Position numbers and translations under genes: made by a program. Under the pieces are notes generated by a model. That model had not been told where the DNA came from. It worked only from the letters and a program-made list of their open reading frames with translations, and ran no database searches. From Gordius sp. MW1 (lineage: Eukaryota; Nematomorpha; Gordioida; Gordea; Gordiidae): a stretch of DNA of 64,000 nucleotides. This document shows, one piece after another, positions 1-64,000 of this stretch. How positions within the stretch are numbered: position 1 is the stretch's first letter; each line of letters opens with the position of its first letter. The stretch spans positions 8,190,501 to 8,254,500 of the forward strand of contig OZ038528.1 of NCBI GenBank assembly GCA_964036665.1, given 5' to 3'.

Positions 1-17
1 ACAATATTGCTGCAATT

Positions 18-580
18 TCTAATATATAAAATTCTCGTGAAACGGTGTTTGGTATTCAACTCCTCCAAAACGGCTGGACCGATTTAGATGGAAATTTCTG
101 CTAATGATTGGTAGGTCTGAGCCTAGGTTTTAAAATATATTCCAAATCTCTAAGTCATAAGACGGTCAAGTTAATTAATTTTATGCGTTTTGACGTTTAA
201 TATAAAGTCAAACAAACGCAACCTCATGAAGTACTGCGTATTTATCGTCTGCTTTGAAAATTTGATTATAGAGTTCTTTAATAAAGGTGTATCACTTATA
301 GTATTTTCGAGAACGTCATGCGTGTAGTGTAGGTTGTGTAGTGTGATAAATGTAGGCATGTGCTGCGAAAAATGGAAACCTTTTACGATTTTAAACATTA
401 AATCAAAGTCATTTCTTTGCTTATTTTTCACGTCAATTATTATTATAGGACGGTCGTGTCCCCTCCTGCGTGGCTTAATAAATTAAAAAATCTAATTTTG
501 TCGTTTTTGCGCGTTAAATAAGGAGAAAGTTGAAAATACTTTTAACAAAGTGCCAATAAATGTTGATATATCTCAGTTCT
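18..580 (+). mobile_element. Degraded Helitron, 5' portion
   Basis: The stretch begins TCTAATATATAAAATTCTCG, the TC-leading AT-rich start expected of a Helitron, followed by a 'ggaccgattta' block. Its body from about 310 to 580 matches 21369-21621 of the larger Helitron at 19728-23306, including 'ttttcacgtcaattattatt' and 'caaagtgccaataaatgttg'. Similarity stops near 580 and no CTAG-type 3' end was found, so the element is truncated or its end is unrecognisable. The base before TC is T, not the A expected of a clean insertion, so the left boundary is uncertain. Confidence 0.5.
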
Positions 581-1345
581 TCGGACCTCTAAGAAGGGCT
601 GCCCCCCTAACTCCTAACAAGGTTATTATCCTCGGTTCTTTGGTGTTAGGTAGCGCCCCCGGGCCCCGTGTTGTTTTTGTTGAGCCTTTAATCTAAACTC
701 TTCCATACTTCGTTGAAAAACATTTCATTTGCTGTGATATTTAAGCAGGGGAGAAAATCGGACCTTAATGTTTGAGAGCTTGGCTACGTCCATGCTTATA
801 CCGGTTGCTTTAAGTTTTTATGAATTATCTGAGTACACTGATAGCTTATTGACCAAAGTAAGGTTTATGGGCAATGCTTTTTTACGACTCCTCATAATAT
901 CTCAGTTTTTAATGCATATTTTAAACAAAAAGGAAGACTTGCTTAGTAAGTTAGAGGATATTCGCATGTTTCGGAAATAACCGAGATAAATGATGTTGCT
1001 CCAGGCTCGATTCGGGCGCAAAAATAAAAATGGCTTTTCGCCTCATTAGTTTTAAATTTAATGCGCAAAAGTGTACAATAAAAGTTTGCCATTTTTTGCA
1101 ATTATAGTTAGACAAAGTCAGGTATTTTGATATTAATTTAGAAAAATATTTTAATTGTTTTTATCAGAAATAGTAAAAAAGTGAAGAAAATAAAATTAAA
1201 AATTATTCATAAAGTCCCTCGACACTTCCCTATCAAAAATGTAATACCCATGAAAAATAAAAAAGTTTTTATTATCTAAAACTTCGCATCTCATACAATT
1301 GCAATCCCGAGCAGGAATTTGGGACTGCATATGTTTGGGGAGGAG
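581..1345. other. No supported gene
   Basis: AT-rich non-coding sequence with a short C/G-rich patch near 600-670. A 70-codon open frame at 768-980 (+) has no recognisable motif and no flanking splice signals, and is left unannotated. Confidence 0.5.
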
Positions 1346-1531
1346 TTAAGCATAGACATAGGCCTCCGTCTCGGATGTGACATAGTATCCCCTTTCGTAT
1401 GCGATCTCTGCAAACAACCGGTCTAACCCAATGGTTATCATCCCCTCCATTGCAAATACAGCAAAGGCCGCAACCCCAGGCACACGACGATCAACATAAT
1501 TATCGGCCAGTACCTTAGGAAGGCTGGCTTT
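1346..1531 (-). pseudogene. Orphan coding-like fragment, unknown family
   Basis: The minus strand is open for about 60 codons and ends at a TAA at 1346-1348. The composition is protein-like (for example GVAAFAVFAMEGMITIGLD and AEIAYERGYYVTSETEAYV) and GC content is above the neighbourhood. There is no start codon; upstream the frame breaks, and a shifted frame continues with a short plausible stretch. I do not recognise the family. It could be a piece of a transposon protein or of a captured host gene. It lies 70 bp from a TIR element (1600-2489), with no obvious link. Confidence 0.3.
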
Positions 1532-1599
1532 TTAAACACCTTGGAGCCCGTTGGCCTTAGCACCACCGACGTTGTTTTTAAATTTTTAATGATAATGAG

Positions 1600-2489
1600 T
1601 AGGGGAGACCGGGGCTAGTCGTAGCTCGGGGTTACTATTATCTTTGTAATTATTTTTTTAAATAATAATGATATAAAATTAAAATTTAAACCATATGTGT
1701 ATTTTTTCATAAGGTATAAGTAAAAAAATTTTTGTTTATAAAAAATAAAATTAAAAATTTTTATAGAAGAAAAACGATTTTTCGGGGCTATAAGTAGCCT
1801 TGATAAAATTTGATATTATGGACATAAATTTTTTTTGGCTGTATATTTTGGACTAATTTAAGTTCTGTCTTATAAAGGGATATTTTTTATATAAAAACCG
1901 TCTACTGATTAAATTTTTAGCAATATAATATGTTAAATTGTTAATTGTTTATAAAAATGGGGGTTGGGGCTAGTTGGAGAGGGGCTAGTGCTAGCCATTT
2001 TTCATTGCTTAGACAAATGTCAGGATTAAAAAAAATTATGTTTAATAATAATTTATCTTAGTGTAATTTGGAATATAAATAGACTATTTAAAGATTTTTT
2101 CCGTTGCAGAATTTATCTTTTATGGAAAACTAAATCATATTGTCAACTTGAACATTTTTTATTTGTATTAAGTAAATTAAAACCATAATTACATTTGCAT
2201 TCTCTATTTTTTTTTATTATAAAACAATTTTTTAATTGATTTGAGCAATAGGAAGTGAATACGTAAGATGTAATCTATCCCCCGAAAGGGGCTATGACAT
2301 GCCCCAAGCATTTTTTAAACTTTTAGAATTTTTGTTTTTTTTAAATTTAATATGTGAGAAAACTATTAATTTTTTAAATCCGAATTTTTTTCCTATAGTT
2401 ACCATAGACCTGAAAATTACGTTCCATTAAAAAAATTAAAAAAGTAATATTTAGTTTTTTTATGGCTTTTTAGTCCCCGGTCTCCCCTA
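1600..2489. mobile_element. TIR element, family 1, copy 1
   Basis: The element begins TAGGGGAGACCGGGGCTA and ends with the inverted form TAGTCCCCGGTCTCCCCTA, giving terminal inverted repeats of about 16 bp that include TA at both ends. The interior is AT-rich and non-coding, so this is a non-autonomous, MITE-like copy. The same interior (for example 'ttcggggctataagtagcct') recurs in the copy at 62742-63834, which confirms both ends. Confidence 0.8.
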
Positions 2490-2793
2490 TACACATTTTA
2501 GCATTTGGCCGGGGTCAGATAAAGTAGAAGTTAGCAACGGTCAGCATTAATTTGCAGGGAATTATTTAGCCAGTATCGCATTCATCCATTATAAATAAAC
2601 AACCTAGACAAATTGCCCAATAATGGAATTTGAGCTTAGGCGAGGTGGAATAAAGTAAAGCCAATCAGCGGCAGCTAAATAAAAGGCTTTCATAGAAGCA
2701 TAAGTCCACAGCCATTAAAAACCCGTATAAGTTTCCACGGTAATTATTGAAGAGTTAAATAGGGCAGGATAAACAGGACGGAAAACCAAAAGA

Positions 2794-3051
2794 GAGCCCA
2801 CAAATTGCATTGCGATTAATATAAATAATTAAAAATAATATATACCCTTCGGGCGTAACTGGGGGCTTCGCCCCCAGACCCCCTTGGGGGCTTTGCCCCC
2901 AAACTCCCAGCTGAGGGCTCTGCTCCGCCCCCAGACCCCCGTTTAGCTCAGGACAGTCCCTGCTCCGCATATCTTTGCTTCAAATCCTCATACACATCGA
3001 CTACTCTTTTATACTTCGTATAAACAAAGCATATTTGCTATGCAATTTATG
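2794..3051. mobile_element. Short foldback element with GC-rich hairpins
   Basis: The ends are inverted: the left has 'cccacaaattgcattgcgatt' and the right 'tttgctatgcaatttatg'. Inside, between about 2855 and 2945, are strong hairpins such as TGGGGGCTTCGCCCCCA and TTGGGGGCTTTGCCCCCAA. The terminal motif CATAAATTGCATAGCAATTA recurs at many sites in this window (about 4061, 4921, 5151, 43649, 43766, 44499), so it marks a family. Confidence 0.5.
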
Positions 3052-3199
3052 TTGGAATCGTCACCTGTTACGACCGCGCATCTAAAAATGTCACAGGTAT
3101 CATAAGGATATCTCAAACAATTTACATGTGCTACATTGTTCCATTGGTCAGTACTAAGAGATGAATCAATACATACGAGTCTTAAAAAAACGAAAAGAA

Positions 3200-5175
3200 A
3201 ATTTGCTTCATATTTGGCCAATGGTCATTTTTCCATTTTCAGTACCAACAGATGGTCTATAAATCGATGTTAGCCAAAAAAACGGAAAAAAAAGTTTCTA
3301 TTCACATTCTGGCCAATGGTCATATATTTCTATTGGTCAGCAGCCAGGACGACACGGTAAAAGTGGATTCATAAGAGTCAAAAAAACGAAAAAAAAACTT
3401 GGATTCACATTTTGGCCAATGGTCATTTTTCCCATTGGTCAGCAGTCAACGGACGGCCAAAAAGCCATATTATCAATGGTATTAACAAGAACAATCATAA
3501 TAGTTTAAAAAAAAACGAAAAAAAAATTAGGATTTACATTTTGGCCAATGGTCATTTTATTCCATTGGTCAGCAGCCAACGGACGGCCAAAAAGTCTTAT
3601 TATCATTGGTATTAAAAAAAAACAATATATTAATTTAAACAAAAAAAATAAAAAAAAATTGGCCTCTCCTGGATTCGAACCCACAGCAGGAGAGGCATAG
3701 GCTTTTGTAAAGGGGGGGGGCACAGGGACCGGCATAGGCTCTGCTAGGGGAGGGCATAGGGTAATTGTCAATGTTACCAAAAAAAACGGGAAAAAAACTT
3801 GGATTCACATTTTGGCCAATGGTCATTTTTTTCATTGGTCAGCACCCAACGGACGGCCAAAAGGTCTTATCATCAATGATAGTAACAAAAACAATCATAA
3901 GAGTCAAAAAAAACTCCGGGATTCGAACCCAAAAACTAGTTAAATTAACAAAAATTAAAAGTAAACAACGTGACAAGACATTCGGTGCAAGACATTCGGT
4001 GCGTGACAAGACATTCGGTGCAAGACACCGAAGAGCGTGACAAACAAAATGGAAAGTGAGCCCATAAATTGCATAGCAATTAATCAAAAACTCGGGCCTT
4101 CGGCCTCGTGGGAAGGGGAAGAAGGGAATGGGAGTAGGGGAAGGGAAGGGGGAACTCTTCTATACTCCGTATAAACGTAGCATATTTGCTATGCAATTAA
4201 TGGGCGAGAAAGGTAGGAAGGGGCGAGAATGCCTATAGGGGGGTATTAAATGCAAAATAATTAGTTATAGGCCCTTGTAGGGGAGGGCATAGGGCAATTA
4301 TCAATGTTAACCAATTCAAAAACGAAAAAAAATTTCGATTTATTTGGCCAATGGTCATTTTTCCATTGGTCAGTAGCCTGCGGGCGATCAAAAAGTCATA
4401 TTATCAATGTTATTAACAAGAACAAAATATTAATTTAAGAGGGCATAGGGCAATTATCAATGTTAACCAATTCAAAAACGAAAAAAATTCGATTTATTTG
4501 GCCAATGGTCATTTTTCCATTGGTCAGTAACCTGCGGACGATCAACCTCCATCTTGAGGAGAGCAATTGGTGTATTTTAACCATGTAATTTTGCCCTATA
4601 ACAGTCAATTTACCTTCATCACTAGTTTATAAATTAAAACGAACGTAAATAAATTAAAGAGGGGCACAGGGACTCATATCAGTAGATGCATAGGCCCTTG
4701 TAGTGGAGGGCATAGGGTAATTATCAATGTTGACCTATTCAAAAACGAAAAAAAATTTCGATTTATTTGGCTGGTCATTTTTTTCAATGGTCAGTAGCCT
4801 GCGGACGGTCAAAAAGTCATATTATCAATGGTATTAACAAGAACAAAATATTAATTTAATTAAATATATACATTGGAGGGTAAACGGACGGACATCAACG
4901 GACAACGGACAACCACAAACGAGCCCATAAATTGCATAGCAATTAAAAACCCGACCCCGCCCGAAAAATCGATAACGAGAGAGAGATGATGTGGGGAGGA
5001 GACACGCGTATGTATTACTATTCTAACACAGCGAAGGAGATAGAGATGAGGGGTGGGGCACCTCTTATGCATTAATTTAAAAAATCGATAAAAAACAATG
5101 AAGGGTAACGGACAACGGACGGACCGATAGACAACGGACACCAAAAAACGAGCCCATAAATTTCATAGCAATTAA
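3200..5175. repeat. Repeat field A: diverged units with a CCAATGG/CCATTGG hairpin
   Basis: Diverged units share, in order, 'ggcataggcccttgtagggg', 'gcatagggtaattatcaatg', a poly-A-rich stretch, GGCCAATGGTCATTT, CCATTGGTCAG, 'ggacggccaaaaag' and 'tatcaatggtattaacaag'. The paired motifs CCAATGG and CCATTGG could form a 7-bp hairpin in each unit (near 3413, 3541, 3813, 4347 and 4498). Some units add a tRNA-like B-box in reverse (3661-3700). The same family makes up 42588-44540. No coding potential; short open frames here are by-products. Confidence 0.75.
3957..4043. repeat. Short tandem repeat of 'gacattcggtgc'
   Basis: Four tandem, slightly varied copies of 'gtgacaagacattcggtgca', the last changed to 'caagacaccgaagagcgtga'. 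It sits inside repeat field A. Confidence 0.65.
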
Positions 5176-5427
5176 TATTAAATTAATTCACTCAGTATTG
5201 ATAGAGGTTATAAATGGGGAGGAAATATGGGCAGCTGCACCCCTCCAAATTCAAAAATTCCTGATGAAAAAAACATTTTTTGCCCTATTTATACTGCCCC
5301 CCTCCAATTTAAATTGGCTCCGCCCATGGGATCACGTGTAAAATTATCTTTACTATTTATAATGCGGGTTGAGCTATTGATAAATTAATGAACTAGGCTA
5401 AAAACAAAATTTAGCTTTCTTTGTTAA

Positions 5428-7002
5428 TCTATATATATAAAGTAAAGTGTATGTATATATGTATGTAAGAGCTAATCTCTGAAACTACCGGTCCGATTCG
5501 CGCGAAAATTTACCCCTAGGTTCCCAGGGCGGCCAGGGGTAAAATAGCATTTTCAGAATCCTAAAATTCCTTTTAATTTTCGAGATATTGGGTTTTATGC
5601 GTTTTGACGTTCAATGAAATGTCAATCAAACGCACCTCCTCGCGTTCGTCGAAAATTTGAATATACAGACAGTTCTGTAGTAAAAGTGTATCACTTATAG
5701 TAGTTTGTAGTAAAACGTAATCTTTTCTTGACAACATAAAATTTATGAATTAGATTTCTTAAACGTCATCTTTCCTTAACGGTGACAATATAAAATTTAT
5801 GAATTAAATTTCTTAAACGTCATCTTTTCTTAACGGTGACAAGACAACATAAATTTTATGAATTAAATTTGTTAAACGTCATCTTTTCTTAACGGTGACA
5901 ACATAAAATTTATGAATTAACCTGAAATAAATAAGATTATAGATTATTTGAGAAAATATTAGGTGAAGAAGATGAATTTTTCTCATTATCATTAAATGAG
6001 ATATTTTAAATGAGATAGATGAAAGTATATATAATTTAATTGTAATATAAAATAGTCCAACGTTGATTATTCTGATTAAATGCTATTTATATATAAATGT
6101 CATTATTTATCTATCATTAATTTTTATTAAATGAGATATTTAAATGAGAATAAATTCTGAAACTACCGGCCCGATTCGCGCGAAACTTTACCCGTAGGTT
6201 CTCAGGGCGGCCAGGTGTAAAATAGCTTTTTCAGATTGCTAAAATTCCTTTTAATTTTAAAAATATCGGACATTTCTCGGCCTTTTGGTTTTAAAAAAGG
6301 GCTAAATTCTTCAGATCCGATTCGAGCGAAAATTTAGCCGTAGATGCCCAGATAGGCCAGGGGTAAAATAGCTTTTTCAGATTCCTAAAATACCTTTTTG
6401 TTTTAAAAATATCTGACATTTCCCGTCCAGTTTCATTTATAGCAGCATATACAATAATGACGTCATACATACAAAGCTGAAGTTTTCTCGAATTAGATAT
6501 TTAAAAGTATAATAAAAATGTTACAGTATACGGTTAAAATTATTGGGGTTTAACAGACTATTTAAATTAAATAAATAAAATTTAAATTATGCAGTTTTTG
6601 TCATTATTATCACGTGGTCGATCATAGAAGCATATTTTTAATAATTATCCATCCTTCAATTAATTATTTTATTATATTAAAGAAAATTGTATTTCAAATA
6701 AATCAGCTAACTAGAAAAATAAAATAATGCTATTATTGTATAATAAGTAACAGCATTAATAAGCAATTTTTTCAAAAACATTTAATTTTAGTCGGATTTG
6801 ATGACTAAAACAGAATTTGCATTTGGTTTGTCTTATTATATAAATATATACTAAAAATAGTGGGTTCATAAAATCATTCGGACCTTTCACATTATAAATT
6901 ATTTCATATATGACCCCATTTTAGATAAGTCTTATTAATAGCTTATACTCAATTAACCACTTAAGGACTGAGCCAAAGCAACGCTTGGCCGGGCACAGCT
7001 AG
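5428..7002 (+). mobile_element. Complete non-autonomous Helitron (Helitron B)
   Basis: The 5' end is TCTATATATATAAAG directly after an A at 5427. The 3' end is CTAG at 6999-7002 directly before a T at 7003. Insertion between A and T, a TC start and a CTAG end are Helitron hallmarks. A short hairpin just inside the 3' end (GCCAA-a-GC, loop AAC, GC-TTGGC, about 6972-6989) matches the design of the 3' hairpin in the Helitron at 19728-23306. The interior has no Rep-helicase frame. It holds three repeats of a 'ccgattcgcgcgaaa...ggccagg...gtaaaatagc' block (about 5477, 6146 and 6308) and a minisatellite. Confidence 0.8.
5716..5925. repeat. Minisatellite inside Helitron B, about 55-60 bp x 4
   Basis: Four tandem copies of a unit containing 'taaacgtcatcttttcttaa', 'cggtgacaacataaa' and 'tttatgaattaaattt'. 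Copies differ by small indels. Confidence 0.75.
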
Positions 7003-7091
7003 TTCTACATAAAATAATTACAAATTAGAACATTATAAAAACACCTTCTTTTATACTAAATCTAATTAATTTTTTAACGGGCCTTAAGTAT

Positions 7092-7222
7092 GACTAGGCC
7101 CGGCCGGAGTCCGTTACGTTATACATCGGCACGTCCAGGCCCGGCCCGTTGTTTTATTTTTAAGCAGAAGCCCGTCCAAGCCCGGCCCGCGGGCCGGGCC
7201 TGGCCGTGCAGGTCTCTAACTC
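7092..7222. mobile_element. End of a CCCG-rich, hAT-like repeat
   Basis: Very GC-rich (CCCGGCC motifs in both orientations), ending in 'gtgcaggtctcta'. Nearly the same terminal motif ('gtgcaggtttcta') ends the CCCG-rich block at 52845-53482, and CCCG-rich blocks recur elsewhere in the window. The other end of this copy was not found. Confidence 0.5.
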
Positions 7223-7525
7223 ATCCCATGGTCCCGTGGACTGAATATCACTTGGGACTTTACCACGGTCGACATATTTGCCCCATCCAACTCCTCTCCC
7301 GACCTTATAGTCAGTGCAGAGAATAGAAAGACAACCAAATATTCCTCCCTCGCGGACATTCATTCCCTTAGTGGCAACCACAATTGGAAATTTAGGCGCC
7401 GAAGCTCTCGCTCTCCTAAAACAAATTGGAAAAGCGATCTCCAACGTCTCTTTAGATTTGAAATAGTACTTTTTTATCAGGCAAAAGATTACCATGAATA
7501 TCGTTAAACCCAACACGATTTCCAT
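7160..7525 (-). CDS. Possible coding exon, unknown, with an N-terminal membrane segment
   Basis: An open frame runs from an ATG at 7525. The first 16 or so residues are strongly hydrophobic (MEIVLGLTIFMVIFCLIKK), like a signal anchor, followed by a basic stretch and about 80 further residues of balanced composition (for example IFGCLSILCTDYKVGRGVGW). Local GC content is above the flanks, as expected for coding sequence. The last 25 or so codons run into the CCCG-rich repeat at 7092-7222, so the original 3' end is probably replaced by that insertion. No family recognised; a chance open frame or a gene relic cannot be excluded. Confidence 0.28.
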   Translation of the reverse strand: MEIVLGLTIFMVIFCLIKKYYFKSKETLEIAFPICFRRARASAPKFPIVVATKGMNVREGGIFGCLSILCTDYKVGRGVGWGKYVDRGKVPSDIQSTGPWDELETCTARPGPRAGLGRASA

Positions 7526-8439
7526 ACACGGATCAATACCATCTGCTTAGTTATTGCGCGTTTTCTATATTTTTTTAGTCGTGAATATGTTTTTTGTATA
7601 CCATTAAATAAAGAATTTATATAATAAAAAAATTGAGGGTTTTGATTTGGATTAATATTGGATTATTTATTACCACTATAATTCTGAATGAATTTATGAT
7701 CGAACTTGGATTTTAAGTAAGGGAGGGATTTTGTTGATCCGGAAATCTCATAAATTTTTAGGCTATTCTATTTCTGTTGGGGACTAATATAATTTTTAGA
7801 AAAATGTATTTCATGCCAGATATGAAATTTTTTTCTACTTTTCATCACTCAAATTGTGGGTAGGGGAGGGTTATTGACTTTTTTGAAGGCTATTTAATTT
7901 TTGCTGCCCATTAATATAACTGATATAGAAATGTATTTCACCAAAAAATTAGTAAAATTATAACAGTTAGATTATTTGAATTGTAAATAAAAGAGGGATA
8001 TTGTTGTTGTGGAACTGTTGATTATTTTTAATTGCTATTGTTTTCTGTGGCAACTAATATAATTCGATAGGATTGTGCATAATGTAATTCTTTAAGCACC
8101 CATCCATAAATTTAACAGTGACTTGTATAATACAAATAAATAAAATTTAATCCCTCAGGTTAACTGAATAATAGATTGTTGGTCTGGGACTGTAACTACT
8201 CTTAAGGCTTTTTAAACTAACAAATATACATGGTAAAAATGAAGAATAGAGCTTGAACTGTATGGGCGCCAATTCCATAGAAATTATGTTTCAGAGGCTG
8301 TTTGTGCGCAAGCGCAACTCTTCTTTCTATGACAGTTTATCACCGAGGCTGGTGGTCAGTCCTTTCAACATTAATTTTTTTTGTCTCTTTATTTACATAG
8401 ATCATTATATCTTGTGCATTTTTATTCCTGCCTTGTTTT
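7526..8439. other. No supported gene
   Basis: AT-rich, low-complexity intergenic sequence. No paired termini, tandem array or convincing open frame seen. Confidence 0.5.
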
Positions 8440-8960
8440 ATGAGACCACGTAAGCTTGGGTCTTCCTCATTTTCGTCTTCCTTCGAAGTTTATCTTATCA
8501 ATTTTCTTTCCAAAGTAGATAGTCCCTTATCTCTATATGGACATAACCATCTTAGTCTATTTGCTACGAGCTTTGCTTTATAAATGTTGTACCCATAATT
8601 CTCCCTACTTCATTGCGTTTATGTTCCTTTTTAATTACCCCTAACATCCATCTTAGCATTCTCATCTCCATGGACGATAAGCTTGCTCTACTATTCCGAG
8701 CTATAGAGGACTGCTGGCTGTATGATGGACCTATATGGTGCACCTTTGAGACTTGTTGGTCACACAGAACGCCTATTAAATCTATCCATTGAAGCCATCC
8801 AGAATTTATTATTGCTTTCTTTATCCATTCTACCATTCGCTTGAAATGTTGTTCCTAGATATTTGAAGGAATCCACGCTTTTTAGTTCCCATCCAGGGAT
8901 GCACATGGCTGATTTTCATCTGATTATAACTTTGTCTTCATGTGTTCTTTTTTCTTGCAT
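8440..8960 (-). pseudogene. RTE-type LINE, reverse transcriptase C-terminal remnant
   Basis: On the minus strand, frames broken by small indels spell segments characteristic of RTE-clade LINE polyproteins: FKYLGTTFQANG near 8860-8890, IGVLCDQQV and MEMRMLRWMLGVIKK in 8600-8780, then KLVANRLRWLCPYRDKG near 8530-8590. This is the region downstream of the reverse transcriptase core. The endonuclease and the catalytic core are absent, as expected for a 5'-truncated LINE copy. A second RTE remnant is split across 42130-42587 and 44541-46620. Confidence 0.75.
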
Positions 8961-10482
8961 ATTTTTCAAAGATATTGAAAACCATTATGGCTAAGTTATG
9001 TTTACTTAGGGCTTATTTTCATAAATATAAAATTAACTCATTGTAACAATATTTGGGTGTTTTGTTTTTTTCTGAAAATTTAAGGTTTAAATTATATTGG
9101 AATAGTGTCTGGCTTTGATTATTTATAAAGATTAAACGTATAGTTTCGGTATCGACTTATAGATAAAAACGGATTTTGTGCGCTAATGCTCGTCAGATTT
9201 TAATGGAACTTTGCAAGCTGTAAAGAATTATAAATAGGGTGCGTGAATACTTTAATAATAAAGGTTAAGTTTTTGCCTAGGTGAGTTGGTAAATTCTAAT
9301 TAAGTTTTTGCCTAGGTAACCATAAAGCCTAGTATAATGTGCAGATAATTGTGCCAATATTGAGTCCCGATAATTCCAGATACCCCTCGATAAATACAAT
9401 AATTTATTGGGATGTTATTGTATTTAAAAACCCGGTATATGTTATATAAAATAACTAAAACGATTCTCTAATTTATAATTATAGTAAATGTGTTTCCAAA
9501 CATTTCGCGAGGTTTTTTGTTCTTCTAAAGTTCATTACGCAGTTGTGTGCATCAACACACGAGGACTTTGTATGCGCACGGATCACTTCAATCCCCTTGT
9601 CAATTGACTGTCATCGTATTAACTCTTTGCTAGCTCGCCTTGTTGTTATCAATTCTCCACATCTGTGGTTAGTCATCATAATCCTTCTCTCCTGGGACTT
9701 CACACAACGTATACAACACTATGTCTGTTGCTCAAGGGAATTAAGTTTTTAAAAATTTTCATAGATCATATTCAAATTCATTATTATATCTAATATCATT
9801 GCCAGTCCAAAACATTTATTGTCAAATATATAAATTGAGTAGTAACATATACTAGAGCGACACTTATAATTTTCGCTTGTGGATAACTCAATTTGCACAT
9901 TTATTAGAATTTGGGCTTAATTTCTATAAAAACATATTTTTTTACACTAGTATGTCTTTAATTTAATTACATTCCCTAATTAACTAGATTTAATAATGGA
10001 AATTTTTATTTAGAATTATTTTATAACTAATCATTGATCTAATACTGTTTCTTATATCTGATATTTATAGATATATTGCAAGAAAAAGTGTTTTATTTCT
10101 TAAAATATTAATATATAAAATGATATAAAATATCTTTAAACTGTTTGTTTGAGCCCTTCTACAGCATTTTAGAATCGTTTTCTGCAAAATTAAATCTATT
10201 TAACATTATCAATTGCAGGTAAAGATTTAATTTATATCTTTAATTAATTTATACAATTAACAAATACGTGATGTGTACTATATAATTTATTAAAATTTGT
10301 CATTGTAACATATCTTTAATTATTTTATACAATTTCAATCTTTGTCATTATAATAAACATTTTGTTTACAAAATTATTTATTGCAAATTTAAATCTTTAA
10401 TTCATGATTAGCTAGCCGAGTTGATAACTACAAATCATTTTTTTCATCCTTCCATTTTGAAATAAATTTATCCTTCCTTTAT
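8961..10482. other. Intergenic region upstream of the SR-protein gene
   Basis: AT-rich. At about 9257-9330 it holds two copies of a dispersed motif 'taataaaggttaag' / 'tttttgcctaggt', which recurs at 41290-41460. A minus-strand frame at about 9540-9740 reads protein-like but is interrupted and unrecognised. Any 5' untranslated exon or promoter of the SR gene would lie here; none could be assigned. Confidence 0.45.
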
Positions 10483-12053
10483 ATGAGTACCAGAATTTAC
10501 ATTGGTAGAGTCAGTCATAGAGCCAGAGAAAAAGATATTGAAAGATTTGTTAAAGGTTATGGAAAAGTTCGTGATGTCACATTGAAAAACGGATATGGAT
10601 TTGTGGTAAGTTATTTTATATCCATAAATTAAGCCGACATGATACATTTTTGTATTTTGTGTGCATACTATGGATACAAAAATTATGTAATGTGTATGGC
10701 CTATATATTTTTATATACTCCAAAGGAAAGCATATATAACTTTTTAATTTCAGGAATTTGATGATCCACGAGATGCCGATGATGCGGTCTATGAATTAAA
10801 TGGCAAAGAATTATTAAGTGAAAGGTAAGTCTAACTTAGTGAATTATGATGAGTACATCTTTCGGGTTTGAACATAATGAAACCACAATATCTCTGAAAC
10901 TTTTGTCAATATTTATTAATAATTTTTTAGAGTAATTGTTGAATTAGCACGAGGACCAACTTCACGCTCTAATGGAAGCAGGAACGATAGATATGATAGA
11001 GATAGGGATCGAAGACCCCCACCATTTATGCAATCTAGAAGACCTAAAACTAATGAGAGGTATTGTTTTTTAATTATATACTAACGAACTTATTTAAGGT
11101 ATGGACCACCAACCAGAACAGACTATCGAGTAATCGTGGAAAATTTGTCAAGTCGCGTTAGTTGGCAGGTAGTTATACTTATTAATCAAACTTTTTTTGC
11201 CGTTAAGACTTTTTTAAATATTCAAATTTTATACTGTATGTTGCCAATACAAAATCAGGAATGGTAAACTCTTAGTCTAACTGATGACATTATCAGGGTG
11301 CTTGCACTTACTCTAGCTCTTTATTAACTACTATGATGGGTTTTCCTTGATCTCAGAGGGTGCTGGTCAATGAATAACTACTCTCTAGGGTCCTTTAAGA
11401 TGCACTACTTTGAGGTCACTATACATACTGCTGGGCTAGGGGTTTTAAAAGGTAAAATAAGTTTGTCCTTTAACCCTTATATCATTTTTCTTGCATATTT
11501 TTCCTAATTTATATGTTTTTCTCTAATTTAAATATATTTAGGATCTCAAAGATTACATGAGGACTGCTGGGGAAGTTACTTATGCAGATGCACATAAATT
11601 GAGAAAAAATGAAGGGTAATTTTTTTGATGTATGTTGCTTATATATTTTTTTTAGTGTTGTTGAATTTGCCACCTCAGAAGACCTAAAAAATGCAATTAG
11701 TAAACTTGATGACACTGAGCTCTCAGGGCGAAGGATAAGATTAGTTGCAGAAAATCCTAAAAGAAGAAGGTAAATAATAATTTTTCAACATATAAATTGA
11801 TTTTAGATCTAAAAGTAAAAGTCGATCAAGATCCAGGAGTTATTCTAGGTCAAGATCTCATTCTAAATCAATTTCCAGAAGTAAATCCAAATCACGTGAA
11901 CGCAGTAGGTCAAGATCTAAATCTCCACAATACAACCATTCAGCATCACGATCAAGGTCAATCTCTCAACATGATGGGAACAATATGGATCAAGATAATG
12001 AAAGATCAAGGTCAAGATCATACAATGGTGCAGTTGAAACTTCTCAGAATTAA
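10483..12053 (+). CDS. SRSF6-like: SR splicing factor, SRSF4/5/6 (B52) group
   Basis: Nuclear pre-mRNA splicing factor that binds exonic enhancers through its RRMs and recruits spliceosome parts through its RS tail. Seven exons with GT-AG borders join in frame to 275 aa: 10483-10605, 10754-10824, 10931-11059, 11099-11168, 11542-11615, 11656-11769, 11807-12053. RRM1 spans about residues 5-72, with RNP1 KNGYGFVEF and [15 protein letters not shown]. The second, pseudo-RRM (about 116-188) carries the SWQDLKD signature at 129-135. Residues 194-275 are an RS domain ([13 protein letters not shown]-type). Introns 3, 5 and 6 are only 39, 40 and 37 bp. Intron 4 (373 bp) is long by comparison and holds a possible poison exon. 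The start ATG opens RRM1 immediately, as in the family. SRSF4, 5 and 6 cannot be told apart here. Confidence 0.95.
11259..11451 (+). other. Possible poison (NMD) exon in SR-gene intron 4
   Basis: Within the only long downstream intron (11169-11541) is a less AT-rich block with a possible acceptor (CAG at 11256-11258) and donor (AAAAGGTAAAA, GT at 11452-11453). Read in the phase left by exon 4, it gives GAA TGG TAA, a stop at the third codon. SR genes are known to autoregulate through stop-containing cassette exons. The polypyrimidine tract is weak, so this is inference; a transposon relic is the alternative. Confidence 0.35.
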
Positions 12054-12924
12054 TATTTACATGTATTGATTTAATGTTTCTTTATTGTAGATATATAAAA
12101 CAAAATGTATTAAATTGTATGCCATTATAAATATATCTATTTATCTAGAAATGTATATCGTATTTTTTCATCCTTTGAAACATCTTATTGTTAACCACTA
12201 CAATTTTTTTCAGCATTCTATCAATATGAAATAAATTTAAAAAGTAGCTAAACTGTCGTTTCAAAATTAAAACAAAATGTGAATTAAAAACTGGACCGCC
12301 TGGGGGCCGTGTACGTAAGACCCACCCATTACATAATTGAATATATTTTAATTTGTATCTTTTAATATAAACATCTGTGTTTTTATAATGTTCTACTAAT
12401 TTATCAAATTAGCAAGTAAAATTGAAATATGTTTCCCTCCTAATTCATTCGCGCATTATAATTATAGAGATTACAAGTACGCGTAATCCCATGATGGGGC
12501 AACCAGAATTTGAAAAAATGTTTTTAGATTAAAAAATTTTGATTAATAAAATATGTGGTACTACCCGTCATTGCTTCTCCAATTATACCGTCTAGCAATA
12601 TTAAAGTAAATTTTGATCATTAGATTAGTTTTACTCGAGCTTTGTGTAAAATTTTCAAATATATATATACTCTAACAAATTTTAAAAGCTCTCTTCAAAT
12701 TTCCTTTATAAAATATCTCTGCTTTTTCATTTCATAAACTAAAAGATAAAATAGTGGAAAAGGGAAGAAGCCAAAGCAATTAAAAAATATAACCTTATAT
12801 TTTAAAAGTATTTTATTTGACATATAGCGCATTATACATACCTGCTACAAACCTGTAGGTCGCCTTTTAAAATATAAAAAACTCATTTCACCGGAAATTA
12901 TTGATAATTTATTATTTTTACATG
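12054..12924. other. SR-gene 3' flank, no further gene seen
   Basis: Contains the 3' UTR, with AATAAATTT at about 12229 as one possible polyadenylation signal. The rest is AT-rich and unremarkable. Confidence 0.5.
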
Positions 12925-12933
12925 ATTAATAGT

Positions 12934-13516
12934 AGAGATGCACCGATACCACTATTTTGTGCCGATACCGATACCAGCCGATACTTAAGATTTTTTTGCC
13001 GATACCGATACCATGCCGATACTTATAATAAAAAAAATTTTATACTAAATGTCTAGTTTTTAAATGTTTCCTTAAATTTGAAGTGTTAAAGGAATGTTTG
13101 TCTTTGCCCCCACGACTTATTTTAGCTTTGCATAATTCAAAGATTACATTTTTTTCATCTGCTGACACAACAAAATAACTCCATAGTGTATCTAAAGAAT
13201 CCATCTAAGGCTTAATATATAATAATTTTTAAAATAAAATAATATTTACTTAAAAGCGCAGTCGGAACAGATGGTCAATGAGTTTATTATACTCCACATA
13301 GAAATATTTATAGCCAATCAAATGAAACAATTTTCAAAAAATTTGAAAAGTCCTCTATTTTTTAATCGTAGGAGATACTATAAGTATTATTTTTTGAGTT
13401 TCATATTAAAAAAGGTATCGGCTTGGTAATTGCCGATACTAGCAAAGTATCGGCCGATAGTTTTGGCAAGGTATCGGCGCCGATACCATGCCGATACTTG
13501 GTATCGGTGCATCTCT
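12934..13516. mobile_element. TIR element with GCCGATAC subterminal repeats
   Basis: The ends are AGAGATGCACCGATACC and its exact inverse GGTATCGGTGCATCTCT. Both ends carry multiple GCCGATAC-type motifs, as expected of transposase-binding sites. The interior is AT-rich and non-coding. It is flanked by GT on both sides and sits at the left tip of the giant palindrome (13518-18323): removing it and one GT rebuilds 'attaatag' + TAGTGTTG. Confidence 0.85.
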
Positions 13517-13609
13517 GTAGTGTTGTAAAAACGGCTGGCTGGTTTTTCCCAGCGTGTTGCCAAGCTTGGTAATTGGTGTATAAATAACGCCTAACCCTTT
13601 CAGTTTTAG

Positions 13610-13800
13610 GTGAATTTTTTTGGTTTACCCTTGGTGTATTGGCGCTTTTTACACCCATACACCAAGAGTGTTTGGGTGAAATTTCTTGGTTCACCCTTGG
13701 TGTATTGGCGCTTTTCACACCCATACACCAAGGGTGTTTGGGTGAAATTTTTTGGTTCACCCTTGGTATTGGCGCTTTTCACACCCATACACCTTTGGTA
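13610..13800. repeat. 63-bp satellite, left arm, about 3 units
   Basis: Nearly three units of 'cacccttggtgtattggcgc' + 'ttttcacacccatacaccaa' + 'gagtgtttgggtgaaattt'. It is the inverse of the array at 16871-18232. The last unit is shortened. Confidence 0.9.
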
Positions 13801-14018
13801 ACCTTTTGGTTTGGTTTTGGTCGTTTAGGGTTGTGTATGGAAATATGTAAAGTTTTTATAATTTTTGTATTTAATAGTTATTTATTTATGTAATCAACTT
13901 TTATTGATGGGAAATATGAAATGATGTCACTAAGCTAGTTATAATCAACCTATAATTTGTTCCAATTGGTATGCGATACATCATTCACTCAGATCATTAA
14001 AGGTGTTTTATGAAAATA

Positions 14019-14945
14019 TTTTTTTCACCTGTTCATTGTGAAACAGGTGACAAATTCCTAAATCTTTAATATCTATTGAAATAAATATTTTTTGGGGAAA
14101 TTGGTTCATTATATGACTAAAACAAGTTTTAAATATGAAAATAATATTTCTTCACCTGTTCAATGTGAAACAGGTGATAATTCCAAAATCTTTGATATCT
14201 ATTGAAATGAATATTTTTTTGGGAAATTGGTTTATTATATGACTAACACAACTTTTAAACATGAAAATAATATTTTTTCACCTGATGTAAAACAGGTGAC
14301 AAATTCCTAAATCTTTAATATCTATTGAAATGAATATTTTTTTTGGAAATTGGTTCATTATATGACTAACACAACATTTAAGCATGAAAATAATATTTTT
14401 TCACCTGTTCAATGTAAAACAGGTGACAAATTCCAAAATCTTTAATATCTATTGAAATGAATATTTTTTTTGGAAATTGGTTCATTATATGACTAACACA
14501 ACTTTTAAACATGAAAATAATATTTTTTCACCTGTTCAATGTAAAACAGGTGACAAATTCCTAAATCTTTAATATCTGTTGAAATGAATATTTTTTTGGG
14601 AAATTGGTTCATTATATGATTTAACAAGTTTTAAACAAGAAAATAATATTTTTTCACCTGTTCAATGTTTATTATATGACTAACACAACTTTTAAACATG
14701 AAAATAATATTTTTTCACCTGTTCAATGTAAAACAGGTGACAAATTCCTAAATCTTTAATATCTATTGAAGTGAATATTTTTTTTGGGAAATTGGTTCAT
14801 TATATGACTAAAACAACTTTTAAACTCGAAAATAATATTTTTCACCTGGTAAATGTGAAACAGGTGACAAATTCCAAATTTTTAATATCGATTGTAATGA
14901 ATATTTTTTTTGGAAATAGGTTTATTATATGACTAAGTTTTAAGC
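14019..14945. repeat. 127-bp satellite, left arm, about 8 units
   Basis: Each unit starts with a conserved hairpin TTCACCTGTT-caatgta-AACAGGTGA, followed by 'aatatctattgaaatgaata' and 'ggttcattatatgactaac'. One copy near 14653 is truncated and followed directly by the next. Confidence 0.9.
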
Positions 14946-15369
14946 ATGATAATATATAATGGAAGTTTTGAGTAGTTAGGTTTACTCTACATTAACTTTT
15001 ATAAAAATGATTTTAATTGGCTTATTCTAAGACGAATATAAGTTGTATAAAATTTGTGGTCAGACAAAAGGTGTCATTGACTTTTTTTCTATAAATGCTA
15101 CTTGTTTTAATATTGCTTTGTGCAAAATATCGGAAAATAAATGAATTGACCCAATTTAAAGATTATGACACCTTTTGTCTGACCACAAATTTTATACAAC
15201 TTATATACGTCTTAGAATAAGCCAATTAAAATCATTCTTATAAAAGTTAATGTAGATTAAACCTAACTCCTCAAAACTTCCATTATATATTATTTTCATG
15301 TTTAAAACTTGTATTTGTCATATAATGGACCAATTTCCAAAAAAAAATTCATTTCAATAGATATTAAAG

Positions 15370-16690
15370 ATTTAGGAATTTGTCATCTGTTTCACATTTA
15401 ACAGGTGAAAAAATATTATTTTCGAGTTTAAAACTTGTTTTAGTCATATAATGAACCAATTTCCCCAAAAAATATTCATTTCAATAGATATTAAAGATTT
15501 TGGAATTTGTCACCTGTTTTACATTGAACAGGTGAAAAAATATTATTTTCATGTTTAAAACTTGTTTTAGTCATATAATGAACCAATTTCCCCAAAAAAT
15601 ATTCATTTCAATAGATATTAAAGATTTTGGAATTTGTCACCTGTTTTACATTGAACAGGTGAAAAAATATTATTTTCATGTTTAAATGTTGTGTTAGTCA
15701 TATAATGAACCAATTTCCAAAAAAAATATACATTTCAATAGATATTAAAGATTTAGGAATTTGTCACCTGTTTTACATTGAACAGGTGAAAAAATATTAT
15801 TTTCATGTTGTGTTAGTCATATAATGAACCAATTTCCAAAAAAAATATTCATTTCAATAGATATTAAAGATTTAGGAATTTGTCACCTGTTTAACATTGA
15901 ACAGGTGAAAAAATATTATTTTCATGTTTAAAAGTTGTGTTAGTCATATAATGAACCAATTTCCCAAAAAAATATTCATTTCAATAGATATTAAAGATTT
16001 TGGAATTTGTCACCTGTTTTACATTGAACAGGTGAAAAAATATTATTTTCATGTTTAAATGTTGTGTTAGTCATATAATGAACCAATTTCCAAAAAAAAT
16101 ATTCATTTCAATAGATATTAAAGATTTAGGAATTTGTCACGTGTTTTACATTGAACAGGTGAAAAAATATTATTTTCATGTTTAAAAGTTGTGTTAGTCA
16201 TATAATGAACCAATTTCCCAAAAAAAATATTCATTTCAATAGATATTAAAGATTTTGGAATTTGTCACCTGTTTTACATTGAACAGGTGAAAAAATTTTA
16301 TTTTCATGTTTAAATGTTGTATTAGTCATATAATGAACCAATTTCCAAAAAAAATATTCATTTCAATAGATATTAAAGAATTTAAAATTTGTCACCTGTT
16401 TCACATTGAACAGGTGAAAAAATATTATTTTCTTGTTTAAAACTTGTTTTAGTCATATAATGAACCAATTTACCCAAAAAAATATTCGTTTCAAAAGATA
16501 TTAAAGATTCAGGAATTTGTCACCTGTTTCACATTGATCAGGTGAAAAAATATTATTTTCGATTTTAAAACTTGTTTTAGTCACATAATGAACCAATTTC
16601 CAAAAAAATATTCATTTCAATAGATATTAAAGATTTTGACATTTGTCACCTGTTTCACCTTAGAAAGGTAAAAAAAATATTTTCATAATA
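15370..16690. repeat. 127-bp satellite, right arm, about 11 units, inverted
   Basis: The same unit as 14019-14945 in reverse orientation, about 11 copies with ACAGGTGAAAAAATATTATT junctions. Copy number differs from the left arm although the flanking blocks still pair. Confidence 0.9.
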
Positions 16691-16870
16691 CACCTTTAAT
16701 GGTCTGCTCTGCATGAATGATGTATCGCATACCAATTGAAACAAATTATAGGTTAATTATAACTAGCTTAGTTACGTCATTTCATATTTCCCATCAATAA
16801 AAGTTCTCTACATAAATAAATAACTATTAAATACAAAAACGACCAAAACCAAACCAAAAGGTTACCAAAG

Positions 16871-18232
16871 GTGTATGGATGTGAAAAGGGCCAATACACC
16901 AAGGGTGAACCAAAAAATTTCACCCAAACACTCTTGGTGTATGGGTGTAAAAAGCGCCAATACACCAAGGGTGAACCAAGAAATTTCACCCAAACACTCT
17001 TGGTGTATGGGTGTAAAAAGCGCCAATACACCAAGGGTGAACCAAGAAATTTCACCCAAACACTCTTGGTGTATGGGTGTAAAAAGCGCCAATACACCAA
17101 GGGTGAACCAAGAAATTTCACCCAAACACTCTTGGTGTATGGGTGTAAAAAGCGCCAATACACCAAGGGTGAACCAAGAAATTTCACCCAAACACTCTTG
17201 GTGTATGGGTGTAAAAAGCGCCAATACACCAAGGGTGAACCAAGAAATTTCACCCAAACACTCTTGGTGTATGGGTGTAAAAAGCGCCAATACACCAAGG
17301 GTGAACCAAGAAATTTCACCCAAACACTCTTGGTGTATGGGTGTAAAAAGCGCCAATACACCAAGGGTGAACAAAAAAATTTCACCCAAACACTCTTGGT
17401 GTATGGGTGTAAAAAGCGCCAATACACCAAGGGTGAACCAAGAAATTTCACCCAAACACTCTTGGTGTATGGGTGTAAAAAGCGCCAATACACCAAGGGT
17501 GAACCAAGAAATTTCACCCAAACACTCTTGGTGTATGGGTGTAAAAAGCGCCAATACACCAAGGGTGAACCAAGAAATTTCACCCAAACACTCTTGGTGT
17601 ATGGGTGTAAAAAGCGCCAATACACCAAGGGTGAACCAAGAAATTTCACCCAAACACTCTTGGTGTATGGGTGTAAAAAGCGCCAATACACCAAGGGTGA
17701 ACCAAGAAATTTCACCCAAACACTCTTGGTGTATGGGTGTAAAAAGCGCCAATACACCAAGGGTGAACAAAAAAATTTCACCCAAACACTCTTGGTGTAT
17801 GGGTGTAAAAAGCGCCAATACACCAAGGGTGAACAAAAAAATTTCACCCAAACACTCTTGGTGTATGGGTGTAAAAAGCGCCAATACACCAAGGGTGAAC
17901 CAAGAAATTTCACCCAAACACTCTTGGTGTATGGGTGTAAAAAGCGCCAATACACCAAGGGTGAACCAAGAAATTTCACCCAAACACTCTTGGTGTATGG
18001 GTGTAAAAAGCGCCAATACACCAAGGGTGAACCAAGAAATTTCACCCAAACACTCTTGGTGTATGGGTGTAAAAAGCGCCAATACACCAAGGGTGAACCA
18101 AGAAATTTCACCCAAACACTCTTGGTGTATGGGTGTAAAAAGCGCCAATACACCAAGGGTGAACAAAAAAATTTCACCCAAACACTCTTGGTGTATGGGT
18201 GTAAAAAGCGCCAAACACCAAGGGTGAACCAA
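16871..18232. repeat. 63-bp satellite, right arm, about 21 units, highly homogeneous
   Basis: About 21 nearly identical 63-bp units. The main variant is 'gaaccaagaaatttcaccc' versus 'gaacaaaaaaatttcaccc', scattered through the array. Each unit has nested inverted motifs: CTTGGTGTAT with ATACACCAAG, and GGGTGAA with TTTCACCC. Because 63 is a multiple of three and the unit lacks stops in several frames, open frames of 450-490 codons exist on both strands; they are not genes. Confidence 0.95.
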
Positions 18233-18331
18233 AAAAATTCACCTAACACTGAAAGGGTTTGGTGGGAAAAAACGCTAACCCTTGCAGGCGACCAATCTAA
18301 AACCTTGGTTTTTTACAACACTAATTAATAG

Positions 18332-19727
18332 TAACACTTGTAACATATAAATATTGTTTAATCATTTCGGCAAGATATTACAATTCGAAATGAGAAAAGC
18401 AAAATAATTTTTTTATACGGGCCCAATCTTTTGAATTTTTATAATATTTATATTTGAAACCTACGACAGGCAGGTTTCTAATATATAAATATTACGTTCA
18501 TATAAAAAAAATTAACAGATATGTTAATAATGTTTATCTTAATAACGAAAAAGGCTGAATATTAAATTTTTGGTTTTTTGTATTGCCGAGAAAATGATCG
18601 GGTTCCATTCCATAAAGGTGTTGCCGCTAATTCCTCCTGCATCTTTTTTAGTCCGCGTCAAATATTTAAAACAAAAACAGCCGAGGTGTTAAAATTTTTA
18701 AAATACTCGGACGTAACAATACTATAATTTTTGTTCCATTGCGACAACCACTCTCACAACTTTTGGCCCCCAAGCCTTAAAAATTATTTAAAATTTATGG
18801 AAACACATTTCTTTGCTATCCCATGATAATCGCGAATCTTTTTTTATAAGACGGAAAATCGGCATTACTGTTTGTAAATAAAATTCAATAGAAATATTTG
18901 GAATGTTTTCCAAATATTTATAATACTCAACTTTATTTCATTCATCTTCACAAAATATGTATTATTATCTTATTTTGATATGTGTTTAATTAAATGATAT
19001 TATTTAAATTAACCTCTCGAGATATTTTTCTGAATAAGAATTTTTAGTATTTATATGCCGCTATATAAGTGCCCTTTCTTTCCTTAGGAACGGCATCCGT
19101 TGAACTTTAATTTATTTTTCATTAAAGGTAATAATTTCTACCGTAAGAATATGGTTTTCATTTTAGTAAAATATTTTAGCCGATAACCAAATCCAAATTC
19201 AGTTAAAACGAAATAAGGGTTAAATCAGGAGGACAAACATAACATATAACTTTAGTGTAACATTCTAAGATCTCGATTCAAAAATATTTAAATTCGTGAT
19301 ATAGCAATCCAAAGTCGAGAATCAGCAACCCACGTAAACACTATGACAAATTCTAGAAATTTTTTAACCCAAGCCTCACCCAAAAATAATTTATTCTTAT
19401 CTTAACCAGATATTTGCACCCTAATAAATTTAACACTAATTTTATCAAAACAGATTCGCGTTTAGATATAAAATCCTAAACCCGCCGCTTTTCCTGAGCT
19501 TTTTAATTTTCTAAAAAAACACGATTATATATATATGGGTGTGACGGTGGTTTCAAAAGTAACAACTGATTTGATGAATGCCATTTAGCTTTCTGCTATC
19601 AAATTATAGAGGATTAAAAAACAAACAACATCTAGGGTTCATAAGATATTTTGAACAATTTTGAAATGCGAGAGTTATACTATTAAGGATTGCCCTTTTC
19701 TTGAGTTCAGTACTAGAATCAGTAAAA
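18332..19727. other. Intergenic, no supported feature
   Basis: AT-rich sequence without tandem arrays, paired ends or convincing coding frames. A short motif near 18475-18495 ('aggtttctaatatataaat') resembles a Helitron start or CCCG-repeat end but has no partner. Confidence 0.5.
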
Positions 19728-19996
19728 TCTTATATATAAAAATGAAACTATGTATATATGTGTGTATGTATGTGTGTATGCCGCCACCAATTTTGGAAAA
19801 CTACCAGACCGATTTGGCTCAAAATTTCATAGTTTATTCCTGCCACTCCGGAGCGTGTTTTAAGATATGTTCCAGCCAAATCGGTCGAGTAGTTTTCGAG
19901 ATATTTTGTTTTATGCGTTTTGACGTTGTATCGAACGTCAATCAAACGCCCCCATCACGTACTGTCTATCTAATATCTATCGTGTAGTGTAAGTAG

Positions 19997-21362
19997 CAGA
20001 GGTCAGATTTGTTTAAATTTTTTTGCCCGAACCCGGCCCGGTTTGATTTTATGATTAAATTGCCCGCCCGGCCCGCCCGAACCCTTCTCAGTGTCCGCCC
20101 GGCCAGGCCCGAAGCGCAAGAACTCCCCGAAATGCCCGCCCGGCCCGGCCCGAAGCGCAAGAGCTGCCCGCCCGGCCCGGCCCGAAGCGCAAGTAAAAGT
20201 ATTACACTTTTTATTATTAAACATGTTAAAAAATAAAAAAATGCAGGATATCACGCAAATGAACACTTTGAATTGAAATACCACGAGATTTACTTGAAAT
20301 TGAATGGATTAAATACTGTAAAGTAAATGTGAAAAAGAAAATAATAGCGAAGCGATTAAATTTAGTAGAATGAAAATGAATATGAAAACGTTTTTAAGAG
20401 AGTTGGATGTTTGTCTAGACTGCACGTGCACGCACATGCACAGCACATGCGTTCGTTAGTTAGCAATAAAAAAAGGAAAGGACGTAAAAGTAATAGTAAA
20501 GTAAATATTCAACAAATTCATTAAAAATGCGATACTCTCAACAAGGGTTAAATAAAGGGTACAGACAGAGATCAGAAGAATGCCCGGCCCTTAATAAAGC
20601 ACACTAAAAAAATAGAATTTTAATTAGCATTTCGAATCAATCAAATTGTGTTGTGTTGAGCCCAAGGTCATGGAGGGATAAAAATATGCATCTTTCATAT
20701 TATTACAAGTGTGGTTTGGTAACACTTCAGAGGTTGGGTCAAAAATGTTAACACGGATGGTATTTGGGCTATTAATTACCCCAAACTAATAGCTATAACT
20801 TAGATATTTTATAATTTAAACTTGTCAAAATTTGTTAATATATTAATTTGTCTATTTGATCAAGTGGTTTTAATTTTATGCCTATAATTATAGAAAACGA
20901 ATTTATTTTGCACAGCATTTTTAAACGGCTTGGGGTCATTACCATTATAACCCCACCCGACCTATGAAGTGTTAAAGGTGAAGTGTGTAAGGCAATTCAA
21001 TCTAGCTAGAAATTTTCAAAAATAATCCATTTTATATAAAAAGTCACACCCTACCCTAGCCCTACAATAATTTATTTATGCCCGAATCTTATCAAAGCGT
21101 GCCCGCCCGGGCCGCCCGAAAAGTAAAACGTGCCCGCCCGGGCCCGCCCGAAAGGTAAAATTTAAGACAGTTGACCGGCCCGGCCCGGCCCACAAAAAGT
21201 CACACCCTACCCTAGCCCTACAATAATTTATTTATGCCCGAATCTTATCAAAGCGTGCCCGCCCGGGCCGCCCGAAAAGTAAAACGTGCCCGCCCGGGCC
21301 CGCCCGAAAGGTAAAATTTAAGACAGTTGACCGGCCCGGCCCGGCCCGCAATCTGGTCTCTG
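19997..21362. mobile_element. CCCG-rich hAT-like element nested in Helitron C
   Basis: The ends are CAGAGGTCAGATTTG and, inverted, CAATCTGGTCTCTG. The flanks are 'gtaagtag' (19989-19996) and 'gtaggtag' (21363-21370), an 8-bp duplication with one mismatch. The related Helitron at 18-580 carries the uninterrupted site ('gtgtaggttgtgtagtgtg', about 320-340). The interior has dense CCCGCCCGG clusters and no transposase. Confidence 0.75.
21038..21342. repeat. 156-bp tandem duplication within the CCCG-rich element
   Basis: Starting at 21038 and again at 21194, the same sequence ('aaaaagtcacaccctaccct', then CCCG clusters to 'gttgaccggcccggcccgg') is repeated almost without change, so the duplication is recent. 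Confidence 0.9.
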
Positions 21363-21621
21363 GTAGGTAGTGTGATAAATGGAGTAGGCATGTGTTGCGG
21401 AAAATGAAAACTTTTAACGCACTTTGAAACATATCAAAGCCATTTTTTGCTTATTTTTCACGTCAATTATTATTAATTTTATTATTATAGGACAGTCGTG
21501 TCCCCCCCCCCTCCTGCGTGGCTAAATAAATTAAAAAATCTAATTTTGTAATTTTTTGCACGTTAAATAAGAAGAAAAATGAAAATACTTTTAACAAAGT
21601 GCCAATAAATGTTGATATATC

Positions 21622-22740
21622 CATGGGCGTACCCAGGTTTTGAATTAGGGGAGGGGGGCAGATTAAAAAAAAGGTCTTGACTACCCAAAAATTTTCCTGA
21701 GAGCAAAAAAAAAAAAACGTCTCGACTATCCAAAAATTTTCCTGCGACCGTAATTTAAATTTTATTTTACCAAAATAATTTTTATTTATGCGTAAATTCG
21801 CTAATACGCATCTGTATTATTTTGAGTTATGTTCAAATAGGGGGGGGGGCAGCCGGGCCCTCTGCCCCCTGATTAGGGGAGAAGGGCATATAGATAAATT
21901 TCAATAGATTAGGAATATATCAAATATAAATAGGAAAGGGCGTACGCAGTGCCCCCCCCCCCCTAATTTTAAAAATAAGATTTTTTTCAATACAAAAACC
22001 CTCAAGAATTAAAAAAAAATTTGTTTTGCCCCCCCCTAATTTTGCTCTGCCCCACCCTAATGTGGCTCCCCCCCCCCTCCGAATAGTCGAGACCTTTTTT
22101 TTTTTTTTTGCTCTCAGGAAAATTTTAGAAATTTTTTTTTTTTAATCTGCCCCCCTCTAATTTAAAACCTGCGTACGCCCATGATAATTGGTAAGTGTTT
22201 ATTATGCAAAAAATTTTAAACAAATAGTTAAAGAGGGTCCAAGGCCCAGGCCCACCCAAGAGAGAAAACCTGGCTCCATGGCCCCCCCAAGGAAAAAATC
22301 TTTGACCCCCTGGCCCTTCAAGCAATTTTTTTATTTTTATGTAATTAAGAAACAATATCATAATCATGGGCGTAGCCAGGGGGGAGGCTGCCCCCCCCCC
22401 TAATTTGCCAGGGGGAAGCAAGGGGCGCGGCTGCCCCCTTCCTAATTTAAAAAAAGAAGGATTTCAATACAAAAATCCTTAAAAATCCTTAAAAATTATG
22501 TTTTACCGCCCCCCCCCTTAATTAGCCAGGCGGGGGCAGGGGGCGCGGCTACCTCCCCCCCCTAATTAAAAAAAGGATCAAATTTCAATACAAATACAGT
22601 TAAAAATTAAAAAAAAAATTATATTTTGCCCCCCCCCCTAATTTAAATTACGGTCGCAGGAAAGTTTTTGGATAGTCAAGCAAAAAATTTTAATAATCTG
22701 TTCCCCCCCCCACCTAATTCAAAACCTGGGTACGCCCATG
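21622..22740. mobile_element. Cluster of GGGCGTA(C/G)CCAGG hAT-like MITEs
   Basis: CATGGGCGTACCCAGG at 21622 and the inverse ACCTGGGTACGCCCATG ending at 22740 bracket several internal copies of the same terminus (ending 22183, starting 22365). Long homopolymer C or G runs and poly-A runs follow each terminus. Clean single copies of this family elsewhere carry 8-bp duplications; none could be paired here, so the cluster is nested or rearranged. Confidence 0.65.
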
Positions 22741-22788
22741 ATATATATTCTGCTAATACACCCGGGTAAATGGCAAAACAACGTTTGA

Positions 22789-23190
22789 TTTTTCGTTAAA
22801 TAAACTATATGCGTATCCGTATCCGCCTTTTGTTTATATTTTATCATAAAGACAAGGCGCAATATTTTTTTTTTGATTATAGGTAAATATGACTTAAAAA
22901 AATTTGCTTCATGAAAATTTAAATTCGAACATTATTGAGGTAAAATTTTGTGTTTTTAACCACCCTTAAAAATATCAATTATTTGTTATTTTTCGTTAAA
23001 TAAACTATATGCGTATCCGTATCCGCCTTTTGTTTATATTTTATCATAAAGACCAGGCGCGATATTTTTTTTTGATTATAGGTAAATATGACTTAAAAAA
23101 ATTTGCTTCGTGAAATTTAAATTCGAACATTATTCAGGTAAAATTTTGTGTTTTTAACCACCTTTACAAATATCAATTATTGTTATTTTT
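22789..23190. repeat. 200-bp tandem duplication near the Helitron C 3' end
   Basis: The block beginning 'ttttcgttaaataaactata' at about 22790 repeats exactly 200 bp later at about 22990; a third partial start is near 23185. The Helitron 3' hairpin half 'ggcaaaacaacgtttg' is also duplicated (22772 and 23278), suggesting the duplication involved the element end. Confidence 0.85.
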
Positions 23191-23350
23191 CGTATAGTTG
23201 AGTTTTTAAAAAAATTTTTTGGTAGTTTTAAATTTTCTTATTTAAATTTTTTAATTTTTTTTAATTTTTTTTAATATGGCAAAACAACGTTTGCCGGGTC
23301 AGCTAGTAAAATATAAAACCCTTGTTATAACTTATAAGAAACAAAAATGG

Positions 23351-23356
23351 TTTATT
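23351..23356 (-). terminator. Probable BTBD9 polyadenylation signal
   Basis: AATAAA on the minus strand about 185 bp past the BTBD9 stop. It lies 45 bp from the Helitron C 3' end. Confidence 0.45.
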
Positions 23357-23540
23357 AGACTGTGAAGTAAAGCAGCTCATGGCGCAAACACGCTCAAAAA
23401 CTAATTATGCATTGTGAATAAATAAGTTGTTTCAAACGGATAAATAACAAATAGGTGAAGTAAAATCAAAATCATTAAAAGCGGGTCGTGTCTAAACAGG
23501 AAATGTGCGTGAAGGTAAAAACGTTTAAAACGAACTCATG

Positions 23541-26500
23541 TTAATTATTATCATTGGTATATGGAGGAGGAGATGCAGAGGATGAACATGTAGAACTATT
23601 GACAGTCCTAAAACTAGGCCGGCTAGCGTGGACTTGATAAAGGCTGGTTCTTGTATTACCACCGGGAAACGTTGTATTGGCAGAACAAGTGACCGTGGTC
23701 ATAATATGCATCATAGATGAGCCTGGGTGCGACAAATTCGAAATTGAACCTCGGTTTTCGCATTCCGGCGAAGCTTGATGATCATTACCCACCACATAAT
23801 GACTGCGTTAATTGTGAAAATCATTAAACTATAGCAAATTAAGGGACTCGTTTAAAAAAATTATATAATAACAAGCTAGTTTAATTAATAAAGAAAGCCA
23901 AAATTATTAAATAAACATTCGCCGAAAAGATCGTACCTGGTTGTTGAAGGATCTAAGGCTTGGCTGGCGATTAAATTGTCGCAACCCATTAAAAAATTGC
24001 TGATATTCATGGACGTTTGCGTAAGGCGATTGAAAGTACTACTAGCATCTTGGTTTACCTCCGGCTGCTGTCTTATATTTCCGGTTTCGTTAGAAGGAAA
24101 TAAATACATAGACTGATTAGAGTTTGTCCCACTTTCTAAACTGTTCAAAGTGTTTATAGCTCGCCCATCCCCAGAACTCGAAGTAGTTATCGGAGGTATT
24201 GTGCTAGTTGTAAGGTGGTTTGGGACAGAAAAACTTTGGTTGGTGGAAGAGGGGGTAGTTGACACAGAACGCCTAGCAGTGTGTTGTAAAGTTGTGGGCA
24301 AAGGACTAAAATCGGATAGGAGAGTGTTGGGACATTCAAAATGGACGCAGTGGAAAACCTAGTTGGCAAAATCTTGGTAAACATATATCAATTGGTAAAG
24401 TACCTCGTTAGCCGTATTGTGTGTACCAACGATCTTTATAAAAATGACGGGCCTTGGGACAAAGATTAAATTTTGCCAGGATTTACAAAATTCGGTCGTC
24501 CTGTCAACAACGCGAGTCCAATTAATTTGATCGATTGAAACTTCGATATAGTATTTGTAACTCCTTTCGTCACAATCCCATAAAAGCAATCTGTTCATGC
24601 AATTGATTTAAAGCGCATGTATCAAAAATAAGACTAATTGTAGGAAATTAAATTTTGAATTACCGATTGCACATGGGTTTAAATTTAAAAAAAACTAAAT
24701 ATAAGTTTAAATTTGAACCTACCAACGATAGAAAATAAATATAACGGTAAATAGTTTTAGAGAACAAAATACGGGAGCAAATCTTGTCGTCTGTTTTAGG
24801 TATGCACATGCAAATAAAAGACCATTTTACTTTACAATCCGTGCATATAATGTTACATAAAATTCATAAATTGCATAGCAATTCATAGTAATCATTTTGA
24901 ACTGATCAATACCTCATAGATCCGATAAGGTATGGTTGTGCCAGTTGGATAACGATACAACCGCTTCCCAACTGATGACACGTGTAACCGGAATCCCAGT
25001 CGTAATTTTTGGTATCGCCATTCAACAAAGCATTTCGGCACCGACTGACCCCTTCCAAAACACAGGCACTGGCGGTGAGAGAAGCAACGTTGTTCGTGGG
25101 GCCTACCAGGAGTCACGTTAACGATATAATTAATGGCTACAAAATATATAACTGTAAGGATCTGTAACCTTTCCATGCGGGAATTATTATTATAACTACC
25201 ATTTTTATTATATAAAAGGTTGAATATCGCTTTTGAAACGAATGGACGAGAGATTATTTTTATATAATCATCTGTTTCATCATTTTATTTTTATATTATC
25301 ACCGGATCGAAAACGTGATATGATTTTGAATAATCATCGGCGTAGAATCATTACTTTGTTTTTGATAATCGCTACGTGATTACTTTTTACTTGTTGATAT
25401 AATCTATATCGGGCGAAAAATAAAGCTTTTGGACTGGAATATTATTGATCTCTTTCAATTCGGGCCCTCAATCAAACAATAACAAAGGGAAAAATTGTAA
25501 TTTATATCATAAATATTATGAAGGTTATAGTAAGTAACCCACACAAAATTCCATCCACCAATCTAAAGGGGTTGCAGGTGTAAAGGGCTTCGAAATGAAC
25601 CAAATGAAACACACGATTGACTGTGTTGTGAGTTCCAACCACCCTGATGTACCTGAAGTTTTAAAATATATTTTAAGAACTAATAGAAGAGGCATAACTA
25701 AGGGGTTCTAGGGGTATATGGATATTAGATTTTGGTCTCCTACATAATAAAAAAATTGTTGTTATTATTATTATCATAATGTAGTATTCTTAGAGTGGCC
25801 GATAGGAAAATTAAGGTGGCAGGGAGAATGGGCAAGGCCTCAAGGGTCGATACCCTGACAAAAACTGTATGATATTCTAACATTTTGTGAAATGTAAAAT
25901 TTTTTCAAAGCATTAGTTATAAGATTAAATCTACAACAAGTTAATATTAAATTTAAACAATGTTTAAATTAAGCCAAGTTCTACTATTTTCAGTTTAACT
26001 AATCGAATTAGCTCTATTCATATGGTTTTATTATCACAGGCAAATTAAATTTCAAATCAACATTTTCAAACTGTATTCTCTAATACATTTCTATAAAAAT
26101 CATTTATAATTGGATGTAATTTTCAATGATGAATGAAGTGTTTGGTACATAAATATTCATTTCTATAACGGCAATTTAAAAGTAGATTAAATGTTTATTT
26201 CCGAATAAAACGCTTAGTGCAAAAAAACATTTTCAAATATATTTTGACCATGACAAATCAAAATGGTTTCGACCGACCATCAGATTTGGATATTTTTTGG
26301 TGAGAATGTAGAAGGTTTTAGCCATTTTAAGCTAGTACATTTTAAGTTGTGGAGGTTCAAAGCCTTCTCGATTGAGAATTTATTTAAGAACAAAACACAC
26401 CAAAAGTGGAGAGGATAGCGCCTTTCCTTTCGAAAATATGACAAAAACAGTATAATTTTGTAAACGCGCCCGAATGTTATTGGGACATTCCATGTCAAAT

Positions 26501-29500
26501 CGCCACGTTTTCGGCCGACCCCCTCAGAATTTTATAAAATTTGGTGGAAATGTTAAAACTAGTAAAATTATTAATTTCCGAAAATTTTAGCTCATTTGGG
26601 CCACTACTTTTCGAGTTGTGTGCTCTCAAAGGTCGAAAATCGGCCATTCAAAAAATCGGGTTGTGACGCTATATTCAATAAAATTCATAAATTATTGGCC
26701 CCCAAATCATAGAATCTTGTTGTAGTAATAGGTAAGACCTATCTCCATAGGGAAAAAATCCAAAAAAATTTTTTTGTCGATTGGTCATCTCATAATGGCC
26801 GAAATGGCCAATATGGCATAACTACTGTTGAACTCTCTCAAACCGTTTCAAATTTGAGACAAATGTTTTATACTACCTATTAACCAAATTAAATAAAAGA
26901 GAAAGTTGGGCGGCCATCTTGAAGTGGTCAGAAATTGCTAGAAACGGTATTTTATTTATTTGGTGCCAAAATGACCCTCTAAAATTGGTTTTATTACTCA
27001 TTTAGCCATCTTATAATATTATTATATCTATTATACAAATATTTTTGCTATAAATTAACACCCCAACCCCCCCCCCCCCCCCCATATTTCCTATAAATTA
27101 CAATCAAAATAGGGAGTGATTTTTCTTCGAATTTTGAAATAGAAACAGCTTTGAAAAATCACCTTAAACAATAATTTTTTTCAAAGTATATATTCATTGT
27201 TTGTTATTCGATATGTAAAAGTATTAAAAAAAAGTATGACGGAGGGCATGTCTTCAAGCGCATATAAAAAATTGATTTAACATATCTGAAGTATATTTTA
27301 GGTAAGGCAATATGTTTTAGTGTCGCATCAAGCATTTCGTTTTAAATAAGGTATAAGTTCTCCGGTTGAGGTTAAAGGTGATACAATTTTTAATATATCC
27401 CATTTCTTTAGAGATATTTTGTGAAATTTATCTAAGCGAAAGGGTTCGCATGGGTTAAGCAAACTAACTATTATTTTTTCATCGTCATAATTTTTATTAT
27501 AAATTAGATTCAAAATTTCGAACGTCTAGGGGATAATTAGTTGATAGTAAAATTAAACGATAAAGTAATTTTATTAAAAGAATTCGACATCATTTAAAAT
27601 TCGCGCTAGAGGTCATACAAATTAATTCATACGCGCCAAAAAAGAAATCAATCTGTGTTGATAAGGCAATTTTAAAGCCTATATTCAATAATCCTGACGA
27701 TTTTATTATCTATTTCACGAGCCTGTTTCCAAATTACAATAAAATAATTTGTGGGAAAAAATTACTCGCTATTTTGATTTAAGATTAAAGGGGGGGGGGG
27801 GGGGGGGTTGGGGTGTTAATTTATAGCAAAAATATTTGTATAATAGATATAATAATATTATAAGATGGCTAAATGAGTAAAAAAACCAATTTTGGAGGGT
27901 CATTTTGGCGCCAAATAAATAAAATACCATTTCTAGCAATTTATGACCACTTCAAGATGGCCGCCCAACTTTCTCTTTTATTTAATTTGATTACTAGGTA
28001 GTATAAAACATTTGTCTCAAATTTGAAACGATTTGAGAGGGTTCAACAGTAATTATGCCATTTTGGCCATTTCGACCATTATGAGATGACCAATCGACAA
28101 AAAAAAATTTTTAAATTTTTTTCCTATGAAGATAGGCCTTACCTATTACTACAACAAGATTCTATGATTTGGGGGCCAATAACTTATGAATTTTATTGAA
28201 TATAGCGTCACAACCCGATTTTTTAAATGGCCGATTTTCGACCTTTGAGCGCCCATAACTCGAAAGGTAGTGGCCCAAATGAGCTAAAATTTTCGGAAAT
28301 TAATAATTTTACTAGTTTTAACATTTCCACCAAATTTTATAAAATTCTGAGGGGGTCGGCCGAAAAACGCCTTTTTATGATCGATTTGACATGGAATGTC
28401 CCTATTTTAGCCCTTTAAACGTCCATAACTTAAAAAGTGCTGACCCAAAAAGGCTTTTAAGAAATGATGAGGCCTACACCTTCACCAGAAATAATCTAAA
28501 TATGAAATGGTTGGTGGAAAATATACTTTTTTTGACGATTCCACATGAAATGGCCCAGTTAATTTACATTAGATATAATGTTTACTTCGAGAAAAATGAA
28601 ACCAAGTTCAAATTATAATATCTAGATCATATGTTAAAATCATTAAAAACTCTCGTTTTATTCTATTTAAAGTATGACTCATTAGTGTAATTTCGTATAA
28701 AATTCATTAGTTGCTTTAAAACCCTTATTTTATCAAATAATTAAGATCCACAACCACCGTCATAAAGCATATATTCATTCGACAAATAATGCATAGCGTG
28801 TACGAACCTAGCTACGCGTGGGTTAAAGTACAAATTTTGCCACGATCGACAGAGGTAACGGGAATAATCGATGATTTTGACCCAATCTTTATCATCAACC
28901 GATGTTTCGATGTAATACGAATACGCTCTGCATATGGGTTATCCAAAATTTAAATGAATTCTAGAGTTTATAATAGCGAAATTATAATATTTTTTCTGCT
29001 ATGTTAAAATATACAGAGCCGGCTCATGTAAATTAGTAAACTTTTTCTATAATACGATTATTCAAGATTAAAGAACAATTCAATATATAAGCACATCATA
29101 AAAAAATATCATTAATAAATTTTAAAACCTTACACGTCCTTTTACATAATTATGTCATCTATATTTATATTTCCCTTTAATTTTAATCATAGATGTACTT
29201 TATTAAGGCATAAAATGGGATTAGGTTAACTCTTACTGCAAATAAATTATGAGGAAATATGATTTTTCGGGGCTAAAGCGCAACCCTATTCAAATTTTGT
29301 AGGTTACTTAAAAATGAGGTTTTTTCAGCTATAAATTTTATAGTATAAAGAATCGACTTTTTCATGATTTACGTGTAAATATATCGGGTTTAAGAACTTA
29401 ATTAGCTTAAGTGGCATGATCACTCTGAGGCTATCAATTTCCTTTAATTGTTCATAAATTAAACATAGTGCCCAATTACTGTAAACTTATTGAATCCTAT

Positions 29501-32500
29501 AAATAAAAAAACAAAAACATCATGTCCTTTTATGTTTAAAATTGCCTAATGCAAGTTGAAAAAACAAATTTAAATTCAAATCCATTATATTATAATATAG
29601 GATGGAATGGCCGTCTTAAAATGCTTGAAACATTCTTAAATTAATAAAATAAAAAGTGTACTTGAAGGCTCGACACTTATTTTCAAAAGACAATTAAGAT
29701 TAATAAATTGTTCGAGCTTCCAAGGCCTTTTCAATGCTTTCTAGGATTGCCAGTGGTGGGTAGAAGAATATTTAAACCCGATTTCGAATTTGGTGTTTTT
29801 ATATTTTTATAAATTGGATATCAACGTTTAATGATTTATATCACAAAAATAAGGAATATTTTTAAAATTTCTACGGTATAAGTTTAAGACATTTATCTTA
29901 AAATATCAAAATTATACTCTCACTTTCAAGGATTTAAATGTAAACCCCAATTGAATTAGAAAATCGCTAAAAGTAGCATTTGGTATGAGGTTTAAATATT
30001 AATTATAATTGGTGATGTTGCCGACGCTTGCTCTCATTTGTAATTTTATCCTATGAATAAAAATATCCATTAAAAACTTTAAAAAAAATAGGGTTTATTA
30101 GGATTTTTTAAAATTTCTATCATCCTTAAAATTCCCAGCCGGGCCCTATTTAAATATGTGAAAATTGGGGCTCAAGTCAGTGACCTAATTTTTTTATTTA
30201 AAATTTTGGGCCCGTTTTAAATTATAAAAAAATTTAAAGTTATATTATATAACAAATCCTTTCTCGGCAAAAATGACTTTAGATAGGCTATTATTTTTCT
30301 TCACCATCTTTCTGTGAACACTCATTAAACACAACCATCACCCGATTTGCCATGAAAATTTTAAATTAAACATTATTTGTTTAACATCATAACTTACATG
30401 ATGTGCAAATAAAATTTCAAGTGCCCATATAAACTTAACTTCGGTGGTAGGAAATCAATGGGTGATTACACAAACGCATGATATTAAATTTTCAATAATA
30501 AAAATTCAAATTCCCGTGTAAATTTGATTCATTAATTTTAAGTTCATACAGGAGGGGGGGGGCATAAAACAATTTTTAAAAATGTTTAAGCTATTTACGT
30601 ATTAAAAAAACTTTTCTCACATTTGACAACGCCCATGCGTATTTGGCTTAAGCGCTTAGGGCTAACAAACCTCATATCCTTGTCCCACAACAGGAGTTTG
30701 ATGTGATTAACGATGGATTGGGTGCCGAGCTTGATGACAATACCGCTACTCGAATTATTTTCGTCGATGGGATGGCGGGCAAAACCGCGATCTAAGTCGT
30801 AATTCGTAGTGTCGCCGTCCAATAACGCCCCCGTCGTCTCACCGAACGTCACGTGCGCTCCGTGCCTCAGGGTTGCTATGTTTTCCTCGGGAGCTGCCCG
30901 GTAACGCGTTACAATTAATTTATCATCAAAATAAGGTTAATTTTAGGCTAGGTTAGTTGTCTAAAAATTTTGACCTTAAGGGTTGAGGCTGATATTGACC
31001 TATAACCTCGAGGCAGAGGTTAGCGTTTTTAAAATACCTCAAAAGTTCCTTGAAACTAAATTAACTAACCTATTAGGTTAGGTCGACAATTTTCCCATCA
31101 CCAATCCATACTCATAAAATAAAATGGCTCAAGAAGCAATGATATATATTATTGTGGTCATTTTAGCGCCAAAAGTAATATATTATATAGCCTTTTTTAC
31201 CATTTTTTGATGGTAGCCTACCTCACATTTTTATTTAAATTGCTATATAGGTGGTAAAAAACGTAGTGTTGTAAAAACGGGCGAATGTTCTAAGATTTGA
31301 TTAAACCTTTGGTTTCGTGCGACTAAGGAAAACAGAACAAAAAATTTCTGGCTTGTTTATTTATGTTTAGTCGACTAAAACCAAAGGTCTACCAACAAAA
31401 CCCACCAGTTTTTACAACACTATAAAAAACTTTAGTATTAAATTTTAAGTTTGGGACTAGGCAACGGTAGAAATAATATTTTCGCCATAATCAGATGACC
31501 AATCAATAAAAAAATTTCCAATTTTTCTCCATGAAGGCCACTACAGCAAAAATTTATAATTAGGGGGTGAATACCTTAAGTAAAAAATCTATTTTTTACC
31601 TTTAAGCCCCCAACTCAAAAAACTTTCAGAATTTCATAAAATCAATAGTTTCTGAATTTTCACCAAATTTTATTAAAATATGAGAGGGTCGGCTAAAAAC
31701 GTGGAGATTTAACATGGAATGCCCTAGAGGAATAAACCAGTTAATATGGGGGAGAATAGTCAAGTACAAAAACCGACGAAAGTGCTTTTTATCTAAAAAT
31801 ATCCTACCCAAATAACCGCGGTAGCTGAGGTCCGAGTTCCGTTTTTCAATCTTTTCCCGTATAGCGTCAAGTAAGGCATCGGGCGGAATTAAGTTAGTTG
31901 GCCTGACCACATCCATAATATCACCCAAATTCATGAGAGGCAACCTTATACTCCTCAATATTTCGGTCGGATCTATGTCTTGGTTGTAGGTGCTCCAGCT
32001 ATGTACGGCCCTAAAAATTTCGATTTCGTTGACACAAAATGAATCTCGTCGTATCATATCGTGCATCGCAGCCTGATTAAACAATCATGCATAACATTTT
32101 TGTTACAATTCCTTCAAAGAATTATATTAAAATAACCTTAAATAAAATACAACATTTAAGATTATGTTATTGACCAAGTTTTTTCAATAATATGAATAGC
32201 TGATTTTTATTAAAATCACAAACGTTGTTGATAAAAAAAAGAACGAAAACAACTTTACGTAAACTATTCTCAAGAAAAATTTAAAAAAGATAGAAGTTAC
32301 CTAAAAATTACAATCAGATGATGTTAAAATGAACACTTCACATTTTTCATGTAATGAAAATCCCATTACATTTACCCTGATATTTTTATAATCACATTTT
32401 ATAGTTTAAAATGTAATATAACAACAGTTATAGGGATTTGAACACAAATTATTCTAGATAAGTTATTGGTTAATAAGCTTACAGCAGAAAGAGTAAGAAA

Positions 32501-34053
32501 GACCTTCCCTTCTATGATTTCACTTGCATGATGATCCATATACTGAAAACAGGCTTCTAATAGTGAAGAGAGCCTGTATAGATTAGCCATATCATATATC
32601 AAACACACGTTTTTCACTGTTAATATTGCTTTTAAAAATTCTGAAATAGCTGTCTCCAATAACACAAAACCATATTGATTTGCTAAGCCTAGAGTTTCCA
32701 ATAAAATTTCCTCCTAATTTATTGAACAGAAATTATTGTTTTATAAGACAACAAATTATAAAACAAAAAATATTCAGCAGTAAGGTAAAATTAATAAAAT
32801 GAGTAGAAGGAAAACAATCCAACCCTCCCATTTGTAAACAACAAAGATAATTACAAAGGAATGACTGTAAATAATTTCAAAAAATATAAAAATTATATCT
32901 TAATTTATACATTATGGATGCAAAATATTAATAATTTTAGAATAAGTTATAGTCGATGTAGTTTAAGCAAACCATTTATAAAAAAAATAAAACAACTATT
33001 TAAAAAATTGTGTTTTCCATGTTTGCAAACATAAAACAATTTACAAAACTTATTTATACGAATAAAAGAATTATAAAAATATTTTTTTACAAATAGATAA
33101 TGTGTATTAAAAAATGTGTCAATAAATAAAGACTATGAATGGGTTTGCTAATGTAAGAGGTATAAATCATTAAACATAAATTTTAATATCTTGGCTAAAA
33201 GAACAATAAATTAAGCTCATGAATAATTTATTTAAAATCTATCTTACCCTTTTCTCAAAAAGTTTGATACAAATAAGATTAACAAAATAAAAGCTCTTTG
33301 ATTTTTAAGTTATATAAATTGAAAAAGTGCACATCAATACATGTATTATTGCTTTGTATAATTATTTTGCAAAGTCACCTAATTTTTTAATTAGACATTA
33401 TTATTGCAAACAAGAGTATTATAATAATAACAAATTCTTAATTTTCTTTACAATTTTTCTCTCACAAATAACATTTAAAAAAATAGGCTAAAACACATAT
33501 AGCATAAAAAAAACAATGTAATCTATGATTGAAATAGAGTAGTATTATTGCCTTTAATTTTTTTCGTAAACTATAGATTTTTAAGGTAAACTAGATTTGG
33601 TCAAAGAAATACACGATAATAATCATTGAAATTTAAAATAACACATAAAAATAACATAAGAGTGTTGTTAAAGATCAAAAAAACAAATTTACTTTTTGTG
33701 ATGACAAATTCATTTTACCAGTGTAAATGTACTTAAGCAAAATTATAAAAGCTTGTGCAGATGCCTCTTTTAATTCAACTTCATTGCAGTCAGGTTGTGA
33801 TTCTTTCATTCCTCCAAATAATAAAGCTCTATATTTTATTTAGTCATATACTTATAAAAATTTACCTAAAATATTCACTCCTAGATGCCAATATAAATCT
33901 GTGGGCAAAAAACTTGTTGCCCTCCACGATAAGAATGACATCGCTGTAGTCTTCATTTAAATATAGCGAAGAAATATGTTCAGACAACAAATCCAAATGA
34001 TCAACTTCGCCTAGTAAACATTTGGAGTCGTTAATCTGATGGTTATCAGACAT
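23541..34053 (-). CDS. BTBD9: BTBD9, BTB/POZ domain protein 9
   Basis: BTB-BACK adaptor of the kind that serves as a substrate receptor for cullin-3 ligases; in animals BTBD9 affects sleep, iron and synaptic function (established knowledge). Eleven exons join in phase to 774 aa (complement, 5' to 3'): 33866-34053, 33693-33828, 32483-32713, 31817-32072, 30671-30893, 28808-28927, 25543-25652, 24913-25102, 24404-24590, 23937-24358, 23541-23802. The BTB domain is about residues 25-125 (SDVILIVEGNKFFAHR), BACK about 130-235. Two discoidin (F5/8C-like) domains (about 290-405 and 435-560) repeat ALL(D/N)GDT(T/K)NYD and VGTHNT. Residues 565-774 form a Ser/Thr/Asn-rich tail, longer than in vertebrate BTBD9 (about 612 aa). 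Exon 7 uses a GTGGGT donor, chosen because it aligns without gaps to the family. Intron 9 is 45 bp. The start is the ATG at 34053; the frame upstream has no ATG before repeat DNA begins at 34082. Confidence 0.93.
26246..28570. repeat. Large foldback repeat in BTBD9 intron 6
   Basis: Two arms of roughly 800 bp mirror each other around a 700-bp spacer (27084-27787): for example 'gggacattccatgtcaaatc' (26480) versus its inverse (28381-28400), and 'gacgctatattcaataaaat' (26665) versus its inverse (28190-28208). The inner ends are a poly-C run (about 27064-27083) and the matching poly-G run (27790-27807). The outermost 200 bp have diverged more. No frame of note. A partial, more diverged copy lies at 31440-31730. 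Confidence 0.8.
31263..31422. mobile_element. hAT-like MITE, TAGTGTTGTAAAAAC family
   Basis: Ends TAGTGTTGTAAAAACGG and inverse TTTTTACAACACTA, flanked by 'taaaaaac' at 31255-31262 and 31423-31430 (8-bp duplication; one extra G on the left). The interior is itself an inverted repeat around 'aacctttggttt' and 'aaccaaaggt'. It has the same termini as the giant palindrome at 13518-18323. It sits in BTBD9 intron 4. Confidence 0.8.
31440..31730. repeat. Diverged copy of the 26.2-28.6 kb foldback family
   Basis: Shares the order 'cagatgaccaatcaataaaa', 'ttttcaccaaattttattaa', 'gagagggtcggctaaaaacg' and 'aacatggaatgcccta' with one arm of the intron 6 foldback. Confidence 0.6.
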
Positions 34054-34113
34054 CGATAGTATTTTATATGTAAGGTTGCCCGTCAACTTGCCGAAAACAA
34101 TCTTGCCGAATTG

Positions 34114-34403
34114 GGCCTAGGCTATGTATTCTCGATTTTGAGTGATAAATAACAAAACGTAAAACGCATTTCTTAAACGTTCCATTCCCGAGCGCAATCA
34201 TCGCGTTCGAATTTGTGTGTTATTGTTTAAAAATATTCCTTTCAAGTCAAAATTATCTTTAAGGGACAGGGTTAAGGTTCGGGGTTAGGGTTTTAGGTCA
34301 GAGTTTTAGGTTAGGGTTAGGATTAGATGCAATGGAACGTTTAAGAAATGCGTTTTACGTTTTGTTATTTATCACTCAAAATCGAGAATACATAGCCTAG
34401 GCC
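34114..34403. mobile_element. 290-bp palindromic MITE with 8-bp target duplication
   Basis: Its outer 70 bp or so form perfect inverted repeats starting GGCCTAGGCTATGTATTC. Flanks CCGAATTG at 34106-34113 and 34404-34411 are identical. Removing the element and one flank restores the terminal sequence of the host element at 34082-35116. The middle contains a few TTAGGG-like motifs. Confidence 0.85.
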
Positions 34404-34467
34404 CCGAATTGAATGTCCCAATGTTAAAAATGTGCCCTAATTAGAAAATGTCCACAAACGCTCCTGG

Positions 34468-34838
34468 CCATCTGGCGAAATGGATATGTGGCAAATATTC
34501 ACAAATGCGAATATTCTAATATTAGGCAACAAATAATCTAAAGTTAAGCAACATATTATGATATCACTAAATTCAGATTATTTTCTGTGAGGAATATAAA
34601 TAATTCTGTTTTGCAATTATCTCTTGCAAGTTATATATCATTGTCACCCTTAGATTCTCCATTGTATACTTAACACAAAAATTTTGTATAGGTTAGTTTA
34701 ATATTACTATATATTGCCACTCTAACAAAAAGTACAATACATATTTTATATATAAATCATATATTCTATATATATATAGATAAGCACACTTTTTGCAACT
34801 TTTATGACTTTTCGCCAGCTGTCCATTTCGCCAGATGG
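34468..34838. mobile_element. TIR element, CCATCTGGCGAAATGGA ends
   Basis: CCATCTGGCGAAATGGA at the left and its inverse TCCATTTCGCCAGATGG at the right bracket 371 bp of AT-rich sequence. It lies inside the 34082-35116 element. No clear target duplication. Confidence 0.6.
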
Positions 34839-34896
34839 GCTGGATTCGTCCCCAAAACAAAAAAGCGGTGCCCTATCAAATCGCCGAAAACAATCT

Positions 34897-35273
34897 TGCC
34901 GAATTCACTCTGGGACGTTAACGATCATCTCTCCATTAACATAAAGAAGGTCCTAAATTAAGTACCTTTTATAATAATTATCAATTTTATTATAAATAAT
35001 ACCTAAATATTGACTTTAATCCGAAATTGAATGGTTAATATGCTTAATTGTTGGGGGACATTTTTTAACAATGGGACATTCAATTCGGCAAGATGGTTTT
35101 CGGCAAGTTGACGAGCCACCCAAAAAAGCATATCAATTATTAATATCGGATTAAAATTATAATTTAGGTATATTTTATAATAAAATTGTTAATTATTATA
35201 AAAGGTATTCTAGACAGAGCCTTCTTTATGATAATGGGGAGATGTTCGTTAATGTCCCAGGGTGAAATCGGCA
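34897..35273. repeat. Long inverted repeat overlapping the end of the 34082-35116 element
   Basis: Arms of about 135-145 bp (34897-35030 and 35130-35273) share 'ctgggac.ttaacga.catct', 'cataaagaagg' and 'ccttttataataatta' in inverted order, around a spacer of about 100 bp that contains the right end of the neighbouring TIR element. Confidence 0.7.
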
Positions 35274-35689
35274 CTTGGAAAGCTAAACTAATAAGCAATT
35301 CCAGACTCCACTAAGATATCATATAAACTTCCGAAAAAGGGACCCCTCAAATCCTACCAGTTGCCGAGGATTTGTAATCCAGATGGAATTTAAATTTTCT
35401 TGTTTAGGTAGATTATAGATATATGGGGAGGATTATTAAATAATTTAATTGCCACGTTAATTTACAGTGATTAAGCGGGCGTTTGAGAGAAAAATTAAGA
35501 GTGATTATAATAAATATAATAAATCGTAAAACTGTCATCACCTGGTTCTTCCAACTTTTTTCCGTCTGCGTTTCCCCGCCTGTCATCTTTCGAAGCAAAT
35601 GATCTCTCATAATTAATATAATCTCCACTACAGGTTATAAAATCAGGTTAAAGCCCCCCTTGGACACAATCAGGCGGGGTTTAATAAAT

Positions 35690-36060
35690 GTATTACCAGA
35701 ACAGAGTATATTATTGCCGAAATATAATAGATAGTGCACAAGTGGAGCTATTTTGGTCACGTATTTTGGACATTCCGAAGGCATATAATTTTCCTTACAT
35801 ACAAAAACATGAAGTTAATGGTTTCCCACCTTCATCTGAACCAATTTCGGTCACAATGGGAGTCAGACAAGGCCGCCGTTCGCTCCCCTGCTCATTGCAG
35901 CAATGGATCACACAATGATAAGATCCTACTGACTTCAAATAGCATCGTGATAAAAGAGACCATATTGTTGTCCCTGCTGACGGCATATGTTATCTTGCAC
36001 CCGCTATACAGAAGGTTCAATCCTTGCTGGATAGATGAAAGGTAACTTAACAACAGCCTA
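35690..36060 (+). pseudogene. LINE reverse transcriptase fragment, degenerate
   Basis: The plus strand encodes VTMGVRQG, like the conserved (T/N)GVRQG reverse transcriptase motif, and about 25 codons later, after a stop, VPADGICYLAPAIQKVQSLL, resembling the catalytic YADD box and its following helix (ADD reads ADG). Stops and the lost aspartate make it a dead remnant. The clade (CR1- or Jockey-like) is uncertain. Confidence 0.5.
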
Positions 36061-36121
36061 ATAACAATATTACTTGGGATTCGACCTTCCGTGGAGTTTA
36101 ATGACCATTCCATAGAGTAAC

Positions 36122-37640
36122 CATAGACTAATAAAACTATAGACTACCGAACAGTCGATAATTTTTAAGTAAGGGTGTAATCCGCCATTACTTTCGTCTC
36201 ATAAACTATCTAAGCGCTACTTATTTCGCTGGATTGTAATATTTATTTTATAAATTTATATCAAGCTAATATAAGCTTACAAAAGCCCAAACAAAAAGTA
36301 AAACTCATGTTTATATAAGAATAAATTAAACCACATTGAAAACATTTAAACTTGTGTAGAAATTCTACATTTATAAGGAAATAATATAATATCGTTAAAA
36401 GTAATATTAGCGCCATCTATACTATATTTTCTACACGAAAAGATTAGTATTAGTTTTAACATTATAGGTTTTCTCGATATGAAATTTAACTACATATAAA
36501 TTTTACGAGAGTAAAATATTAATCAATTGTCATCTAAAAAATTAGTTACCCTTAAGATTTATTTATTTTATTTTTGCTTTGTAAATTTTAAATTGTTGGT
36601 TCAAATTATTTAAAAAATTATAAAGCAAAATTTTTATTTGTGTAATATTTGATGATTCATGTATTATATTTCTAAAAAAAGTATAAGAACTTTTTAGAAG
36701 TTTATTTCATAAGTATAAAAATAAATTACAATACAATTCATGCATGTATTCATAAATATTCATATGCAGGTTTTCTAATTGGCTGGCTTTACAAATCACA
36801 ACATGCCTTGGCAGATTGCTATGCACTCTTTGCTCCTGGCAGCAGTTTATATACAATCCCTTTGCCCATATTCACACACCTTCAAAATATTATATAAATA
36901 AGAATTAATTTATATAATTCAAAACAACGTAAAATGAAGATGAGGCCTTATAGCAATCTTGTCAAGTAGAAAGCATATGAAATAATATAAATGAAAACTT
37001 AAGGTTTAAACTAGTTGCCATTTTAAAATTACAGATAACTAAACTTCTGATTGATAAAGACTTGTAAAACCCATCCAAATAGAAATGTGCTAACTAACAA
37101 ATAAAAAAAAATTATAAATTTTATTAATTTATGATCAATAAAATATTATTTTAAATGTAGAAAATTTAAAATATAAATATCTTGAATGTTTTTAAAGCCA
37201 TAACATTTAATGCTAATGTACTGCCAAATATATATGTCATGGTCATGGACCAACTCTGTTAGATCATAACAATCATCCAAAATTAAATTTAAAGGTTGAT
37301 CTTTGAAAAACAAGATCTACAATCATTACCATCAAAAATAAAATTTAAAGGTTAATTAACTTTGAAAAGGTCTACAATATATAAACATAAAAAATCAAAA
37401 CTATATATACCTGTTTAATACATCTTGTCTGTTTCTCCTTTCCAGGCATATACAGGGATACTAGCTTTGAATATTGCATCAGCTAAATGATCTTGTGTAG
37501 AAAATAATATAATCACTAAACTTGAAGTTCATTTAAATTATGTAAAACAAAGTGGGTTAAAGTAATGGCGGCCTGAGTTGCTAAATAAATTTCAATGCAC
37601 AGAACAGCTGTTCGGCAGTCTATAGTTTTATTAGTCTATG
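36122..37640. mobile_element. TIR element with 8-bp target duplication carrying AHCY gene pieces
   Basis: Ends CATAGACTAATAAAACTATA and its inverse TATAGTTTTATTAGTCTATG, continuing inward as an imperfect inverted repeat for about 35 bp (CGAACAG), with a further shared block CCGCCATTACTTT at about 36186 and, inverted, near 37562. The flanks AGAGTAAC at 36114-36121 and 37641-37648 are identical. An 8-bp duplication fits hAT. No transposase is present. The interior holds an S-adenosylhomocysteine hydrolase remnant on the minus strand (37236-37510). Degraded reverse transcriptase lies just to the left and a satellite to the right. Confidence 0.8.
37236..37510 (-). pseudogene. AHCY: S-adenosylhomocysteine hydrolase (AHCY) fragment captured in a TIR element
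   Basis: AHCY reversibly splits S-adenosylhomocysteine into adenosine and homocysteine. Here two exon-like pieces survive on the minus strand. The first (37411-37510) reads [20 protein letters not shown] then [10 protein letters not shown] before a TAA; STQDH and VYAWKGETD are AHCY signatures. The second (37236-37316), after a TTGTAG acceptor, reads LFFKDQPLNLILDDCYDLT, corresponding to the family's LNMILDDGGDLT. The GG pair is changed to CY. The gap of 94 bp between them looks like a retained intron and contains a partial duplicate of the second piece. A possible third piece (about 36785-36880) resembles the NAD-binding GKG region but is frameshifted. Stop codon, substitutions and missing parts show it is non-functional. 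A retained intron argues for DNA-level capture rather than a retrocopy. Confidence 0.75.
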
Positions 37641-37693
37641 AGAGTAACATCGGTCTTTCGTTTTGGGGCAACCGGTATAATGTCCTTCGGGTC

Positions 37694-37717
37694 AAAGTCT
37701 CACGATCGTGAGACTTT
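37694..37717. other. Perfect 24-bp palindrome
   Basis: AAAGTCTCACGA followed at once by its exact reverse complement. It lies between the end of the AHCY-bearing element and the start of the 244-bp satellite. It could be a protein-binding site, a recombination site or part of a transposon end. Confidence 0.8.
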
Positions 37718-37730
37718 TTCGAAGCGACAA

Positions 37731-39573
37731 ATTTCAAATTGAATTGCTGCAAGTTTATCTGTTAAAATTTCTCAGTTATTATATCAAAATCAAAATATCT
37801 CTTTTTAAATGTGTTTAGGGCAAAATTACTTACAATATTTTTAACTACATTAAAAGTATGGATTTTAATTATTTTACAATTATGTCTTATTAATATTTAA
37901 TTTTATTTACTATATTTTTGTGTTGCTTATGATACAAATTTAAAAACTCTGGGATATTGATATATGATTACTATACATTTAAGATTTCAAATTGAACTGC
38001 TGTAAGTTTATGTCAAAATTTCTCAGTTATCATATGAAAATATCTCTTTTTAAATGTGTTTAGGGCAAAATTACTTACAATATTTTTAACTACATTAAAA
38101 GTATGCATTTTAATTATTTTACGATTATGTCATCATATTTAATTTTATATATTATATTTTTGTGTTGCTTATGATACAAATTTAAAAACTCTGGGATATG
38201 ATTTATGATAACTATACATTTAAGATTTCAAATTGAACTGCTGTAAGTTTATCTGTCAAAGTTTCTCAGTTATCATATCAAAATATCTCTTTTTAAATGT
38301 GTTTGGGGCAAAATTACTTACGATATTTTTAACTACATTAAAAGTATGCATTATGTTTATTTTACAATTATGTCTTATTAATATTTAATTTTATATATTA
38401 TATTTTTGTGTTGCTTATGATACAAATTTATAAACTCTGGGATATTGATTTATGATTACTATACATTTAAGATTTCAAATTGAACTGCTGTAAGTTTATC
38501 TGTCAAAATTTCTCAGTTATCATATCAAAATATCTCTTTTTAAATGTGTTTAGGGCAAAATTACTTACAATATTTTTAACTACATTAAAAGTATGCATTT
38601 TAATTATTTTACGATTATGTCTTCATATTTAATTTTATATATTATATTTTTGTGTTGCTTATGATACAAATTTAAAAACTCTGGGATATTGATATATGAT
38701 TACTATACATTTAAGATTTCAAATTGAACTGCTGTAAGTTTATGTCAAAATTTCTCAGTTATCATATCAAAATATCTCTTTTTAAATGTGTTTAGGGCAA
38801 AATTACTTACAATATTTTTAACTACATTAAAAGTATGCATTTTAATTATTTTACGATTATGTCTTCATATTTAATTTTATATATTATATTTTTGTGTTGC
38901 TTATGATACAAATTTAAAAACTCTGGGATATGATTTATGATTACTATACATTTAAGATTTCAAATTGAACTGCTGTAAGTTTATCTGTCAAAGTTTCTCA
39001 GTTATCATATCAAAATATCTCTTTTTAAATGTGTTTGGGGCAAAATTACTTACGATATTTTTAACTACATTAAAAGTATGCATTATGTTTATTTTACAAT
39101 TATGTCTTATTAATATTTAATTTTATATATTATATTTTTGTGTTGCTTATGATACAAATTTAAAAACTCTGGGATATTGATTTATGATTACTATACATTT
39201 AAGATTTCAAATTGAACTGCTGTAAGTTTATCTGTCAAAGTTTTTCAGTTATCATATAAAAATATCTCTTTTTAAATGTGTTTGGTGCAAAATTACTAAC
39301 GATATTTTTAACTACATTAAAAGTATTCATTATGTTTATTTTACAATTATGTCTTAATATTTAATTTTATATATTATATTTTTGTGTTGCTTATGATACA
39401 AATTTAAAAACTCTGGGATATTGATTTATGATTACTATACATTTAAGATTTCAAATTGAACTGCTGTAAGTTTATCTGTCAACATTTCTCCGTTATAATA
39501 TCTCTTTAAATGTGTTTAGGGCAAAATTACTTACAATATTTTTAACTACATTAAAAGTATGCATTATGTTTAT
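37731..39573. repeat. 244-bp satellite, about 7.5 units, with higher-order pattern
   Basis: Units begin 'atttcaaattgaactgctgt' at 37731, 37984, 38225, 38472, 38716, 38957, 39204 and 39448. Spacings are 241-253 bp. Units 2 and 5 share the same small deletion ('tttatgtcaaaa'), and units 3 and 6 share 'tttggggcaaa' and 'gcattatgtttattttac'; each pair is exactly 732 bp apart, so a three-unit block was duplicated. The last unit is cut off where the MULE transposase remnant starts. Confidence 0.9.
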
Positions 39574-40506
39574 CTTTGGGACAGTTGACCTCCTAAATGT
39601 TATGTGTAAATCTCATAATATTTATTGTGATGGTACGTTTAAAACTTGCCCTCAACATTTTACTCAAGTATTTACATTTTTATAATATATCCGTAACGTT
39701 GTTTTTAGATTTTTACAATTCACTCGTACTACCGGGATCATATGATTCCTGTAGTTTACACTCTTCTGCCAGATAAAATAGAAGAGACCTATAAAAAAGT
39801 GTTTAAGAAACTTATTCAGATTTGTAACACTTGCAGCTAGTTTTCGCCCCGAACTATGCACAGGTTGATTTTGAACGGGCAAGCATCGGGGCCTTGGAAG
39901 CCTGTTTCCCTATTATTATTATACAGGGTAAAATTTAATGTTTTGTTTATATAATTTTTAGATTGCATGTTTCATTTTGGCCAGGCGATCTATCGACACG
40001 CTGGGTCTGGCAAACTGAAGAATATATATTCATCGAATGCTGATTTCAGGCGCAGCGTGCGTCGTCTTTTAGCTTTGCCATTTGTGAAGAGAAGGCACAT
40101 CCGTGATGTCATGACCCTTTGCATGGTCCAGCCCAATGTGCGCGGCGATAGAGAAATTGAGAATTTTTTTTTGTACATCCACAATAACTGGATTGGGCTT
40201 GGGAGGGACCCCTTGTTCCCCTATGATATGTGGCAAAGGCTCGATGCAGAGGGGCCCCGTACCAACAACCACCTGGAAGGATTTCATAATGCGCTTAGAT
40301 GTGGGCTTAAACAAATCCACCCTACTATATACATGTTTGTTGATTTCCTGCAAGGCCTGCAAGAAAAAACTAATGTTGATTTGCTACACATCTCTCATCT
40401 AACCCTATGCCCCTATTTTCATGTGTTGATGCCATCTCTAATTATATGCACTTACAAGGTCATGATGCCTCGTTATATGATGAAATTCATTTACAATAAT
40501 AAATAA
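39574..40506 (+). pseudogene. MULE (Mutator-like) transposase remnant
   Basis: The plus strand encodes pieces of a MULE-type transposase. The first part (39574-39950) is broken by stops and frameshifts but shows CDGTFKTCPQHFTQVF, IPVVYTLLPDKIEETYKKVF and FERASIGALEACFP. The second part (39967-40506) is open for 179 codons: FHFGQAIYRHAG, RRLLALPFVKRRHI and PRTNNHLEGFHNALR, which matches the usual order downstream of the DDE core (NNHxEGxHN). A 'gtaaaa...tttttag' segment at 39928-39961 could be an intron but the phase does not fit, consistent with decay. The satellite directly upstream replaces the N-terminal half. Confidence 0.8.
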
Positions 40507-42129
40507 AATTTGTTTAATTTTTAAATACAAGCTTGAAAATATGTTAATATTTTGCGCTGCATGTGTTTTATATTTACTCATAGACCATCTTATATTATTT
40601 ATTAGACTTAATTGTATATTTAAGGAAAATTAAATTATCTCACCAAATATGTTGGAATGTCTTTACTATATTGGTTGCATGCCAATAGTAAATGATCTTT
40701 ATTATTAAACGTTTCAATTTCACGCTCTAAAAAATCTTTTGCCCATATATCTCCTGTCAAAATTAATTTGAATTACTTTTGCCGATATTACAAGCTCCAA
40801 CATATAAATTGTTTGGAACGGCTTTAAATAATCTTTTAATACTACTGGGCATATATTAAAAGATAGCATATAAAATTCACGTTTTAAATATGAGAAAGTT
40901 CTATAAAAGTAACGCAAGAAAATTTTAATTACCTTTAAATACTTAACAGATCAGCCATACTCATTTAAGTTTCCCGATACTAAAGATAAATGTGGCAATA
41001 GACGTTATTAAAGTTGACTAGGACATAATTATGTTTATTATCAATAATTAAATCTTATATCAGCTAACATTATACAAATAAATTGTCTAAGTTGATTCTT
41101 GCTAATTCTAACATAACATAACAAGAACTATTAAAAATTTATCATTTGTAGAGAAATATGTTCTCTACAAATGATTTAAGTGAATGAATTTATTTAAAAC
41201 GTCTTGTTTATATACACAACTATCGGGGTTATTTAAATTATAATTAGTGGTCAAATAATAAGGTTAAGAATATGAATAGTGAGGGTTGTGAATGCTCGAA
41301 TAATAAAGGTTAAGTTGTATGAATAGGTAACCATCGATCGAGTTTATATATTCAAATAATAAAGGTTAAGTTTTTGCCTAGGTAATTGATGAGCGAGTTG
41401 CTTTATTCAAATTACCTAGAAGGTTAAATTCTTTCCTAGGTCACGATATAATTCCAAGAGGTATATTCAAATAAGAAAGGTTAGTGTAACCATACTTTTT
41501 TAACTACTTTCATACATTATTTTACACACTATTTATTTTTAAATGTAACAATAGTATGTTTTATTGTATTAAGTTTATTTTACTTATACTATATTGTACA
41601 TTAAACACATTAGTGATAATATTTATTTATTTTATACATAGAATAACTATTATTATATGTTAAATCCCATAGATATTACAACAGATAGAATATGCACAAG
41701 TGATAATATCTATTCATTTTATATATATCATTAACTATTGTTATATGTTAGTTATATAAGATACATATTATAACAGATATAAAATGTATAACGTTTTATA
41801 GCATTACTTTAGCTTTTCATATGCTATATATACAAATTGAACCAATTGATAATAACACATGTTCATTTATTAACTATTATTATTATTAACAGTTTAATCT
41901 AGTTTATTTGTTACAATGTAATTGAAATGTTTTATATAACATTAAATATAATTATAAACGTTTTATAGCCTTACTCTAACTATAATTATGCTATATATAC
42001 ACATTAAACCAATTGATAGTAACACATGTTCATTAATTATTAACTATTATTATTATTAACAATTAAATCTAATTTATTTGATACTATATAATTAAAATAT
42101 GTTATATATCCATATATTTACATGTACAA
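40507..42129. other. AT-rich intergenic region with dispersed repeats
   Basis: No gene seen. At 41270-41480 there are four copies of 'aataataaaggttaag' / 'tttttgcctaggtaa', as at 9257-9330. Confidence 0.5.
41785..42100. repeat. 167-bp tandem duplication, diverged
   Basis: The block from 'acgttttatagc' (41791) through 'ccaattgataataacacatg' and 'ttaactattattattattaa' repeats from 41958 with about one change in ten. Confidence 0.75.
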
Positions 42130-42587
42130 ATTAAATATTTCATATGATCCGAATTTTTGATTCATGCATACAAAAATTAGACTGGATGTACCCAAATCCG
42201 GTCTTTCGATGGATCTGTAAGCTTCACTCTTCAATTATATTGGCATTTTCTTGTCGCTCATTAGACCGGATACTTCGCCATCTAAGCGATTCTTTTTGGA
42301 GCAGGGCATTGACTTCTGTTGCGCAACCTCACTCTTGATGTAGCATCAAGCCGAGGTATGTAAACCTGTCTACTTTTGGGTACTTTAAATGGTCATTTAG
42401 CGATGGTGCCTCAAACGTTCATTTCCATGTATGCCGTTTTCTAAGCTAAGCGCTTTGACCATTTTTTAGCTTCTTCGATTGCATTCTCCTCTGTTTCTTC
42501 GCGTAGTACTATATCATCGGCATATAGCATACACCCTAGCGATGGCTTTTGAACGTCTCTCGTTATCGTGTCAATAATTATACTAAA
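42130..42587 (-). pseudogene. RTE-type LINE, 3' half (catalytic YADD region onward)
   Basis: The minus strand reads LGCMLYADDIVLREETEENA, the reverse transcriptase YADD box, followed after frameshifts by VDRFTYLGLMLHQE and GEVSGLMSDKKMP, the region next in RTE proteins. It continues the remnant at 44541-46620; the repeat field at 42588-44540 separates them. Confidence 0.8.
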
Positions 42588-44540
42588 ACTCGGGCCTTCG
42601 GCCCTCATGGGAAGGGGGAGGGGGTGGGGAAGAGGGGATGGGAAGGGGGGATGGGAAGGGGGGAAGGGAAGGGAAGGGGGAACGAAACTCATCTATACTC
42701 CGTATAAAAGTAGCATATTTGCTATGCAATTTATGGGCGAGAAAGGTGGGAAGGAGAGAATGCTTATAGGGGGGTATTACATGCAAAATGAGTAGTTATC
42801 CATCACTTTGGCCAGTGGTGATTTTTTCTAAGGGTTAGCAGACAGTCAAATAACTAGCCTATAATTAAAATCAAGAAAAAAAATCGATTTTAATCTCACT
42901 TTCGCCAATGGTCATTTTTTTATTGGTCAGTAGCCAGCGGACGGCCAAAAAGCCATATTATCAATGGTATTAACAAGAACAATATATTAATTTAATTTAA
43001 AAAAAAATAAAAAAAAATTTGCTCTCGCCGGGATTCGAACCCACATCAGTAAAGGCATAGGCTTTTGTGGGGGGGGGGGCACAGGGACCCATATCAGTAG
43101 CATAGGCCCTTGTAGGGGAGGGCATAGGGTCATTATCAATGTTAACCTAATATACCAATTCAAAAACGAAAAAAAAAATTTCGAATCACAATTTGGCAAA
43201 TGGTCATTTTTTTTATTTGTCAGTAGCCAGCGGACGGCCAAAAAGTTATATTATCAATGGTAACAAGACAAAATATTAATTTAATTAAAAAAAAAAATTT
43301 GTTCTCTCCGGGGATTTACGCTGCAAGTCAGAAAGTTGAAAGCCGGTGTAAAAACGTTGGAGGACTGACGGGCATAGGGTAATTATTTTCAATGTTAACC
43401 TAATATACCAATTTACAAGCGAAAAAAAATTAAAGTTTTGATTAACAATTTGGCAAATGGTCATTTTTTTCATTGGTCAGTAGCCAGTGGAGGGTCAAAA
43501 AGTCATATTATCAATGGTATTAACAAGAACAAAATTTTAATTTAATTAAAAAAGAAATTTGTTCTCTCCGGGGATTGAACCGGCAAGTCAGAAAGTTGAA
43601 AGCCGGTAATAACTTGGAGGACGGACGGACGGATGGAAAACAAAAAGCGAGCCCATAAATTGCATAGCAATTAAAAAAAATTTGTCCTCTCCGGGGATTG
43701 AACCGGCAAGTCAGAAAGTTGAAAGACGGTGTAATAATTTGGAGGACGGACGGACAACAAAAAGCGAGCCCATAAATTGCATAGCAATTAAGGTATTAAC
43801 AAGAACAATATATTAATTTGATTTCAAAAAAAAAAACAAAAAAAAACTTGTCCTCTCCGGGATTCGAACCCACATCAGTAAAGGCATAGGCTTTTGTGGG
43901 GGGGGGGCACAGGGACCCATATCAGTAGAGGCATAGGCCCTTGTAGGGGAGGGCATAGGGTCATTATCAATGTTAACCTAATATACCAATTCAAAAACGA
44001 AAAAAAAAATATCACAATTTAGCCAATGGTCATTTTTTCATTGGTCAGTAGCCAGCGGACGGCTAAAAAGTCATATTATCAATGGTATTAACAAGAACAA
44101 AATATTAATTTAATTAAAAAAAATATTTGTCCTCTCCGGGGATTGAACCAGCAAGTCAGAAAGTTGAAAGCGGGTGTAAGAACGTTGGAGGACTGACGGG
44201 CATAGGGTAATTATCAATGTTAACCTAATTTACCAATTCAAAAGCGAAAAAAAATTAAAATTTCGAACCACAATTAGGCAAATGGTCATTTTTTCGTTGG
44301 TCAGTAGCCAGCGGACGGTCAAAAAGTCATATTATCAATGGTATTAACAAGAACAAAATTCTAATTTAATTAAAAAAATATAAATTGCATAGCAATTAAA
44401 AAAAATTTGTCCTCTCTGGGGATTGAACCTGTACTGCAAGTCAGAAAGTTGAAAGCCGGTGTAATAACTTGGAGGACGGACGGACGGACAACAAAAAGCG
44501 AGCCCATAAATTGCATAGCAATTAACAAAAAAGACGTAAT
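42588..44540. repeat. Repeat field B, same family as field A, inserted in an RTE LINE
   Basis: Roughly six units of about 300 bp with the same order as at 3200-5175: 'ctctccgggattcgaaccc', 'ggcataggcccttgtagggg', 'gcatagggtcattatcaatg', CCAATGGTCAT, CATTGGTCAGTAGCC and 'tatcaatggtattaacaag'. Reverse B-box-like sequences (GGATTCGAACC or GGATTGAACC) recur at about 43030, 43315, 43572, 43690, 43859, 44138 and 44418. A GC-hairpin end (GGGCCTTCGGCCC) and 'catatttgctatgcaattta' mark the left border. Confidence 0.8.
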
Positions 44541-46620
44541 CCAATTTTAACCCAAAAATATTTAGTCTCCAACTATCGCCCTAACGCAAGAGTTTGGGGC
44601 TTCAATATTTTTCATAAGCCGTGTATATATGTCAGGGATATTTTATTTTCTCAGGCACCACCATATTACATCGCGAGGGACCATGTCATAAGTTCTTTCC
44701 AAGTCGTCGATATATGTAGGTCTCTTCTCTTTTCGCCATATTTATCCAACATTTGTCTTAGTGCGATGATTGGGTCGATTGTAGATTTGCCGGACACAAA
44801 TCCCAATTGGTTAGCCGATATTTCCACCTCGCTTTCCAGCCTTGTTACTCAGATTCTTTCCATAAGCTTCAGGGAGTGGCAAGTTAACTTGATACCTTTG
44901 TGATTGCCACAGTCCTGAGGATCTCCTTTACCTTTAAATAAGGGTATAATCGTGCTTGCTTCCCATTGATTAGGAATTCGCTCTTCTACCAATATCTTGT
45001 TAAAGAGGTTCGTCATGGTGGTGACTCCTTCTTCACACATCCGAGCAAAGCTTCCATATGTCTTTCTTTTTGCATCTTTTCATTTGTGTCCTAACTTCAT
45101 CCCACTGAAAGAGTTTGACCATACTTATGTTTGCTCAATATCGGGAAGGGAATCTTTGTCATTTGCAATATTCATAAGTTTCTTAAAATATCCTTTCCAC
45201 CTTTCCATCACTTTTTCATTGGCTTGAATAAGGGTTGCTTCCCGTTTTTGAATATTTTAAGAACTGCGCCATCGCGACTTTTCTTCTTCTTGATCTTGGC
45301 CAACTTCTACTTAAGCCTATCGCCCTTTTGATTGAGTTTGTTTGCCATCTCGGTGTAGGCGGCAATCTTCGCTATTGCTACGGCCTTTATTGAGGCTCTT
45401 GCCTCTCTATACTCTTGATAATCCTCCGACTTTTGATTTATGCCACCGTCTATATATTTTCCTTCTTTCGATGAAATACCTTACCGATTGATCCCACCGC
45501 CATAGTTCCCTATTCATAGCTTTGCCTCCTTTGGTCTGTCCTAGAACACAAATCGCTGTTTCATTTATGTCTTTAGTTAGCGTTTCCTAATCGTCATCTA
45601 CTTCCCTTTGCAACTTCCTTGCATCCAAAAGTGAGGATACTTTTTGATGGGATTTTTCGTTCGTCGACGTATCCTTTAGCCTTTCGTAACGAATTCGAGG
45701 CTCACAGACCTTTCATTTTATATGAAATACTCTTCTATCAAGTTCCATAACAAGGGAACGATGTTGCCTGGCGATTTCTTTTTCCAGTATTACTTTGCAA
45801 TCCTTGATACTCCATAAGTCCTTTCGCCGTATGAGCAGATAGTCAATTTAACTAAAATATTTCCCACTTAACAGTATGATCTTCGCGTTTTTGAAAATAG
45901 GTGTTAACAATCGCCATGTCGTATGCTTGGGAGACTTGGAGAAGGTTTTCACTTTCTTTGTTCTTCAGACCATGCCAATTGCCTCCGTGATGAGCGTTGA
46001 ACGCCGCCCCAATGATTCGCCTTTCTTCCTCTGCGATTTCGTGTATTTCCTATTATAATAAATCTTAGAATATGTCTTTCTCTGATTCCATATAACAATT
46101 TGGGGAGCATACGCGCACAAAACGGTTAGGAGACCCCCTTGATATGGAATATTCGCCCACATTAGCCTGTTTAAACAACGCTTGACTTCCACGCCCTTGG
46201 AACGATTTGCTTATAACGATACCTACCCCGTTTCTACCGTTAGGTGACCCACTGTAGAATAGTTTGTATCCTTCTCCTAACCCCAGCTTTAATTCCGTTC
46301 CACCTCGTCCCTTGTAGGCAAGCGATGTGTACCTTTCTTCTTTTTAGCATTTATACGACCTCGATACTCTTCTTCGTCAACGTTCCCACATTCCAGCATG
46401 TTATTCGCATCCTTTCCACAACTAATTTCCTTAACCGCCTTCGTTGTGCGTTGGGCAGTAATCCTAGTGTATTTCTCACATTGCAACGGCGGGGTATGCA
46501 GTGCGCGTCGTTTGTGGAGGATGCACTAGCTTTCTGTTGGAAATCTAGTTTAAAACTATCATGATTTTGGAGTTGGTTTTTATAGCTGGTTTCCAACCTC
46601 ATGCCAACCCTTTTTGCACC
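44541..46620 (-). pseudogene. RTE-type LINE, endonuclease and reverse transcriptase N-terminal part
   Basis: Read on the minus strand from about 46600: MRITCWNVGTLTKKS (start of the AP-endonuclease domain), CLQGTRWNGIKAG, LTVLCAYAPQ, and far downstream RIPNQWEASTIIPLFKGKGD and GNHKGIKLTCHSLKLMERI (reverse transcriptase fingers), QLGFVSGKSTIDPI and LERTYDMVPRDVIWWCL. Order and spacing follow RTE/BovB-like LINEs. Many frameshifts and stops show it is dead. The catalytic box follows at 42130-42587 across the inserted field B. Confidence 0.85.
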
Positions 46621-48031
46621 TGGACTTGGGACAGTCGTAGGTAGTGTTTTTATGTATTTTTTAAATATAGTTAAAAAAAATAAATTGGATCATTTAACTT
46701 GAAAAATCTAGATAAATTAATTTAGTTGTTAAATTTAAAATATTAACATTATTTGTAGGCAAGAAACGGCTTTTATTATTTGCATATTATTTGTCTTTAC
46801 TTTTAAAAATATTTATTTAGTCTATTAAATAATAGTCTCAAATAATAGTTTCAATTCCTATTGCTTTATAGTTTTTTTATTAATATATTTGTTTATATTT
46901 TACTCACATGAGTCATGATGACAACCTGATTTACGAACTTATATAACGGTATCGACTCTACAATAATAAAGTCGTTTATTATCATTTTTATGTATAATCA
47001 AAGTCAATTTCTCTTCCAATTTTTGTTTTTTAGCTGTCCATGGGCGTAGCCAGGTTTTGGATTAGGGGGGGGGGGGGGGTGTGAAACGTTTGAAAGTTCA
47101 ATTAGGGGGGGGGGGGGGTGGGGGAAGGAGGCAAAACTTAAATTTTTTTAATCTTTAAAGGTTTTGGCATTGAAAAAATTTTTTTTTCGTCATCCAATAA
47201 GCTGTTTTTACAAGGTAAGTTACAACGAGGAATGGCTCCCATTAACCCCTACCCAACACCTTGACACCTATTTTTTGTAAAAATAATTTGACAAGTTTAA
47301 TTGTAAATTTATTTTTTGCCTCCTCCCCCTTCCTTGTATTTCGTCCCCCCCCTTCTCCCCCTACCGTCCTTTAGATTGCACAGCAAATGCGTTAAGTTTA
47401 TACGGAATATGGAAGAGTCTTGTATGAAAATTACCCCAGATCCAGAACTACGCACAAGTGAAGGACATAATAACGGGTTTGGGGGCAGAGCTCCCAACGA
47501 GGTCCAAGGGCCGAGCCCCTGGCTAGGTCCGGAGAACCTAATTTATATAATTAGATAGATATGTAAAAAATAAATAAGACAAGGTTTAAATAATAATATT
47601 CAATTTGAAATGCCCTGGTTTTTAAAAAATTATTGACCTTTGGTTACCTAACCTAAAAATTTAGGCTATAAATATTAATTAACTTAATATCTTTAAGGTT
47701 AATTTTACGCTCAAACTTAAGCTTTAGGCTTGTGTATAATTTTGACCGTTTCGAGCTTAAACCTTGAAGCATAGGTTAACGTTTTAAAAAGACCTTAGAG
47801 TTGTTTAAAAACCCTGACCTATTAGGTCGACAAAACAAAACCTGAGTTTTTACCATAATTAAAGATATAATCATGCCACCTTGTTATTTCGAATAGATTT
47901 CCAAATTAATGTCCTAAGAACATTGTCAAATATTTTTTAAACTCATCAAACACATGTGCAAATCCCCTTCTTTTTCCTTAAACGTTAATTTTAATCTACC
48001 AACTCTGTTCACTGCAGCTTCTGTCGACCAC
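46621..48031. other. Intergenic region with repeat fragments
   Basis: Contains one terminus CATGGGCGTAGCCAGG at about 47039 with long G runs but no matching right end, and a block at 47640-47835 ('ttaggctataaat', 'gacctattaggtcgacaaaa') related to 30930-31095 in BTBD9 intron 4. No gene seen. Confidence 0.5.
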
Positions 48032-48198
48032 CATGGGCGAAGCCAGCTTTGTAATAAGAAGGGGCAAAAATGAATTAGGGAGGGCAAAATGATAATTTTT
48101 TGATTTTTAACCATAATTTTAATGAATTTTAACAAATTTTTGGGTTTAGAGGGGGGCAGCTGCCCCTATCTACCCCCCCCCCCCTGGCTACGCCCATG
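48032..48198. mobile_element. hAT-like MITE, GGGCG(T/A)AGCCAG family, 167 bp
   Basis: Starts CATGGGCGAAGCCAG, ends CCTGGCTACGCCCATG. The flanks TCGACCAC at 48024-48031 and 48199-48206 are identical 8-bp target duplications. Confidence 0.9.
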
Positions 48199-48315
48199 TC
48201 GACCACTCTTGAAAAATCCAAATTGATTATCTCGAATTTTCACCAAATTTGGAAGCCCTTTTTTCATCTTTTCTACACTGTAAATGTGTGACTAATGAGC
48301 TTTATCCTTCTATAG

Positions 48316-49862
48316 CAAAGGTCATATTTGTTTAAATTCTGCTCGAATTCGGCCTGGTTCGATCGCGAGCCCGCAATCCATTATTGCTGTGCGCCCGACA
48401 TGCACGATATTGGAGCTGTATGCCCGGTCCGAAATGATGATTAATCAAAAATTTCGCTGTGATTTTAATGATTTTTCCAAAATTTTTAAATTTATTTCTC
48501 GATTATTTAAGATAAGAAATACGATCATCATTTATTAAAAAATCAATAAAAAAGTGACAAAATTAAACTTCAAACAAGATAATACACTTAAAAAATTTCT
48601 ATTATCTATATGTCCAGTGGCCAAAATAAGGGGGGGGGGGCGAAACGGGAAATTCCCCCCCCCTCGGCAAAAATATGATTAATAACTAAATTGAATGGGT
48701 TAAAATATTATAGTTTGGTTGCAAAGACTTTAAGACACTTATTACTAGAAACATAATATATACATTTATTTTTTTTGATTTAATTTTTGACAAAATGCAT
48801 TGTAAAATTTCTGAATATGATTGTGAAAATTGCTATGAAAAAAAAACTTGTTTGAACATTTATTTCGTAAAAACATTAGTTTGTCCCAGGAAGCAGATAA
48901 CCAAGCGATTATGTTTAATATAGTGATTAATTTCTATGGTTTATTTTTTAAGTTGTTATTTGAGCATATACAAACAAAACTTATGCATTCTAGAATCTAG
49001 ATGATACCCTGTATTTGTTCAAAGATATAGACATCTGTAGTTATAAACAATGAGTGGCGTAGCCAAGGCCCCCCCCTAGCAAAAATTAAAATTGACGTAA
49101 ATAAAACATTATATGAGTTAAAAATATTTAGTCAGTTAAAAAAATTTATTTATAAATACCTTAAAAGATTTATACTTATTTTTAAATTAAATTTTTGGCA
49201 AAAAATTTTAACCACATTTTTTTCTTCTTAACACCACGTGCATCAATGATCGTAGTTTTTCCATAATCAAGAGATTAAAAGCTTAAAAAATAGGATGTCA
49301 AGACATCGATGGAATGAATTAATATTAATGAATCATAGATAATTCTCATACTTCAGGTGAAATCTCTAAATGACAATCGCTGGGCAAATGAAAACAAATG
49401 AAAATTTTTTATGATGTTCCTCATATTAATACCTTTATCATTTATTTGTCAAAAAATTTTTGCTAGAATCCATCACGGTTTGATAACTAAATTGCCCGCC
49501 AAGGCCAGCCCAAATCTTTAATTGCATTTTCACTAATGCTCCGAACAGCCGGGCCCAAAATGACGATTTTAAATTTTAAGAATTAATTTTGTCTTATTTA
49601 GGATTATTTTTGATCTAATTCTAGAATTTTTATAAATAAAAAGGTGACAAAACAATAGTAAACTATATAAAAGATCTCATTATGGTGCCCGCCCAGGCCT
49701 ACTTAAAAATCTCAATTAGGAACGGTAGCCTGCCCGACCTCCTGGGCCCAGCAGCGAGTCCGACTTTTTTGTTGTTTAATTTTTACTTTTAATTACAAAT
49801 AAAATGGGGGGGATTTTTTGCCAGATTTCCCCCCTAGTGAAAATCCTGGCTACGCGCCTGGT
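48316..49862. mobile_element. CCCG-rich hAT-like repeats, composite block
   Basis: 'caaaggtcatatttgtttaa' at 48316 resembles the left end of the element at 19997. From about 49050 ('ggcgtagccaaggccccccc') to 49862 ('aatcctggctacgcgcctgg') there are inverse termini bracketing a region with 'aaattgcccgccaaggccag', 'atggtgcccgcccaggccta' and 'tgcccgacctcctgggccca'. The same series recurs at 55689-57420. No coding frames. Confidence 0.55.
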
Positions 49863-50363
49863 AAAACATAACCAAATTCCTTTATATTTTTTATAATAGA
49901 ATAAGGTTTTATTGATTAAAAGGCATACACAAAAAAATGTTAATAACATTAAAGCTATTTTAACCTCTAAAAAAAGGTATGACTTGCCCTAAAAATGTAA
50001 GATTTCTGTTATTTTACTCATTTTGTGGAAAACTTATATTAAAATTTTCAAACCTTTTCTATAATATATATACATCTAAAAAATAAGTTTTAACAAGTAA
50101 TTAAAAAAATAATTTTTTGTTTTTTATAACGCGGTTTAATCTTTTATGGTTATTCTATTCTCCTATAAATTGTGGGCCATATTAGGCCAGCTAAAATAGT
50201 TTAAAAAACTACAGCATTAGACCTAAATCATTTAATAATGGATCTATAATCACATCCGAATTATAAATCAATAAATATAAATATTTGGAAATGTTTATTG
50301 ACCACATATCTAATTAAGTTCGGATAAATTTTCTCAAGAATTTTCAATCCGTTTATATAAATG

Positions 50364-50574
50364 AAATGTCATTGTTTAAAGTTGGTGTATTTGGATTGAT
50401 AGCGTAGGTAGAGGGAAAATGGAACGCGATAGCCTTCATCTCTCCTTTTTTATTTTTATTATTTTTTCCCCTGACAATGGGCTTTTACAGCCAGAAATAT
50501 CGCGTTCCATTTCCCTCTACCTACGCTATCAATCCAAATACACCGACTTTAAACAATGACATTTATAATTATAT
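50364..50574. mobile_element. Long-stem hairpin element, 64-bp arms
   Basis: 'aatgtcattgtttaaagt' to 'ggaacgcgata' (50365-50434) is repeated in inverse at 50507-50573 around a spacer of about 75 bp. Arms are nearly identical. No target duplication identified. Confidence 0.75.
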
Positions 50575-50945
50575 ATTTTTACTTCTTTTTTGAAGTTGCT
50601 TATATTTGTCCAACATCGCATAAAACAGTATCATTAACGATTATTAATAAACCTTTAAAAATTAAAATAATATAAATTTGCTATTAATTTATTTCACTCT
50701 CGGGTTCATATGAACTAATGCGACCCCACTGGCTGAGCTAGCAATTTCTGCTACACAATTCTTGTACGTTTAATATTAAATTTAGTTTGAATAATGAAAA
50801 TGGCTACAAAATTTATTATATTTTGGCTAGGCAAGTTAATCAAATGAATTTAATTAGGTCATCATTAAATTATGGGCATGAGGCTGAGTCCAGGTTTAAT
50901 ATACTAAGCCTGTGAGATATAAAAGTCAACGTCAAATCTATTACC

Positions 50946-51090
50946 CATGGGCGTAGCCAGGGGGTTTACGAAATTTTTTTTTCAGTGCAAAAACTTTAAA
51001 AAATTAAAAAAATTTATGTTTTGCCCCCCTTTAATTGAACTTTTAAACGTTTTGCCCCCCCCCCTAATCCAAAACCTGGCTACGCCCATG
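50946..51090. mobile_element. hAT-like MITE, GGGCGTAGCCAGG family, 145 bp
   Basis: Ends CATGGGCGTAGCCAGG and CCTGGCTACGCCCATG; flanks CTATTACC at 50938-50945 and 51091-51098 are identical. It lies 300 bp upstream of the Dok-like start codon. Confidence 0.9.
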
Positions 51091-51389
51091 CTATTACCTC
51101 TAAAAAGATCTAAGGTGATTTTCCTCTTATCACCCAGGATAGTTAAATCACATATAGCAGAGATTCCTAAATCATAATAATACCATCTGTCGAAATTTTA
51201 CCGTCAAATGTTCCCAAGCTTAAGATATGCAAATACAATGTTTGGCCATCTGCATAAGGACGCCATGCAAATCAGCCACTCCTATTTTTGTAATAATGCA
51301 GTATTAACATTGATAGCCGTTTAAGATCATAATCGTATATGTTTCGAGTGTTTATAAGCTAATAGTATTTTCCATACTACTAATTATTT

Positions 51390-54300
51390 ATGCAATTCAA
51401 GGAAATATTTTTGCATCCAAAAACAAGTCCGCCTCTTAAACTTTGGAGGAGAAATCAGGTGAATTTATTGTGCATGTGAATATTTATTATTATTAATTGA
51501 TATATCTATGGACGATATTGATTTATATTAATTATTAATGCAAATTATTGCGAATTTTACAATTTTGTTGCTGTTTTGGTAAATTACAATTAGAATTTAT
51601 ATATATTTGTGTAAAATAATTATTCATTTAATAAAGTATGTTAAATTTTTAGTGGGAGGAGTGCAATTGCTTAGGAATAAGAAAATCACCTGTGGCGGGT
51701 AATTATGAAGCAATTTAAAGAACTTTTACAGGATTTGATAATATACATAGCTAAAATATTTATTCTTCAACATACGTATCTCAATTTATTTTAAAAAATT
51801 GGCTCTGAGCTGGTTTTAGTGTTGAACAAAATTAACGTTGTTTTATTCCAAATGACCCGAAATTTATATTAAATTTCATCTTAAATGAATAATTTTACTT
51901 CTAATTTTCTATTTCCCCTCCAATTCGACTCCATCATAGAATTCATAATTGTCACTACTAATCTGTAATACATGGAAACACGTTTATTTATTAATAATGG
52001 TTTTGCAACTTCTTTATAGCTGTAATTTGGGCCCATATATACTTTATAACATTTTAATCGCCACACTTCATTTTATGACTTGTGATGTGATCAGAAATTG
52101 GTTAAAAACGGTTCACAAATGCACATGGGCGTAGCCAGGGGGTGGCAGGGAGGGGCGGCTGCCCCCCTCTAAATTCAAAAATTCCTTAAAAAGTATAGTT
52201 ATAGCTAAAATTTTAACATTTTGCTCTTTCGAAAATCATTATTGCCCCCTCCAATTCCAATCCTGGCTACCCCCATGCACATGCATATCTCTAATGAGTT
52301 ACAAAATATTTCTATATTCGATATCACACTCATTTTTGCACAATTATATTCTTGACAATTAATAAGTGTTGTAAAATGATTAGTCGCTCTTTAGTTCAAC
52401 TAAATTTAACGGCCCGGCCCATTAAACAGAAATGGACCAAAAGCCTCGGGTCTGTTTCTTAAATTTCGGATCCAGAGGGACTAAGGAACAGACCAAAAAT
52501 TTTTGTTTAAACAAAGGTAAACTAATTGAAACCCAGTTTTTTTACAAAACTACAATTAAACAAATCAATTAGTATATATTTACTGTATAAAAATATATGT
52601 AAATTAAATGATATAAACAAAATTATTCGTTGTTACATTTTTCAAATTATTTAGCTTAGAGCATAATTAAAAGTGTTACCAGATTAAACATTTTATTGAT
52701 TTTTTATTAATATATAATTGTTACCTAGGAAATTTAAGTTTTAGCAAACTAAATAAAATGTTTAATAGTTTGCTCAAAAGCCTGATGCAATGCCATGAGG
52801 GAAATTTTAATAAGTGTGATGGATGGGGAAAGTCACTTTTTATCAATCCGACTCCGACCCGACCTGAAAACATAAAAAAAATTTAACCCGAACCCGGCCC
52901 AAAGGCATTTAAAAACTTTCAACCGAACCCGACCCGGAAAGCGTTTAAATCTATTTAACCGAATCCTTCTCGAATGCGTTTCAAATTTTGGTATCCGACG
53001 CGAGAGTAAGATAAATTGCGGTGTAAAATTAATCGACAATTAAAGTGCGATTTGTGAAACTAATTAATACCACAGATTTTAACTAGTATATTTATTTGAA
53101 TAATTTATTATAGTGATGTATAAATATTCGGGTCGCAACCTCATCCTTTTCTCTTCCAAATTTCGTTTTTAATACATATAATACAATATAATTGATTTGA
53201 AATATAGAGTTTCCAAATAAACCATTTAATAAGTTTAAATGTGCTTTTATGTTGATTTATGAATATAAATTTATCTTGAATTAATAATGAACTACCACTT
53301 TACACTATTTAAACAAAATGAATGATCTTAATTATATATTTTGATATTAATTCAAAATATTCTACATGACATCATCAATTTAAAAGATATGTCCCCTATA
53401 CTTTGCAATATAAGATTCATATCATAACCTTTGGCCCGACTCCTTAAAAATTTTCAACTTGGGGTCAACAGTGCAGGTTTCTAGTTGAGATATATTGGCG
53501 GGCACTGTTAAATAAATATCGCTTAAAACACTTAAGAATTAAAATATTATAAATTAAAAATGATTTTTATTTAGATACTTAAAGGTTCCCAAAAGGAATA
53601 TGTATTTAATAAATTTAAAGGAAAAATTATAGTCTCAATTTTAAAATATGTATGAGCAACATACGAAGTTTTTAGTTGTAAAATAATTTGGTTATCCTTA
53701 TTAACTATAAAAATATCTACTTACAACAATTTGATTTGCATCACTAATGGCATCATTTTGTATATTTATTTTATCATTTTTTTAATATATAATGTAGATA
53801 TAGTAAAAATATTCAAATGTTGGCAAATGCATAATGAAATATAACAAAAGCTGTTTGTTTGACAACATAAAGAAAAGAGTAGATAGAAGAATTAAAAAAA
53901 ACATCTACAAACTGAAATTGATGTTCCCCATTTCCTCATCGTTTGTAAATGAGGAACGGTTTTTGTTATCATTTTATCAGCCCTCTTTGCTTGATAAAGA
54001 GGGGGGTGTGGTGGGGAACGGAATGCTTTTTGCATAACTATAAAATGGGATGCTATATGGACGGCCACACAGATTTTTGGCACATTAGTCATCATTAGCA
54101 TCATGCTAAATAAAACATTTTGGAATCATTTTTTATACAATTTAAAGCACGCATTTACATTCATCAGCTTTCCATTTAGAGACGCATTCAAATTTCCACA
54201 TAAATTCCACGTTTAGTCTTCTTTCACGGTATATTTCCTTTTCAATTAAATTATGATATAATATTTCTTACTCAATCGATAGGAGAAAATCAGCCAGGGA

Positions 54301-57300
54301 GTCTAAATACCTTTATAATCCTTTGCTGACCCTGGGTCATATTTTTACACCTTTAATTTAGATAACGTTTATTATTTATTTTATTAACAGTAATTTTTTT
54401 ACGTTCAAGAATATTTCCTGATTTTAAAATACACCATTTAATTGTAAAAACATTAATAAAATTTATGAAATCATAAATTCTTCGTATGTATTTATAGTTT
54501 ATATGATTCAAAAAAAATGAGACCTATTTTATAAAAAAAATCCAGTCAACCCATGCTATGGCGAAATCTTAACATTGAATCGTATTAACAATAGTTTAGT
54601 CTAAAAAAGTAGTTTTTATATATAGTTTTTTTAATGTCAAGCACAAAGCCAAAGTGACACTTTTTGGCAAAGCAACCGTATGATCCATGTTGCCTTAGAC
54701 ATATTTTTAGTTATTAATTCCCAATTTTTTTAAATAAATAAGACAAAACAATTTTAATAAAGAGGGTCATCATGCCCACATTTGGACGCCATTATTCAAA
54801 AATATCTCTAGTAGTCCCTACCTAACTCTACCAATGACACAAATTTACGAGAATTAAATTTTAATTAAATGACCGCTGTTTTTATTAGGAAGATAAGTGA
54901 TATGAAGTCATAGTATGTACAAAACGCTTTTTCATCGCATTGCTTATTTGAGATTAATGGGAACGGAAAGGCGATAACAAATTCTGTGAAAAAGTCGTTT
55001 AGCTTTACATAATAAGTTAAAAACATAATTTTTTTATTCACTTAAATCAAATTAGGTTTTAATTTTAGGTCGATGCTGAAATTATTAGAAAATATTTTGA
55101 AATGATGTTTATAATCAATTTTACTTAGTGCCTTGAATTTGGAGCATAAATATAGCTTTTATTTTTTATTAGGAGTAATATAATTGAAATTATTATTCAA
55201 AAAAATAATTTTTTTTTTCACTAAACGGGTTATTATTTGATAGATTACGTTACGTTCTATTTCTACCCACTATCTGACAGTCAACAAATATCAACTTCCA
55301 CAAGAGATAATGACAGCTTTAATAACTTTAGAAAATGCCAAATCGTCGAGGACGTTAAAGACGAACATTTTTACGGCTTGGAATTAGCTCGTGAGTTATT
55401 AAATTTTAATAAGATTATAATGAATATAAATTTTAAGCTAATGTTTTGGTACCCTGACATTTTGTTTTGAACGCATTTGATTTTAAAGGTGAAGCAGTAC
55501 ATAACTCAATCTAATACCTTTAATCATATAGTTAAAATTATCTACAAATTTATATTATTATTCGACAGTCATCAGTAAAATACATAATTCCATCTTAAGA
55601 AAATTGATTGCCATCATAATATTGATCTCTTGAAAAACTATAAAACATAATTAACACGAACTAAAATTTAATCATAGCCTTTAAGGACCCCCCCCCCCCC
55701 CCCCCAATTAGGACAAATCTTAATTTTTTTATTAAATAAAATATTAAACGAATTAGAAGTAGCTGGATAAAAGATTAAGACACTTATAAATACCTCCAAA
55801 GGTTATATATTTACTTTTAAATTTTTGAATTATAATTCGGCAAAAAGGTTTAACCCCTTAATTTTTTATAAATTCACTTGTTCGCTTGCCAAGAAAAAAA
55901 GATGAATAGGCATTTCCCCACCACCTCGCCTTCCCACACCTATAAGTAGGAAATTTATAATAGGGATAGTTTTTTTGACAATCTGAATACTAGAATTTTA
56001 TTTCATATTTTACTAAATTTTTCAGCTATACATTGTTAATATACAAACAATTGTAAAAAAGAATCTTGACGTTCAACTCATTCCACTAGATAACATTGCA
56101 ACTGAAAAAATCTATAAAAATCAGTGTTGAATTATTTAGATCAAAATTAAAAAAAACCTTGGTTTGCAAAGTGGCAAATTTTCGTAGTAATATATTAACT
56201 GAATCCATTGAGGTTTATTATAAATTAACAATATTAATCCCTCTTGATTCCTTCATTAATAAATAAATCAACGGTTATAATAAAAATATTATAACTAACT
56301 TTCAAATCTTATTCTGGCAAAATCCGTCAGCTATTGTGTCAGAAGATTTTCAGAAAAATTTCTGGCCAAATTTTAGTCAAGTGATTTAAATGACACAAAC
56401 ATCAGCATAAAATTTACATTGATTGGCATATGGTTTGTTTTAAATTCAAAGACCTGTAAGTAATCCTAAGAATGTTCTTGACACCCTAACAGCTTTTAAA
56501 TTATATTTAAACCATTGCCTAATATAACCACATCTTTTTGTCTTCCCACCTCATCACATGCCTCAATGAGCGAAGTTTTTCCATACTCAGGACCAGGAGG
56601 TTTATTTATAAGTAGTTTGCCAAGCTATCAATTACACGAATTGGCATTATTAACAAATCATCGGAAATGTACCATCTTATTAAAATCCTAGATATACAAT
56701 GGCTGGAAAAAAGAAAAATCAGTGATTATTTTATTATAACGTTCTACATTTTATACACAGAATTTATACCTTTATAATAGGCATGGGAGTAGCCAAGGGG
56801 GACAGGGAGGGGCGATTGCTCCCCCCTCTAAATCCAATAATTTGTTGAAATTTTTTATAATTATGGCTAAAGTTTCATGTAATGTTCATTTTGCCCCCTC
56901 TAATTCCAATGCTGGATAGGTCAATGATAATAGGTTATATTTGTCTAGATTTTTTTGCCATAACCCGGCCACCCGCTAAATTGTCCGCCAGGGCCAGCCC
57001 TACCCCTCTTAAGAGTCCGCCCGGCCATGCCCAGAGCCACACGAAATGCCCAGCTCAAAATCAAAATTTTTTAATGTTTAGCATTAATTTTTTTTCATAT
57101 TTTTATAAGATTTTTGATCCAATTCTCTATTTTTTGGATAAGAACTAAGATTAATTATTATTAATATTATATAATCAACTAAAAATGTGAAAATTAAGTC
57201 CAAATTGCCTTAATCTTGTTAAAGTACCAGCCGGGGCCTACCTGCAAATCCAAATTTACGACAATTGCCTGCCCGGCCCCTAAACCGAGCGGGCCCGGCA

Positions 57301-60300
57301 GAGGGCTGGACTTTTTTGGTTTTTGATTTTTAGTTTATTACATATAAAAATTTTATAAAAATTTTATTGGCAGCTTTTCGCCCCCCCCCCTTCCATTAAA
57401 ATATCCTGGCTAGGCGTTAGGTTAAATTATCATCTTTAAAAGGAATTGCAGAAAAATGAACCAACCTTAATTCCAAATCACCTAGGCTTATACTAGAATT
57501 AGAGACGCCATATTTTCTTAATGTTGTTAGAAAATGGCTCAAGTGAATTTATTAATGTTATATAATTTAGGTTTTGTTTTAAGGCCATAATTAAACACTT
57601 GCTGAATCGATTTGCATAAACGCTTTTGATTATTCTAATACGCGGGGAAGATTTGGGTGAACATACAAGATGATTTAGACAATAATAGAAATAGCGGGAT
57701 ACTTATAACAATGTATGTTTGTTAAATTAATTTTTTGAATTTATTTTTTTTTGATTTGTTTTTCTAATTTTGTATTATTGCCTGTAACGAGATAAGAATT
57801 ACCTATGGGTTAAATCAAACTTATAAAATAATTTGACTTAAGTTTTTATATGAACTTAATTATAAATAAAGTGAATTAAACGATAGATGTTGTTTTATTT
57901 ATCTGCATCACCAGCACCGGACAAAAACGTGTTTTTAGAAGAGTTTAGATTAACAATTCTGATCTCAACACCAAAATCCTTAGAACCACACCCAATCCAT
58001 TTAAAACTTCTGAATAAATATCATTGTAAGGAGTGGATGGATGCATTGTATGAACAAATGGGTACAGGTAATTTTTTTACATCACACATTGTAAGCATAT
58101 ATGATTTTATTAAAATAATATTAATTGCTATTCAATTTGTAATGATTAGAGCGCAAGTTCAACGTCGATATACTGTATTCGCCAGTTAAAAGTCAAGTTA
58201 AACTCGGACCAGCTAAATTGCATGTGTTAAATGGCAAATTTTGTTTGGTTTCCACCTTCCCCCTGCCCACAATATTGGGTAATTGGAAATTTACAGAATT
58301 AAAAAGATTTGGGAAGATGGGAAATAAATATTGTTTTGAGACAGGAACAAGGAATGGCCTTGATAAAAGTAAATTTTTGTGTTATTAACAAAAAGAAACG
58401 AATTGTAAATGAAACAAATATTGAAATAAATTTAACATTTTATTTTGTTTGTCATCATACAAATAATTTTGACAATCTCAGGCGGTTTATATATACTTGT
58501 ATCTAACCAAGAAACAATAGACACCATTGAAGAAACCTTTAAAGATGCGTCTCTCTACATAATGAAACGCCCTTCAAGTAGTTTATTTAATAATTTGTTT
58601 ATAGAAAAGTCAAGACATATTTAAAAAATAAGCGACTATTTCAAACGATGGCAAAAAATTAATTTTATCGTTCAATTAATTTAATAATGTCGTTGCTTAT
58701 TTGGTTCAGGCCCTCTTAATCTTTACTGTTATATGTTTATAGATCGCTAGATTAAAATTTTTGAGAGGAGGGAAGATTATTTAATTAAAATCATCATTTA
58801 AGTTTTAAATGCAAAATAGCAAATCAAATATAAAATACATGTCAGGTAATTCAAAATTAAAAAGTATTTAAATTAATGTAAAGTCGTCAAAGATTTGGCA
58901 AGCCAAATTTAGAATTTTTTAGGATAGAGTAACAGGGAAATTTAACAGAAGGGAATCAAACCTTAAAAGTATTTGTATTCAGTAAAAACCCCATTCAACG
59001 CGACAGCATTTGACGTTAGCGTTGGATTATGCTAAGAAGTACTAAGATTGCTAGTGAATTAAATACCTGCCCAATGTAAACATCTACAAAATTACTTGAG
59101 CGGGAGAAAGATTTCCCTTCCCCACCCCCGAATTGCCCTGCTACGCAATTTGTTTCACCAGGGGCTTTTATTATCGCGTGACAAATATATGCGAAAATAA
59201 GCGCGCGACAAAAAGGCAATATGTAAAATGGTGAAATTTTTGGCAAAAACGAATTAATGGAGTTGAAAGAACGGACAATAAGTTGAGGCGATTAACACGC
59301 AGAAAAACGAACGAATGATTTTCTGAGCTGCGATCGTGATTAAATAGTGACGGGTGACGTGATCACTTTGGGATTTAGTTCCGTTCTTTCTCAGCTGTCT
59401 CCTCTGAGAATTCGTTTTCCCCATAACCCTATATCGATGTCTGACTCCTTTGATGATTCGGGTTTCGTGAAACCCTCTGGTAATAGGTTCGTATCCGAGT
59501 ATGGGACTGAGTGTCGGTCCGGTGGTAGCCAGGTTCGCGAAGGCCAGTCAGCCGGGCTGCCCGGTGGAAGTCTACTTCAGATAAAATTGGAGGTGTAGTA
59601 GGTTAGTGAGGTCGTATATGCTAATAAAGCTACTGATGATGCCTCCCACTACAGGTGAGTTCGACCCTCCTTTTCTAGGAACAAAAAAGGCTGTAGTGGA
59701 ATCTGTATTCACCTGCGGGAAGCAAAAGCCGTTGTGGAAGGCGTGAAGATCGGCGTAGATGGCTGCGAGGGTTTCCACTGCTGTTATGTGTGCGTTTGGT
59801 GGCCAGGCTAGCATGGTTCTTGCCGCTTCTTTGAAGGTAATCGAGAAGTTCTGTTCGTCCGAGTTGATCCCGATGTAGCTGTCGGAGGCGTCTGCCCAGA
59901 TGTAGGTATCATGGGGGTTGTAGAGTGGGACGGTTTTTTTTAACAAAGCTAGGCACCCGAGAAACTTGTTTTTGGCTAGTAGCTTGTCGTGCTTGGGACC
60001 ATGTGGGGAGACCAGGGCGTAGAATGGGGACAGGAGCTTTGACATTCCTGCTAGGTTGTAGAAGAAGTCCAAGGCTTCTAATAGGGAGAAGTCGTTTGGC
60101 CTATGTTCGGTGGTGAGTAGGTAGAAGGCGCGTACGCCCGCTTTGTTTGTGTAAGCATCATGCCTAGATATTCGATGTTTGTGACCGGGGCTATCCTGGT
60201 TTTAGATATGTTGATGGTGAGGCCCCAGTCCTTTGCCATCTCAGCGAAGTCTCCCTAGTTCAGTGACATTATCGGGGTTCTCATCGTATATGAGGATGTC

Positions 60301-61319
60301 GTCTAGCTAGACGTTGTAAAGGGAGCGCGTGACTTTTTGGTTAGATCGGCTACAAACATTTGGAGAACGAAGGGGCTGAAGAGGCCCCCTAATGGTAGAG
60401 TTTGTTCTTCCATCTGTGCCCGCGTACTTCTTTGTGTGGATGGGTATAGAAAAAACGCAGCTTTTGGGTCGATTTTCACGGCGTAGTTTGCATTCGTTTT
60501 TGCCAAAAATTACACCATTTTACATTACGCCTTTATATGGCGAGCTTAATTTCGCATATATTTGTCACGCGTGAATAAAAGCCCCTGGTGAAACAAATTG
60601 CGTAGCCAGAACAATTTAGGGCCCCCTCGGATTTTATTAGCCTTTACCAACTCTCCTATCTTTCTCCTCCACTCCCGCCCCCTCCATGTGTGATTGCGGA
60701 TATATTAACTTTGTTTACATATTATTAACAGTTTGCAGTAATATAATTTAATAACATTATATCAGGATTGAACCTCACAATAAGATTTGTCTAAGGAATA
60801 TCGGTTAAGATTTGATCTCCTTTTCCCCCTAATCTAAATATGACTACCCTTTTTTATAAAGTAAATTATTGTAATTATTTATTTAAAGCCTAATATTGCT
60901 GATATACAAAGGTTGGATGAATAACATATAAATTTATAATTAATGTTTAATATGATAACCTTATTGTAGACGATTTAAATGGACAGAGGGATCCGAAGCG
61001 AAAGTGGCATCAATCCCATCTCTATGATTACCTTGCCAAAAATGATAATTATGAATTACCACCTCCTATGCCAATAATAGAATGTAAGGCGGCAACTATG
61101 AGAAATTTTGATTACTACACCATGCCTGATAAAAAACTCGAAAGAGTTAAATATAACACATTACCAATTCGTAACAAACAAAGTCTGATTGACAACGACG
61201 GGACTTCTACGAAGCACTCCCAGTTATATAGACCTCCTATGGAATATGATCCTTCTTTTAGGTTTGAAATTGAAACGCAAAAGCCCACTTCATGCGATAT
61301 CAGATCAATGAGTGCAAAG
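51390..61319 (+). CDS. Dok: Dok-family adaptor (PH + IRS-type PTB), 3' end not found
   Basis: Docking proteins bind phosphotyrosine motifs of receptors through a PTB domain and recruit RasGAP, Crk or Nck through tyrosines in the tail; they work at the inner plasma membrane. Seven exons join in phase: 51390-51458, 51653-51698, 55244-55390, 57939-58067, 58150-58368, 58482-58577, 60970-61319 (352 codons, ending phase 0). The PH domain is about residues 4-126 (PPLKLWRRNQWEECN near the start, HCKEWMDALYEQMG at its last helix). The PTB domain is about 132-230: GNWKFTELKRFG, YCFETGTRNG and GLYILVSNQETIDTIEETF follow the IRS/Dok pattern. The tail has YELP, YTMP and YRPP at 263, 285 and 322, of the YxxP type bound by RasGAP/Crk SH2 domains. 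The start ATG gives a PH domain with almost no leader, as in Dok. The last exon shown ends at a GTAGAA donor; later exons were not recognised. IRS or FRS2 is less likely given size and domain order. Confidence 0.72.
52124..52277. mobile_element. hAT-like MITE, GGGCGTAGCCAGG family, 154 bp
   Basis: Ends CATGGGCGTAGCCAGG and CCTGGCTACCCCCATG; flanks CAAATGCA (52116-52123) and CACATGCA (52278-52285), an 8-bp duplication with one mismatch. In Dok-like intron 2. Confidence 0.85.
52363..52551. mobile_element. hAT-like MITE, TA(A)GTGTTGTAAAA family, 189 bp
   Basis: Starts TAAGTGTTGTAAAA, ends TTTTACAAAACT; flanks ACAATTAA at 52355-52362 and 52552-52559 are identical. A relative of the giant palindrome's termini. 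Confidence 0.8.
52845..53482. mobile_element. CCCG-rich hAT-like repeat in Dok-like intron 2
   Basis: Begins with 'gactccgacccgacctg' and 'aacccgaacccggccc' clusters and ends 'ggcccgactccttaaa' to 'gtgcaggtttcta', which parallels the end at 7222. The left boundary is approximate. Confidence 0.5.
55689..57420. mobile_element. CCCG-rich composite repeat, second copy, in Dok-like intron 3
   Basis: A C run at 55689-55706, 'gattaagacacttataaata', 'gaagtttttccatactcagg', CCCG clusters at 56960-57060 and 57230-57315, then 'tatcctggctaggcgttag' near 57420 follow the order of 48608-49862. It contains the MITE at 56782-56926. Confidence 0.55.
56782..56926. mobile_element. hAT-like MITE, GGGCGTAGCCAGG family, diverged, 145 bp
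   Basis: Ends CATGGGAGTAGCCAAGG and 'gctggataggtcaatg' are worn, but flanks ATAATAGG at 56774-56781 and 56927-56934 are identical 8-bp duplications. Confidence 0.85.
59131..60620 (-). mobile_element. Retroelement RT/RNase H fragment between long inverted repeats (DIRS- or Ty3-like)
   Basis: Minus strand from 60500: AVKIDPKAAFF (reverse transcriptase), FSPFVLQMFVADLTKKS, then a catalytic box LDDILIY preceded by a stop where its first tyrosine should be (about 60290-60310), and an RNase H-like part with WADASDSYIG, ITFKEAARTM, HITAVETLAAIYA and NTDSTTAFFV to about 59572. Stops and frameshifts make it a pseudogene. It is enclosed by inverted repeats of about 115 bp (59141-59254 and 60492-60605; 'aatttgtttcaccaggggct'). 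Inverted ends occur in DIRS-type elements. The left part (59347-59598) has an open frame in the opposite direction (MSDSFDDSGFVKPSGNRF), as if a second element 5' end had been joined head to head. It lies in Dok-like intron 6. Confidence 0.65.
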
Positions 61320-62741
61320 GTAGAAATACATATATATATCAATAAGTTTAAATATGCAAAGGAAAAAACGAATAATTTTTAAAATTAGGTTATAAAGGAA
61401 CAAATTACTCAAACTAATCTAAAGTAGTTTTTTTAAATTATTCTTATTTTACTAAGCGCATTTTTTAATTGAAATAGGACCATTATTTTTAATAGGATTA
61501 TTTTTCTTTATGACAAATTAATATAAAAAATGATAAATCAAGAAATCTGCTTCTAATAAGAATCCGCTAAATGGCAAATCATTCCCAAATTTTAAATTAC
61601 TCTGAATTTGTCAACTTTGGTTCACTCTATGGAAAGAGCTTAAAGATGATCAGCATTAGAGTCTTGCAGAATCATTTATTGTTCAACCTGAACTCAAGAC
61701 AATTTTTATAAATTTGTTGAAAGCCCGCCACTGCCCAATTTTACTTTCTAGACCACTTCGGCTTCTTATTTTAATTTTTAGACAAGCTTAATTTTCTTAC
61801 CACTTAAAAATCTCGATCAATATAAAATGTTTTAAACGGGAATTATTATGGTAGATGTAGATTAAATACATAACAAGTTAAATATCTATGTGGAGTGTAA
61901 AGTGAACAAAATCAAATAGTCAAACTTAACAATATTGTAAGAATTAAATCATATAGGGTTATGCTATTTGTTATAAAATTGAATAAGCATGCGTTCTAAA
62001 TTAAACCTTTATTGTATTTAAAGCTCAAAATTAAATTTAATTTTGAAAGAATAAGTATTATAATAAACTATTTCACTAAGTTGCTTGGAAAGATTTTTAA
62101 AAAGTAACTACTTCAGTTTTAAATAAACAGACTAGCTAGTTCTAGTTAATTTTTTATAACTTTATTAGTTCATTCACAACAAAAATTATTGTGCGCTCCT
62201 ACGTAATAATTGTTAACTATATTCAATCCTAAGAATTATACCGTCAGCGTCACCTTTGTTCCAAGTCTTAAAGAAGCCCAACTTTTTACAATCAATTTAA
62301 AAATCTGGCATATTAATCATTAGTAATGATGCGGAAAAACCTAGAAAAATCTTGATGTCATCTCGGAAAATTGAGACGAGAATTTTGACCTATTAGACTT
62401 TTTGTTCGAGATCTCGGCTTAAAATTTTCTTTAAATTAATGCTAATATTTTGTATTCACATTTAGGATGTTTATGTAAATTAATATCATTGGGTTAACAT
62501 TGGATATTTTTAATTTTTGAATTAATAACTTTGCCTTGTTCAATTAAATATGCCTTTAAGGTTTTCAAATAATCATTAAATATATTCATAACAAATTTTT
62601 AACCTGAGCATTAATATAATATGAACGTACAAACACAAGATCTGATAAAGTAGTAAATATTACTAAAAACATCTTCAAATTTCGCAACAATTGCATCATC
62701 CTCTCTATGAAGAATATTCTAAACCGTTAATTAAAGAAGGT
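61320..62741. other. Downstream of the last recognised Dok-like exon
   Basis: AT-rich sequence without clear exons. It is either intron leading to exons beyond the window or the 3' flank. A readthrough of exon 7 past its GTAGAA donor meets a stop at 61380. Confidence 0.5.
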
Positions 62742-63834
62742 TAGGGGAGACCGGAACTAGTCGTAGCCCGGGGTTACTATTATCTAGAGTTGTTATATTG
62801 CTAACTTTCTTCAACTCCAGCTACCATCTGCTCGAGTTTCTGCCCGGCCCTGGAGCATTTTTATATGCCACTGCTCTGCCTAGTGCACCAAAAGCGAGCA
62901 CATATTGTGCTAACTCGCATATTAAGCAACTCAGTGTGTGCTCGCGTCTGGAGTTTGAAGAAAGTTAGCAATTTAACAACTCTACTATTATCTTTGTAAT
63001 TATTTTTTAAAATAATAATGATACATAATTAAAATTTAAACCGTATGTGTATTTTCATAAGTTATAAGTAAAAAAAATTTTTGTTTAGAAAAAATAGAAT
63101 TTAAAATTTTTATAGAAGAAAAACGATGTTTCGGGGCTATTAGTAGCCTTGACAAAATTTGTATTTTGCACATAAAATTTTTTTGGCTATACATTTTGGA
63201 CTAATTTAAGTTTTATCTTATAAAGAAACTGTCTAGTGATTAAATTTTTATTCGCAATATAACATGTTAAATTAATAATTGTTTGTAAAAATAGGGGTCG
63301 GGGCTAGTCGGAGAGGGGCTAGTTCTAGCCATTTTTCAATTTGTCTTATTAAAAGACAAAAATTTTGTTTATAATCCAACTTAGTGTAATTCAGAATAAA
63401 AATAGACTGATTATACTTTAAAAAACGACTAAAAGTTTTCTTCCACTGCAGAATCTGTCTTTAAGTGTACTTAAGTCAGATTGTCATCTTGACCCTTTTT
63501 TATTTATATTATATAAAATGCAATCATATTACATTTGCATTTTCTATGTTTTTTATAATGTAACAAGCTTTTTATTTATTTTAGTTAGCATACACTATTA
63601 AGAAGTGAAAACGTCAGGGTTAATCTATCGCCTGAACAGGGTTATAACAAGCCCCGGGCACATTTAAAATTTCTAGAAATTTTTGATTTTTTTAAAAGCA
63701 CTTTTTCTCTATTTTTTTCTTATGGTAAAAATAAACTATAAAAATGTATTCCAATAAAAAATTATAAAAAACGTTATTAGTTTTTTTAAACGTGATTTAA
63801 TTTTTCATGACCATTTAGTCTCCAATCTCCCCTA
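62742..63834. mobile_element. TIR element, family 1, copy 2
   Basis: Starts TAGGGGAGACCGGAACTAG and ends 'tagtctccaatctccccta', matching 1600-2489 along its length ('tcggggctattagtagcctt', 'gggctagtcggagaggggct'). It is longer because it holds a 198-bp insertion plus duplicated target. Confidence 0.8.
62786..62983. mobile_element. 198-bp MITE nested in family 1 copy 2, 10-bp target duplication
   Basis: The ends AGAGTTGTTATATTGCTAAC and GTTAGCAATTTAACAACTCT are inverse over about 35 bp. Flanks ACTATTATCT at 62776-62785 and 62984-62993 are identical, and the other copy (about 1633-1642) has this sequence once, which proves the insertion. A 9-11-bp duplication with such ends suggests a Mutator-like origin. 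Confidence 0.9.
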
Positions 63835-64000
63835 TATAAATTTGGCTGAAATGGCTAAAAATATTTTGAGCACCATACGCGAATACACCATGTTTAGTCT
63901 AGAAATTTGCATACTTAAAGATCTTTTGTCATTATCAAATAAAGTTTTTATTAAAGAAAGCTTAAGATATGATCAACCTTGTTTTATTTTGTTTGCCAAT

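What the first reader, a model, noticed from the sequence alone, without database searches (positions are those of the whole stretch)
12925..18331. A 4.8-kb near-complete palindrome with satellites in both arms and clean target-site evidence
The sequence from 13518 to 18323 mirrors itself down to an 80-bp centre and ends in hAT-like termini. Two satellite families (63 bp and 127 bp) occur in both arms in inverted order. The target duplication 'attaatag' is found only if a second element at the tip (12934-13516) is removed, and the same removal rebuilds the terminus exactly. A mobile palindrome that carries its own satellites is unusual and could seed satellite DNA elsewhere in the genome.
Basis: partly seen in the sequence, partly recalled or inferred. 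Interest (0 to 1): 0.85.

Follow-up and report, generated by a model that had tools for sequence, protein, structure and literature searches.

The report
Satellite-bearing foldback DNA transposon
A 4.8-kb non-coding jumping-gene copy built as a lopsided palindrome carries two tandem-repeat families in each arm; two short relatives with the same ends lie nearby, and it resembles foldback elements already known to supply satellite DNA.

Summary
13518-18323 is a 4,806-bp inverted-repeat element with perfect 14-bp termini (TAGTGTTGTAAAAA) and ATTAATAG on both sides once a 585-bp second element (12933-13517) at its left tip is set aside. Two tandem families occur in both arms in opposite orientation. 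The outer unit is 66 bp, not 63. The palindrome is lopsided: arms about 1.6 and 3.2 kb, 66-bp units 3 versus 21, 127-bp units 7 versus 11. Single-copy arm segments are 94-95% alike.

New here: two more end pairs in the window, a 159-bp element (31264-31422, flanks TAAAAAAC) and an older 189-bp one (52364-52552, flanks CAATTAAT/CAATTAAA). So the ends look like those of a real transposon family with 8-bp duplications.

Best reading: a non-autonomous foldback transposon, probably hAT-mobilised, with MITE relatives. The plan closely matches Drosophila Tetris (tandem repeats in foldback arms, 8-10 bp duplications, a MITE sharing its ends, satellite arrays derived from it). No transposase, no second satellite-bearing copy and no genome assembly were available, so hAT membership and satellite seeding remain untested. 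New member of a known kind.

The parts
12925..12932 (.). left copy of the 8-bp target-site duplication ATTAATAG
   Evidence: matches 18324-18331
12933..13517 (.). second element, 585 bp, hAT-like: 17-bp inverted ends AGAGATGCACCGATACC and GCCGATAC subterminal repeats; sits exactly between left duplication and left terminus
   Evidence: end alignment; 18 nt; GCCGATAC 7 times on + and 3 on -, 0 elsewhere in window; no own 8-bp duplication
13518..13531 (+). left terminal inverted repeat TAGTGTTGTAAAAA
13602..13793 (-). 66-bp tandem array, left arm, 3 units
13794..14009 (+). single-copy inter-array segment, left arm (171/182 identical to right arm; 38-base block only here)
   Evidence: aligned as 13790-14009
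14021..14958 (-). 127-bp tandem array, left arm, 7 full units; a 61-base remnant at 14650-14710 inferred from the gap between units
14949..15084 (+). inner core of left arm
   Evidence: 95% complementary to 15158-15293
15085..15157 (.). 73-nt central loop
15158..15293 (-). inner core of right arm
15287..16675 (+). 127-bp tandem array, right arm, 11 units
16676..16869 (-). single-copy inter-array segment, right arm
   Evidence: aligned as 16687-16885
16870..18250 (+). 66-bp tandem array, right arm, 21 units: 15 exact consensus, 4 of one identical variant, 2 edge units
18310..18323 (-). right terminal inverted repeat
18324..18331 (.). right copy of ATTAATAG
31264..31422 (+). 159-bp MITE with the same perfect 14-bp ends; flanks TAAAAAAC (one extra G on the left); lies between ORFs of a BACK-domain gene
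   Evidence: gene:
52364..52552 (+). 189-bp older MITE with the same kind of ends (2 and 1 mismatches); flanks CAATTAAT/CAATTAAA (7 of 8)

Best explanation
13518-18323 is a non-autonomous foldback-type DNA transposon of a eukaryote, probably an animal. A cut-and-paste transposase supplied in trans, most likely of the hAT superfamily, recognises the 14-bp ends plus subterminal sites and makes 8-bp target duplications (shown: ends and flank repeats at three loci; inferred: hAT and supply in trans). The element arose by inverted duplication of a segment that already carried short tandem arrays (inferred from shared array edges and close unit matches across arms). Afterwards array copy number changed separately in each arm by unequal exchange or slippage, the right 66-bp array standing at 21 mostly identical copies (inferred). 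The 66-bp unit may multiply a subterminal transposase-binding motif (ACCNTTGGT-like), as proposed for Galileo arrays (speculative). A second hAT-like element landed at the left tip.
For: Perfect 14-bp ends and ATTAATAG flanks. A scan of the window for the same ends (at most 4 mismatches in all, span 60-6000) with at least 7 of 8 flank match, one base of offset allowed, found two more loci, 31264-31422 and 52364-52552; of 300 permuted termini, 1 gave one locus and none gave two. Single-end matches with up to 2 mismatches: 8, against mean 2.52 and maximum 6 in 100 shuffles; six of the 8 belong to the three elements, 51817 and 53111 form no pair. The interiors of the two short loci resemble each other: score 48, reached by 0 of 1000 shuffles but by 4 of 981 real windows. 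All 6 listed ORFs of 100 aa or more that overlap the element overlap its 66-bp arrays, and the longest (511 aa) has no Pfam match. 66-bp edge units L13663 and R18190 are each other's best match (0.967); the 127-bp units L14523/R16167 (1.000) and L14396/R15794 (0.991) likewise; 6 of 7 left 127-bp units match best in the right arm. ACCNTTGGT: 30 sites in the window, 27 in the element, 2 in the 159-bp MITE, 1 elsewhere (motif chosen after seeing it shared).
Against: No transposase with these ends was seen; only 9 of the 29 ORFs of 100 aa or more in the window were scanned. No second satellite-bearing copy was seen. Of the flank repeats only ATTAATAG fits nTnnnnAn (pattern for Hermes) and none fits Buster nnnTAnnn. 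If base 12933 counts as flank, the main duplication can be read as 9 bp (ATTAATAGT), which would suit Mutator as well. The left flank of the 159-bp copy has one extra base. Length 4.8 kb exceeds the under-4-kb figure for hAT quoted in PMC3517528. The close 127-bp unit pairs across arms are not in mirror order, and 6 of 11 right units match best within their own arm, so a simple mirror copy is not the whole story. For Hermes the paper holds it unlikely that extra transposases bound inside the ends support transposition in cells (section heading), which speaks against the binding-site idea.
Confidence: 0.8

Rival explanations
1. Foldback transposon of another superfamily with 8-10 bp duplications (Mutator/Phantom-like, as suggested for Tetris and reported for Tm1, or P-like as Galileo).
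For: [quoted passage not shown] Tm1 is a Mutator/Foldback family with 9-bp duplications and MITE-like members (abstract). The main duplication can be read as 9 bp. No transposase here to decide.
Against: Perfect ends are short (14 bp) and begin TAGTG, which fits the hAT end pattern YARNG (recalled, no call). Flank repeats are 8 bp at two loci and 7 of 8 at a third; Mutator usually has 9-11 (recalled).
Confidence: 0.15
2. The ATTAATAG duplication belongs to the second element (12933-13517), and the palindrome joined its right edge later, by a different route.
For: The second element also has hAT-like ends, and on either reading one of the two elements lacks its own 8-bp duplication.
Against: Two other loci with the palindrome's ends have 8-of-8 and 7-of-8 flank repeats at, or one base from, those ends; the right terminus abuts ATTAATAG exactly.
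Confidence: 0.12
3. The palindrome is an assembly or amplification artefact (inverted chimera).
For: Long inverted repeats are a known artefact of whole-genome amplification and mis-assembly (general knowledge); reads were not available.
Against: The arms differ by 5-6% in single-copy parts, by a 38-base block, by unlike end caps and by array copy number; the outer ends form terminal repeats with a flanking duplication.
Confidence: 0.03

Closest known systems
Tetris (Drosophila virilis foldback transposon; PMC4079207, passages read)
   Same: Non-autonomous; long inverted arms with an internal tandem array of varying copy number, inner domain and non-coding middle; 8-10 bp duplications; a MITE (DAIBAM) shares its ends; described as source of satellite arrays.
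   Different: Here two tandem families per arm (66 and 127 bp) instead of one of about 220 bp; perfect ends only 14 bp, then about 55 bp not clearly alike between ends; no sequence comparison with Tetris was made; satellite seeding not shown here.
Galileo (P superfamily; PMC3688188, abstract read)
   Same: Long, internally repetitive inverted repeats; arrays reported to hold further transposase (THAP domain) binding sites.
   Different: Galileo has a P-type transposase (abstract) and 7-bp duplications (recalled); here 8 bp and no transposase.
Tm1 Mutator/Foldback family of root-knot nematodes (PMC3169594, abstract read)
   Same: Composite inverted repeats of variable length, MITE-like members, flanking duplications.
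   Different: 9-bp duplications and a Mutator (Phantom-like) transposase; here 8 bp and none found.
hAT MITEs such as Mar (PMC3517528, passages read)
   Same: Short inverted ends, 8-bp duplications, non-coding.
   Different: Mar has CAG(G/A)GGTAGGC ends and nnnTAnnn targets; the passages read mention no foldback arms with tandem arrays.
Sea-urchin TU foldback elements (recalled; sea-urchin foldbacks are mentioned in the Tetris passages)
   Same: Foldback arms with short tandem repeats in an outer domain and 8-bp duplications (recalled).
   Different: Repeat units of other length (recalled); not compared here.

Membership tests
Foldback-type DNA transposon | long inverted arms with tandem repeats and a non-repeated middle | tested here: met
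Foldback-type DNA transposon | flanking target-site duplication | tested here: met
   ATTAATAG both sides after setting aside the tip insertion; relatives 8/8 and 7/8
Foldback-type DNA transposon | several copies differing in arm and array length | not testable with these tools
   no genome held; only short relatives in the window
hAT superfamily | 8-bp target-site duplication | tested here: met
   3 of 3 loci found, one with 7 of 8 matching and one with an extra base on the left; the main one can also be read as 9 bp
hAT superfamily | short ends of 5-27 bp (range quoted in PMC3517528) starting YARNG (pattern recalled) | tested here: met
   TAGTGTTGTAAAAA
hAT superfamily | target pattern nTnnnnAn (Hermes) or nnnTAnnn (Buster) | tested here: inconclusive
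   only ATTAATAG fits the first; none of the three fits the second (patterns)
hAT superfamily | overall length under 4 kb (as quoted in PMC3517528; a usual rather than a strict feature) | tested here: not met
   4,806 bp; the two short relatives are 159 and 189 bp. Because of this and the missing transposase, hAT is given as the likely mobiliser, not as settled membership
hAT superfamily | hAT transposase in an element with these ends | not testable with these tools
   element non-coding apart from array ORFs; no genome held
Tetris family | sequence similarity to Tetris or DAIBAM | not tested
   no sequence of Tetris was fetched

The most novel reading that the evidence does not exclude
A hAT-mobilised foldback whose outer 66-bp array is an amplified transposase-binding subterminal motif (ACCNTTGGT-like), so that selection for being mobilised, not neutral slippage, expands the array and makes the transposon a carrier and generator of satellite DNA with two separate satellite families per arm.
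Probability: 0.2. Interest if true: 0.5.

Novelty: new member of a known kind. Interest (0 to 1): 0.3.

Why it matters
Foldback elements with tandem arms are one proposed route by which satellite DNA arises and disperses. A clean copy with two distinct array families, defined ends, a duplication and MITE relatives in the same 64 kb gives a tractable family for asking whether array growth follows transposase binding or simple unequal exchange. The principle itself is already in print (Tetris).

Tried and rejected
Whole-genome search for the termini: not possible, no genome is held for this window. Exact-pattern scans of public collections with a piece of the 66-bp unit (viral, prokaryote genomes), of the 127-bp unit, of the left end and of the second element's end: 0 matches in each; expected for a eukaryotic repeat, so uninformative. 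Rfam and tRNA scans of the window: nothing. A pattern for a short two-ended element found nothing because its spacing was too narrow; the scan replaced it. Protein-coding reading of the 66-bp arrays: the four ORFs of 458-511 aa follow from a unit divisible by three, lie on both strands, and the one tested has no Pfam match. An 8-bp duplication owned by the second element: only 3-4 bp overlaps. A TA duplication for the palindrome (ends read as GTGTTG): would leave the 8-bp flank repeats of three loci as coincidence. Aligning the palindrome without its arrays to the 159-bp MITE gave no convincing similarity beyond the 14-17 bp ends (scores 34-46, no control run). The similarity of the two MITEs is modest: 4 of 981 real windows score as high on the interior, and the whole-element comparison gave 63 against a maximum of 60 in 300 shuffles. 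The 189-bp element folds somewhat better than its shuffles as single-stranded DNA (z -2.55; 3 of 200 shuffles as good), which adds little.
Full report
What is there. The stretch 13518-18323 is a 4,806-bp inverted-repeat element. Minus-strand self-matches cover 4,689 of its 4,806 bases, against at most 67 in 50 dinucleotide shuffles; among 13 tiles of the same length across the window the next highest value apart from a tile holding part of this element (2,268) is 1,295, from another inverted pair at 26479-28405. From the outside inwards each arm has: a perfect 14-bp end TAGTGTTGTAAAAA; about 55 bp that differ between the two ends, followed by a short shared stretch; an array of 66-bp units; a single-copy segment with 171/182 aligned positions identical between the arms and a 38-base block only on the left; an array of 127-bp units; and a 136-nt core, 95% complementary to its partner, with 73 nt between the cores. 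The palindrome is lopsided: 66-bp units 3 on the left and 21 on the right; full 127-bp units 7 and 11.

The ends and the target site. ATTAATAG lies at 12925-12932 and at 18324-18331. The right copy abuts the right end exactly. On the left a 585-bp element (12933-13517) stands between the duplication and the end. It has 17-bp inverted ends (AGAGATGCACCGATACC) and GCCGATAC ten times on the two strands together, and nowhere else in the window. If base 12933 is counted as flank, the duplication reads as 9 bp. The second element has no 8-bp duplication of its own, only overlaps of 3-4 bp. At this site alone, therefore, the duplication could be assigned to either element.

The family evidence. Eight single ends with up to 2 mismatches occur in the window (mean 2.52, maximum 6 in 100 shuffles). 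Six of them form three pairs: the palindrome, 31264-31422 and 52364-52552. The 159-bp element at 31264 has both ends perfect and TAAAAAAC on both sides, with one extra G on the left. The 189-bp element at 52364 has ends with 2 and 1 mismatches and flanks CAATTAAT/CAATTAAA. A scan with fixed rules (at most 4 end mismatches in all, span 60-6000, at least 7 of 8 flank match, offsets of one base allowed) found exactly these two; the palindrome does not pass it because of the tip insertion. Among 300 permuted ends, one gave one locus and none gave two. The rules were written after the two loci had been seen. The two short elements also resemble each other inside: 0 of 1000 shuffles reach the observed score, but 4 of 981 real windows do, so this is fair rather than strong support. 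Together these loci say that the ends belong to a transposon family with 8-bp duplications, and hence that the ATTAATAG pair is most simply the palindrome's.

How it was made. The outermost 66-bp units of the two arms are each other's best match (0.967). Of 7 left 127-bp units, 6 match best in the right arm; of 11 right units, 3 match best in the left arm, 2 tie and 6 match best in their own arm. The two closest pairs across arms (L14523/R16167 1.000, L14396/R15794 0.991) are not in mirror order. Mean identities of 127-bp units are left-left 0.913, right-right 0.932 and left-right 0.926. So the arrays were already there when the inverted duplication formed, or the arms have exchanged sequence since, and the order has been reshuffled. 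The right 66-bp array is uniform (mean 0.976): 15 of 21 units are exact consensus, 4 are one identical variant (17332, 17728, 17794, 18124) and 2 are edge units. That fits later growth by unequal exchange or slippage, or loss of copies on the left. These steps are inferred.

How it likely works. The element codes for nothing recognisable: the 6 listed ORFs of 100 aa or more that overlap it all overlap the 66-bp arrays, and the 511-aa one has no Pfam match. It must be moved by a transposase made elsewhere; none was seen, but only 9 of the 29 ORFs of 100 aa or more in the window were scanned. Short ends starting TAGTG (the YARNG pattern is recalled) and 8-bp duplications point to hAT; the target patterns of the three loci do not settle it, and 4.8 kb is longer than the hAT size quoted in PMC3517528. 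Hermes, a hAT transposase, binds subterminal repeats, although that paper holds extra binding inside the ends to be unlikely to support transposition in cells (passages). Galileo arrays hold transposase binding sites (abstract). ACCNTTGGT occurs 27 times in the palindrome, twice in the 159-bp element and once elsewhere in the window. The motif was picked after the fact, so this is a lead only.

What is known. Tetris of Drosophila virilis has almost the same plan: non-autonomous, long arms with a tandem array, 8-10 bp duplications, a MITE with the same ends, and satellite arrays derived from its repeats (passages). Tm1 (abstract) and Galileo (abstract) are further foldback-type families. I searched the paper library with six queries. 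The listings, which show only the best-ranked papers, named no foldback with hAT-type ends and two tandem families per arm; I read passages of three papers and the abstracts of two, and only open-licence papers are held.

Limits. No genome is held for the window. The host is not identified; 'animal' rests on a gene that resembles BTBD9 by recall, with Pfam showing only its BACK domain. Exact-pattern scans of viral and prokaryote collections were empty, as expected for a eukaryotic repeat. Neither unit was found outside the element in the window. Satellite seeding, copy number and the transposase remain open. The finding is real, largely explained, and a new member of a known kind.

Noticed in passing
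26479-28405: An inverted pair of about 650-bp arms (92% alike, about 630 bp apart) starting GGGACATTCCATGTCAAATCG on both sides; no flanking duplication of 6-11 bp at the edges tested.
   Followed up: partly
37731-39567: A second tandem array, 247-bp unit, 7.5 copies. No inverted pair flanks it in 36500-41500; a perfect 24-bp palindrome lies just before it at about 37694-37717.
   Followed up: partly
30595-32713: ORFs on the minus strand, two of three with a BACK domain (Pfam), by recall like animal BTBD9; the 159-bp MITE lies between two of them.
   Followed up: partly
3134-4949 and 42639-44531: Two repeat-rich stretches related to each other by many blocks of about 69-93% identity.
   Followed up: no
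1633-2345 and 62983-63696: A dispersed direct repeat pair of about 750 bp, 77% identical.
   Followed up: no
21038-21351: A 156-bp unit duplicated in tandem at 99% identity, with G+C-rich CCCGCCCGGG runs.
   Followed up: no
34113-34404: A 74-bp inverted pair with 100% identity about 145 bp apart, one flank showing GGGACATTC as at 26479.
   Followed up: no
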